Assembly (NCBI GenBank): GCA_946699065.1
Contig: CAMPDV010000533.1
Coordinates: 1 to 64,000 of the forward strand
DNA from: Loxodes magnus
Taxonomy: Eukaryota > Ciliophora > Karyorelictea > Loxodida > Loxodidae
Direction of reading: 5' to 3'
Length of the DNA stretch: 64,000 bases
The notes under the pieces were generated by a model. That model made no database searches. It worked only from the letters and a program-made list of their open reading frames with translations, and had not been told where the DNA came from. The position numbers and the translations under genes were made by a program. Positions 1 to 64,000 of the stretch are shown one piece after another (within the stretch, counting starts at the first letter, position 1; every line of letters starts with the position of its first letter).

Positions 1-183
1 ACAAATTTATTTAAAGTCTAAATAAGAAAAAATGAGTTCTAAGATGTAAAGAGGTAAGGAATTTATATGAACTGTATACTTTTATTATTTCTTATTTTTA
101 TCTTTTGGATTGTTTATCTATCATTATTCTTCCTCTTGTTAATTTTCCTTCTAAAATCCAAAGCGTTTAAAAATGAGTTCCAT
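1..183 (-). CDS. F-box/LRR protein, N-terminal part (runs off window)
   Basis: The minus strand opens with ATG at 183-181 (MELIFKRFGFQKEN...) and continues into an F-box core (SLPLYILELIFSYLDF) that is cut by the window edge. It matches the N-termini of the full genes at 19735 and 47203, which start MGQVYK instead of MELIF. Only one unit of the EENRQ-type repeat is present, against 14 in the 47203 copy. F-box proteins normally bind SKP1 and bring substrates to an SCF ubiquitin ligase; that role is inferred from the family. Two in-frame TAA codons in the first 25 codons are read as Gln. The C-terminal LRR part lies outside the window. Confidence 0.7.
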
Positions 184-353
184 TATTATTTTTATTTTAA
201 AATAATATGAGAAATATATTCTAAAGATGTATTAATTATAATGAAACTATTAAAATATATTAATTATGATATAATTAATATATAATCAAACTGCTTTACT
301 CAAATTATCAAAACAAATGTTAAAGCAAAGTTTTCGTATGCTTATTATATATA

Positions 354-742
354 TTTTTAACAGGGTGGAATCCCTTTCCTTCGGATGCTGCTTGGAGGCC
401 CAACAAGGCAACTAAAAAATTAGCGCTGACAGAGAATAAATCAGAGGAAGAGAAATCAATAAAAAGAGAAGCAAGACTTAGCAAGTTGGAGAACTCTGAA
501 TGCCAGGAGGAAACTTTCTTCATCATAGGTCGGGATAGATGTCCCCGTAATCGCATATTGCATCCTATGCTTTGGAAGGAAAAATTACAGGGACGTACTG
601 CAGGAAGAGAAAACAAGGATAAAAAGACCCATAAATTTTATTTTTCGACATGAAATAAAATTAATTTAAAGAGCTGCGCACCAATGAGAGTACTACGCGC
701 TTATAATCCAATTTATTTATTTATCTCTTATAATCTGAGACA
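354..742 (+). mobile_element. Short retroposon inserted upstream of the F-box gene
   Basis: Compared with the inverted homologous region at 19540-19560 and 47015-47035, this stretch is an insertion of about 390 bp. Its 3' end (671-701, GAGCTGCGCACC...TACTACGCGC, followed by TTTATTTATT) closely matches the 3' end of the full LINE at 45904-45960. It contains a frame of 95 sense codons (366-653) ending at TGA 651-653 with no internal TAA, TAG or TGA, and a richer base composition than its surroundings. It is probably a 5'-truncated member of a related LINE, or a cellular transcript copied together with a LINE tail. No clear target duplication was seen. Confidence 0.6.
366..653 (+). CDS. Open frame inside short retroposon, unknown product
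   Basis: Ninety-five codons ending TGA, with charged composition (LTENKSEEEKSIKREAR, then CPRNRILHPMLWKEK). The 5' end is truncated, with no start codon. Unlike other genes here it uses no TAA or TAG for Gln. I recognise no domain. It may be the C-terminus of an ORF of a LINE subfamily that shares the GAGCTGCGC tail. The short 3' untranslated stretch before the tail fits a TGA stop close to the transcript end. Confidence 0.4.
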   Translation, partial: WNPFPSDAAWRPNKATKKLALTENKSEEEKSIKREARLSKLENSECQEETFFIIGRDRCPRNRILHPMLWKEKLQGRTAGRENKDKKTHKFYFST

Positions 743-960
743 AATTACTAGTTGGATTCAAGATCTTTAAGTGAACGCTTCTGGTTAAATATACGGCTTT
801 GGTAAAAACTTGAAGGCTATTAATATGAAATATACATTCTTTAAGCATACATATCTGTTTTCAAAAGGATCAACATAAGCAATCCATTATATCTATTAAG
901 AGATTGTTAAAACTATACTGAATATTGAGAAACTTTATTGTCCTGATGCATTCTAAGTTA
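740..960 (-). pseudogene. LRR-like remnant upstream of F-box gene
   Basis: On the minus strand this reads as one open frame (NLECIRTIKFLNIQYSF, ..LLIDIMDCLC.., ..MLKECIFHINSLQVFTK..). It is homologous to 19314-19540 and 46795-47020 on the plus strand, where a one-base difference splits the frame. The leucine spacing resembles the LRRs of the neighbouring F-box genes. It may be the tail of a lost gene copy or an upstream exon. The surrounding 0.2-1.2 kb is the inverted, diverged equivalent of 18.7-19.7 kb. Confidence 0.4.
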
Positions 961-1237
961 ATAATAATAGTTATTAAAATAGGTTATATAAATATAAAAT
1001 ATATAATAGCTTTATTAATAAACATAACTTAAGTTAAAAAATAAACAATTTGTTTTATATAAATCTTTAATTAAATTAAGATTTATATTATATTCATATT
1101 ATAAATATTATTTTTATTATGCACCTTACTTTATATAGTTTTTAAGTAATCAATAAACAAAAGGAAATTTTATATTAATTTTTTAGCTTTTTTTGTTTTA
1201 TAATTTTCAAATATAATATTATAAAATTAAAATTCAT

Positions 1238-1700
1238 GGAGGTGGACTTCTCTTGGAAAGGAGGACCTCGGGAAGGTTTATACCCAAAGTAAAGAGACTA
1301 TGCTACAAAATCCTCCATTGGCGTAACTCTCTATTAGTCCATTATACAAAGAGAGAAAAGAACACTAAGCGGGAGAAATTGAAACTCCACCAAATAAATT
1401 AAAAAAATAAAAATTTTTAACAAACAAGAATAAAATTTGGAATTTGATTATTAATCTTCGAGAATTTGATGTAATGAAATAAATAGTAAGATTAATAAAA
1501 TCTATTTTAAAAAGAATAAAAATAAAGATAATTTTTTAAAATTATCAATATGATAGAAATTGAATTTAAACATATTTAGATTATTTTATAAAAAAAGTTT
1601 AATAAAAGTTATGTATGTTTAATTGATTCAAATTAGATTATTTCATTTTAAAAATTACAAAGTTATTATTTTTTTAATTTAATTTAATTTAATTAAATTT
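1238..1700 (+). mobile_element. Decayed Gag-type retroposon fragment
   Basis: ATG at 1236-1240 begins a basic stretch (LLLERRTSGRFIPKVKRLCY in one frame). Its DNA resembles the start of the gene at 61085 and loosely the starts of the Gag-only elements. A TTTAATTTAATTTAA tail lies at about 1672-1695, the same pentamer as the tails of those elements. The sequence between is AT-rich with no clear frame. Probably an internally decayed element; boundaries are approximate. Confidence 0.35.
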
Positions 1701-1704
1701 AAAC

Positions 1705-3960
1705 TAAAAGAGTTTTTGACGTCTTTAATTGCAAGAACTGCTTCCTTCAAATGTAAACTTTAGTAAATGTTCTTAAATATTTTTTTAATCTTGTCTTGAT
1801 CTCATCATTTTTCTTTAATTAGTCTTTCTTTCTACTCATCTTTCGAATCTTTCTTTTTTGCTTTCTCCATTTCTAGAATTTCAAGTCATCTTGCTATTAT
1901 CTTTTTGTGAAATATTTTGATTTATAAATCTAAATACTCCAATTGAAACCTTGAAAATGAGTTTATATATTTTTGATCGTATAGTATGATAACCTTAAGA
2001 CATAATTTTAGATCTTTTGTATAATAAATCCTTATATTATAATAAATTTAAAGATATGTTTGAAAGTCTCATATTCTCCTCACATACAATAAGAATTATC
2101 AATAGGATAATGACGTTCTTAAAATTCTTACGATAATTATAAGATTAGGTTCTAAGTTTATATATGCTAATAATTTCTTTTCTAAACAATTTGTTTTACT
2201 TCGTATAGGTAATTTGTGAAAATTGTTAAGGATTATCAAACTGCTCAGCATATATTTTAGTTGTTTTAATTCTCATAAATTTTTAGTAGCTTTATTATAG
2301 AAATATTGTTTTATTTTCTCTCTTATATGGTTAGTAAAAGTTTTCAGACTGGTATTATTCTATTAATTATGCAGATTGATATTGTAAAGTTCTGATAATT
2401 TCTATACTTAATCATAATATTAAAATCCTTTTTTCTAGATGTTAATAAAAAGAGAGCCTATTGTTGATCTTGGAAAATCAATGTGTTCTTATTTTATAGT
2501 AGAATCTGAAGAATTTTATAGCCATTATTTGCTAAAAAAATACGCAATTCAGGCCTATATAGCATGACTCATTAAATGGTGAAATTGCTACTTAAAAAGC
2601 TTTTCTTGAAATCAATCTCATGCTTGATTCAATTCTTTAGAACTACAGTTACTCCTTTTCAAATACTTCATTGTATTAAATCTCCTCCAAATTCGCTTTA
2701 GGTAATGTAAAAAGTCTACATAAAGTTTTTTAATATCAAGGAGTTACATTCTTATATCTCATCAGTTAAAAAAAAGCTTTTTTCATTGCAGCTATATATT
2801 TGAATGTGACTTCTTTGCAACGGGGATTAAAATTATTCCTCTGATGTAGAAAAATCCTAAATATGTGACTTGTTCTTTTTAAGCAATTGGCTAATTTTCT
2901 AATCATAAATTTTAGATTTATTATTTCTGATTCTTCTCTAGAAATTATATGCATTCAGATTTGGTAGCACTGGTCTTTAAATGAGTTTATGCAAAAAATT
3001 GTTTCATTTATTAAATTCTACATCTACTTTGCAGATTTGGAAAGAAGAATCAAATAATCTACCCATCCTCTTCAAGCGAAGCTAGCACTCAAATTCTGGT
3101 ATTTGAATCCCATTTAGATAATTTTACTTTCATAATATCTAATTACTATATCATAATACAACAATGCTAAAACGGATCCATGTGAACTTCCTTTCCTAAT
3201 TCCATTGTTATATTATAATATTCTAGTGGTTGTTCCATCTATAATAAATGAAGAATTTAGGTTTTAATAAAGTGATTCTAAGACTTTTATTAGTCTGAGT
3301 GGTTGTTTGGCTCTCTTAAGTTAATAAAATAAAAGTCTTCTTTCTATTGAGTAAACATTTTTTCAACATCTATCAATGTTGCGATAATTTAGTTTTCCCT
3401 TTTGTTTATTTCTCATAGTTATCAATTATATATTTTATAATCCAAGATTATTAAATAGTTCATCTATTTTTCATGAATCCCATTTGAGAAGGGTGAATCA
3501 ATTTTCTCTAATAAATCAGATTATAAAGTCTTTTTGTTAAAGCTTTATCATATAACTTTAGAATAGTATTGAAATAGGTAGTCAGTTTTTCCTTTAATCT
3601 TAATTTCCTTTTTTTAAATATTAGAATTATTACTGAAGTATTTAATTCTTAAGGAAATCTTCCAAACTTTACATATTATTCAGAAAAGAGTGAATAATTA
3701 TTACCAGATATTATCTGCCATATTTCAGAAGTTCGCATTTTATTCCGTCTGGTTTTCCATTGGGAATTTCTTAGATAATAAGTTAAATTTGTTGTATGGA
3801 TAAAATGGTGATATGAAAGTTGAATTTGTTAAATACTATTGAATATTAAATCTATTTTGAATAACTAAGAAAGATCTATTATTGAGTTAGATTAAAGGTA
3901 GTTAAAAGCAAAATTCTCCCATTAATGAATTATTGTTTGATTTCTTAATTAAAGTTAATA
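1705..3960 (-). mobile_element. LINE remnant with reverse transcriptase domain (LINE-L)
   Basis: Read on the minus strand with TAA/TAG = Gln and TGA = Trp, an RT domain appears in order: PNGKPDGIKCELLKYG (about 3760-3710), the region before the palm at about 3640-3540, HPSQMGFMKNR (about 3500), LIDVEKMFTQ (about 3370), KEVHMDPFQHC (about 3200), a degenerate ADD position SLEEDG (about 3075), then VTYLGFFYIRG (about 2870), the usual YLG motif. A long C-terminal region follows to about 1740. Some frame changes occur, so it is a decayed copy. Its 5' part is displaced or interrupted by the LINE piece at 3961-5645. Confidence 0.65.
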
Positions 3961-5645
3961 TTATTTTTTATTAATTAAATTAAATTAAATTAAATAATGT
4001 TCGCTTTTCAGCTTAATAAAATAATTTTTATGATATCACTCTCATTCTGAAACTCTTAGGTCTTCATTATTGTTTTGATTTGATTTTTTTTAGTTTAGTT
4101 TCTCTTCTTCTTGTATCTTTGTTCATTCTAAAAATAATTATTTTAAGTCTTCTTTATTCAAATATTACTAATGGATTTATTTTTCCCTCAATCATTCTTA
4201 AAATCAAGTTATTTGTTAATGTTTTTGTTTTATGCTAGATAATGTTTTTTTAATCTTAAGATCAATATCTTCTAGGATTTATTTATTCTTTTTTGTTTCT
4301 TAATTTATTAATATTTGATTATATTCTAGCATTTCTTTTAAATTTTTCTCTATTTTTTATTAGTTTCATTGTTTATTGTATATTTATTATTTCCTTCTTT
4401 TCAGATTTATGTTTATGTGTAAATTTTATAATGTTTCTTGTAACTGAAGACTGTTTTCTTTTATAATTTATCTGTAATACTAGCAATCAAAGACGTGTTC
4501 AAATTTTTCTTATTGCTAACAAATGCATAGTATCTACTCTTAATCAATATGTCTTTCTGAGAGATCAACTCTAAAAAATATTAATTGCATTCTTAGTCTA
4601 TAAATTAATTTTTATTCTTTTATTAATTCTTTGTTTGTTGTTATATAAGTAATATTTTAAAATTTAATCTCATTTTTAAATTGTCTATAAATTATTTCGG
4701 CTGTTTTCATATCTTATATTCTCTATATTGTTTCCTTGAAAATTCTTTTTTGTATATTTTTGTATTTTTTTTTAGATTCTTTATTATAATTGTTTATGTT
4801 ATGATCTTTTATTTATTCATTGTTTATTTCATAGTATTTTTCAATTTTTTTAGTGTTTTTTATATTTTGAGTTCTATTTTTAACTCTATTTGAAAAGTTA
4901 TTAGAATTTTGTATCTTATCTACTTTTTTCTTTTTCTTGATCATTTCTGAATTAATCTTATAAATTTTTGTAGAAATTTAAAAATCTTTATGCTGTTGAA
5001 TCTTCAAATTTACATCAGTTGAAATCTATATACTATATTTCTTTAAATGATGCTTGTGGAATTTTCAAGTATTTTCTTAGGATTTATCTTTGTGCTATTT
5101 AGATTTTATTTTTTCATTTTGTTATTCCTAATTGAATACTATATGGGATTAATTCCGAGTAGTATTCTAATTTTGGCATTATAAATAATCTGAATAAGTT
5201 CTTAAAGTTAATTGGCTATTTTTTGTTATAGTTTTTAAAGAATTAGGATTAGAATATAAATATCGATTATTAAAATTTCTTGAAGAGGTACTCAATCTGA
5301 ACCTTTCTTCATTAAGTTAGTTTATTTGATATCCTAGGTATTAAATTTGTTATTTCTATTAAATTTTTTTTTCCTAATAGAAAAAGTTCAATCTCTTTGT
5401 TCGTTGTGTTTGTATTCTTGAGTATTTATATAAATTCGCATTTCTCCGTGTTAATATTAAGTCTTATTAATTTAAAAATGCTTTCGGCTTCGTTTAGTAA
5501 GATTTACATATTTTTTTTATTATTTGATATTAGTATTAAATCATCTGCTCAAGCAAATTTAGCATGATAAATTTTTGAATTTTATGCGCTAGTTTTTCAT
5601 ATTTTTCTAAATACCTTAATATTTTCAACATATTAATAAAACTCT
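3961..5645 (-). mobile_element. 5'-truncated LINE, RT C-terminal half and tail (LINE-U)
   Basis: The minus strand encodes KFAWADDLILIS (about 5560; the FADD/YADD catalytic motif of RT), KCEFIQILKN, then QIEYLF at the YLG position (about 5290), followed by a typical LINE C-terminal region (LFIMPKLEYYSELIPYS) to about 4010. The element ends in an ATTTA pentamer tail at 3965-3998. This half-RT lies 5' of the fingers region of LINE-L, so the two are separate copies, probably LINE-U inserted into LINE-L. Its 5' part, 4605-5645, is repeated at 26524-27570 by the tandem duplication. Confidence 0.65.
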
Positions 5646-6950
5646 TTCTTAATTTTTTAATCTTAAATTAAAAAATTAAATTATATTTGAAGCTTTAAAA
5701 CGATTTTACCTTTTTTATAAAGTTAATTTTGGATATTTTCTTGTTCAATTTATTTTATCAGTAAATCAAATAGTTTTATAAAATCTTTTATAAAAAAGTA
5801 GAGATATATTATTTTTAATTTAATTTTTTAATCAATTTTTATAGATATTATTAGATAGAAAATTTTAAGAAAATTATCTAAATATAAATTTTGTATCAGT
5901 AATACTAGTTAATCTAATTTTATTTTATCTATATAAATTTTGGTTTAATTATATAAATTAATATTTTAAGTAATTTTTTCTAATTTTTTTATAATAAACA
6001 TTTAACATATGATTATAAATAAAAAATATTATAACATTTCTTTTATAAATTTGAATATTATTTGTTACTTAAATTTATATTATAAAGCTTAAATAAAAAA
6101 TAATTAAAATAATTTTTACTATTTATTTATTTTATAAATTTGGATATAAAAATTAGTATATTTTCGTAGAATGATAAATTAAATACTAAATTATTTTTAT
6201 TAACTTTTAAAAAAATTATGTAAATTTAAAATATATTAATTTGCTATTTTATATAATTTTAGACTAAATTCTTTATCTTTTAGAAGTCTAATTTTATAAA
6301 TTTTTTTGCTTATTTAGGTAAAAAATTTTGTAATTTCTATAAATTATTTAATTCTTTACCATTAAAAAAAATTTTTAAATTAGAATAAATTAAAAAATAA
6401 ATTATTTATTTTTTGTTTAGCACTAGCAATATGTTTTAATATATATATATATATTTTTTTAATAGAAATTTACTATGTTGTTATGCTTTACCAAACCAAT
6501 AATTTTAAATAAACAATTTGGCTATAATTTTTGCATTTTTATAAAGCAATATCAGTAAAAATATTATATTTTCAATTTAAATTCTGTTTAGTTTATATAA
6601 AAAAAATTTAATTTAATTATAAACGAACATTATTTAATTTAATTTAATTTAATTATAAAAAAGTAATATCATAATTATTTCTAAATTTAGAGCTTATAAT
6701 AAAAATTGTAGATTTTAAATATATTAATAAAAGTGAAGTTTTAAAATAATTAAATTTAATGATATTATAGTAATAAATATTGTAAATTAAAAAATGCATT
6801 ATAATTTAAGTGTTTAATTATAATACTTATATGATAAATTTTTATTTGCTCATAAAACTATGATATGCTTAAATATATTATTTCAATAATAAATTAACTT
6901 TAATATATCTTAAAGCTGCTAACAAATTTTAGAATATAATAGGAGAGTTC
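5646..6950. other. AT-rich stretch without recognised gene
   Basis: Extremely A+T-rich with long A/T runs, a short (AT)n at about 6440-6455 and no protein-like frame I could support. At 6624-6656 it contains a copy, in plus orientation, of the last 32 bases of the LINE-U tail (CGAACATTATTTAATTTAA...), inverted relative to 3966-3998. It may mark the end of a mostly decayed plus-strand element. Confidence 0.5.
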
Positions 6951-6955
6951 CTAAA

Positions 6956-8305
6956 ATGATGGAATGTGGCTGTGTTAAGTACTTTCATTGCATTAAATTA
7001 ATTATAAAGAGTACTAATCTTTAGTTTATAATAAGTACAATAGTTAAGCTATATAGAGTTGGAAAGTATAAGGGATTTCAATATTCACGAGCATTTATAA
7101 TACGAAATCCGGAAATTTGAATAAAAGCAGATTTAGCTTATCTAACATAGGATATGGTTTCTTTTACCAATAAATGTAAAACTTAATTAGCAAATATTAG
7201 AAATAATTATTTGAATATTAAAAATGTTTTTGGGAAATTTTAAAATAATTTTTAAAAAACTTCTATCAAATACAAAAATGCGTGAATGGATCTATCTAAA
7301 AGTTATCTAAATATAGAATTATTATTACAGAAAATTTAATAGATTTTTAGTACTATTTATACGATATAAAACAGAGTAGGTTAGAAATATTTTCTTATAT
7401 TACTTTTCTAAGTATAAAAAATAAAGCATGATATAATCACAGGCTAAAGAAAAGTAGCAAAATGTGCTTTACAAAGTCCATGCTCTACTAAGAATGAATC
7501 GTACTTTATATATAGACTTGAATTAATTATCCTTTTAATATTTTATAACAATGAGGTATTTCAAATTTTACATAAAATATTACTGAGCCTTAAACTGATC
7601 ACAGCTCTGATGTAACATTTATTTTTAAAAAACGAAGAACAGTAACCTTAAATATTTTAAGAATTTTAAAATAAAAATTTAACATTTTCAAATAGATCTA
7701 AAGCGCTAGTAACAGCAATCAATATTTAAGTAAAATTTAAAATAAAATAGAATAGAAATTTTATTAGGATGCAAAAGGAAGGATAAACTTTGCCTAACGC
7801 ACGTATTTATTTTGAAGATTTAGTTAATAAGATTGATGAAAAGAAATTTCCAATCTATACATACACAGAATTAAATAAGACAATTATTCGAAAATAATTG
7901 TCAGTTTACAAATTAAATACCTTAGTTACAATTTTAGTATGATTTAAATTAAAAGCACTATTAAATAAAACACTCTGAGATTTAAATTTGAGGGAATAAG
8001 ACATTATTAGCATATTTCTTAATGTGAAGCTCTGTAAGATTTAGTTAAAGAATATAAAGATATCAGGAATCATAATTACTCAAACTTTTAACTTATAACC
8101 AAAAATTATTTTATTAAAAACTTCCCTAGACGAAGACAACTTTAATAAATTAGAATTAAATGCTTTCATTCATAGTTATTTTGAAGAAGAATTTAATTTT
8201 TAGAGCGAAATGAGAAACAAATGGAGGAATTATTGGAGCGATTTAGTTTGATAGCAGGTGAATAAAAGATAATTTAAGGAGATTGAATTAAAATGTTTGG
8301 AATGA
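6956..8305 (+). CDS. Unknown 449-codon protein
   Basis: From ATG 6956 a single frame runs 449 codons to TGA 8303-8305 without any frame change, reading 30-odd TAA/TAG as Gln and several TGA as Trp. Composition is protein-like throughout: MMECGCVKYFHC at the N-terminus, a middle with coiled-coil-like spacing (about residues 85-170), LPNARIYFEDLVNKIDEKKF around residue 280, and an acidic, aromatic end (SYFEEEFNFQSEM, WRNYWSDLV). No family recognised. ATG 6959 and 7769 are alternative starts. The duplicate at 28878-30221 carries several frame-breaking indels. A Gag-only retroposon is inserted about 80 bp downstream in the opposite direction. Confidence 0.6.
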
Positions 8306-8384
8306 AAAGTGTAAAAATTGTTAATTACTTATATGAAATATGGTAAAAACATATTAAAATTTATTATATTAATTATAAAAAGAT

Positions 8385-9314
8385 TAAATTAAATTAAAGT
8401 GTTAAAGAAGGATCGTCTACTTAAAAGCTTCCTACTTCCCTATCCAACCAATAGGAACTTGATCTCTAGGTGGTCTTCTCCTCCATTCACTGTCAAGTTT
8501 TCGGAATGGTTGTCTCTTCATATAGCTTGCTTTCTTCTTATAAATTCTCCATTCCTGGTTGGGTAAAATTAGGTTAGGCCATTCCATATTTTCTATTAAA
8601 TCTCCTTTCTCTTCCAGCATCGTCTCCATAGGTGGTCTGTTCTCCTGCAGATGTAACATTTTTTCCTAAAATATTTCTCTTTAGTTTGCTCAATTGGCTT
8701 ATTATTCTCTTATTCGATCTCCATTGGGATAGATTGCATAGCCTATTATTTTACACTTGTCTCTAATTTTTCCAATTTGATATGAATATTTTCATTCGAT
8801 TCGTATAATTGTTCCAGCTGCCTATCGAATTCGTCAATTCTGATATTCATTGCAGCCTGGTTTAAGTTTCTAGGAGCATGGGTTTCCTCATCTTCTAAAT
8901 GCTCTTGCTGTTCTTAAGCTAGTTCTTCAATCTGTTTTTCCAGATCTTTATTTTTTCCTATTAATGCTAAGATAAGCTTAGCCATTTCCTCCTTCGTCAT
9001 TCCTAAGATTTGTTCTTTATTGAGATCTCCGAGGTCCATGTAGGGGTTGAATGTCCTAATCTAGGCCTGAAAGTTACTAATCTTTTGCTTCTTGGGAAGG
9101 TCCTCAGTCGATATTGTTGCATGTTAGTGTTTCTAGGGTTGTCTGGGGGATGTTGTTTAGAGTTGCTCCTATATGGTTTAAGAAGAAGGTTTGGCTTTGG
9201 AAGATGACGTGTGGTGTTTAGAAATTTAGGTTTCCTGCTTCATCTCTTCCTTTTTAGCTTAGAAAGAGGTGGTATAGAAGCCCTTTTTGAAACCTTCTAC
9301 CATATTTTTTTTAT
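8385..9314 (-). mobile_element. Gag-only retroposon
   Basis: A 930-bp element flanked by a 14-bp direct repeat (AATTATAAAAAGAT at 8371-8384 and 9315-9328). In sense orientation it starts just before the ATG of a Gag-like ORF and ends in an AATTT-type pentamer tail, the signature of LINE-driven retroposition. It has no RT or endonuclease. The same element lies at 30301-31230 because of the tandem duplication, and a related one with its own target duplication is at 37468-38436. Confidence 0.8.
8400..9303 (-). CDS. Gag-like protein with CCHC zinc knuckle (frameshifted near C-terminus)
   Basis: ATG 9303-9301 begins MVEGFKKGFYTTSFQAKKEE. Then follow a Gln/Thr-rich stretch, a conserved helical segment (NPYMDLGDLNKEQILGM, KEEMAKLILALIGKNKDLEKQ), HAPRNLNQAAMNIRIDEFDR, a coiled-coil-like segment, and a zinc knuckle CYICRRTDHLWRRC (C-x2-C-x4-H-x4-C) at about residue 228. 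The matching protein at 37473 is intact. Here a one-base shift after the knuckle moves the last 50 residues (FRKLDSEWRRRPPRDQVPIG, VPIGWIG) into another frame. CCHC knuckles bind nucleic acid in Gag and LINE ORF1 proteins; packaging or chaperoning of the element's RNA is inferred. Confidence 0.75.
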
Positions 9315-9505
9315 AATTATAAAAAGATAATATTTAAAATGCTAGCTTTGAATAATAGAATTGTTTCAAACTATATAAAGATTTATATAAAAAAATAAAA
9401 ATATATAAGATTAGAAAACGTTGAAAAGAACTTTGTGACTAAAATTATTTAAACAAGTTAAAAAAATTGAATTTATTTATTATTTTAAGTATATTAGAAA
9501 AAGTT

Positions 9506-10998
9506 TTAAATCTTATTGATATCTAGTCCTTTTATTCTAAGGTTTGGATATTGCTTCTATAACTCAATTATCTGGTTTATCATATTTTCAGAGATATTTT
9601 CCCCATTAAAAGTGCATTCTTCTATTCCCAATAATTTTAATTTACTTCAAAATTCATAGAATTAACCCTATTCAGTCTTCAAGCTCAACTCTTCGTCTAA
9701 TTCCAAAAAATTTATCTTAATTTTTTTAAACTTTTGCTATTTTAGAAAATATATTAAATACTTTATGTATCAATACTTTAGGTAAAATTAAAACTAAGTG
9801 ATTTTAAGTTTTAGTATCTTTAGATTATGATTTAAACTATTTCTAAATCTATTTAATAACAACTATAAAATTTTATTTTTTATAAACTTAATTTACTGTT
9901 CTAAAAAAACTCAATAAGGGTTTCATTATAAACTTAGCAATAATATAATTTTAGGCTTTTTATTTTTAGTTAGTTTTATTCCATATATTTTAATCATTTT
10001 TAATGCTTATTTTCAGAACATTCTATCTTTATATCTTCTAAATTTTAACTGATTTAGAATATTGTAATTAATTGATCTGAGTCTAAATTTCCAATTTAAA
10101 GATTCAACTTTCTAAGATTTTCTCCTTTTAAACTCAAATAATCTATCAAAAATTACCATCTTAAAATGTTAGAGCCTTAAAATGAAATAGTTTAAAGTTA
10201 GCAGTCACTATTAAATTATAAATATTATCCAGTCAATTATTCAAGGTTATAATCTAAATGGAATTCTTTTAAATATTATAGTTTATTTATATTTGCAAGA
10301 TTTTCTTATTTAATATTACAATTTTTTGTTTTCAAAATCTGTATATTAGGGCATAGAAATATAACTTCATTAATATAATAATTTCAATATTTTCCTTCCA
10401 AATAAATAGTTTTTATTTTTTATCCATAATGTTGTATTGCTTATTATTATGCATTTTCTTTAATTATTTCTTTTTATTTTCTTAGAATTTCAATAAAATA
10501 TTACATTATTTCATCTATTTTTCTTTCTAATTACTAATTTTTACGGTTATACTATTCAAGTTGCTCAATTTCATAAAGATTTAAAAATAAAGAGATAGAG
10601 CTATGCTTTTCAATTTTACTAAAATTCTATTTAACTATATCCAAAAGTTATAGAGCATATTCTAAGGTTATTTATTCTTATCTTTCTTTATTTTAAAATG
10701 ATAATTCTTTATTATTTTGTGCTTTTTTTGGTTTTTTTAAAAGATTATTTGCATTAACTTAACAAATATCGTATTTTACGTTCAATCACTTCTTTTACAC
10801 TTATTCATTCCTGCTAATTTGTTTGAAGTCTAAATAAGAAAAAATATGCTCTAAGATGTAAAGTGGAAGTTAATTGATATGAATCCTATTATTTTATTAA
10901 CTATTCTAATCTTATATTAGGCTATTTATTTTCTAATTTAATCCTTCTCCATAGATATATTAATTTTATAGTTCCTAAGACTAAAAACTTAGTTCCAT
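9506..10998 (-). pseudogene. F-box/LRR protein gene with one-base deletion
   Basis: ATG 10998-10996 (MELSFQSQEL...) leads to an F-box core HINQLPLYILEHIFSYLDF at about residues 50-70 and then LRRs rich in L-x-x-L-x-L, like the genes at 19735 and 47203. The duplicate at 31422-32915 is in frame from start to the C-terminal LRIK motif. This copy lacks one T at about 9718, which shifts the last 60 codons. It could be a young pseudogene or a sequencing error. No TGA follows LRIK in the expected frame, so the stop is uncertain. Confidence 0.7.
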
Positions 10999-11750
10999 TA
11001 AAATTTTATAAAAACTGAAGATAATTAATTTAAATATGAAAATTAATAGTTTTAAAATAATTGGAATAAAACATTATCATAAATGATCTATATAATTATT
11101 AATAATAGGATAATTTATAAGTAATTGAATACTTAAATATATAAAAGCTACTTAAATTAATTATATTTATATGATTGTTATAAAATAAAACATATTAATA
11201 CATTTATTTTTTAATACTTTAATAAAATGTTTAACATATAAAAATTTAATTTATTATAATAATACTAAAAATTAAATTTATTTTGCATTTAACTTTCTTT
11301 TTTTTCATTTTAACAAAAATTTTAAAAAATAATTATGAGTTTTTTTTTTGATAATATTGATGTTGATATGTTATTTTCCTATCTTTAGAATTAAAAAAAG
11401 AAGAAAGAATTATAATAAGCAATAATTAAAAAATAACTTATCTTCATAATTTTACTATCTTAAATTATAAAATGTCATAATATAAATAAACAGGAAAAGT
11501 TTATAATTAACAGTAATAGAATAATAATTTTCTTTATAGTTGATAAATAGTTACGATGAATTATAAAAATAGTATATTTTTATAAATATATTTATAATCT
11601 TAAAATAATTAAAAATGTATTATTTACACAAATAATAAGCCAATTAAATATTTAAATTTATTAAATAATTTTGTATATTACTAAATTTAGAATATTTATA
11701 GACATCTTATGCTACAAAATTGCTTCTTTTAATTAATAAATTTTATTGTC
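10999..11750. other. AT-rich stretch 5' of the F-box gene
   Basis: Very A+T-rich, no protein-like frame found. The first 150 bases are well conserved with the unit 2 copy, but 11160-11700 differs from 33080-33620 at many positions, more than the neighbouring genes. This fits relaxed, non-coding sequence. Confidence 0.5.
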
Positions 11751-11754
11751 TTAT

Positions 11755-12277
11755 AAAATAATTTATTATATTCTCCTCTCTTGTCTGTAGCCTTGATATA
11801 TGAGCTTAAAAAAAATCTTTTGACAGAGTATTCTAAAAGAAAGTAGCATTTTATTCAAAATCTTTATTTGAAGATTCAAATAATTTCTGTACTTTCTGGA
11901 AAACTATTTAATACTCATTTATTAGTAAAGTAAAAATAGCTAAATATCTAAATTCCCAATTTTTGCAGATTTAATTTCCTTAATTAGTTTAAAAATAAAT
12001 TCCATTTTATGATTAATATATTGTTATCTTCACATTTAAATATAGTATGTTAACTAGGTAATAGCGAAATTATAAATAATTTTGAAAGTTAAAAATAAAT
12101 TTCTTATTTAATTTAAAATAAAAAATTCTATTAAGTATATTTATTAAACTATTAATATGTTACTAACGTAAATTATTATTATTTTTAAGTTATTAAATAT
12201 ACTTTAAGCAATTGCTATTCTTTAGAATCTTTCAGTTACTTTCTTTAATTTTTTGCTATTTTCTTTATTTGATATGT
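11755..12277 (-). other. Coding-like stretch, unresolved
   Basis: On the minus strand a frame at about 12035-11760 looks protein-like (MEFIFKLIKEIKSAKIGNLD, QFSRKYRNYLNLQIKIL, FKLIYQGYRQERR). It lies just downstream of the gene ending at 12278 and could be further exons of it or a separate small gene. Unit 2 differs by a small indel around 33726. No family recognised. Confidence 0.3.
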
Positions 12278-12687
12278 TCAGCAAAATTCTTAAGGTTGCT
12301 GTTTTATTTATTTGCTTCTTAATAAATAGAAAGAAAGCAAACCTTTAATTAATGTCATTGTAGTATGGTCAAGGTAATGGGGAGAAAGATTTTGAGTTGT
12401 CTCATTTTATCTTTTAACTTTAGAGAAATTCTTTTTTGTTTTCAAGATATTAAAGAAATCATATCTGGACGGTTATTTGGCCTTGTTAGAAGCTTGAAGT
12501 TTACGATTATTAAGTATGCATTCATTATACATGGTATCCTCTGTTTGCAGGAAAAAAGAAGTAGTATACTCTCACTATTTCTTTTGAGAAGACTTCAGAG
12601 GGAACAGCATGATATGAGTCTAACTATCCCTAAATTCCCCTAGATAATAGTAATCTTAAGCATCGTTAAATATTAATTACTTCCCTA
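12278..12687 (-). CDS. Unknown conserved protein or exon
   Basis: The minus strand reads LGEFRDSQTHIMLFPLKSSQ, then QTEDTMYNECILNNRKLQAS, YDFFNILKTKKNFSKVKRQN, LSPHYLDHTTMTLIKGLLSF, ending at TGA 12280-12278. No start ATG is evident. A TTGTAG|GG junction at about 12685 may be a 3' splice site. Unit 2 (34198-34607) is almost unchanged here while flanks diverge. Two of the few differences fall in adjacent codons: TAG to TAA (both Gln) and CAT to CCT. The opposite strand also has a 92-codon ATG frame, but its composition is less protein-like. Product unknown. Confidence 0.5.
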
Positions 12688-13070
12688 CAATTTTTTATTA
12701 TAATTTATTTTTAAATAACTGAGATAATAAAATAAAATTTGAATATACATAAATAGCCAAACCCAGTAACTATTAGTTTTTATTCAGGCAAAATTGGAAA
12801 GATAAAAATTATATTTCTTAAGTTTATTTACCATAATAAAATTTTGTATCTTTTTTGCAAAATAAATAAAATAATTATATTAATTGATTACTAGTTTAAA
12901 TTATTTATATCTTATTATATTACAATTTAAAATTACTACTATACAGTTAATTTTATATTCTAAAATAAAATATTTATTGTCTATTAAAATTTTGATAATC
13001 CTAAAGTAATATTTACTTGCTTTTTAAGAAAATGGAGAAATTAGAGAAATATTAAAAAATAAATTACCTC

Positions 13071-13880
13071 TCATTTTGTGCTAATGAGCTGAGAAGGATC
13101 TGTCTAAAAAATTGTTTAAGGCTTGGCTCCTCTTGGATATGCCGGTATTCTTTTTAGTTTTTTCTATAGAAATTTCCTCCTTAATAGAATAATCTTGTCG
13201 CTTTTCTTAATAGTTCTTCTTCCTCTTTTCGTTTTGTTTCCCCCTTAATTAATCTGACTTTCTTTGTACAAATTTTTTATATTCCTTGCATTGCCGCTAA
13301 AGGAGTCAAGTTGATCTGTAATAGTAACATTTTTTAACTTGAGTCTTAGTCTTGGTTTATATTCTTTCCGCTTCTTTTGCAGTAAGAAAAAGTTGCTTGC
13401 ACTGTAGGCTCTAGAATAATTTCCACACAAGTATTGAAAGTTTAAATTTAGCTGCAACTCCAGGAAATTCTATCTTGGATCCTTTTTCGATAATTTTTTT
13501 CTTAAATAGTATATTTATGACTGCATATCTTAGAAATCCACCGGATCCTTTGATATTTGCTCTAACCTTTCCCGAATTAAGGTATTTTCATATCTTAGTG
13601 CTTCTGCGGGCTTCTGTAGTTCTTCAACGTATTCCAGCAAATCTAATTCTTAAAAGTCTTCTTGGTAATATTCTGCTTCATGTACCTTTAAATGTCTAAC
13701 TTTTGAAGGAGATTAGGCTTTATGAGTCTTTTTTTTCAGTGCCATTTATTAGGATTGCTCTGATTCATTTTCGTGCTTTTGTAGCTTGTGAGAGGAGTAA
13801 TTTCATGAGTTGCTCAGACTCTTTGTTTTTTTCTTTTTTCCCCTCCTTTTCCCAAAAGCTTTGTGAAGATGATCAACCAT
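13071..13880 (-). CDS. Unknown basic protein, 269 codons
   Basis: ATG 13880-13878 to TGA 13073-13071, one uninterrupted frame of 269 codons. The N-terminus is Lys/Arg-rich (KAFGKRRGKKKK). An acidic coiled-coil-like segment follows (YYQEDFQELDLLEYVEELQK, ENTLIRERLEQIS). The C-terminal half is basic (LLQKKRKEYKPRLRLKLK, KKLKRIPAYPRGAKP). GC content is above the surroundings. The unit 2 copy (34990-35790) has four indels totalling -9, two of which shift the frame temporarily. The basic start recalls the Gag-type heads elsewhere in the window, but no zinc knuckle or target duplication was found. Function not recognised. Confidence 0.55.
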
Positions 13881-14221
13881 TTTATAAGATATTTATTTTT
13901 TAAAATAGAGAAATAAAAAGTTAAAAAAGTAAATGAGGCATTTTCTTGTTACTATTAATATTCTACTAAAATGAAAATTCTAAATAGAGAGTTAATAATT
14001 AATAAAGGAAATACTAGAATGTATTATCTAATTATTTATTGAAATAGCTTTAAATAAATCTAAAATTAAACTAATTTAATTAGTCTTAAGATATATCCTT
14101 CCAACCATTTTGTCCTTACTATCTGTTATTTATATAATTTAATCTACTTAAGAAATAATTCAACTATAATCTGAATCCTAATTAACTATAATATACTTTT
14201 ATTTAAATTTTCTCTTTATAG

Positions 14222-14992
14222 GCTGAGAACAAAAAATTATAAGATGTAGTATATCAATTAATATAGCAATTAAGAAGCCTAGATTAAAAGTTAGCTAACT
14301 TTAAAGTAATAATAAAGTTCCTAACACAGTATTGAGCCTAAAAGCTTCTACACATTAATCTAATTAAGAAATTAAAAGAAACAGAAAATAAATATATAAC
14401 TATCTATAAATCTAAATATAATAAACCATTAAAATATAAGAATAAAACAATGCATAATTCAATGGATATTTAATTAAAATATTTATCAAACATAGTAAAC
14501 TTGATAATTAATCAAGAATTAAAAAGAAGACCAATTATGTGATGAGTGTATAGAAGGTTACAGCATACAAAAAATACTACAGGAAATATAAAAATAATTA
14601 AAAAGCGAAAGTATAAAATTTTGAAAAAATTTAACCAAAATTTATTTTATGCTCGAAGGTAATTTATATAGGAATAAATTTTAAAGCCAACAAAGAAGGT
14701 CCCTCATTTAAAAACATCTAATTACTTTAATAAAATAAGATTGGGACTTTATTTATAAGAAAAATTGAAAATTAATCAAAAAATAATCAAGATTTATGAT
14801 AGAGAAAACCTAAAATATTTTAAATTAATATTTTTATTTAGTGTTAAACTTTCATTTTGTGTTAACCTAATAAAGTAGACAGTCATGTTAATTAATTATT
14901 ATAATTATGAGATGAAGATGGATCAGTTTTATAATATTGATTTAAGTGACGAAAAAATTACTAGTACATTTTAATATATTTTGTAAACATGA
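14222..14992 (+). CDS. Unknown protein, probable multi-exon gene
   Basis: After a TTTCTCTTTATAG that looks like a 3' splice site, the frame reads AENKKLQDVVYQLIQQLRSL, then ANFKVIIKFLTQYWAQK. It then shifts twice. Removing a 22-nt GTAAAC..CAAG segment (about 14494-14515) leads into QKEDQLCDECIEGYSIQKIL, and removing a 13-nt GTAATTTATATAG (14659-14671) leads into INFKANKEGPSFKNIQ. A last protein-like stretch (FYNIDLSDEKIT) ends at TGA 14990-14992 in the first frame. The CDEC motif suggests a metal or disulfide site. The model is uncertain. Unit 2 (36132-36901) has lost one A in a run at about 36479, breaking the middle frame. Confidence 0.4.
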
Positions 14993-15174
14993 TAATAACT
15001 AAATAAAACATATATTTTATAGAGATTTGGTCCTAAGAATTAACAAAATGACCACATTTAACATTTATGCTAAACAATTTTAAAATTCGTCTTAGTTTCC
15101 AGAAATAACTTATTCAAAACTTAATAAGCATTACGTAAAAGAAATTAATAGTTTAAATAAAATGAGAACTCAAT

Positions 15175-15487
15175 AATTGAAAAGATGGTGGGAGCTGAGA
15201 ATGACCTTCGTGACAACACTTTCTGGTTTTATGGCTAGGAACAAGTTCCTTTCCTGTCGCTGAGAAAGTCCCTGGTCAGAGTCATTTTCTGAAGGGAACA
15301 CTGTCTTTGAGATTATCCGCTCTTGGTAGGGGCTTGAAGCCTGGCTGTTCATAGCGATGAAGCTCCCTGGCAGCTGTGTCTGGAGCACAACAGGATATCC
15401 CCGTTATTCCATAAAAAGAGAGCGTCGGGTCTTGCAATTGGAAAGGAGTTTCCGGTCCAAAAACTTTTTTAGTTAAAATTAATTAAT
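15175..15487. mobile_element. 313-bp insertion present only in unit 1
   Basis: Unit 2 is uninterrupted at 37072-37090, so this is an insertion. It is flanked by a 16-bp direct repeat, AAAATGAGAACTCAAT at 15159-15174 and the same with one mismatch at 15488-15503. The insert is clearly richer in G+C than its surroundings. Both strands have long open frames, and neither gives a recognised protein. The target duplication and AT-rich right end suggest a retroposed RNA, SINE-like or copied from a structured RNA, read on the plus strand. Confidence 0.6.
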
Positions 15488-16084
15488 AAAATGAGAAGTC
15501 AATTTTGCAATTTTCGGAAGAAATTATGAGATTGTCATTTATCTTTTAGCAATCCTAAATGTAAATGCGGATAATACAGCATGTATGAACTTATTATTAT
15601 ATATATGCATTATAAAAACTTAAAGGAATAATTTTAATATCAGGTTGGAAATAATTATTTAAAAGATTAATACTTTTTGCTTAGATATATTTAAAATAAT
15701 TCCCTAAAATATACCTGGGACATTTATATCTTTAGGCTAAAATTTATTATAGAATAATGCTATCTTTCTTAGTTTATCTCTTGGATGTATTATATGAGAA
15801 AGAAAGAGTAGGATTCAAGTAAAAAATAAACTGAAAAAGAGAGAATGCAGATTTTTATAAAAGTTTTAAAATATTTTTGATTGAAAAAGCTTTTTATATA
15901 AAAGATGTCCATAAACTCTTAAAGTTAAAAATATTTAGTAATTTATTATTTTAGATAGCAAAAATTCAATTTTATTTCAAGCTTATTAAAATAATGTATT
16001 AGATAAATGGTAACTCAATAACTGATTTTAGAATAGAAAGAAAGGAATATTAAAAAATCAAAACAATAATAAATTAAGTTATAA

Positions 16085-16706
16085 AATTTTTAAGCATAGA
16101 AGCAATAGCCCGTATGTAGGATGTGATAACTTGCTCCAAAAATAGAAGTCAATGGCTACACCATTTTGCTATGGATCTACTTAACTACCTGAGAAGCAAA
16201 AAATTCAGAAAAAAGGAAATTTGCTATTTGCTTAAACTAAGAACTAAATATAGTGGTGCTGCAGAGACACTAAAAGTAACACTTATTAGAAAAAATATGT
16301 GCAGTTTATGTAAAAATTGTATAGACGGACGATTTCCACATAAATGAGGCTTTTGGATGAAATCAGCGAGAAATGAGATATATTAATTTGAAAATTAAAT
16401 GAAACAAAACTCTATAATAATAGAGTAAATATAATAATTAATAAAATAAATTTAACCAAATAAAAGAGGGAATCATTATTTTTTTAAACTGAGATCAATC
16501 ATTAAAAGTGAATTAAAAAACCTTAATGGGTGATAGCATTAAAGATTTTTTTAAAGCGAGTAAAAAGAAAGATAGATAAAAAAACAAAAATCTCTTTTTC
16601 CGCCAAATTTATAAGATTAATAATTATTAGATATAACAGAAGAGGAATTAAAAGCAGCAGAAGAACATCAGAGATACTAAGTAATTAAAAATATTTTTAG
16701 AATTTA
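16085..16706 (+). mobile_element. LINE ORF2 3' relic
   Basis: The frame LLNYLRSKKFRKKEICYLL..LRTKYSGA, then CSLCKNC and PHKWGFWMKSARNEIY, matches the C-terminal region of the full LINE (PPNYLRYNKNRKEEICYIFR, CPFCNDARENKRHIIEKC). Further on, LLDITEEELKAAEEHQRYQ resembles the acidic LINE C-terminus. About 250 bp present in unit 2 (39170-39420) are missing here, an internal deletion at about 16604. RT and endonuclease parts are absent. Confidence 0.6.
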
Positions 16707-16805
16707 CTGAAAGTTAAATACGGTTTCTTCTTTCCGTCGTAGTGATCTAATTAATAATTTTCACGTTAATTTAATTAATTAATTTATAAGATAAAATAAA
16801 ATAAA

Positions 16806-17200
16806 ATGGTACCTAAGAAATAACAGACCTCTCTCAATTATTAAATAAAAAAATAAGAACATAATCTAACTTTTGAATTAATTATCTTATTAAGATGAAG
16901 GAAAATAATCTTAGGAATCTTTTGCATAATGAAAGCATTAAAGAACATTTAATCTACAATAAGAATAAAAAAAACAATTATTAAAATTTAAAAAATTAGA
17001 ATATAAACTAGAAAAAATAAGTGTATAACTAAATATTTATTTTTGACTATAAAAAAATAAAATAAGCAGTATAAATCGTAAATTAAACATGAACTGTTTC
17101 AATTGATAAATGTTTTGCTTAAATTTCTCAAATATTTAATTTTAATTTTGTCAGTTTTATTTTCAAATAAAAAAATTCTAAGAAAAATAAATAGTTATTA
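16806..17200 (+). other. Coding-like stretch with a Gag-type start
   Basis: ATG 16806 begins MVPKKQQ, the same start pattern as the zinc-knuckle ORF at 17214 (MASKKQQ); about 15 bases around the two starts are identical. After some 20 codons the best-looking frame changes (KMKENNLRNLLHNESIKEHL), so this is probably a decayed ORF1-type sequence. It is also present in unit 2 from about 39630. Confidence 0.3.
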
Positions 17201-17213
17201 TTACATATATAAA

Positions 17214-18140
17214 ATGGCTTCTAAGAAATAACAGAACTTTGAATAAAACATTTAAACAGGAAAATTCTCTAAAAAATAAAAAAACGAAATAATTAAAATG
17301 AGTGAAAGTGAGAAATATGATTGATATGATGAACATTAGCCACTTGAAAATCCAGAATTAAAAAAACTTCCGACACAAACTCAAATAGAAATATTATCTA
17401 AGTCGTTAAAAAAGTTTATGTTTAAAAATAGATACCTCACTGATAAAGTAGAAAAATTAGAAAAACTAATAACTTCTTTACTTGAGAAACAATATTAATC
17501 ATCATAAGAAATAGAAGACAAACTGGAACAAAGAATTCTTTAAATTTAATAATAAATTCAGGTAACGCCATTTTCGATTTAACAGAATTAATCAGATTCT
17601 ATGGAAATAGAAAATGAAGCCTCAAATTAAAATAAACAGTAAACGTTTATTTAAAATAAGTAGTAAATTTAAATTAAATAAGTGTTACAGGAATAATAGT
17701 TTAAAAGAAGAATAAAATGCTACGTGTGCAATAAATAACACCAATGAAAATACTGCTACTAACTAAGCGAAATTTAAAGAAAGAATAAATAAGATATTTT
17801 TAGAAAACTATTTAGGATATATCCAACATAAAGCGGAAAAATTTATAGAAAAAAATTCTTTAATTTAAATCTTAATCCTTGGATAAATAATTAAGAACGC
17901 TACTTGCAAGATGAAAACTATTCCGAATATTAAAGGATGGTGCGCTAATGAAGTGCTACACCGCCTAACTAAGCCTAGTAGAAATTCAAGACAAACTAAT
18001 GGAGACAAGCTGATAGAATAGGTCAGATGACTGACTACTAAGGCTTTAACAAAGCTTTTTAACTTTTAACTTTTTTATAAGAAATTAATTAAGAACCAGC
18101 AGATAACAAGGAAATATATCTACGGATTAGAATAAAATGA
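17214..18140 (+). CDS. Gag/ORF1-like protein with zinc knuckle, unit 1 only
   Basis: ATG 17214 (MASKKQQNFEQN) runs 308 codons to TGA 18138-18140 in one frame. It shows an acidic segment (MSESEKYDWYDEHQPLENPE), a coiled-coil region at about residues 70-125 (DKVEKLEKLITSLLEKQY, EIEDKLEQRI), a Gln-rich stretch, then CYVCNKQHQWKYC at about residue 180 (C-x2-C-x3-H-x4-C, one residue shorter than the canonical knuckle), and a basic aromatic tail. Unit 2 lacks about 880 bp here (junction about 40015), so this is either an insertion in unit 1 or a deletion in unit 2. Related to LINE ORF1 proteins by motif only. The end could lie earlier, since the last 20 codons are in sequence shared with unit 2. 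Confidence 0.6.
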
Positions 18141-18480
18141 ATAATAATAGAATATAAGTAGAAAATACTCTGTTAAATATGACAAAGGTAGCATCATTAT
18201 AAAATATGTTGATGAAAAAGCGAAAAATATAAAAGGAATAAAAGAAATATATTAAAGCCTATTTTAAATATAATAAAATTAATCAGGCTTAATATATAGA
18301 AAATTTTTTTTATAATAGTAGATTTAGCAATTAAAAAATAATTTTTAGATGAAATAATCTCAACTGTAAAATGCAAATTATAAGCAAGGATGGAGGAAAA
18401 AGAAGTCCTAAGCCATCCTTCAAGAGGAGACATTTTCAAGTTTACTGGATTTAAAGATAAACTTTTTAGATTATAAACTT
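18141..18480 (+). other. Coding-like tail: conserved short frame
   Basis: A plus frame at about 18310-18470 reads LAIKKQFLDEIISTVKCKL, then EVLSHPSRGDIFKFTGFKDK. The unit 2 copy (40265-40430) keeps the frame, with mostly single-codon replacements. It may be the last exon of an upstream gene. Product not recognised. Confidence 0.35.
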
Positions 18481-18489
18481 GTTTTAAGT

Positions 18490-19310
18490 TTTTTTATTAT
18501 GAAAATAATTAATCTTAATATTTTTAATACTAATAAATATCTTTTTAGCAATTTTTATTATTTCGTAAATTTAAAACTTTTAAAATATTTAAATTTTATT
18601 ATTTTAAATATTTTACTTTATTTAAAATAAAATAATCATCAACAGCAATTTATTTTTCATTTTTATACTAAATTAAAAAATGTTCTTAATTAAATATTAA
18701 GTTGGCTTATTTTCTTATCTCAGAGATTTGAGTCTGAATTAAGTGTTTTTGTGGTAATTTTAGCAATTTCTTAGGATTGTAAAGGTATAATTACTAGTTT
18801 TATAAAGATGTTTAAAATAAATAATTGATAGAATATCTTCTAAATAAGATTTGCTATAATATTTAAAATGAATAAATAAATTATGTTTATATATAATTTC
18901 TTATAAATTAATTAAAAAATAGATAATTCTATAAATAATCTCTGTAATTATTATAATGTTTAATCATCTTTTTTATGTAATTTAATTTATTAAAGTTCTT
19001 TAAATTTAAAATAATTATATCATCAATCTCAATATTATAGTCTTATCCTTTTTCCTTTAATTATTTAGTTACATTTTTTTAATTATAAATCATAAAAAAA
19101 CTTAAAAATTAATTAAAAATAGGTTTCTTTTATTGCTTGGTAACAATAAAAAGTAAGGTGCATAATAAAACTAATGACTATAATATGTATTTAATATAAA
19201 TCTTAATTTAGCTAAAGATTTATTTAAAGGAAATAGAATATTTATTTAACTTAAGTTATGTTTATTAATCAAAATATTATATTATTTATTTGTAATAGCT
19301 AGTATTAATT
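18490..19310. other. AT-rich region upstream of F-box gene
   Basis: No gene seen. The sequence is closely shared with 45966-46790, and parts (from about 18700) are shared in inverted, diverged form with about 960-1200. This suggests the 5' flank was copied together with the F-box genes. Confidence 0.5.
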
Positions 19311-19313
19311 ATC

Positions 19314-19540
19314 ATTATTATTAACTTAGAATGCATCAGGACACTTCATTTCTCAAAGTGCAGTATTCATAACAATCTCTTAATAGATATAATTAATTAT
19401 TTAAGTTTATCCCTTTTTAAAACAGATAGGCATCTTTAAAGAATGTATATTTCATAGTAATAGACTTCAAGCTTTTACCAAAGTCGTATATTCATCCAGA
19501 TGTGTTCGCTTAAAGAACTTGAATCCAACTATTAGATTAA
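19314..19540 (+). pseudogene. LRR-like remnant upstream of F-box gene
   Basis: Reads NLECIRTLHFSKCSIHNN, LLIDIINYL, then after a one-base shift FKECIFHSNRLQAFTKVVY. It is homologous to 740-960 (minus strand), where the frame is continuous. Probably the decayed end of an older LRR gene or a lost exon. Confidence 0.4.
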
Positions 19541-19734
19541 TATATATAATAAGCATATAAAAGCTTTGTTTTCACAGTTGTTTTGATAATTTTAGGAAAT
19601 TTGATTATATATTAATTATATCATAATTAATATATTTTAATAGTTTCATTATCATTAATCCATCTAAATATATTTCCATATTTATTCTAACTTTATATTT
19701 AAATCTAATTTACTCATTTTTTATACAAATAATC

Positions 19735-21219
19735 ATGGGACAAGTTTATAAACGCTTTGGATTTTAGAAGGAAAATAGATAAGAGGAAAATAGATAAGAG
19801 GAAGAATAAGGATAGATAAGCAATAAACTAGTTAAAAATTAGAAATAATAAAAGTATACAGTTCATATAAATTCCTTACCTATTTACATCTTAGAACTCA
19901 TTTTTTCTTATTAAGACTTTGAATAAATTTGCAGGAATGAATAAGTGTAAAAAAAGTGACTAAAAGTATAATATGAAACCTTTTAAGTTAATGCTCATAA
20001 TATTTTAAGAAACTTAAAAAAGACTAATAATTGGTAAGAAATACTTTTTGAAAATGAGAAAGATAAAAAATAAATAACTTAAGAAGATGCTATATAACTT
20101 TTGGAAATAATTAAATAAAGTTTTAGTAAAATAGAAAAGCATAACTCTATCTCTTTATCTTTAAATCTTAATGAAATTCATTGTCTTGAATAATACAAGC
20201 GTAAAAATAAATAATTTGAGAGAAAATTAGATGAAATGATGTAATATCTTATTGGAATACTACGAAAGTAAAAAGAGATAAAATAAGAGCATATATAAAA
20301 ATAAATAGTACTTACATGTGGATAATAAATAAAATATTTTTATTTTAATGGAAGATGCTGAAACAATTACATTAGTGAAGTTTTATTTTAATGCCCTAAT
20401 TTAAAAATTTTGCAAATTGAAAGTTGTAATGTTAAAGAAGAAAATCTTACAAATATAAGCAAATTATAAAATTTAAAAGAATTCTATTTAGATAGTAATC
20501 ATGAAAAGTTGATTGGATAATATTTATAATTTAATAGTGACTGCTAACTTTAAACTATTTCATTTTAAAGTTCTTACATTCATAAAAGTTAATTTTTGAT
20601 AGATTATTTGAGATTAAAAGGAGAAAAACTAAGAAGATTATATCTTTAAATTAGATATTTAGACTCAGATCAATTAATTGCAATTTTCTAAAATAGTTAA
20701 AATTTAGAAGATATAAAAATTGAATGATCTGAATAAAAGCATTAGAAATGATTATAATATATAGAATAAAACCTAGTAAATTTAAAAAGCTTAAAATTAT
20801 AATATTGTGAAATTGATAAATAAACACTCTTTTAATTTTTTTAGAACAATAAATCTAATATAGAAAAATTAGAATTTTATAGTTGTAATAAAATAGATTT
20901 AGAAATAATTCAAATTATAATTTAAAGATTCTAAAACTTAAAATATCTGAGCTTTAGTTAATTATAGAATATAGATTCGTAAAGTATTGAATATATTTTC
21001 TAAAATAGTAAAAGTTTAGAAAAATTAGAATTAAATTTTTTAAAGTTTGAAAATGAATTTAGATTAAAGAATAAATAAGATTAATTCTATGAGTTCTGAA
21101 GTAAATTACAAATTATTGAACTATAAGGCTGCACATTTAATGGAAATAAAATTTCTGAAAATATGAGAAGACAATTAACTGAGTTAAAGAAGCACTTCCC
21201 AAGTCTTAGAATAAAATGA
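19735..21219 (+). CDS. F-box/LRR (FBXL-like) protein, 494 aa
   Basis: ATG 19735 to TGA 21217-21219, 494 codons in one frame with dozens of TAA/TAG read as Gln and some TGA as Trp. The N-terminus MGQVYKRFGF has Gly2, so N-myristoylation is possible. A short EENRQ repeat (about two units) precedes the F-box core SLPIYILELIFSYQDF (about residues 50-65) and CRNEQVQKKW. About 12 irregular LRRs follow (CPNLKILQIESCNV, NLKSLKLQYCEID, SLEKLELNFLKFE), ending LKKHFPSLRIK. Role inferred from the family: substrate receptor of an SCF ubiquitin ligase. The ending after LRIK varies between copies. Confidence 0.8.
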
Positions 21220-21735
21220 GCAAATACACGTTTAAATTGAAAACTTAATTTTATATTATAGTTAATATTTAAAAATAAATGCAACTTTAAATAAAAAATT
21301 GATTCAAAAATAATACAAATCATAAAGATACTCTTAACATTTAATTATTATACATAATATTAAATATGTGCTATATTTAATATTATTTAGAATTATATAT
21401 ATTTCTTGGTATTTTAAATTAAATAATTAATAACTTAAATTTATTTTTTATTTATTTAAAATAATTTAATCTAATTAAACTAATTGTTTCGAATTAAAAT
21501 TGAAATAAAAGTTATTTGTTTAATTTTTTCTATAATTTAAAATTATCATAGGTATAGATAGTGCTTTTGATTATAAGCTTAATTAAATTTTATAATCAAT
21601 TAATTATTTTCTATAATTAATTGCTATTTATTTTCTTTAATTTCCAAAATTTTATTATTTTTACTTTTATCAAAATATTTTACATTTTCTACTATTTACA
21701 CTAAAATTCTAAGCCAAAAGGATTTAAAAATAGAT
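21220..21735. other. AT-rich 3' flank of F-box gene
   Basis: No gene recognised. Shared with 48883-49390 and, inverted, with about 62690-63250 beside the minus-strand F-box copy at the window end. The flank therefore travels with the gene. Confidence 0.5.
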
Positions 21736-21739
21736 ATAA

Positions 21740-22330
21740 TTATTCTTCATTAAAATCAAAGAGGAGTTTTTTGATTAGATTCTATTATTAAAGATAGTGA
21801 AGAAAAATAATAGGTTTATCAAGAGTAAGAAAGCGACATTTATTATGGTAAAATAAAACTAATAATAGATACTAAAGATATTTATATCAATTTTTGGATA
21901 TTTATTAATTTATCTGCTTTTTTAGAAATCTAGGAATAAATAAAAACTTAAAGAAGTAGAATTTAGTATTTCTAACAATTCATTAATCATTTTGGAATAT
22001 CGAGACTTAAGAAATTTCATTAATAGTAAGTTATTACTACTTTTTTAAAGAGATAATCTTTAGATATTAATACAATGTACCTACCCGAAGGTTCTCACTA
22101 GCAGTATGAACATTTAGGTCCTTCTAATGGCATAATTATTAATTCTTATTTGGATGTTATTCAAGAAGAATGAAGCATTTTTTTCAAAACTCAGGAATAA
22201 TTTTTATTAAGCAAATTCCCATTTTGAGAAGCTGACGTGACCCTTTGAATAACTAGAATTTTAACAAGAAGTATGAGAACACTTTTTTAATATTAAATAT
22301 TAATATTGAAAAGCTGTATGTAAACGGGAG
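21740..22330 (+). CDS. Unknown coding-like frame
   Basis: Plus frame reading SIIKDSEEKQQVYQEQESDI, YYGKIKLIIDTKDIYINFW, FINHFGISRLKKFHQQQ, then MYLPEGSHQQYEHLGPSNG, SYLDVIQEEWSIFFKTQEQF. The second copy (49400-49990) lacks one G at about 49509, shifting the frame, and differs by a few short indels, so one of the two is damaged. The histidine/aspartate arrangement faintly recalls DDE transposases, but I cannot place the catalytic residues and do not assign a family. Confidence 0.3.
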
Positions 22331-22744
22331 GCTACACATTCTATAATAATATTGATTTATTATTTATTAACAGATAAATTTTAATATTTTAAAAACTAAT
22401 TAAATTATTAAGGCTTTTTAATTATAATCTTAAAAATGGAATGTAAAATTAATAAGTTACTAGAGTATGATATATTAAATTAGAGTAAGTTTATTTTAGC
22501 TATTAATGTAATTTTTAAATTTATTATAATTAAATTTAATTAACTTAAAAATAAAAAAATAATAAGGCTATAAAGAAATTCTCTGTTATATTTTAGTTAA
22601 ATTTTAATACTTTTATGTTAGACATGAAATAGTTTGATAAGTATAATGATTAAAGGAATAAAAATTAATTCCTTATTTTATTAAAATGTATTTAAAATTT
22701 ATATAAGTAATACAATATTTAAAATTAAACCTAACTTTTTATTT

Positions 22745-24180
22745 AAAAAGAAGTTAAGGAAATTAACAGAAAGATTAATGCTAAAATTACCTACTTCTTT
22801 AAAGATAGAGAATAATTCTAAAAACAGAAGTGTAAAAATTATAGAAGACAGAAGAACTGATTAGTATTGTAAAATTAGTTATAATTTATGCGAATTTAAA
22901 GGAAAATTTTTGTTAATTAGAACAAGATAGACAAAGGTTTTTTGAGACTTGCTAAGTTTTGAAGATAATTTAGTGAGCTAAGAAAGATATTTGCAAATTT
23001 AAATGAGTAATTACATTTTTTGCTAAAATAAAATGAAATTAGTAAAAGAATGGCATAATCTCTAAATTTAAATTAAAAAAATGTTAATAAAAATGAATTT
23101 TTAATGTAGGAATAGAATAAAAATTATAATTAAAATGGTTTACAAAAAAGCAGAAAATTTGAAATAAAATAAATATTAAAATTAATTAATAAAAAGAAAG
23201 CAAATAAATTGTAAATTTTTTATAATTAATTAAAATAAATACATCATGTTTTCTCAAACTTTATTTTAATTAATTATTAAAAATTCTGTAAATGAAAGAA
23301 GAAATAAGATTAAGAGTAATGAATAATTTTAGCAAAATTAAATTATAATAATTAATAATGCTACAGAAGAAGTTTGATTTTCACTATATATCCACCTGAA
23401 TACTGAGAGAAAAATTAGTTAAAATCTATTTAGGAGCAGGCTAGGCATAAAATAAAGAGAGACAAAATATTTCAAAATAAATTGATTTTCTAATTCTAAT
23501 AATCCTATTATTACATCATTAAAAACATATATATAAATTACTAAATTTTGTTAACTTTACGGAAATAAATGATTAAATAATTAAAATAATACTTCTATAT
23601 GGTAATAAATCTTAATTGCTTATCAAGATGATAACTTAAAATTGTAAAAAATCAATTAATTTTTTGTAAAGTCCACATAAAAGAAAGAGTCTACAACTTG
23701 AAAGATAGAGTTAAAATTTTTACTAAATACAGACAAATTAAGCTTATTTTATAAATTAGAAGAACAAAAAGAAACTATTAAAATAATTTAATACGACTAA
23801 GCATCTTTACAAAAGATTCTTCAATTTTAAAAAATTATTTCTTAAAAACGGCCTAAAAGTAATAAAAATTAAATTGATGATTCTGAAAAGGTATCAGAAG
23901 AAATAAAAAAAAATCTTTATACTCTAATATAGAAAATTTATAGTAAAAAGAAAAATAATTGATAAAAGGAAGTTTTCAAGAAAATTGGTTAATATTTGAA
24001 AATACTGAATAAAAAAATTAGAATTTTTTGTTTAATTCCAACAAAGGAAGTCAGTAAGAACGATTTTTAAATTTAATCAATATTTTCTAATATTATTCAT
24101 ATTTATAAAAAAAAAATTTTTTGAATTTTTTATCTACAACAAACGATTATAACGATTATCATAAATTAATAATAGTATAT
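22745..24180 (+). other. Long coding-like region, frame not settled
   Basis: Two frames both look partly protein-like: one with EVKEINRKINAKITYFFKDR, another with KKLRKLTERLMLKLPTSLKI; further on appears KDSSILKNYFLKTAQKQQK. Since all codons are sense, openness carries no weight. The copy at 50410-51840 has several one-base indels in A runs. I cannot give a reliable gene model. Confidence 0.25.
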
Positions 24181-24190
24181 AAATTAAATA

Positions 24191-24515
24191 GGGAATGCCA
24201 GATCACCAACTGAAATTTACTTAAGATCTGGTATCCATAGGGGAAGAACCGAACTAGAATCTTGGTAGGAGATAAGATAAAAAAAGACTGAAGGGACATA
24301 AAGTAATGCTAATAATGAAAGATGCCAGATACTAAGGTCTCTTAGGTAATATTCTGATAACGGCCCTATAGAAGACAAGATTCATAAAGGAATGCTAGCA
24401 CTGTGGTAGACTTCAGAAAATAATATTTTTTAACTTTAAAAGTCTTTATTAAAGAGCTGCGGCTATTGAGATAATTCGCACTATCTAAACTTATATAATT
24501 ATAAATTAATTATTT
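24191..24515 (+). mobile_element. Short retroposon with shared LINE-type tail
   Basis: A block of moderate G+C starting GGGAATGCCAGATCACC, whose CCAGATC pairs with GATCTGG 25 bases later to form a stem, then about 200 bases of non-coding-looking sequence. It ends AAAGAGCTGCGGCTATTG..TTCGCACTATC followed by AT-rich tail. The GAGCTGCG motif also ends the LINE at 45904 and the short element at 671. The tandem copy is at 51848-52170. This suggests a SINE mobilised by the LINE. Confidence 0.5.
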
Positions 24516-24689
24516 TTTGAATTTAAAAGATTATTTAAAAATGTATGAATCAGAAATATCATAATAATTAATATAAATATTTTTTTCTATTAATATTAAA
24601 TAAAAAATCAGAAAGTAAAGTATATGTAAAAATGATTTATAAATTAATAAATTAATTAAATTGACGTAGTATTCCATTGTTTGGTTTAC

Positions 24690-25185
24690 CAAGAAAAAAT
24701 AAAGAAACAAATTTAATTATTAATAGGCTAGAAATGTTTCTGGCTACATCTAATCTTTTTGATTCTTATCTTCTTCTCTCCGTTTTTATAATCAAAATTG
24801 ATTGCCTTCACTCTTTAAATTCTTTTAATTCTTCCAAAGGCTGGAGTTAGAGAACATTCCAATATTCGTGTCAAATGACTCAATTAGGCTAAATTCTTCT
24901 AAGTAATAATTGTTTTTATCTCAGTCATGTCTTTTTTCTTTCTATTCCCTGATCAGAATAACGACATATAAAATCAGGATAACTCTGAGATCAGGATTAT
25001 AGTTCCCTCTAGTCGACCTCTCGTACCAATAGAGAGAACCCTCAAAAAAGTAAGACTCATCACACAATGGGCCTGTCCTGGCTTGCTTGTGGTGGCATCT
25101 ATTGTAAGAGTATTTGCAATGCAGATATGATTATACCGGATTAACTACCTGGTCAACTAGAAACCAGAATCTATTTTAAATTGAA
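24690..25185 (-). CDS. Coding-like block, unknown product
   Basis: Richer in G+C than its surroundings. A minus frame from ATG 25098 reads MPPQASQDRPIVWWVL, REVDQRELQSWSQSYPDFIC, then LEELKEFKEWRQSILI and RRQESKRLDVARN. The repeat copy at 52386-52850 has a 9-bp deletion and a 10-bp insertion in the same region, so at least one copy is frame-shifted. No family recognised; it could be an old retroposon. Confidence 0.3.
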
Positions 25186-25189
25186 TTAT

Positions 25190-26365
25190 ATAATAATTAG
25201 TATATAATATTTATTTAAAAGCTAAAATATTTATAAAAATGATAAAATAATTTAATTAACTACATAGTGCTTTACTTATAAGTCAAACATATGTAAATTT
25301 GATTATTATAACGAACTCATTCAATAAGCTTTTAAAATTAATTATAAAATCGTTATAACCTACAACGTAAATGTGGGGAATACGATATATTTAGCCATAT
25401 AATGGATTGTAAGGGATATAATAATTTGAGGTAATAATTTCAGTAAAAGGATGAAAAATTAGATATTAAGCTTTTAACAATTTTAGATTAAGAGCATATT
25501 TTTAAATTTTATATATAGTAGATAAAATCTATAGACTAAAACTTAATATTTTGAATAGAAGACTACTTTCTTTAAGATCTTTAGCAACTTGATCAAGAAG
25601 AAAGGGCAAAGAGTTCATAATTTAAGACTGCAGATAAGGAGAAAAGTTTTGATATTTTTTATTATAATTAAAATAAAATGTCTTAATATGAAAGAAATAA
25701 TTCTGAAATTGATATAGGCAAGAATATTTTTAGGTTTAAAAGTTAAAATGTAATATTTATATAAATAATATTAAATAATATTGATTTATTAGATTATTAT
25801 TTGTAGTAAATAATAAAGCTTTATATATATTTTTAATTTATAAATAAAAATAAAAAAATTATTATTTTTTAATATTCTTCATAATTTAACTTTAGCTTGA
25901 AATGTCAATAATAAGATGTTTATTCAATAATTATTTAAATTTATGCCCAATTTTTTTATTACTGCTTGCTTAAAATTTTTATTCTTTTTTATTTTAGATA
26001 TTTACTAAAATTATTTATATTTTAACATTTAATAAAAAATTATTTAAATTTCTTATATTTAATATTTTGCTAAAAAATAGAAAGTAAATACATAATTAAT
26101 TAGATTTTGTTTAATATTAAAAAGTGATAATTTTTATAGTAAACAGATGTATATAAATAGATTAATTTAGTTACTTCTGTTGAAGATTTAGATTGAATAA
26201 AAGCTAAAAGTGGTTACTTTAATAAATTTAGATATCTATTATCTTATAAACTATGATACTTATTTATTAGTTAGAATATTTTCAAAATAAATTAAAAATA
26301 AATTATTTTAGAATGCTGACGTTAATTTTAAATCTATTTTCCTCATTATTTTATAATAAATTTTA
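25190..26365. other. AT-rich region without recognised gene
   Basis: No supported frame. Shared with 52855-54025 in unit 2, where it leads into the F-box gene at 54028. It is therefore the 5' flank of that gene type. Confidence 0.5.
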
Positions 26366-26523
26366 AAGGGACATTTTTTTGAATGCTTGGAATACTAAAA
26401 GGAAAATTTGGAAGAAGAAAAATAATGATAGATAAGCAATCAATTAGTTAGAGATTAGAAACAATAATAAGATTGTAGGGTTCATATTAATTCCTTACCC
26501 CTTTACAGCTTAGAACTAATTTT
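26366..26523 (+). pseudogene. F-box gene 5' fragment cut at duplication junction
   Basis: Matches the first about 160 bases of the gene at 54028, including the stretch before the F-box core (ATTCCTTACCCCTTTACA), but the ATG is changed. At about 26523 the sequence switches to the interior of LINE-U (matching 4605 onward). The rest of the gene is missing. This fragment marks the breakpoint of the 22-kb tandem duplication. Confidence 0.7.
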
Positions 26524-27570
26524 CCTTATAAATTAATTTTTATTCTTTTATTAATTCTTTGTTTGTTGTTATATAAGTAATATTTTAAAATTTAATCTCA
26601 TTTTTAAATTGTCTATAAATTATTTCGGCTGTTTTCATATCTTATATTCTCTATATTGTTTCCTTGAAAAATTTTTTTTAGTATTTTTTTTAGATTTCTT
26701 TAGTATAATTGTTTATGTTATGATCTTTTATTTATTCATTGTTTATTTCATAGTATTTTTCAATTTTTTTAATGTTTTTTTATATTTTGAGTTCTATTTT
26801 TAACTCTATTTGAAAAGTTATTAGAATTTTGTATCTTATCTACTTTTTTCTTTTTCTTGATAATTTCTGAATTAATCTTATAAATTTTTGTAGAATTTTA
26901 AAAATCTTTATGCTGTTGAATCTTCAAATTTACATCAGTTGAAATCTATATACTATATTTCTTTAAATGATGCTTGTGGAATTTTCAAGTATTTTCTTAG
27001 GATTTATCTTTGTGCTATTTAGATTTTATTTTTTCATTTTGTTATTCCTAATTGAATACTATATGGGATTAATTCCGAGTAGTATTCTAATTTTGGCATT
27101 ATAAATAATCTGAATAAGTTCTTTAAGTTAATTGGCTATGTTTTGTTATAGTTTTTAAAGAATTAGGATTAGAATATAAATATCGATTATTAAAATTTCT
27201 TGAAGAGGTACTCAATCTGAACCTTTCTTCATTAAGTTAGTTTATTTGATATCCTAGGTATTAAATTTGTTATTTCTATTAAATTTTTTTTCCTAATAGA
27301 AAAAGTTCAATCTCTTTGTTCGTTGTGTTTCTATTCTTGAGTATTTATATAAATTCGCATTTCTCCGTGTTAATATTAAGTCTTATTAATTTAAAAATGT
27401 TTTCAGTTTCGTTTATTAAGATTTACATATTTTTTTGATTATTTGATATTAATATTAAATCATCTGGTCAAGCAAGTTTAGCATGATAAATTTTTTTAAT
27501 TTTATGCGCTAGTTTTTCATATTTTTCTAAATACCTTAATATTTTCAACATATTAATAAAACTCTTTCTT
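26524..27570 (-). mobile_element. LINE-U fragment, duplicate copy
   Basis: Copy of 4605-5645: the WADD catalytic motif of RT (about 27480) and downstream palm and C-terminal residues on the minus strand. Its 3' half is missing because the duplication junction falls inside the element. Confidence 0.65.
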
Positions 27571-28870
27571 AAATTTTTTAATCTTAAATTAAAAAATTAC
27601 ATTTTATTTGAAGCTTTAAAACGATTTTACCTTTTTTATAAAGTTAATTTTGGATATTTTCTTGTTCAATTTATTTTATCAGTAAATCAAATAGTTTTAT
27701 AAAATCTTTTATAAAAAAGTAGAGATATATTATTTTTAATTTAATTTTTTAATCAATTTTTATAGATATTATTAGATAGAAAATTTTAAGAAAATTATCT
27801 AAATATAAATTTTGTATCAGTAATATTAGTTAAATCTAATTTTATTTTATCTATATAAATTTTGGTTTAATTATATAAATTAATATTTTAAGTAATTTTT
27901 TCTAATTTTTTTATAATAAACATTTAACATATGATTATAAATAAAAACTATTATAACATTTCTTTTATAAATTTGAATATTATTTGTTACTTAAATTTAT
28001 ATTATAAAGCTTAAATAAAAAATAATTAAAATAATTTTTACTATTTATTTATTTTATAAATTTGGATATAAAAATTAGTATATTTTCTAGAATGATAAAT
28101 TAAATACTAAATTATTATTATTAACTTTTAAAAAAATTATGTAAATTTAAAATATATTAATTTGCTATTTTATATAATTTTAGACTAAATTCTTTATCTT
28201 TTAGAAGTCTAATTTTATAAATTTTTTTGCTTATTTAGGTAAAAAATTTTGTAATTTCTATAAATTATTTAATTCTTTACCATTAAAAAAAATTTTTAAA
28301 TTAGAATAAATTAAAAAATAAATTATTTATTTTTTGTTTAGCACTAGCAATATGTTTTAATATATATATATATATTTTTTTAATAGAAATTTACTATGTT
28401 GTTATGCTTTACCAAAACCAATAATTTTAAATAAACAATTTGGCTATAATTTTTGCATTTTTATAAAGCAATATCAGTAAAAATATTATATTTTCAATTT
28501 AAATTCTGTTTAGTTTATATAAAAAAAATTTAATTTAATTATAAATGAACATTATTTAATTTAATTTAATTTAATTATAAAAAAGTAATATCATAATTAT
28601 TTCTAAATTTAGAGCTTATAATAAAAATTTTAGATTTTAAATATATTAATAAAAGTGAAGTTTTAAAATAATTAAATTTAATGATATTATAGTAATAAAT
28701 ATTGTAAATTAAAAAATGCATTATAATTTAAGTGTTTAATTATAATACTTATATGATAAATTTTTATTTGCTCATAAAACTATGATATGCTTAAATATAT
28801 TATTTCAATAATAAATTAACATTAATATATCTTAAAGTTGCTAACAAATTTTAGAATATAATAGGAGAGT
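27571..28870. other. AT-rich stretch, duplicate copy
   Basis: Copy of 5646-6950 with small differences, including the plus-oriented ATTTA pentamer tail at about 28550-28575. No gene recognised. Confidence 0.5.
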
Positions 28871-28877
28871 TCCTAAA

Positions 28878-30221
28878 ATGATGGAATGTGGTTGTGTTAA
28901 GTACTTTCATTGCATTAAATTAATTATAAAGAGTACTAATCTTTAGTTTATAATAAGTACAATAGTTAAGCTATATAGAGTTGGAAAGTATAAGGTATTT
29001 CAATATTCACGAGCATTTATAATACGAAATCCGGAAATTTGAATAAAAGCAGATTTAGCTTATCTAACATAGGATATGGTTTCTTTTACCAATAAATGTA
29101 AAACTTAATTAGCAAATATTAGAAATAATTATTTGAATATTAAAAATGTTTTTGGGAAATTTTAAAATAAATTTTCAAAACTTCTATCAAATACAAAAAT
29201 GCGTGAATGGAACTATCTAAAAGTTATCTAAATATAGAATTATTATTACTTAAAAATTAATAGATTTTTAATACTATTTATACGATATAAAGCAGAGTAG
29301 GTTAGAAATATTTTCTTATATTATTTTTCGAAGTATAAAAAATAAAGCATGATATAATCACAGGCTAAAGAAAAGTAGCAAGACGTGCTTTAAAAAGTCC
29401 ATGCTCTACTAAGAATGAATCTTTCTTTATAGACTTGAATTAATTATCCTTTTAATATTTTATAACAATGAGGTATTTCAAATTTTACATAAAATATTAC
29501 TGAGCCTTAAACTGATCACAGCTCTGATGTAACATTTATTTTTAAAAAACGAAGAACAATAACCTTAAATATTTTAAGAATTTTAAAATAAAAATTTAAC
29601 ATTTTCAAATAGATCTAAGGCGCTAGTAACAGCAATCAATATTTAAGTAAAATTTAAAATAAAATAGAATAGAAATTTTATTAAGATGCAAAAGGAAGGA
29701 TAAACTGATGCCTAACGCACGTATTTATTTTTAAGATTTAGTTAATAAGATTGATGAAAAGAAATTTCCAATCTATACATGCACAGAATTAAATAAGACA
29801 ATTATTCGAAAATAATTGTCAGTTTACAAATTAAATACCTTAGTTATAATTTTAGTATGATTTAAATTAAAAGCACTATTAAATAAAACACTCTGAGATT
29901 TAAATTTGGGGAATAAGACATTATTAGCATATTTCTTAATGTGAAGCTCTGTAAGATTTAGTTAAAGAATATAAAGATATCAGGAATCATAATTACTCAA
30001 ACTTTTAACTTATAGCCAAAATTATGTTATTAAAAACTTCCCTACAATAAGACAACTTTAATAAATTAGAATTAAATGCTTTAAGTCATAGTTGTTTTGA
30101 AGAAGAATTTAGCTTTTAGAGCGAAATGAGGAACAAATGGAGGAATTATTGGAGCGATTTGGTTAGATAGCAGGTGAATAAAAGATAATTTAAGGAGATT
30201 TAATTAAAATGTTTGGAATGA
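28878..30221 (+). pseudogene. Frame-damaged copy of the 449-codon gene
   Basis: Same sequence as 6956-8305 but with a one-base loss at about 29170, four bases lost at about 29420, one inserted base at about 29707 (making ATGCCTAAC), and single losses at about 29910 and 30018. In aligned codons some differences are GAA to TAA (Glu to Gln) and TGA to AGA (Trp to Arg), so TAA and TGA behave as ordinary sense codons. Confidence 0.6.
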
Positions 30222-30300
30222 AAAGAGTAAAAATTGTTAATTACTTATATGAAATATGGTAAAAACATATTAAAATTTATTATATTAATTATAAAAAGAT

Positions 30301-31230
30301 TAAATTAAATTAAAGTGTTAAAGAAGGATCGTCTACTTAAAAGCTTCCTACTTCCCTATCCAACCAATAGGAACTTGATCTCTAGGTGGTCTTCTCCTCC
30401 CTTCACTGTCAAGTTTTCGGAATGGTTGTCTCTTCATATAGCTTGCTTTCTTCTTATAAATTCTCCATTCCTGGTTGGGTAAAATTAGGTTAGGCCATTC
30501 CATATTTTCTATTAAATCTCCTTTCTCTTCCAGCATCGTCTCCATAGGTGGTCTGTTCTCCTGCAGATGTAACATTTTTTCCTAAAATATTTCTCTTTAG
30601 TTTGCTCAATTGGCTTATTATTCTCTTATTCGATCTCCATTGGGATAGATTGCATAGCCTATTATTTTACACTTGTCTCTAATTTTTCCAATTTGATATG
30701 AATATTTTCATTCGATTCGTATAATTGTTCCAGCTGCCTATCGAATTCGTCAATTCTGATATTCATTGCAGCCTGGTTTAAGTTTCTAGGAGCATGGGTT
30801 TCCTCATCTTCTAAATGCTCTTGCTGTTCTTAAGCTAGTTCTTCAATCTGTTTTTCCAGATCTTTATTTTTTCCTATTAATGCTAAGATAAGCTTAGCCA
30901 TTTCCTCCTTCGTCATTCCTAAGATTTGTTCTTTATTGAGATCTCCGAGGTCCATGTAGGGGTTGAATGTCCTAATCTAGGCCTGAAAGTTACTAATCTT
31001 TTGCTTCTTGGGAAGGTCCTCAGTCGATATTGTTGCATGTTAGTGTTTCTAGGGTTGTCTGGGGGGTGTTATTTAGAGTTGCTCCTATATGGTTTAAGAA
31101 GAAGGTTTGGCTTTGGAAGATGACGTGTGGTGTTTAGAAATTTAGGTTTCCAGCTTCATCTCTTCCTTTTTAGCTTAGAAAGAGGTGGTATAGAAGCCCT
31201 TTTTGAAACCTTCTACCATATTTTTTTTAT
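30301..31230 (-). mobile_element. Gag-only retroposon, duplicate copy
   Basis: Copy of 8385-9314 with the same flanking AATTATAAAAAGAT repeats and pentamer tail, carried along by the tandem duplication rather than by a new insertion. Its Gag-like frame starts at 31219-31217 and keeps the CYICRRTDHLWRRC knuckle and the same C-terminal frame shift. Confidence 0.8.
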
Positions 31231-31421
31231 AATTATAAAAAGATAATATTTAAAATGCTAGCTTTGAATAATAGAATTGTTTCAAACTATATAAAGATTT
31301 ATATAAAAAAATAAAAATATATAAGATTAGAAAACGTTGAAAAGAACTTTGTGAATAAAATTATTTAAGCAAGTTAAAAAAATTGAATTTATTTATTATT
31401 TTAAGTATATTAGAAAAAGTT

Positions 31422-32915
31422 TTAAAGATTATTGATATCTAGTCCTTTTATTCTAAGGTTTGGATATTGCTCCTATAACTCAATTATCTGGTTTATCATA
31501 TTTTTAGAGATCTTTTCCCCATTAAAAGTGCATTCTTCTATTCCCAATAATTTTAATTTACTTCAAAATTCATAGAATTAACCCTATTCAGTCTTCAAGC
31601 TCAACTCTTCGTCTAATTCCAAAAAATTTATCTTTAATTTTTTTAAACTTTTGCTATTTTAGAAAATATACTAAATACTTTATGTATCAATACTTTAGGT
31701 AAAATTAAAACTAAGTGATTTTAAGTTTTAGTATCTTTAGATTATGATTTAAACTATTTCTAAATCTATTTAATAACAACTATAAAATTTTATTTTTTAT
31801 AAACTTAATTTACTGTTCTAAAAAAACTCAATAAGGGTTTCATTATAAACTTAGCAATAATATAATTTTAGGCTTTTTATTTTTAGTTAGTTTTATTGCA
31901 TATATTTTAATCATTTTTAATGCTTATTTTCAGAACATTCTATCTTTATATCTTCTAAATTTTAACTGATTTAGAATATTGTAATTAATTGATCTGAGTC
32001 TAAATCTCCAATTTAAAGATTCAACTTTCTAAGATTTTCTCCTTTTAAACTCAAATAATCTATCAAAAATTACCATCTTAAAATGTTAGAGCCTTAAAAT
32101 GAAATAGTTTAAAGTTAGCAGTCACTATTAAATTATAAATATTATCCAGTCAATTATTCAAGGTTATAATCTAAATGGAATTCTTTTAAATATTATAGTT
32201 TATTTATATTTGCAAGATTTTCTTATTTAATATTACAATTTTTTGTTTTCAAAATCTGTATATTAGGGCATAGAAATATAACTTCATTAATATAATAATT
32301 TCAATATTTTCCTTCCAAATAAATAGTTTTTATTTTTTATCCATAATGTTGTATTGCTTATTATTATGCATTTTCTTTAATTATTTCTTTTTATTTTCTT
32401 AGAATTTCAATAAAATATTACATTATTTCATCTATTTTTCTTTCTAATTACTAATTTTTACGGTTATACTATTCAAGTTGCTCAATTTCATAAAGATTTA
32501 AAAATAAAGAGATAGAGCTATGCTTTTCAATTTTACTAAAATTCTATTTAACTATATCCAAAAGTTATAGAGCATATTCTAAGGTTATTTATTCTTATCT
32601 TTCTTTATTTTAAAATGATAATTCTTTATTATTTTGTGCTTTTTTTGGTTTTTTTAAAAGATTATTTGTATTAACTTAACAAATATCGTATTTTACGTTC
32701 AATCACTTCTTTTACACTTATTCATTCCTGCTAATTTGTTTGAAGTCTAAATAAGAAAAAATATTCTCTAAGATGTAAAGTGGAAGTTAATTGATATGAA
32801 TCCTATTATCTTATTAACTATTCTAATCTTATATTAGGCTATTTATTTTCTAATTTAATCCTTCTCCATAGATATATTAATTTTATAGTTCCTAAGACTA
32901 AAAACTTAGTTCCAT
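31422..32915 (-). CDS. F-box/LRR protein, in-frame copy
   Basis: ATG 32915-32913 (MELSFQSQEL). F-box core QLPLYILEHIFSYLDF at about residues 54-69, LRR array, C-terminal LRIK at codons 487-490. Unlike the unit 1 copy at 9506-10998, this one has the extra T near 31631 and stays in the family frame (KSLKKLKINFLELDEE). No in-frame TGA appears within 100 bases after LRIK. The end given is at a TAA soon after, and the true terminator is uncertain. Predicted SCF substrate-binding role as for the family. Confidence 0.75.
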
Positions 32916-33670
32916 TAAAATTTTATAAAAACTGAAGATAATTAATTTAAATATGAAAATTAATAGTTTTAAAATAATTGGAATAAAACATTATCATAAA
33001 TGATCTATATAATTATTAATAATAGGATAATTTATAAGTAATTGAATACTTAAATATATAAAAGCTACTTAAATTAATTATATTTTATACATCTAGTTAT
33101 AAAATAAAATATATTAATACATTTATTTTTTAATAATTTAATAAAATATTTAACTAATTAAAATTAAAAAAATTATAATAATACTAAAAATTAAATTTAT
33201 TTTACATTTAACTTTATTTTTTTCATTTTAACAAAAATTTTAAAAAGAATTCTGAGTTTCTTTTTTAGATAATATTGATGTTGATATTTTATTTTCCTAT
33301 CTTTAGAATTAAAAAAAAGAAGAAAGAATTATAACAAGCAATAATTAAAAAATAAAATATTGTCATAATTTTACTAGCTTAAATATTAAAATGTCATAAT
33401 TTAATTAAGCAGAAAAAGTTTATAATTAACAATAAAAGAATAATAGTTTTCTTTATAGTTGATGAATAGTTACGATGAATTATAAAAATAGTATATTTTT
33501 ATAAATATATTTATAATCTTAAAATAATTAAAAATTTATTATTTACAAAAATATTAAGCCAATTAAATATTTAAATTTATTAAATAATTTTTATATTACT
33601 AAAACTAAAATATTTATAATCATCTTATGCTACAAAATTGCTTCTTTTAATTAATAAATTTTATTGTCTT
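32916..33670. other. AT-rich stretch, diverged duplicate
   Basis: Counterpart of 10999-11750 with many substitutions and small indels, notably at 33080-33620. No gene seen. Confidence 0.5.
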
Positions 33671-34197
33671 ATAAAATAATTTATTATATTCTCCTCTCTT
33701 GTCTGTAGCCTTGATATATGAGCTTTTAAATATATTCTTTTGACGGAGTATTCTAAAAGAAAGTAGCATTTAATTAAAAATCTTTATTTGAAGATTCAAA
33801 TAATTTCTGTACTTTCTGGAAAACTATTTAATACTCATTTAATAGTAAAGTAAAAATAGCTAAATATCTAAATTCCCAATTTTTGCAGATTTAATTTCCT
33901 TAATTAGTTTAAAAATAAATTCCATTTTATGATTAATATATTGTTATCTTCACATTTAAATATAGTATGTTAACTAGGTAATAGCGAAATTATAAATACT
34001 TTTGAAAGTTAAAAATTAATTTCTTATTTAATATAAAATAAAAAATTCTATTAAGTATATTTATTAAACTATTAATATGTTACTAACGTAAATTATTATT
34101 ATTTTTAAGTTAATAAATATACTTTAAGCAATTGCTATTCTTTAGAATCTTTCAGTTACTTTCTTAAATTTTTTGCTATTTTCTTTATTTGATATGT

Positions 34198-34607
34198 TCA
34201 GCAAAATTCTTAAGGTTGCTGTTTTATTTATTTACTTCTTAATAAATAGAAAGAAAGCAAACCTTTAATTAATGTCATTGTAGTATGGTCAAGGTAATGG
34301 GGAGAAAGATTTTGAGTTGTCTCATTTTATCTTTTAACTTTAGAGAAATTCTTTTTTGTTTTCAAGATATTAAAGAAATCATATCTGGACGGTTATTTGG
34401 CCTTGTTAGAAGCTTGAAGTTTACGATTATTAAGTATGCATTCATTATACATGGTATCCTCTGTTTGCAGGAAAAAAGAAGTAGTATACTCTCACTATTT
34501 CTTTTGAGAAGACTTCAGAGGGAACAGCATGATAGGAGTTTAACTATCCCTAAATTCCCCTAGATAATAGTAATCTTAAGCATCGTTAAATATTAATTAC
34601 TTCCCTA
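34198..34607 (-). CDS. Unknown conserved protein or exon, duplicate copy
   Basis: Same frame as 12278-12687, ending at TGA 34200-34198. Nearly identical to unit 1 over 300 bases; one difference is TAA for TAG at the same Gln codon. Product unknown. Confidence 0.5.
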
Positions 34608-34989
34608 CAATTTTTTAATATAATTTATTTTTAAATAACTGAGATAATAAAATAAAATTTGAATATATATAAATAGCCAAATCCAGTAACTATTAGTTTT
34701 TATTTAGGCAAAATATGAAAGATAAAAATTATATTTCTTAAGTTTATTTACCAAAATAAAATTTTGTATCTTTTTTGCAAAATAAATAAAATAATTATAT
34801 TAATTGATTACTAGTTTAAATTATTTATATCTTATTATATTACAATTTAAAATTACTACTATACAGTTAATTTTATATTCTAAAATAAAATATTTATTGT
34901 CTATTAAAATTTTGATAATCCTAAAGTAATATTTACTTTTTTTTAAGGAAATAGAGAAATTAGAGAAATATTAAAAAATAAATTACCTC

Positions 34990-35790
34990 TCATTTTGTGC
35001 TAATGAGCTGAGAAGGATCCGTCTAAAAAATTGTTTAAGGCTTGGCTCCTCTTGGATATGCCGGTATTCTTTTTAGTTTTTTCTATAGAAATTTCCTCCT
35101 TAATAGAATAATCTTGTCGCTTTTCTTAATAGTTCTTCTTCTTCTTTTCGTTTTGTTTCCCCCCGTAATTAGTCTTTGTACAAATTTTTTATATTCCTTG
35201 CATTGCCGCTGAAGGAGTCAAGTTGATTTGCAATAGTAACATTTTTTATCTTGTGTCTTAGTCTTGGTTTATATTCTTTCCACTTCTTTCGCAGTAAGAA
35301 AATGTTGTTTGCACTGTAGGCTCCAGAATCATTTCCACCTCAGGTATTGAAGGTTTAAATTTAGCTGCAACTCCAGGAAATTCTATCTTGGATCCTTTTT
35401 CGAAAATTTTTCTCTTAAATAGTATATTTATGACTGCATATCTTAGAAATCCACCAAATCCTTTGATATTTGTTCTACCTTTCCCGAATTAAGGTATTTT
35501 CATATCTTAGTGCTTCTACGAGCTTCTGTAGTTCTTCAACGTCTTCCAGCAAATCTAATTATTCAAAGTCTTCTTGGTAATATTCTGCTTCATGTACCTT
35601 TAAATGTCTAACTTTTGAAGGAGATTAGGCTTTATGAGTCTTTTTTTTCAGTGTCATTGATTAAGATTGCTCAGATTCATTTTCATGCTTTTGTAGCTTG
35701 TGAGAGGAGTAATTTCATGAGTTGCTCCGATTCTTTTTTTTACTTTTTTCTCCTCCTTTTCCCAAAAGCCTTATGGAGATATTCAACCAT
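34990..35790 (-). pseudogene. Frame-damaged copy of the 269-codon basic protein gene
   Basis: ATG 35790-35788 and TGA 34992-34990 correspond to those at 13880 and 13073. Indels of -2, -1, +1 and -7 relative to unit 1 shift the frame in two internal stretches, although the total is a multiple of three. In the first stretch the alternative frame (SEQLMKLLLSQATKA) also looks protein-like, so the N-terminal structure of the original gene is not certain. Confidence 0.5.
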
Positions 35791-36131
35791 TTTATAAGAT
35801 ATTTATTTTTTAAAATAGAGAAATAAAAAGTTAAAGAAGTAAATGAAGCATTTTCTTGTTACTATTAATATTCTACTAAAATGAAAATTCTAAATAGAGA
35901 GTTAATAATTAATAAAGGAAATACTAGAATGTATTATCTAATTATTTATTGAAATAGCTTTAAATAAATCTAAAATTAAACTAATTTAATTAGTCTTAAG
36001 ATATATCCTTTTAATTATATTGTCCTTACTATCTGTTATTTATATAATTTAATCTACTTAAGAAATAATTCACTTATAATCTGAATCCTAATTAACTATA
36101 ATATACTTTTATTTAAATTTTCTCTTTATAG

Positions 36132-36901
36132 GCTGAAAACAAAAAATTATAAGATGTAATATATCAATTAATATAGCAATTAAGGAGTCTAGATTAAAAG
36201 TTAGCTAAATTTAAAGTAATAATAAAGTTCCTAACACAGTAATGAGCCTAAAAGCTTCTACACATTAATTTAATTAAGAAATTAAAAGAAACAGAAAATA
36301 AATATATAACTATCTATAAATCTAAATATAATAAACCATTAAAATATAAGAATAAAACAATGCATAATTCAATAGATATTTAATTAAAATATTTATCAAA
36401 CATAGTAAACTTGATAATTAATCAAGAATTAAAAAGAAGACCAATTATGTGATGAGTGTATAGAAGGTTACAGCATACAAAAATACTACAGGAAATATAA
36501 AAATAATTAAAAAGCGAAAGCATAAAATTTTGAAAAAGTTTAACCAAAATTTATTTTATGCTCGAAGGTAATTTATATAGGAATAAATTTTAAAGCCAAC
36601 AAAGAAGGTCCCTCATTTAAAAACATCTAATTACTTTAATAAAATAAGATTGGTACTTTATTTATAAGAAAAATTGAAAATTAATCAAAAAATAATCAAG
36701 ATTTATGATAGAATAAATCTAAAATATTTTAAATTAATATTTTTATTTAGCGTTAAACTTTCATTTTGTGTTAACCTAATAAAATGGACAGTCATGTTAA
36801 TTAATTATTATAATTATGAGATGAAGATGGATCAGTTTTATAATATTGATTTAAGTGACGAAAAAATTACCATTACATTTTAATATATTTGGTAAACATG
36901 A
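36132..36901 (+). pseudogene. Copy of the multi-exon unknown gene
   Basis: Counterpart of 14222-14992 with one A fewer at about 36479, which breaks the CDEC-containing exon frame. The last exon-like stretch (NYEMKMDQFYNIDLSDEKIT) is preserved and ends at TGA 36899-36901. Confidence 0.4.
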
Positions 36902-37467
36902 TAATAACTAAATAAAACCTATATTTTATAGAGATTTAGTCCTAAGAATTAACAAAATGACCACATTTAACATTTATGCTAAACAACTTTAAAATTCATC
37001 TTAGTTTCCAGAAATAACTTATTCAAAACTTAATAAGCATTACGTAAAAGAAATTAATAGTTTATATAAAATGAGAACTCAATTTTGCAATTTTCGGAAG
37101 GAATTATGGGACTGTCATTTCTCTATTAGTAATCCTAAATGTAAATGCGGATAATATAACATGAATGAACTTATTATTATATATATGCATTATAAAAACT
37201 TAAAGGAATAATTTTAATATCAGGTTGGAAATAATTATTTAAAAGATTAATACTTTTTGCTTAGATATATTTAAAATAATTCCCTAAAATATACCTGGGA
37301 CATTTATATCTTTAGGCTAAAATTTGTTATAGAATAATGCTATCTTTCTGAGTTTAATTCTTGGATGTATTATATGGGAAAGAAAGAGTAGGATTCAAGT
37401 AAAAATAAACAGAAAAAGAGAGAATGCAGATTTTTATAAAAATTTTAAAATATTTTTGATTGAAAAA

Positions 37468-38436
37468 AAAATATGGAAGGTCTTAAGAAAGGCTTCTACA
37501 CCACCTACTCCAAAGTCTAAAAGGAGGAGAGGAAGCAGGAAGTTCTAAAGACTAAAACCCAAACCTAGATCCTCTAATAATAACATTCTCCCCAGAAGAC
37601 CTAAAAATAACTCTAAACAACTCCTCCCAGACAGCCTCAGAAACATAGCCATGCTACTACATCAACGGAAAATCTTCCAAAGAAGCAGAAGATAAGCGAC
37701 TTTCAGACGCAAATTCGGAACTTCTCACCATATATGGACCTCGGTGAGATAAACATTGAACAAATACTCGGAATGGCTAAAGAGGAAATGGCTAAATTAA
37801 TTATAGCGTTAATTAGCCATAACTAAGACCTAGAGAAATAGGTTATGAAGCTTGCCCAAGAACAACAATGACACTTGGACGACGAGGAGATGCATGCTCC
37901 TAGAAACAAAAACTGGGCTGCCATGAATATTCGAATTGACGAATTCGACAGGCAGTTGGAATAGCTATATGATATGAACGAGAACATGCACATCAAGTTA
38001 GAGAAAATTGAAAACAATATTAACAATATTAACCTTAAAATGGAGAATATCAAGAATGATATCAAGATCTAGACAGCACACTCCGTTCCAATGGAGTACG
38101 AAGAGGTCTAGAATAAACAAATCGAATTAACTAAAGAAAGATACTTTAAGAAAAAATGCTTTATCTGTGGAAGAATAAACCATCTCTGAAGGAAATGCAG
38201 ATAAAGAAAAGAGATTCAAAAGAAAATTTGAAACGAACTAACCTAATTCTACCCAACTAGCAGTGGGAATATTTATAGGAAGAAAAGCAATATTCGGAGC
38301 AATCCACTGCGAAGACTTGAAAGTGACTGGAGGAACAGACTACCAAGAGTTCAAGTACCTATCAGTTGGATAGGGAGTAGGAAACTATTAAGAAAACAAT
38401 CCTTTCTCTGAATAACTTAAATTTAATTTAATTTAA
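37468..38436 (+). mobile_element. Gag-only retroposon, intact, unit 2 only
   Basis: Absent from unit 1, where 15871-15895 is the empty site. Flanked by a 15-bp direct repeat TTTTTGATTGAAAAA at 37453-37467 and 38437-38451. Contains one complete Gag-like ORF and ends with AATTTAATTTAATTT directly before the target repeat. A clean case of recent LINE-mediated retroposition of an element without RT. Confidence 0.85.
37473..38411 (+). CDS. Gag-like protein with CCHC zinc knuckle, 312 aa
   Basis: ATG 37473 to TGA 38409-38411, 312 codons without a frame break. Starts MEGLKKGFYTTYSKVQKEER, then a Gln/Thr/Pro-rich segment, a helical segment (YMDLGEINIEQILGMAKEEM, LISHNQDLEKQVMKLAQEQQ), HAPRNKNWAAMNIRIDEFDR, a coiled coil (MNENMHIKLEKIENNIN), the knuckle CFICGRINHLWRKC at about residue 233, in which the Trp is encoded by TGA, and a basic tail (RRLESDWRNRLPRVQV). 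The stop lies 25 bases from the tail. It probably binds the element's RNA; there is no RT, protease or endonuclease. The paralogue on the minus strand at 8400-9303 is similar over the whole length. Confidence 0.85.
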
Positions 38437-38644
38437 TTTTTGATTGAAAAAAGCATTTTTATATAAAAGATGTCCATAAATTCTTAAAGTTAAAAATATT
38501 TAGTAATTTATTATTTTAGATAGCAAAAATTCAATTTTATTTCAAGCTTATTAAAAGAATGTATTAGATAAATGGTAACTCAATAACTGATTTTAGAATA
38601 GAAAGAAAGGAATATTAAAAAATCAAAACAATAATAAATTAAGT

Positions 38645-39535
38645 TATAAAATTTTTAAGCATCATAGAAGCAATAGCCCGTATATATGATGTGATAACTT
38701 GCTCCAAGAATAGAAGTCAATGGCTACATCATTGAGCTATGGATCTACTTAACTATCTGAGAAGCAAAAAATTCAGAAAAAAGGAAATTTGCTATTTGCT
38801 TAAACTAAGAACTAAATATAGTGGTGCTGAAGAGACACTAAAAGTAACACTTATTAGAAACAATATGTGCATTTTATGTAAAAATTGTAAGACGGACGAT
38901 TTCCACATAAGTGAGGCTTTTGGATGAAACCAGCGAGAAATGAGATATATTAATTTGAAAATTAAATGAAACGAAACTTAATAATAATAGAGCAAATATA
39001 ATAATTAATAAAATAAATTTAACCAAATAAAAGAGGGAATCATTATTTTTTTTAAACTGAGATCAATCATTAAAAGTGAATTAAAAAGTCTTAATGGGTG
39101 ATAGCATTAAAGATTTTTTTAAAATAAGTAAAAAGAAAGATAGGATAAAAAACAAAACTCTCTCTTTCCGCAAAGCAATAGAAAAGGATCACAGAGTTGA
39201 TTCAAGTAAACATACTTGAATATATAAAGAACTTGTAAAAAATAGGAAAAAAAATTAGAAAAAAAGAAACGAGAGTATTTGAATATTAATATTTAATAAA
39301 ATTTAAGAAAATCAAAAAAAGGTACACAGATAAAATAGAATAATTAAGTTAGATAAATCAACTAAGAATCAAACGAATAACAATCAATTTTCAACTTCTC
39401 CAGATAGATTTTTTAGAAGAAATCGATCCAAATTTATAAGATTAGTAATTATTAGATATAACAGAAGAGGAATTAAAAGCAGCAGAAGAACATCAGAGAT
39501 ACTAAGTAATTAAAAATATTTTTAGAATTTACTGA
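38645..39535 (+). mobile_element. LINE ORF2 3' relic, longer copy
   Basis: Counterpart of 16085-16706, with 250 bp more. It shows NYLRSKKFRKKEICYLLKLR, a partly decayed zinc-finger region (MCILCKNC), and further on LLQIDFLEEIDPNL followed by LLDITEEELKAAEEHQRY. This is similar to the last 200 residues of the ORF2 at 42001-45890. Several frame changes. Confidence 0.6.
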
Positions 39536-40459
39536 AAGTTAAATACGGTTTCTTCTTTCAGTCTTAGTGATTTAATTAATAATTTTCACGTTAATTTAAT
39601 TAATTAATTTATAAGATAAAATAAAATATAATGGTACCTAAGAAATAACAGATCTCTCTCAATTATTAAATAAAAAAATAAGAACATAATCTAACTTTAG
39701 AATTAATTATCTTATTAAGATAAAGGAAAATAATCTTAGAAATCTTTTGCATAATGAAAGCATTAAAGAACATTTAATCTACAATAAGAATAAAAAAACA
39801 ATTATTAAAATTTAAAAATTAGAATATAAATTAGAAAAAATAAGTGTATAACTAAATATTTATTTTTGACTATAGAAAAATAAAATAAGCAGTATAAATC
39901 GTAAATTGAACATGAACTGTTTCAATTGATAAATGTTTTGCTTAAATTTCTCAAATATTTAATTTTAATTTTGTCAGTTTTATTTTCAAATAAAAAAATG
40001 CTAAGAAAATTAAAAATTATCATAAGAAATTAATTAAGAACCAGCAGATAACAAGGAAGTATATCTACGGATTAGAATAAAATGAATAATAATAGAATAT
40101 AAGTAGAAAATACTCTGTTAAATATGACAAAGGTAGCATCATTATAAAATATGCTCATGAAAAAGCGAAAAATATAAAAGGAATAAAAGAAATATATTAA
40201 AGCCTATTTTAAATATAATAAAATTAATCAGGCTTAATATATAGAAAAAATTTTTATTATAGTAAATTTAGCAATTAAAAAATAATTTTTAGATGAAATA
40301 GTCTCAACTGTAAAATGCAAATTATAAGCAAGGATGGAGGACAATGAAGTCTTAAGCTATCCTTCAAGAGGAAAAATTTTCAAGTTTACTGGATTTAAAG
40401 ATAAACTTTTTAGATTATAAACTTCTTTTAAGTTTTGTTTTAATTATATATATTAAAAA

Positions 40460-41603
40460 ATGGTTAGTTTCAAGAAGGGTTTTTATACCACTCCTCAGAG
40501 TAGGAGAGAAAACCTGAAGCACTTTCTTTTACCACGTCTTTGCTTTAATTATTCCAACCTTCTTTATTATGCATGGAAACCAGACTAATAATGCAAGACC
40601 TCAGACTACGCAGGACCAAACTAACTGACCGAACGAACACGAAATAATAGAACGAATAATAGAAAAAAAATAGCAATATACCCATGATTGGTCGAACTGT
40701 ACTAAAAGGAGGATCACAAAATAAGAAAGGAATGTGGCAAAAAAAGAAAACAACCTAAGTAATAATTTAACAAAATAATGAACAACTCATTTCAGCCAAC
40801 GTCCCTGAAGAATAAATGTAAAGGGTCTACTAAAATGCCTATGATGATTTATCAGAAATGGTGGCCGCAATTTACTTTAACCATTACTTGGAAAACACTG
40901 ATTTAGTAGAGAAAAAGGCCAAAGACTAAGAAGTTATACAAGTGTTTAGAAATCAAATATGGAAGGATTACGGACAAGCAATGGCGAAGTTCATATTGAA
41001 ATAAAACGGAATTGTATACGTGGTATTTAACAATGAAGAAAGATACTAACATTTCACTTAATTCAGGGAATGAACGTTCAAAGGAGTTAGAATTCCTATC
41101 TAAGCTAGAAACTAATTGGAATATTTTGACATTCATAACTACCCAATTTACTTCACAATCAACGAATACTCAAATATGAAGGAAGTAATGGAAATAATAA
41201 GATAATATGGAAAATCAAGAGGAGAGATATAGCATACATATCCAAACACAACAATGCTAACAGGGAGCAGTGTAGTCTACCTAGATTTAAAGGATGTAGA
41301 CGAAGCAAAAAGGATACCAGAAGTAATAGATTTGAATGGAAACGAAATGAGAATATAACACCCAGTAAATTTTATCTGCTGCCTATGTAAAGTGAAAGGG
41401 CACACGAACAGAAATGCAGAAGGGTAGAAGCAGCAAAAAGGAAAAAGCTACATACAAGAGAATTAGAGATGCTTGAAGGAGAAGTTATTTTAACAATAAA
41501 CAAACCAGATTTTGAAGCAAATCAAGCAAATAAGAGGATAATTGGAGAAGAAGAATAAATGGTTATAGAGGAATCAAGGGAAGAAGAGAAGGAAATAAAA
41601 TGA
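40460..41603 (+). pseudogene. LINE-A ORF1, Gag-like, with frame breaks
   Basis: ATG 40460 starts MVSFKKGFYTTPQSRRE, like the Gag-only elements. The best reading changes frame by about 40569 (QTTQDQTNWPNEHEIIERII), again near an A7 run at about 40740, and runs ISANVPEEQMQRVYQNAYDD, an RRM-like stretch (NGIVYVVFNNEERYQHF, FKGVRIPI), then a zinc knuckle ICCLCKVKGHTNR at about 41400. There one missing A separates it from the last Cys (CRRVEAAKRKK). It ends at TGA 41601-41603. ORF1 proteins bind LINE RNA. Three single-base frame differences suggest decay or homopolymer sequencing errors. Confidence 0.65.
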
Positions 41604-42000
41604 GGAGAATAGAAAAATAATTAAAACAACTAAACAATTAAATAATAAAAAGTTTTTTATGCTTAAAGAATAAATAAAAATTATTTTTATCAAAATGGAA
41701 TTGGACATATGTAAGACAGAGGGATAGAGAAATGTTCAAATAATTAAATAAAATAGAAAACAATCAACTAAATAATAAGATATACCATAAAGCAAATTAG
41801 AGAAAAGGACAGGATAGGTGATGGTAAAAACGCTAAACCCTAACAAAAGAAATAAGAAATAAACAAAATAGTATAATGGAGTATGTCAGGAAAAACGTAA
41901 ATAAAGAAAAAAAGCAAAAAGAAATAGAACAAACTCAAGAAGAAAAAGAATAAGATGCAAGATAAAAGTGAGAAGAAAGAAGTAAATTGAAGAAAATTCA

Positions 42001-45000
42001 ATGAGAATGTACTATGCTAAGAAACCGATAAACAAAAATGAACAATTATCCGACTTCAACTAATAGGAAAAGGAAAAAGAAGAAGATTAGAATAGATAAG
42101 AAGAAGGAAAAGGTAGATAATAAGATGAAAAAGACAAAAAAGGGGAAAGAACTAATAAAGAAAATAATATGGAAGCATAGAATGATAGATAAGAAGAAGA
42201 AAAGGTGGAGAAGGAAGATGAATAAAAAGAAGAATAAGGTGAAGAGGAAGTAGAGGGAATGAGTGTAAAAAAAGATTAAGAATAAGTCATAAAAATAGGG
42301 ACAGCAAATGTTAGGGGAGTAAGAAGTGCAAAAGAGGTACTAGCCAAATTCATGACTCAAAAAAGTATCCACATAATGGCAATATAAGAAATTTAGATTG
42401 AAGACTAAAAAGATATGTGTAATATAGCAGGATATAAAAACTTAATAAATGTGGGATCAAAAAAAGGAAAAGGAGTAGCATTCTATATTAGAAACGACAT
42501 ATGTAAGGAAATCAGAGAGATATAGAATGAAGTAAACCAAATGACGCTCTTTGGAGGAGCGAGAGTAATGGCAATAGAAATAATGAAATAATTAGCAGTA
42601 ATAAATGTCTACGCTCCTGTTGCAAATAACAACGAACAGTATGAGCCTTTCTATAATTTAGTGAATGAATTTAAACTATAAGCAATAGAAAAAGGACTTA
42701 ATATAATGATAATAGGAGACTGAAATGCGCACATAGAAAAATGACTGCCAAAGAAAACAAATTCAGCAGGAAAGAGAATGACACAGTTTATGGAACAGAA
42801 TAATTTAATATGCCTAGACCCAACTGAAATAGGTACCTTTATTCACTAAAACAATGAGTATAAAATAGATTACTTTTTAATCGAAGAGAGTATGAGAGAA
42901 AAGGTGTTAAAGAGTGATTTTATTACTCATACGTAATAGGTGACCATAGGCCTGGTATTATATAGGTAAAGATGGGTAATGAAGTAAGAAAGCCATAAAA
43001 GATAGCAAAAATAAACTACCTACTATTAAAGAAAAAAGAGATATAAGAAAAATTTGAAAGATTTATACAAGAAAATCTCTAAGAAGAAGAAATTGATAAC
43101 CTAAACGGCACATAGACTTATAAATGATGAAAGAAAAAGATATAAGAAGGAGTTTAAATAGTATGTGGAAAATTCAAAACATAAAACTCTAAGATATATA
43201 AATATTCAGAAACAACAAAATAGTGTAATAAAATCTTTAGAAAATGCAGCAAACAATTAAAATAAAGGGTAAAGAACAGAGAACAAATAAATGAAAATCA
43301 ATAAATTGAGAATCAAAGAGAATACCAAAGAGTAAGATAAGAATACATTTAATCAAGATAAAAAGATAAAAGAAACTAACTAAACCTATTTATGGACAAT
43401 GTAAATAAAGGAAGTCTAACAGATATGTGGAAGAAACTAAAAAGCTTACTTAATAGAAAAAATAATTAATGAGTACCCTTATTAAAAGAAGATGTTAATA
43501 CTTTCAGGGATGAATGGTAGAAACTGTATGAAGATGGCGATAATACGCTGCCAACTAAATTCTTAAACAAAAGATAAATAGTGGTAAACGAATATGAAAT
43601 TTGAGAAATCATCAACTAATTGGCGAAATGAAAAGCAGCAGGACCTGATGAAATACAAGTAGGCACAATATTAGCAGGTGGGAAAAAACTAACAGAAGTA
43701 ACATGTAAAATGATAGTTAAGATGATTTAAGAGGGAGTAATACCTTAAGAGATGAAATAATAATACATAATATTAATATACAAGAAAGGAGGACAGATGA
43801 ACCCGATGAATTATAGACCAATCTCTTTATTGAATCATGCTTTAAAAATAGTAGATGCATGAATTTTCTAGCAACTATAAGGATATCTGCATAATGATGA
43901 AAGCGAATATTAATATGGCTTTAAAAAAGGAAAATCATGCTCACTATAAATTTTCAACCTAAGAATAGTATAGGAATGATCAATACGGAACAAAAAAGAT
44001 TTTTTCGTAATATTTGTTGATATTAAGAAAGCGTACGCCTCGGTGCAAAGAAAAGATATATGATAAATCCTAAACGATCTAAAAGTACCGGAATAGATAA
44101 TTAAACTCCTAGCAAACTTCTACTGTGAAGAAGAAATTAAACTTAAAATCAATGAATAAATAGCAAAATCATTCGCGACGAATAAAGGACTAAAACAGGG
44201 AAGCATAACGTCGCCAAGACTATTTAACTTAATAATAGCAAGACTTCTCCATAGCTTGGAAGATTAAAAGCTAGGAATTACGATAGAATTTAAAAACTAA
44301 GAGGGATGAACACAAGAAATATATGCAGGATGTTTTGCATATGCAGATGACCTAGCCTTAATAAGTGAATGAGAATAATTAGAGGAAGTAATCAAAAATT
44401 TAATCTCATGGGCAGAAAAATACAAACTGGAAATTGCAGATAAAACAAAATGAATGATATGAAAAGCAGCAGAAAATAGAAACTGAGAAAATATAGGCAA
44501 TACTATTGAGGTAGGAAACTTAAGAATCGAAAGAGTAACGTCCTTTTAGTACTTAGGGCATATAATAGAAGAAACCATCAGCTTTGAAAAACGCATGGAG
44601 AACAGACTAGAAGCAGCATAAAAGATGTAAACATGAATACTGGGTAAAATAACAATGAATAAGGAATTAACACCATATAACGCAGGTATAATGATAAAAA
44701 CGTTCGTAAGCTCAGTATTCAGCTATGGGACAGAAGTTATCCCATATTGTGAATAATTTTTAGGAAAATAAGTGATGGAACAATTAGAAATAATATAGAG
44801 AAGATCTTTACGAGCAATCATAGATGCCCCTTTCTAAGTGTAAAATGAGATGCTAGAATACGAGTTACAGTTTATGAAATTTAAACATTACCTATGGCAG
44901 AAAACGCTGAGATTAAGAGGCAGACTAATAGGTAACTAAGGAAAAACAGTAGATGGATTAATGTTCGACCTAAGTAAAGAAGAGAACTTTATTTTTGAAC

Positions 45001-45890
45001 AATACTGCACGACAATAAAATTAGAATTAAAAATTGAAGACAAAAATATATTTATAGATGATGGTAATAATAATCAAAAAGGGAAGAAAAACATTAATTG
45101 TGCAATTTGAGAACATAGAGTATACATAGAAGATAGAGAAAGAATGGAGTAAATGATAACAACTCTACAGTATAGAAAAACATGATTTGATGAATATGTA
45201 GTAGGACCACCCAACTACCTGAGATACAATAAAAATAGAAAAGAAGAAATATGCTACATATTTAGAATAAGAACGAGATGTAATGGGAGCCAGGATTGTT
45301 TAAAAGAAAGACACCTAGTTGCGACAAGCAAATGCCCTTTCTGTAATGATGCAAGAGAAAACAAAAGGCATATCATAGAAAAATGCTCAGAATACAAAGA
45401 AAGTAGATAAATATGTATTAGAAAGTTAAGAACAATAGGAGTAGAAAGACAAGGAATGGAACTATTTGATATAATATGAGGTACGGCAAAATTCGAAAAA
45501 TTCATTAGAACCTAAGAAGAGTAAAAAAGAGCTAAAACTGATTTGATAATAAAAGATTATATCAAAAACATATTAGAAAAAAGAAAAAAAGGATACTTAG
45601 AAAAGAAAATTGAATAAAAAAAAGAAATAGGAAAAGATTATAGAGCAGGAAAAGGATAGTTTTTATGAGTTTATAAAAGCTTGATTAAGATGAAAAGAAT
45701 TAGAAACGAAAATTAGCAAAGTATGTAAAAAAAAATAATGGACGCTTGTAACAAAGAATCAATAAAACGTAGATAGATAGAAGACAAAAGAACAAGAAAT
45801 ATTGAAGAAGAAAATGATGAAGATATGGAACTAATAAGAGAAGAATTTTTATTACCTGAAGACTTACTTGAAGAAATAGACATGTATTGA
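42001..45890 (+). pseudogene. LINE-A ORF2: APE endonuclease and reverse transcriptase, one frame break
   Basis: ATG 42001 opens an acidic linker, then an APE-type endonuclease from about 42290: KIGTANVRG, IMAIQEIQIED (TAA at the conserved Gln), NVYAPVANNNEQY, IIGDWNAHIEKW (TGA = Trp), KIDYFLI, and in the next frame IGDHRPG (about 42940). One base is missing or extra at about 42925. RT follows: LAKWKAAGPDEIQVG, NPMNYRPISLLNHALKI, YQYGFKKGKSC, FFVIFVDIKKAY, GLKQGSITSPRLFNL, FAYADDLALIS with the catalytic DD at about 44345, FQYLG, then a C-terminal finger CPFCNDARENKRHIIEKC. TGA 45888-45890 ends it. About 1295 codons, normal for this family. Confidence 0.9.
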
Positions 45891-45903
45891 AACATTTATT
45901 AAA

Positions 45904-45934
45904 GAGCTGCGCACCAACGAGGTGCTACGCGCTC
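45904..45934 (+). other. LINE-A 3' hairpin
   Basis: GAGCTGCGCACC, loop AACGA, GGTGCTACGCGCTC can fold into a stem with small bulges (GAGC/GCTC, GCG/CGC, CACC/GGTG). It is followed by a TTTA-type repeat tail. The same GAGCTGCG start is found at the ends of the short elements at 671, 24453 and 52116. In known LINEs such 3' structures are recognised by the RT; that role here is inferred. Confidence 0.6.
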
Positions 45935-45965
45935 TATAATCAAATTTATTTATTTATTATTTATT

Positions 45966-46790
45966 TATAAAAATAATTAATCTTAATATTTTTAATACTA
46001 ATAAATATCTTTTTAGCAATTTTTATTATTTCGTAAATTTAAAACTTTTAAAATATTTAAATTTTATTATTTTAAATATTTTACTTTATTTAAAATAAAA
46101 TAATCATCAACAGCAATTTATTTTTCATTTTTATACTAAATTAAAAAATGTTCTTAATTAAATATTAAGTTGGCTTATTTTCTTATCTCAGAGATTTGAG
46201 TCTGAATTAAGTGTTTTTGTGGTAATTTTAGCAATTTCTTAGGATTGTAAAGGTATAATTACTAGTTTTATAAAGATGTTTAAAATAAATAATTGATAGA
46301 ATATCTTCTAAATAAGATTTGCTATAATATTTAAAATGAATAAATAAATTATGTTTATATATAATTTCTTATAAATTAATTAAAAAATAGATAATTCTAT
46401 AAATAATCTCTGTAATTATTATAATGTTTAATCATCTTTTTTATGTAATTTAATTTATTAAAGTTCTTTAAATTTAAAATAATTATATCATCAATCTCAA
46501 TATTATAGTCTTATCCTTTTTCCTTTAATTATTTAGTTACATTTTTTTAATTATAAATCATAAAAAAACTTAAAAATTAATTAAAAATAGGTTTCTTTTA
46601 TTGCTTGGTAACAATAAAAAGTAAGGTGCATAATAAAACTAATGACTATAATATGTATTTAATATAAATCTTAATTTAGCTAAAGATTTATTTAAAGGAA
46701 ATAGAATATTTATTTAACTTAAGTTATGTTTATTAATCAAAATATTATATTATTTATTTGTAATAGCTAGTATTAATTATCATTATTATT
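45966..46790. other. AT-rich region upstream of F-box gene, duplicate
   Basis: Almost identical to 18490-19310. No gene seen. Confidence 0.5.
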
Positions 46791-46794
46791 AACT

Positions 46795-47020
46795 TAGAAT
46801 GCATCAGGACACTTCATTTCTCAAAGTGCAGTATTCATAACAATCTCTTAATAGATATAATTAATTATTTAAGTTTATCCCTTTTTAAAACAGATAGGCA
46901 TCTTTAAAGAATGTATATTTCATAGTAATAGACTTCAAGCTTTTACCAAAGTCGTATATTCATCCAGATGTGTTCGCTTAAAGAACTTGAATCCAACTAT
47001 TAGATTAATATATATAATAA
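46795..47020 (+). pseudogene. LRR-like remnant, duplicate
   Basis: Same as 19314-19540 (NLECIRTLHFSKCSIHNN; FKECIFHSNRLQAFTK after a one-base shift). Confidence 0.4.
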
Positions 47021-47202
47021 GCATATAAAAGCTTTGTTTTCACAGTTGTTTTGATAATTTTAGGAAATTTGATTATATATTAATTATATCATAATTAATA
47101 TATTTTAATAGTTTCATTATCATTAATCCATCTAAATATATTTCCATATTTATTCTAACTTTATATTTAAATCTAATTTACTCATTTTTTATACAAATAA
47201 TC

Positions 47203-48882
47203 ATGGGACAAGTTTATAAATGCTTTGGATTTTAGAAGGAACATAGATAAGAGGAAAATAGATAAGAGGAAAATAGATAAGAGGAAAATAGATAAGAGGA
47301 AAATAGATAAGAGGAAAATAGATAAGAGGAAAATAGATAAGAGGAAAATAGATAAGAGGAAAATAGATAAGAGGAAAATAGATAAGAGGAAAATAGATAA
47401 GAGGAAAATAGATAAGAGGAAAATAGATAAGAGGAAAATAGATAAGAGGAAAATAGATAAGAGGAAGAATAATGATAGATAAACAATCAAAAAGATAAAA
47501 ATAAGAAATAATAAAAGTATACAGTTCATATAAACTCCTTACCTATTTACATCTTAGAACTAATATTTTCTTATTTGAAATTCGGATAAGTTTGCAGAAA
47601 TAAATAAGTATAAAAAAAGTGATTAAAAGTATAATATGATATCTTTTAAGTTAATACGCATAATATAATGAGAAAAATAAAAAAGACAAATAATAGTTAA
47701 GAAATATGTTTTTAAAATGAGGAAGAATAAGAATAAATAACCTAAGAAGATGCTCTATAACTTTTGAAAATAATTAAATAAAGCTTTAGTCAAATAGAAA
47801 AGAATAACTATAATTCTTTATTTTTAGATCTTAGAGAAATCGAACTTCTTGACTAATTTAAGAATAAAGATTAGTAATTTGAGAGAAAATTAGATGAAAT
47901 AATGTAATATCTTATTTAAATATTAAGAAAATTAAAAAAAATAGGGTAAGAGCATATATAAAAATAAGCAGTACTAAGTTATGGATAATAAATAAAATCT
48001 ATTTATTTTGAAGGAATATGTTGAAATAATTACATTAGTGAAGTTTTATTTCTATGCTCTAATTTATAGATTTTAAAAATTAAGAATTGCGATATTAAAG
48101 AAGAAAATCTTGCAAATATAAGCAAATTATAAAATTTAAAAGAATTTTATTTAGATAGTAATCATAAAAAGTTGATTGGATAATATTTATAATTTAATAG
48201 TGACTGCTAACTTTAAACTATTTCATTTTAAAGTTCTTACATTCATAAAAGTTAATTTTTGATAGATTATTTGAGATTAAAAGGAGAAAAACTAAGAAGA
48301 TTATATCTTGAAATTGGGGATTTAAACTCAGATCAATTAATTGCAATTTTCTAAAATAGTTAAAATTTAGAAGATATATAAATTGAATGATCTGAATAAA
48401 AGCATTAGAAATTATTAAAATATATAGAATAAAATTGTTTAAGCATAAAAAGCTTAAAATTATAATACTGTAAAATTGATAAATAATCACTCTTTTAATT
48501 TTTTTAGAACAATAAATCTAATATAGAAAAATTAGAATTTTATTATTGTAATTAAATAGATTTAGAAATAATTCAAATTATAATTTAAAGATTTTAAAAC
48601 TTAAAATAACTTAGCTTTAGTTAATTATAGAATATAGATTCATAAAGTATTGAATATATTTTCTAAAATAGTAAAAGTTTAGAAAAATTAGAATTAAATT
48701 TTTTAAAGTTTGAAAAAGAATTTAGATTAAAGAATAAATAAGATTAATTCTATGAGTTCTGAAGTAAATTACAAATTTTTGAACTATAAGGCTGCACATT
48801 TAATGGAAATTAAATTTCTGAAAATATGAGAAGGCAATTAACTGAGTTAAAGAAACACTTCCCAAGTCTTAGAATAAAATGA
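47203..48882 (+). CDS. F-box/LRR protein with expanded EENRQ repeat, 559 aa
   Basis: ATG 47203 to TGA 48880-48882, 559 codons in frame. MGQVYKCFGFQKEH (Gly2 and Cys7, possible lipid attachment) is followed by 14 perfect EENRQ pentapeptides (47251-47460). Next come the F-box core SLPIYILELIFSYLKF, CRNKQVQKKW, and an LRR array like that of the 19735 gene. It is 65 residues longer than that paralogue, exactly 13 extra pentapeptides. The repeat region is strongly charged and likely helical or disordered. Every repeat includes TAA as Gln. Predicted SCF substrate receptor; the repeat's role is unknown. Confidence 0.85.
47251..47460 (+). repeat. 15-bp minisatellite, 14 perfect copies
   Basis: GAGGAAAATAGATAA repeated 14 times without change, with an imperfect copy on each side. 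It lies inside the F-box gene and keeps its frame. The paralogue at 19735 has about two units and the copy at 1-183 about one, so the array is expanding. Perfect identity suggests recent expansion. Confidence 0.95.
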
Positions 48883-49395
48883 GGAAATACACGTTTAAAT
48901 TGAAAACTTAATTTTATATTATAGCTAATATTTAAAAATAAATGCAACTTTATATAAAAAATTGATTCAAAAATAATACAAATCATAAAGATACTCTTAA
49001 CATTTAATTATTATACATAATATTAAATATGTGCTATATTTAATATTATTTAGAATTATATATATTTCTTGGTATTTTAAATTAAATAATTAATAACTTA
49101 AATTTATTTTTTATTTATTTAAAATAATTTAATCTAATTAAACTAATTGTTTCGAATTAAAATTGAAATAAAAGTTATTTGTTTAATTTTTTCTATAATT
49201 TAAAATTAGCATAGATATAGATAGTGCTTTTGATTATAAGCTTAATTAAATTTTATAATCAATTAATTATTTTCTATAATTAATTGCTATTTATTTTCTT
49301 TAATTTCCAAAATTTTATTATTTTTACTTTTATCAAAATATTATAAATTTTCAGCTATTTACACTAAAATTCTAAGCCAAAAGGATTTAAAAATA
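48883..49395. other. AT-rich 3' flank of F-box gene, duplicate
   Basis: Counterpart of 21220-21735. No gene recognised. Confidence 0.5.
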
Positions 49396-49399
49396 GATA

Positions 49400-49990
49400 T
49401 AATTGTTCTTCATTAAAATCAAAGAGGATTTTTTTGATTAGATTCTATTATTAAAGATAGTGAAGAAAAATAATAGGTTTATCAAGAGTAAGAAAGCGAC
49501 ATTTATTATGTAAAATAAAACTAATAATAGATACTAAAGATATTTATATCAATTTTTGGATATTTATTAATTTATCTGCCTTTTTTAGAAATCTAGGAAT
49601 AAATAAAAACTTAAAGAAATAGAACTTAGTTTTTCTAACAAGTCATTAATCATTTTTGAATATCGAGACTTATGAAATTTCATTAATAGTAAGTTATTAC
49701 TACTTTTTTAAAGAGTAATCTTTAGATATTAATACAATGTACCTACCCGAAGGTTCTCGCTAGCAGTATGAACATTTATTGACGGTCCTTCTAATGACTT
49801 AATTATTAATTCTTATTTGGATGTTATTCAAGAAGAATGAAGCATTTTTTTCAAAACTCAGGAATAATTTTTATTAAGCAAATTCCCATTTTGAGAAGCT
49901 GACTAGACCCTTTGAATGACTAGAATTTTAACAAGAAGTATGAGAACACTTTTTTAATATTAAATATTAATATTGAAAAGCTGTATGTAA
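49400..49990 (+). pseudogene. Copy of unknown coding-like frame
   Basis: Counterpart of 21740-22330. A missing G at about 49509 and short indels at about 49720 and 49780 break the frame. It retains MYLPEGSR and SYLDVIQEEWSIFF. Confidence 0.3.
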
Positions 49991-50404
49991 ACGGGGGGCT
50001 ACACATTCTATAATAATATTTATTGATTTATTATTTATTAACAGATTAATTTTAATATTTTAAAAACTAATTAAATTATTAAGGCTTTTTAATTATAATC
50101 TTAAAAATGGAATGTAAAATTAATAAGTTACTTGAATATGATATATTAAATTAGAGTAAGCTTATTTTAGCTATTAATGTAATTTTTAAATTTATTATGA
50201 TTAAATTTAATTTACTTAAAAATAAAAAATAATTAAGGCTATAAAGAAATTCTCTGTTATATTTTAGTTAAATTTTAATACTTTTATGTTAGACATGAAA
50301 TAGTTTGATAAGTATAATGATTAAAGGAATAAAAATTAATTCCTTATTTTATTAAAATGTATTTAAAATTTATATAAGTAATACAATATTTAAAATTAAA
50401 CCTA

Positions 50405-51840
50405 ACTTTTTATTTAAAAAGAAGTTAAGGAAATTAACAGAAAGATTAATGCTAAAATTACCTACTTCTTTAAAGATAGAGAATAATTATAAAAACAGAA
50501 GTGTAAAAATTATAGAAAACAGAAGAACTGATTAGTATTGTAAAATTAGTTATAATTTATGCGAATTTAAAGGAAAATTTTTGTTAATTAGAACAAGATA
50601 GACAAAGGTTTTTTGAGACTTGCTAAGTTTTGAAGATAATTTAGTGAGCTAAGAAAGATATTTGCAAATTTAAATGAGTAATTACATTTTTTGCTAAAAT
50701 AAAATGAAATTAGTAAAAGAATGGCATAATCTCTAAATTTAAATTAAAAAAATGTTAATAAAAATGAATTTTTAATGTAGGAATAGAATAAAAATTATAG
50801 TTAAAATGGTTTACAAAAAAGCAGAAAATTTGAAATAAAATAAATATTAAAATTAATTAATAAAAAGAAAACAAATAAATTTAAAATTTTTATAATTAAT
50901 TAAAATAAATACATCATGTTTTCTCAAACGTTATTTTAATTAAAAATTCTGTAAATGAAAGAAGAAATAAGATTAAGAGTAATGAATAATTTTAGCAAAA
51001 TTAAATTATAATAATTAATAATGCTACAGAAGAAGCTCGATTCTCACTATATATCCACCTGAATACTGAGAGAAAAATTAGTTAAAACCTATTTAGGAGC
51101 AGGCTAGACATAAAATAAAGAGAGACAAAATATTTCAAAATAAATTGATTTTCTAATTCTAATAATCCTATTATTACATCATTAAAAACATATATATAAA
51201 TTACTAAATTTTGTTAACTTTACGGAAATAAATGATTAAATAATTAAAATAATACTTCTATATGGTAATAAATCTTAATTGCTTATCAAGATGATAACTT
51301 AAAATTGTAAAAAATCAATTAATTTTTTGTAAAGTCCACATAAAAGAAAGAGTCTACAACTTGAAAGATAGAGTTAAAATTTTTACTAAATACAGACAAA
51401 TTAAGCTTATTTTATAAATTAGAAGAACAAAAAGAAACTATTAAAATAATTTAATACGACTAAGCATCTTTACAAAAGATTCTTCAATTTTTAAAAAATT
51501 ATTTCATAAAAAAACGGCCTAAAAGTAATAAAAATTAAAAATATTATTCTGAAAAGGTATCAGAAGAAATAAAAAAAAACCTTTATACTCTAATATAGAA
51601 AAAATTTATAGTAAAAAGAAAAATAACTGATAAAAGGAAGTTTTCAAGAAAATTGGTTAATATTTGAAAATACTGAATTAAAAAATTAGAATTTTTTGTT
51701 TAATTCCAACAAAGAAAGTCGGTAGAAACGATTTTTAAATTTAATCAATATTTTCTAATATTATTCATTTTTATAAAAAAAAAAAACTATCTACAACAAA
51801 CGATTATAACGATTATCATAAATTAATAATAGTATATAAA
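50405..51840 (+). other. Copy of long coding-like region
   Basis: Counterpart of 22745-24180 with indels in A runs (about 50885, 51490, 51600, 51780). Frame not settled. Confidence 0.25.
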
Positions 51841-51847
51841 TTAAATA

Positions 51848-52170
51848 GGGAATGCCAGATCACCAACTGAAATTTACTTAAGATCTGGTATCCATGGGCG
51901 AAGAACCGAACTAGAATCTTGGTAGGAGATAAGATAAAAAAAGACTGAAGGGACATAAAATAATGTTAATAATGAAAGATGCTAGATATTAAGGTCTCTT
52001 AGGTAATATTCTGATAACGGCCCTATAGAAGACAAGATTCATAAAGGAATGCTAGCACTGTGGTAGATTTCAGAAAATAATATTTTTTAACTTTAAAAGT
52101 CTTTATTAAAGAGCTGCGCGCTATTGAGATAATTCGCACTATCTAAATTTATTATATTTATAAATTAATT
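51848..52170 (+). mobile_element. Short retroposon with LINE-type tail, duplicate
   Basis: Counterpart of 24191-24515. Its end, AAAGAGCTGCGCGCTATTG, keeps a more complete GAGCTGCGC motif than unit 1. The stem CCAGATC/GATCTGG near the start is unchanged. Confidence 0.5.
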
Positions 52171-52385
52171 CTTTTTGAATTTTTGAATTTGAAAGATTAT
52201 TTAAAAATTTATGAATCGGAAATATCACAACAATTAATATAACTATTTTTTTCTATTAATAACTTAAATAAAAAATCAGAAAGTAAAGTATATGTAAAAA
52301 TGATTTATAAATAAATTAATTAATTAAATTAGCGTAGTACTCCATTGCTTGGTTTACCAAGAAAAAATAAAGAAACAAATTTAAT

Positions 52386-52850
52386 TAGTAATAGGCTAGA
52401 AATGTTTCTGGCTACATCTGATCTTTTTGATTCTTATCTTCTTCTCTCCGTTTTTATAATCAAAATTGATTGCCTTCACTCTTTAAATTCTTCCAAAGGC
52501 TGGAATTAGAAGGAGTTAGAGAACATTCCAATATTCGTGTCAAATGACTCAATTAGGCTAAATTCTTCTAAGTAATAATTGTTTTTATCTCAGTCATGTC
52601 TTTTTTCTTTCTATTCCCTGATCAGAATAACGACATATAAAATCAGGATAACTCTGAGATCAGGATTACAGTTCCCTCTAGTCGACCTCTCGCACCAATA
52701 GAGAGAACCCTCAAACAAGTAAGACTCATCACACAATGGGCCTGTCCTGACTTGCTTGTGGTGGCATCTATTACAAGAGTACTTGCAATGCAGACATGAT
52801 TATACCGGATTAACTACTTGGTCAACTAGAAACCTGAATCCATTTTAAAT
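52386..52850 (-). other. Copy of G+C-richer coding-like block
   Basis: Counterpart of 24690-25185, with a 9-bp deletion and a 10-bp insertion near 52490-52515, so the minus-strand frame is not continuous between copies. Confidence 0.3.
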
Positions 52851-52854
52851 TGAA

Positions 52855-54025
52855 TTATATAATAATTAGTATATAATATTTATTTAAAAGCTAAAATATT
52901 TATAAAAATGAGAAAATAATTTAATTAACTACATAATGCTTTACTTATAAGTCAAACATATGTAAATTTGATTATTATAACGAACTCATTCAATAAGCTT
53001 TTAAAATTAATTATAAAATCGTTATAACTTATTAAGTAAATGTGGGGAGTATGATATATTTAGCCATATAATGGATTGTAAGGGATATAATAATTTGAGG
53101 TAATAATTTCAGTAAAAGGATGAAAAATTAGAAATTAAGCTTTTAACAATTTTAGATTAAGAGCATATTTTTAAATTTTATATATAGTAGATAAAATTTA
53201 TAGACTAAAATTTAATATTTTGAATAGAAGACCACTTTCTTTAAGATCTTTAGCAACTTGATCAAAAAGAAAGGGTAAAGAGTTCATAATTTGAGACTGC
53301 AGATAAGGAGAAAAGTTTTGATATTTTTTATTATAATTAAAATAAAATGTCTTAATATGAAAGAAATAATTCTGAAATTTATATAGGCAAGAATATTTTT
53401 AGGTTTAAAAGTTAAATTGTAATATTTATATAAATAATATTAAATTATATTGATTTATTAGATTATTATTTGTAGTAAATAATAAAGCTTTATATATATT
53501 TTTAATTTATAAATAAAAATAAAAAAATTATTATTTTTTAATATTCTTCATAAATTAACTTTAGCTTGAAATGTCAATAATAAGATGTTTATTCAATAAT
53601 TCTTTAAATTTATGCCCAATTTTTTTATTATTGCTTGCTTAAAATATTTACTTTTTTTTATTTTAGATTTATTTATATTTTAACATTTAATAAAAAATTA
53701 TTTAAAATTCTTATATTTAATATTTTGCTAAAAAAATAGAAAGTAAATACATAATTAATCAAATTTTGTTTAATAATAAAAAGTGATAATTTTTATAGTA
53801 AAGAGATGTATATAAATAAATGAATTTAGTTACTTCTGTTGAAGATTTGGATTGAATAAAAACTAAAAATGGTTACTTTAATAAATTTAGATATCTAATT
53901 ATATTATAAACTATGATACTTATTTATTAGTTAGAATATTTTCAAAATAAATTGAAAATAAATTATTTTAGAATGCTTAACGTTTATATTTAAATCTATT
54001 TTCCTCATTATTTTATAATAAATTT
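52855..54025. other. AT-rich 5' flank of the 54028 gene
   Basis: Counterpart of 25190-26365. No gene recognised. Confidence 0.5.
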
Positions 54026-54027
54026 TA

Positions 54028-55480
54028 ATGGGACAAGATTTTAATGTTTGGAATGCTAAAAGGAAAATTTGGAAGAAGAAAAATAATGATAGATATGCAA
54101 TCAATCAGTCAGAGATTAGAAGCAATAATAAGATTGTAGAGTTCATATTAATTCCTTACCCCTTTACATTTTATAGCTCATTTTTTCTTATTTGAACTTT
54201 AAATAAATTTTTAGGAATGAGAGAGTGTAAAAAAGGGATTAAACTTTAGATGTGATACTTTATAAGTTGATGTAAATAAAATTTTAAGAAAATTAATAAA
54301 AAAAGATAAAATAAAGAAAATTTAGCTTGAATAAAATTTAAAATATACTCTAGAAATTATAGAAATTATTAAATTTTATTTCAGTAAAATAGAAAAACAT
54401 AACTCTATCTACTTATTTTTAAATCTTCATGAAATAGATTGTCTTAAGTAATAAATAAGTAAAGATTAATAAATTTAGACTAAATTAGATGAAACTATGT
54501 AATATCTTAATGAAATATTAAGAAAGAGTAAAGAGATAAAGCAAGATATTATTTAGCAGTAAGTAATACTCAATTATGGATATCAAGTAAGAAGTATTTA
54601 CTTTGAAGAAATATTTTGAAATAATTACATTAATGAAGTTTTATTTTTGTGCTCTAACTTGTAGATTTTGAAAATTTAATCTTGCGATATTAAAAAAGAA
54701 AATCTTTCAAATGTAAATAAACTATAAAACTTAAAAGAATTCTATTTAGATAGTAATAATGCAATATTAACTGGCTAATATTTATAGTTTAATAGAGACT
54801 GCTTACTTCAAACTATTTCGCTTTAAGGAGCTTTCATTAAAGAAAGTTAATTTTTGATAGATTATTTGATTTTAAAAGGAGATAAACTTAGAAAATTATA
54901 TCTGAAAGTAGAAAATTTAAACTCAGATTAATTAATTCCAATTTTCTAAAACATTCAAAGTTTAGAAAATATAAAAATAGAAGATATGCATAATGTGCAT
55001 TAAAAATGATTAAAGTATATAGAATAAAACTTATAAAAAGTAAAAATTTTAAAATTATATGATTGTACTATTGATAAGCAAGCACTTATTTAGTTTTTTT
55101 AGAACAATAAATAAAATATAGAAAAAATTAAATTTTTATAATGTAATTAAATAGATTTAGAAATAATTTAAATTATAATCTAAAGATTCTAAAACTTAAA
55201 ATCACTTAGTTTTCAATGATGCAGAAGCATTAATTCATAAAGTATCGAATATATTTTCTTAAATAGCAAACATTTAGAAAAATTAAAACTAACTTTTTTG
55301 GAGCTTGGAAAATAATTTAGCTTGAAGAATGAATAAGGTTAATTTTATGAGTTCTGATATAAATTATAAGCATTTAACCTATCATGCTGTACATATACAA
55401 GAAAAACTGGGATTTCGGGAAATATGATAAATCAATTTAATGAGTTAAAGAAGTAATTTCCAAATCTTAAAATAAAATGA
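54028..55480 (+). pseudogene. F-box/LRR gene, frame break near the start
   Basis: ATG 54028 (MGQDF) is one base out of frame with the F-box core SLPLYILQLIFSYLNF. The break lies within the first 10 codons or so, where the paralogue has GTTTAT. After it the frame is continuous through most LRRs (NLKSLSFQWCRSINS, HLEKLKLTFLEL) to LKKQFPNLKIK and TGA 55478-55480. The pentapeptide repeat is reduced to one degenerate unit. More diverged from the others than they are from each other. Confidence 0.65.
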
Positions 55481-55484
55481 GATA

Positions 55485-56640
55485 TCATAAACTTAACTTA
55501 CAAACTTATTTTTTAAAATAGTTACATTTAAAGATTAATATACCTTTTTATAAAAAGACATGTTAAAATAAAATTGTCCTAAAGTCATTTAACATTTTTT
55601 AATTTTATATTAACTTTGTTTTGTATACAAGATCCCATACTATTTAAACAATTATATTTTTTAATTAAAGTTTTAAATATTTTATATAATTTTAATTAAT
55701 TTTAATTATATTTTATTCAGATTTCTTAATAATTAAGAAATTTAGATTTCAAATTATCTCTAAATAGTATAATTATATTTTATATCCAAAAAAGTTTTAA
55801 ACTTTTGTGCTCTCATTGTTAAATTTAGTTTGTGAGAAATTATATTTATTTATTTTTCTTCCCCAATAAAAATTAAGGTGATTTATACCTTATTTTATGT
55901 TTTATACTATTATTTGTTTTAAATTATTTAAATTTTAGTTTTTCATTTTAGATAATTAAATTATTTAAATTTCTATGTTTAAGATAAAAAATATAAAATA
56001 AACGTTCTTAATAGCAATAATAATCCTTAGCAAGCAGTTTAAAAAGAAGCTATTTTCTTAAATTTATATAATATGTTTTTACCTTAGTTAAGAAAATATT
56101 TAATGAAATCAATTAATTAGATTATATTTTTTGCTAATTTACATGTTTTAGTTAATATTTAATTATCTATTTAAAGTTTATTATTATATAATAGTTTAGC
56201 ATTTAAACATAATTAAATGCATATCAAAATTTATAATTTTTTAATTAGTATTAATTTATTACTTTTTATAAGATGATATTAGATTAATATGAATATAATA
56301 AAATAACTTATTTTTAAATATACATTATAAAGATTGTTTAATTAACATAGTAGTATTATTTTATTTTACAATAAAACTTAAAATTTTAAATATAATAAAG
56401 TAAGTTATAGAAATATTTATTTTTATTGTGTATGTTTTATCTCAATAAACTAATAAAAAATTAATTTTGCTATCTTAGTTGTTTAGTTTTAATTTAAAGT
56501 CATTGCTATTTATTTAAATTTATATTAAATAAATGAAAAGAAAAATATAAAAATAACAGTAAAGTTATAATTCATTTAAATTTTATATATTTTGATATAG
56601 ATAAGCTCTTACTTTCCTCTATTTACTCTGATCGATTTCC
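55485..56640. other. AT-rich region without recognised gene
   Basis: Very A+T-rich, single-copy within the window, no supported frame or structure seen. Confidence 0.5.
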
Positions 56641-56683
56641 TAATAAAATCAAATAAAATATTCTACTAATCAATTTCTGCAAA

Positions 56684-57061
56684 ATGGGACAACATTAAAT
56701 GATGAGTATATGTTTCATAATCATAGGTATCAAATAGACATTCCGAATAATCGTTCAGATATGTACTGTAATATTTTTTAAAAAGATCTTTGAAGTTTGG
56801 AGGTTTAATTAATTAATTGATTATAAGCTTAAAAGATACTTTCAAGAGACTTAAAACTCCTTTCCAGCTAAACGCCCTAGACACTCTTTTGATACACATA
56901 ACGCGGATATCTGTTTCATAACTCAATAAGCTTCAGTCAATGAGTTCCATAATTATGGGCTAACAGGTTTCAAGCCGCTAGCAAGAGTGGATTACCAGAA
57001 AAATTTATTTCCCTTACTGAGATAAAGTCCAACCAGGAACCTTCTCAGCCATAGAAGATGA
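56684..57061 (+). CDS. Unknown small protein, possible 25-nt intron
   Basis: The 3' part is clear: KRYFQETQNSFPAKRPRHSF, DICFITQQASVNEFHNYGLT, FKPLARVDYQKNLFPLL, ending at TGA 57059-57061. Two 5' readings are possible. Without an intron, ATG 56684 gives MGQHQMMSICF. Alternatively ATG 56710 gives MFHNHRYQIDIPNNRSDMYC..FQKDLWSLE, joined at 56802/56828 by removing a 25-nt GT..AG segment. The second is more protein-like. No family recognised. It converges with the gene at 57365-57935. Confidence 0.5.
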
Positions 57062-57364
57062 GCTTTACCTTATCATTAAAAATTGAAAGCTTAATCAGAG
57101 AATCAACCTCAGCTTACACATCTTTTTAATTATATATGGATTTATAATAAGACACTTATAAATCTTGCTTCCACCATTCTTAAGATTATAATAATAATGA
57201 TGATAATAATGAATTATAAGCACTACACATTTCAATCCGATTCAATACTTTAAAGCTTATTAGTTTTTTTAAATATTCCATTTCCAGTTTTCTTCAAGAA
57301 AATTTTCTTTTAGTATATATCTGGATTTACACATTAACCCTTTTTATTAAAGATATCTTAATTC

Positions 57365-57935
57365 AGTAAAATTTAATTCCAATCATATTATAATTGTTTC
57401 TTTGCTTAGCATGAGCAATGTCCATCAAGATTTCACTCCCTTTGTACATTTTTTTCTGTATAATAACTTTTTTGGAGTGCAATATAAATTACTAAAAGAT
57501 TATCATAATTTTAAATTTTTTGTTGCTACTTTCGTTTTAAATATCAACAGTATCTTAGTGTACGTCCACATCTCCTCCAATATCAGCATTGCTTTTTTTC
57601 TTATATAATTTTTTTTCTGAATGATCTTTAGGTTCTACATACATTGGGTAATTTATCGACATATTTAATAGGAAGATGCTTTCGGCCAGCTCTGCAAAAT
57701 AGTTTAATTTTGTTTCTAATTACTCGATTCTGCTCTTTGATGAGTACTTATTTTAAGTTTTTGATTTTAATGTGCTGGACATCAGGATAGCGATTTTTCC
57801 TCCAAGTTCTTATGCGTTTCTTAATAGTTTAAAATTCTCCTATTGCATAATTTTGAGTTCTCAAAGTATATTTTGCTAATCTTAATTTGATTGAGATGGA
57901 TCCTGTTTAGAAGAAACTTTTTGCAAATTTTCCAT
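57365..57935 (-). CDS. Unknown basic protein, possible short intron
   Basis: ATG 57935-57933 to TGA 57365-57363 are in the same frame (190 codons; MENLQKVSSKQDPS start). In the middle a different frame is far more protein-like and basic: ISIKLRLAKYTLRTQNYAIG, IKKRIRTWRKNRYPDVQHIK, LFCRAGRKHLPIKYVDKLPN. The first frame returns with SNADIGGDVDVHQDTVDIQN. A GTAGAACCTAAAG segment (13 nt, about 57626-57638) would restore the second switch if removed. The basic helices could bind nucleic acid; not assigned to a family. Confidence 0.4.
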
Positions 57936-57939
57936 TTTT

Positions 57940-58610
57940 TATACAAAAAAATGAGTTATAAAAATTTAAATCCTAAAGTTAGAATATATAATTTATATAA
58001 ATAATTTAAAATTATATTTAATTATTGAATTATTATTAGTAGTAAATAATTAAGTTTTACAATATATTAAATTTTTAATTTAAATTTTAAAACTACTTTT
58101 TTATTAATTTTCGTCACAATTATTCTCAACTTTAGATATTAAAAAAATTAATATAAATCAATAAAATCTTTAAATTCATACTAATTATTTTTATGAATAT
58201 TGCTTGCTTAAAATATTTTTATTAAGGTCTTTTAACAAAAAAAATTGACATTTCATAATTGAATAAATATTAAAAAAGTTAATTTAAATTTTCTATTATT
58301 TAATAATTTTACTAAAAGCAAAAGAAAAATTTAAACTTTTTCTATCTTATTATAATTAGTTAAAATATTTAGTATTTAACATATTTATTATAAAAAGATA
58401 ATTTAATTTAGCATTTTTAAACATTTTGTTTATAAAAAATAAAAAATTTAATTTGCTATAAACTATTTAAATATAGATATCTAATTATCTTATAAATAAT
58501 ATAATCATATTTAATTAGCTTTTTATTATTTTCAATATCAACTTCTAAAAGACGTTTTAAAACGGCTAACTTCTTTATTTTAATTCTTTATTTCAGAATT
58601 TTATAAAAGA
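57940..58610. other. AT-rich 5' flank of F-box gene
   Basis: No gene seen. Short similarities to 25780-26360 (flank of another F-box copy) suggest a shared but decayed origin. Confidence 0.4.
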
Positions 58611-58615
58611 TACTG

Positions 58616-60088
58616 ATGGAGTAAAGTGTTTTATGCTTGAAAAAATAGAAAATAATTAATATAATAAAAGAATAAAATTAGACTAAAACTCACCAAGATT
58701 AAGACTAGAATCCCTAATAAAAATGTAGAGTTCATATAAATTCCTTACCATTTTACATCTTAGAACTAATTTTTTCTTATTAAGACTTCAAATAAATTTG
58801 TAGGAATGAATAAGTGTAAAAAAAGTGATTAAAAGTAAAATATGATACTTGCTAAATTAATATTTAATATTTTTTAAACAATTTATAAAAATTACATAAA
58901 AGATAAGAAATAAAGCAATAAAAAACCAAAGAGTCTGATATTTAACTTTTAGAAATATTTAGATAAAATTTTAGTAAAATAGAAAAGCATAATCCTATCT
59001 CTTTAGTATTACATCCTATAGAAATTAATTTTCTTGATTAATAATTAAGTAAAGGTTAATAAATGTAGACATAATTAGATGAAGCTATGTAATATCTTAG
59101 TGAAATATTAAGAAAGAAAAAAGAGATAAAGTAAGAATATATATAATAATAAAAAGTGCTACATTATGGATAATAAATACAAACTATTTACGTTAAAGGA
59201 AGATATTGAAATAAATATATTAATTAAGTTTTATTTCTATGCCCTAATTTAAAAATTTTGAAAATAGAAAGTTGTAATGTTAAAGAAGAAAATCTTACAA
59301 ATATAAGCAAACTATAGAACTTAAAAATATTCTATTTAGATAATAATAATGAAAAATTAAATGGGTAATATTTATAATTTAATAGAGACTGCTAACTTCA
59401 TTCTATTTCACTTTAAGGCTCCTAAATTAGAGGATGCTAATTTTTGATAGATTATTTGAGTTTAAAGGGAGGAAATCTTAGAAAATTATATCTGAAAGTA
59501 GGAAATTTAAACTCAGATCAATTAATTGCAATTTTCTAAAATAGTTAAAATTTAGAAGATATAAAAATTGAATGATCTGAATAAAAGCATTAGAAATGAT
59601 TAAAATATATAGAATAAAACCTAGTAAATTTAAAAAGCTTAAAATTATAATATTGCTAAATTAAAAAATAAGCACTCCTTGATTTCTTTTAGAACAATGA
59701 ATCTAATATAGAAAAGCTAAAGTTTTTAAGTTGTAATTAAATAGATTTAGAAATAATTTAAGTTATAATTTAAAGATTCTAAAACTTAAAATCACTTAGA
59801 TTTTTTTGAGGCTAGAATATAAATTTCTTAAGTATTTAAAATATTTTATAAAATAGTAAAAGTTTAGAAAAATTAGAATTATCATGTTTGAAGCTTGAAA
59901 AAGATTTGATATTGAAGGATGAATAAGGCTAATTTTATGAGTTCTGAAATAAATTATAGGTATTTAAACTATCATGTTGCACTTTTAATGGAAATCAACT
60001 TTCTGAAAATATGAGAAATCAATTAGATGAGCTAAAGAAATAATTTCCAAGCCTTAGGATAAAAGGAATATATATGCATGAAACTTGA
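58616..60088 (+). CDS. F-box/LRR protein, diverged copy, 490 aa
   Basis: ATG 58616 (MEQSVLCLKKQKII) to TGA 60086-60088, 490 codons in frame. The start aligns codon by codon with MGQVYKCFGFQK of the paralogues but lacks Gly2. The EENRQ repeat is replaced by a Gln/Lys/Thr-rich stretch. F-box core SLPFYILELIFSYQDF, CRNEQVQKKW, then LRRs (NLKIFYLDNNNEKLNG-like, SLEKLELSCLKLEKD). The family C-terminus LRIK is followed here by GIYMHET before TGA, where other copies have TGA directly after LRIK. Predicted SCF substrate receptor. Confidence 0.75.
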
Positions 60089-61080
60089 AAACTTTTATCT
60101 TCTAATAAATATACATTTAAAGTACAAAAAATTAAAATTTTATAAATTTTTTCAAAAGTAGACTTAAACTAAATTTTATCAACTTTAGTTATTTTTTGGT
60201 AATTTTTTACTTTAAGCTATATTTAAAATTAATAGTTTTTTATTCAACTTTTACTTTTAAAATTTGAATTTTAAAATTTTATATTGCTAATTTATTAGTA
60301 AATTATCCTTATTTTCTTAATTTTTTTAATAATTATTTACTGAAAGGTCTTTTGAGAAAATTTATTTTAAATAAAGATTTTAAACTTTTGAATATTTGTG
60401 AGTCACATTCATCTTTAATTAAATTAAGAAATTGTTTAAAATTTTTCTTATCAATAAAAAAACATTTAAACTTTAATATTTTATTTTATGTTAATCTGTT
60501 TTAAAAAATAATAATATAGTTTAAAGTAACTTTTGATTTTTTATTTCAGTTTAAATTTTTTTATTCTGAGAATTACAGATAATTTACAATTTATTTATAG
60601 AAATACATAATTAAATCTTATTTTATGAATATAAACACTTTTTTAATTTTTTTAATTTAACAATTTCAAATAATTAAACGTTTTTAATATTATATATTTA
60701 ATTTAATAAAGTAAGCATAAAATAAATACATTAAATTTAGTAAAAAATTTACAATAGATATTCTTTTTTTTATATTAAAAACTTATATCTTTAAATAATC
60801 AAAAAATGTAATAAAAACTATTTATTAGAATTTAATTAATTTTAGTTTATAAATATTTAATTTACTAGCTTTGTATATTAAAATTTTCTTTAAGTCCAAT
60901 TTAATTTATTTTTAATTTATACTTATTATGATTAAAAGTTATTAATAATTTAAACTAATAAGTAAAATATACAAATTAAATTTAAACAATTAATAGAAAA
61001 TATTTATTTATTAAAAAGAATTTAGTTAAAATTTTTACAAAGGAATTTTAATAAAATGCTATTTTAAGACTTTATATTGT
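60089..61080. other. AT-rich region without recognised gene
   Basis: No supported frame. Long A/T runs only. Confidence 0.5.
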
Positions 61081-61084
61081 TAAG

Positions 61085-61996
61085 ATGCAAGATTTTAAAG
61101 GTAGATTTCTCTTGAGGAAGGGATTGGGTAGGGATATTAAAACTTAAAGTAAAGGGGCTAGGCTACAAAACCTATATATGTATAACATTCCTAACTTACT
61201 ATCTGAAAAGAGAAAAGAACTCTAGGTTGAAATTCTGCAAAAAATAAAAACAATTTAATAAAATTAGTAACTTGGAATAAACTACTTTCTAGCTGGAACA
61301 GGTTGGACCTACTCGGACAAAAAAACTTTGAAAAGCATAGAACTTACTGAGATGTTAACCCTAATATAAGCATTGATATTAAGAGTAATAGTATTGAATG
61401 AAGACCAAAGGCATCGAAAAAAGAAGTAGTTGCAACCGACATTGAAGAGGAAAAACTTCATTTTGGTGGAAAATTTTGAAACATAACATGATAAAAAATG
61501 GTAAGAGAAAAATGGAAAATTACATTTGAAATTTTTAAGAGTAAAACGAAAAAATTGGAAGAGACAAGATCAATTTAATTCAGAAATTTAAAAGAAAACT
61601 GGAATATTTCCTACAAGAATCATAATAAATGGAGTGTGTATTAATGGAAATAGAGAAAAGAAAAGAGCAAACAGAAAAAATTAGAAAATTATACAACATT
61701 TACAAAAGTTGATGCAACTTATGACGGAAATGGCCGCAAACATATTAATTAAGAAGAATGATCTGAAATTAGATTTGAATCAAGGCAACGACTTTCTTCC
61801 CATTAAGCAACTGGAAGATCTGATGCAGGAAATAAGAATTTCTGACGGAGACCAATAGATTCTAAGAAAAAGAAGAAACTTACAAATATTATAAACTTTT
61901 AAAACTTCTAGCCGAAAAACAAATTTTATTGGAATTAATTAATTATTAATAAGCATATCTGTTGATTTATTAATTTTTTTTAAGTTATAAAGTTGA
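61085..61996 (+). CDS. Basic Gag-like protein without zinc knuckle, 303 codons
   Basis: ATG 61085 (MQDFKGRFLLRKGLGRD) runs 303 codons to TGA 61994-61996; a TAA about 20 codons earlier could be the functional end. Lys/Arg-rich throughout (KKQLQPTLKRKNFILVENFE, FLRVKRKNWKRQDQF). Residues near 230 (LMTEMAANILIKKNDLK) resemble the helical segment KEEMAKLIIALISHNQDLE of the Gag-only elements. No CCHC motif is visible. The start resembles the fragment at 1238. Likely a diverged Gag-type element or a domesticated derivative; no target duplication identified. Confidence 0.45.
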
Positions 61997-61999
61997 TTT

Positions 62000-63265
62000 C
62001 TCTAACTCCATTAAATTACATAAAGATGACGTAGTGTTTTTTTATATTTTTAAATTCGAATTAAAAATATTTTATTGCTTATTTAAAAAGATTATTTTCA
62101 AATATATCAAATTTACTAAAATTACTAGAAATTAAAAATACTCTTCATTTTTATATTTTTATAACTTTAAACTATCATTAAAGTTAATTATTTAATACAA
62201 CAATATTTTTATATTAATATTTTTAATTTATAAACATAGTAAAAGTAAAATAACTTATTTTATTTTTAAAAGTGGGGATAATCACTCTCTTTATTATATT
62301 TACGTCATAAAATTAAAAATACCTAATAAAAACTTAGATTACATAATTTTTTAAGTTTTAAATTTTTAAGGGTTATTACAACTAGTTCATATACCATAAA
62401 TTTAAAACTAAGATGACATTAAATTTATTTCTAAAGATATTCCCTTTCAAAAAGTTGTAATAACGTAATATTATTGAAGTCTCTTAAGTCTTGATATTCA
62501 AAAATATTAATGAGTTGTTAAAAAAATGCTTAGCTCTACTTCTTTAAATTTATATTTATTCTTAGATTTCTAAAGAAAGCAGATAAATGAATAAAATATT
62601 AAAAAACTGATATAAATATATTTTGCTTCTACTATAAGCTTTTATTTAAATAAAATATTTGTCGCACTCTTACTTTTAATAAATTTATCCTTTTTCTTCA
62701 TTATCTTTAATAATCGAATCTAATAAAGAAAAATTTTATTGACTTTAATGAAGAAAAATTATATATTTTTAAATAATTTTGACATAGAATTTTAGTGTAA
62801 TTAGCTGGAAATTAATAATATTTAGATAAAATAATAAATTTATAAGAATAAAGAAAATAAATAGTAAGTAATTAATAATTATAGGAAATAATTTAAATTC
62901 TTTATAAACTTAAATTAAGCTTATTATCAAAAAGCACTGCTTATATCTATGCTAATTTTAATTGATAAATAAAATTAAAAAATTACTTTTATTTCAATCT
63001 TAATTCGTAATATGTAGTTTTATTAATTGAAAATGTAATAAATAAATAGAAGAATTGAATAGAAATAAAGTTATAAATGATTTATTTTAAAATATAGGAT
63101 ATATATATAAAATTCTAAGTAATCTTAAATATGACACAATTTAAAAATGATTTTAATAGACAAATGTATAAAATATCTTTATAATCATTATTATTTTAGA
63201 CAAATTTTTTATTAAATGTTATATTATTTTTAAATGTTAACTTTATTAAAAATAAGTTTTAAAGT
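62000..63265. other. AT-rich region, partly inverted F-box 3' flank
   Basis: No gene seen. From about 62690 it matches 21480-21780 in inverted orientation, the downstream flank of the F-box gene, consistent with the minus-strand copy that follows. Confidence 0.5.
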
Positions 63266-63269
63266 TTAG

Positions 63270-64000
63270 CTCTTTTATACTCCTATTATTCTAAGATTTG
63301 GAAAATGCTTCTTTAACTCAATTATTTCCTTTCTCATATTTTCAGAAATTAAATTTCTATTAAATGTGCATTATAGATCAAATAATTATAATTTACTTCA
63401 GAACTCATAGAATTAATCTTATTCATTCTTTAATCTAAATTCTTTTTCAAAATCTAAAAAATTTAATTCTAATTTTTCTAAACTTTTGCTATTTTAGAAA
63501 ATATATTCAATGCTTTTTGTGTTAATATTTTTGCAACTTCATAAGCTAAGTGATTTTAAGTTTTAGAATCTTTAAATTATAATTTGAATTATTTCTAAAT
63601 CTATTTAATTACAAAATGAAAATTCTAATTTTTCTATATTAGATTTATTGTTCTAAAAAAATTAAAAGAGTGCTTATTTTTTAATTGAGCAATCTTTTAA
63701 TTTTAAGCTTTTTAAATTTACTAGGTTTTATTCTATATATTTTAATCATTTCTAATGCTTTTATTTAGATCATACAATTTCTATATCTTCTAAATTTTAA
63801 CTATTTTAGAAAATTGCAATTAATTGATCTGAGTTTTAATTTTTTACTTTCAGATATAATTTTCTAAGATTTTCTCCTTTTAATCTCAAATAATCTATCA
63901 AAAATTAGCATCCTCTAATTTAGGAGTCTTAAAACGAAATAGTTTAAAGTTAACAGTCACTATTAAATTATAAATATTATCCATTCAATTTTTTATTACT
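63270..64000 (-). CDS. F-box/LRR protein, C-terminal half (runs off window)
   Basis: The minus strand carries the family's LRR half with ENMRKEIIELKKHFPNLRI near the C-terminus (about 63330-63280), FWSKLQLF, and the LRR motifs in the same order as the 58616 gene, to which it is closest (TTAATTGAGC for the shared LRR). After LRII the frame reads GVQKSQ with no TGA close by, so the stop is uncertain. The F-box half lies beyond the window. Confidence 0.65.

Follow-up and report, generated by a model that had tools for sequence, protein, structure and literature searches.

Short non-LTR retroposons with a Gag-like gene and no reverse transcriptase in the ciliate Loxodes magnus

The genome of Loxodes magnus probably harbours a superfamily of short non-LTR retroposons that code for a Gag-like protein, carry no reverse transcriptase (RT) and would be mobilised by the enzyme of a LINE, the best candidate being a family that we have called LINE W. 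We give this reading a probability of about 0.6. About ten diverged families of these Gag-only elements are found in this one protist, RT-less throughout and evolving under purifying selection. They seem to be more than broken leftovers, with an enzyme apparently borrowed from a separate element that has a similar tail, and they allow one to ask in a testable way why a parasite of a parasite retains a protein gene. Since the short elements of a ciliate that uses code 27 seem broken when read under the wrong code, standard annotation could miss them.

The elements were recognised in a stretch of 64,000 nucleotides (positions 1 to 64,000 of contig CAMPDV010000533.1, assembly GCA_946699065.1), referred to here as the window, and the genome searched was the 705.7-Mb assembly that contains it. 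An earlier note, made from the letters of the window, had proposed a non-autonomous family resembling HAL1 with LINE-U as a candidate helper. That interpretation is partly supported: what stands is a non-autonomous class with a Gag-like ORF, without RT and under selection between families.

Gag-only elements in the window

The features of the Gag-only elements A, B and C are the following.

37469 to 38435, plus strand: Gag-only retroposon A, made up of a 4-nt leader, the ORF and an (AATTT)n tail
37452 to 37468, plus strand: left 17-bp target site duplication of element A, ATTTTTGATTGAAAAAA
38436 to 38452, plus strand: right 17-bp target site duplication of element A, ATTTTTGATTGAAAAAA
37473 to 38411, plus strand: Gag-like ORF of A under code 27, 312 codons and a terminal TGA (38409-38411)
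38157 to 38198, plus strand: CX2CX4HX4C zinc knuckle of A, its four ligands invariant in six sequences of five families
15721 to 16055, plus strand: empty site of element A in the tandem duplicate, with a single target copy at about 15873-15888
8385 to 9313, minus strand: Gag-only retroposon B, with its ATG at 9303-9301
8370 to 8384 and 9314 to 9328: 15-bp target duplications of B, TAATTATAAAAAGAT
30301 to 31229, minus strand: element C, a copy of B in a tandem duplication of about 21.9 kb
30286 to 30300 and 31230 to 31244: target duplications of C

Element A is a precise insertion of 0.97 kb, whose ATG (37473) lies 4 nt after the element start. Both ends of the unit are fixed by the empty site, since the region 15721-16055 has the target only once and no element, and is identical to the joined flanks of A at 323 of 335 positions. 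The location of this empty site in the tandem duplicate indicates that A was inserted after the duplication of about 22 kb. The limits first proposed for A (ca. 37468-38436, starting just before an ATG and ending in an AATTT tail) were thus confirmed, and so were the target duplications, with lengths of 17 bp in A and 15 bp in B in place of the 14-15 bp initially given. The position proposed for B (8385-9314) and the existence of its tandem copy also held. B and C are one insertion that was carried by the duplication, so that the window contains two independent Gag-only insertions and not three. The window's copy of B is frameshifted near codon 252 relative to another copy of the family (L074), in the frame of which we found no terminal TGA like that of A.

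Direct duplications are extensive in the window, pairing ca. 6.1-18 kb with 28-40 kb and ca. 18.5-25 kb with 46-53 kb, at offsets of ca. 21.9-22.8 kb and 27.5-27.7 kb. There is also a tandem array of a 15-bp unit at 47177-47536 (17 registers listed). AATTT tails of further elements are located at 3972-3996 (minus strand) and 6605-6655 (plus strand); these two have a 3' end of about 66 bp in common (85%), and a scan for Gag motifs gave none in either. Old fragments of another LINE, V, are found at 38615-39612, 16616-16787, 24641-24776 and 52309-52444, three of the four hardly exceeding the last 145-180 bp or so, as if the 3' end of V were mobile alone.

Genetic code and reading frame

Loxodes magnus is a karyorelict ciliate with UGA as its sole stop codon, which is also read as tryptophan far from the poly(A) tail, and its MAC assembly has 706 Mb (PMC11441545). 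The genome appears to use ciliate code 27, with internal TGA coding for tryptophan, and the matches to RVT_1 (150 of 3,403 candidates scored) mostly had about eight in-frame TGAs each, up to nine. The ORF of A has internal in-frame TGAs at codons 133, 239 and 253 (37869, 38187 and 38229), and in the fetched loci of the family, window included, they were present in 40 of 40, 39 of 40 (one gap) and 40 of 40. Two of the three face TGG in B. A fourth TGA, at codon 313 and just 5' of the tail repeats, was found in 39 of the 40 loci (one has TAA). The 40 loci are the best-scoring among 1,099 candidates and include the window and its duplicated segments, so their full length is partly due to this selection; 32 were left at a redundancy threshold of 0.6%. 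The frame was kept to the C-terminal motif in 24 of the 37 loci that could be scored, the other 3 of the 40 not being scorable.

The reading under code 6, by which A would be broken by three TGAs, can be discarded, since all three are fixed within A and two have TGG as their counterpart in B; the up to nine in-frame TGAs of the RVT_1 matches also speak against it. The ORF described initially as complete is therefore complete in A under code 27 only, and the window's B has the frameshift mentioned above. As no frame is closed under code 27, an open frame is no evidence in itself, and the claim that the elements are coding rests on the substitution patterns described below.

Copy number, families and insertion pattern

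The earlier note had called for a genome-wide search. The codon pattern of the N-terminal motif KKGFYTT had 1,800 matches throughout the genome, compared to 0 for the reversed control pattern. Among the first 30 loci in contig order, 27 were Gag-only and fell into about ten groups; two (L076 and L077) were LINE-U over 1.4-1.5 kb, and one (L071) was LINE-U-like over its first 160 nt only and continued into a different body. The fetched loci extend 1.5 kb downstream and the absence of RT therefore rests on the element ends: 24 of the 27 either serve as a Gag-only reference themselves or can be aligned with one as far as its end, and the three loci of group F finish alike in a (TTA)n tail, at ca. 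0.94 kb or, after an internal deletion, at 0.63 kb. Group G (L057), which has no aligned Gag body, was called Gag-only by its start and an 11-bp flanking match. The lack of RT that had been proposed is borne out as well by the whole unit A and by the Pfam analysis of the Gag proteins. The elements are interspersed over many contigs, mostly 0.9-1.04 kb long and almost all ORF, with leaders of 4 to 16 nt 5' of the ATG.

Left and right flanks matched over at least 10 bp in 17 of the 27 Gag-only loci, at 878-1040 nt, and over at least 13 bp in 13 of them, while ten had no flanking repeat by the exact-match test. In family A, in which the target duplications are mostly 13-19 bp, matches of at least 13 bp were found in 24 of 27 deduplicated loci, whereas the shuffled-partner control had a mean of 8.4, a 95th percentile of 12 and a maximum of 17. 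These 27 loci are what is left of the 40 fetched after 6 were skipped and 7 sharing a flank were removed; some are still duplicates of one insertion, and 23 different duplications were counted by reading. One locus of the family (L047) is the insertion of the window's A in a duplicated segment, where the tail has grown to about 17 AATTT units.

Exact 3' ends of A numbered 109 in the genome. Nine of them are on contigs C1-C30, five with the 5' motif at the expected distance and four being partial A copies; none of the nine belonged to a LINE. Three of the four partial copies had duplications of 13-16 bp (two being one duplicated locus), and the fourth, L098, had none. Copies of A differ by 1.9% on average. 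Variable target duplications, a simple tail and 5'-truncated copies that share the 3' end are the traits of non-LTR retroposons. The elements differ from SINEs, which are non-coding, in that they code for a protein under purifying selection between families, and from processed pseudogenes, with their poly(A) tail, in ending in A/T microsatellites.

Two chimeras were detected among the Gag-only loci. The first (L050) has the start of B and the end of A, and in the second, family I (L064), the first 90 nt are 89% as in B while the body is E-like; this suggests template switching, judging from the alignments. We have also found one A element inserted within a Gag-only element of family F (L060/L061).

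The Gag-like protein

We use "Gag-like" as a label for the predicted knuckle protein only, with no claim on a capsid fold. From the N-terminus, the protein has the KKGFYTT motif, a polar stretch rich in Q, P and S, a stretch that looks like a coiled coil by eye, the CCHC knuckle and a basic tail. In the alignment of six sequences from five families there were 17 invariant columns, the four knuckle ligands among them. Pfam gave no family above the cut-off for the Gag proteins, the knuckle falling below it, and no RT. A profile compared with solved structures was weakly similar to coiled coils, ZCCHC8, retroviral nucleocapsids and the Gag of Ty3 or Copia (E 0.005-0.9). A search for RNA families gave a single match, below threshold and elsewhere.

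Since the loci were chosen by the KKGFYTT pattern, its conservation among them is not independent evidence. The six KKGFYTT codons had synonymous differences in 122 of 270 comparisons, versus 330 of 978 elsewhere and 38 of 140 at nt 36-100, and in its first ACC codon 0 of 45 comparisons differed. A conserved 5' promoter was considered as the cause of the motif; the synonymous variation argues against a constraint at the DNA level, a promoter in this region being still conceivable.

Selection on the ORF

Families A and B have diverged at 29% of their sites. The proposed frame gave a pN of 0.19 and a pS of 0.84 over 261 codons, with similar constraint in the first 130 codons and in the rest, while dN/dS in the control frames was 1.06 and 1.39. 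The pN/pS values between groups were 0.29-0.76 (pS 0.44-0.94), versus 0.61-1.59 in the control frames; the compared stretches were picked by protein similarity, which biases towards low pN/pS. The ten groups were set by eye, and with no row from G and no row for the D-F pair, nine groups carry this result. The pair E and F (pN/pS 0.61) was not separated from its control frames (0.61 and 0.86); both have their 5' half in common and may be close kin, as far as their sequences go.

Within groups pN/pS was 0.63-0.91, and within A it was 0.87 (32 non-redundant copies), where shared variants were no more constrained than private ones. Hence the test of dN/dS among copies suggested by the earlier note gave a double answer, constraint between families and nearly neutral change among the copies within them. 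Inserted copies thus decay almost neutrally, with purifying selection acting on the source lineages. The outcome that had been named as adverse at the start, chance 3' deletions of a LINE with no selection on the ORF, was not seen, and purifying selection between families was found.

The source of the enzyme

Two LINEs of the window are relevant here.

1676 to 3966, minus strand: 5'-truncated copy of LINE W, 83% identical to L107, with an (AATTT)n tail and an imperfect 16-17 bp flanking repeat seen by eye
40440 to 45970, plus strand: LINE-U, with APE and RT domains and a 5' start, MVxFKKGFYTT, as in the Gag-only elements

LINE W was found through its endonuclease (150 of 2,075 candidates scored) and has APE and RT in one frame. 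Nine of the ten 3' loci read have tails in which AATTT is mixed with AAATTT (three of the nine sharing a single flank), and the tenth, C15, has no recognisable end. There are 189 exact W 3' ends in the genome, and the copies differ by ca. 1-6% over the 5' stretch compared; by these divergences W and A both look young. The only 5'-truncated copy fetched (C48) has a 16-bp target duplication, which is the one clean case in W, while chance matches reach 17 in the control for A. The 3' ends of W and of the Gag-only elements have the repeat tail and a few bases in common, some W tails being AAATTT and not AATTT. The tails of families E to K are made of other repeats, and W is therefore not the helper of all. 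No knuckle of the forms searched and no KKGFYTT were seen in 4.8 kb of W (L107 and its upstream neighbour, the 5' end lying beyond). In a masked blastp, two Gag proteins matched W weakly (E 0.007 and 0.039), in a frame other than the presumed ORF. As a helper of the families with (AATTT) tails, namely A, B and in part D, W is a better candidate than LINE-U.

That LINE-U mobilises the Gag-only elements, as had first been suggested by its similar tail, is very improbable, even though its tail is also an A/T microsatellite and the same N-terminal motif starts it in six of the eight regions fetched for its 5' ends and in the window copy, because that tail is (ATTT)n following a hairpin of its own and none of the five copies with both ends (L099, L100, L102, L103 and L104) has a target duplication of at least 9 bp, the window copy matching over 8 bp only, while most A copies have one. 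The other two of the eight regions (L101 and L105) have no match at all to LINE-U. LINE-U apparently inserts without target duplications in spite of its APE domain. Identity of 3' ends with LINE-U or V was also tried as a sign of a helper and rejected, as blastn-short gave matches of 17-20 bases and three longer ones (49, 104 and 224 nt), the latter lying beyond the element 3' ends, in flanking repeats. In U' (L094) and the V LINE (L091), KKGFYTT was not seen within 4.5 kb on the 5' side of the RT, and LINE-U shares 60 nt of its 5' end with family G at 87% identity. We infer from this that the start of LINE-U more likely came from a Gag-only element than the reverse.

For the favoured reading, mobilisation by a LINE enzyme, the following steps can be proposed. 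The RNA would start about 4-16 nt before the ATG and end in short A/T repeats. The APE-RT enzyme of a LINE would then, most likely, insert a copy of it at the target by target-primed reverse transcription. The mobilisation in trans would go through a similar 3' tail, LINE W being the candidate source of the enzyme for A, B and partly D. The encoded protein would, most likely, bind its own RNA and help to form a particle, and we infer this binding, be its action in cis or in trans, as we do the identity of the helper. A more elaborate arrangement is a split partnership, in which an old RT-less Gag lineage would give an RNA-binding knuckle protein, one that W possibly lacks, and W-type LINEs the enzyme, with each partner depending on the other or profiting from it and LINE-U having captured the KKGFYTT module; we consider it somewhat unlikely.

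Origin of the elements

The elements could instead be processed copies of a host multigene family of zinc-knuckle proteins, with mRNAs ending in AATTT, that were retrocopied by W and were dead on arrival. Near-neutral change within families with constraint between them is what such copies would show, and the pattern in itself fits source genes of the host as well as it fits mobile masters. The short way from the start to the ATG and the tiny UTRs are also reminiscent of ciliate mRNAs, in which 3' UTRs are short (PMC11441545). On the other hand, the tails are A/T microsatellites of variable length and not poly(A), and about ten families with 1,800 motif matches, most of the sampled loci being Gag-only, do not fit well with host genes. 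The families moreover have 5' modules in common with each other and with LINE-U, and L050 joins B and A, which is what one would expect if the RNAs came together at one RT. We consequently regard an origin from host genes as unlikely.

Another possibility is that each family is a LINE without its ORF2 that has kept ORF1 and the 3' end and is moved by the parent LINE, as in HAL1. A coding plan with an ORF1-like protein alone, together with a tail of (AATTT)n that resembles the one of W, would agree with it, as would the approximately 20 N-terminal amino acids common to Gag and LINE-U. Without masking, L091 and L094 were weakly matched by Gag in blastp (E 2e-6 to 8e-4), but these matches vanish under masking and composition correction. 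The ORF1 of U and V reads as a different protein, with its own knuckle and RRM-like by eye, and a LINE ORF1 profile matched Gag over 17 columns only, those of the knuckle, with a probability of 1.5% (the U' row being probably out of frame). With that knuckle match and the blastp matches lost on masking, LINE ORF1 was rejected as the parent of Gag. Likewise, W, L108 and L109 have no clear Gag homolog in the parts read, the U and V LINEs share no 3' end inside the elements, and a LINE was at none of the nine A 3' ends mentioned above. Such an origin is thus quite unlikely, and mobilisation of an independent Gag-like lineage by a LINE enzyme is the reading that we prefer. Regions of C910 and C67 (L086, L088, L092 and L093) were sampled as possible further LINEs. 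On contigs C20 and C5131, RT domains recur at intervals of ca. 2.5 kb, so that pieces of LINEs are arrayed in the manner of a satellite.

Comparison with known systems

Few non-LTR retroposons code for a protein without coding for an enzyme, the examples being, to our knowledge, HAL1 and HeT-A. In the literature listings searched, we found no half-L1-, Gag- or ORF1-only elements of ciliates. Most interspersed repeats were left unclassified in the paper on this genome, the main text of which has no mention of gag, zinc, SINE, non-autonomous or ORF1 (PMC11441545).

HAL1 (half-L1) of mammals is a non-autonomous derivative of L1 with several origins that encodes only ORF1p (PMC5753468). Like HAL1, the elements described here encode an ORF1-type protein and no RT. 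Unlike in HAL1, their knuckle protein differs from the LINE ORF1s. As far as six LINE groups (U, V, U', W, L108 and L109) were read, W up to a point short of its 5' end and U' in a doubtful frame, none had a recognisable homolog of this Gag, and a parent of low copy number is conceivable. The likeness to HAL1 initially proposed therefore applies to the ORF1-only plan and not to homology with a LINE ORF1, which is limited to those N-terminal residues shared with LINE-U.

The TR-GAG elements of plants are non-autonomous LTR retrotransposons with a GAG gene only, while we have seen no LTR in the elements of Loxodes. In trypanosomatid retroposons, a 79-bp signature lies at the 5' end. It is common to SIDER and its relatives (PMC2323293). 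The 5' stretch common to the elements of Loxodes varies at synonymous sites as elsewhere, in contrast to that group, and the short elements are protein-coding. A further parallel is HeT-A of Drosophila, a Gag-encoding non-LTR element that is thought to use the Pol of another element (PMC5537684). HeT-A forms telomeric head-to-tail arrays and has a long 3' UTR, whereas the elements of Loxodes are interspersed, flanked by target duplications and almost entirely ORF.
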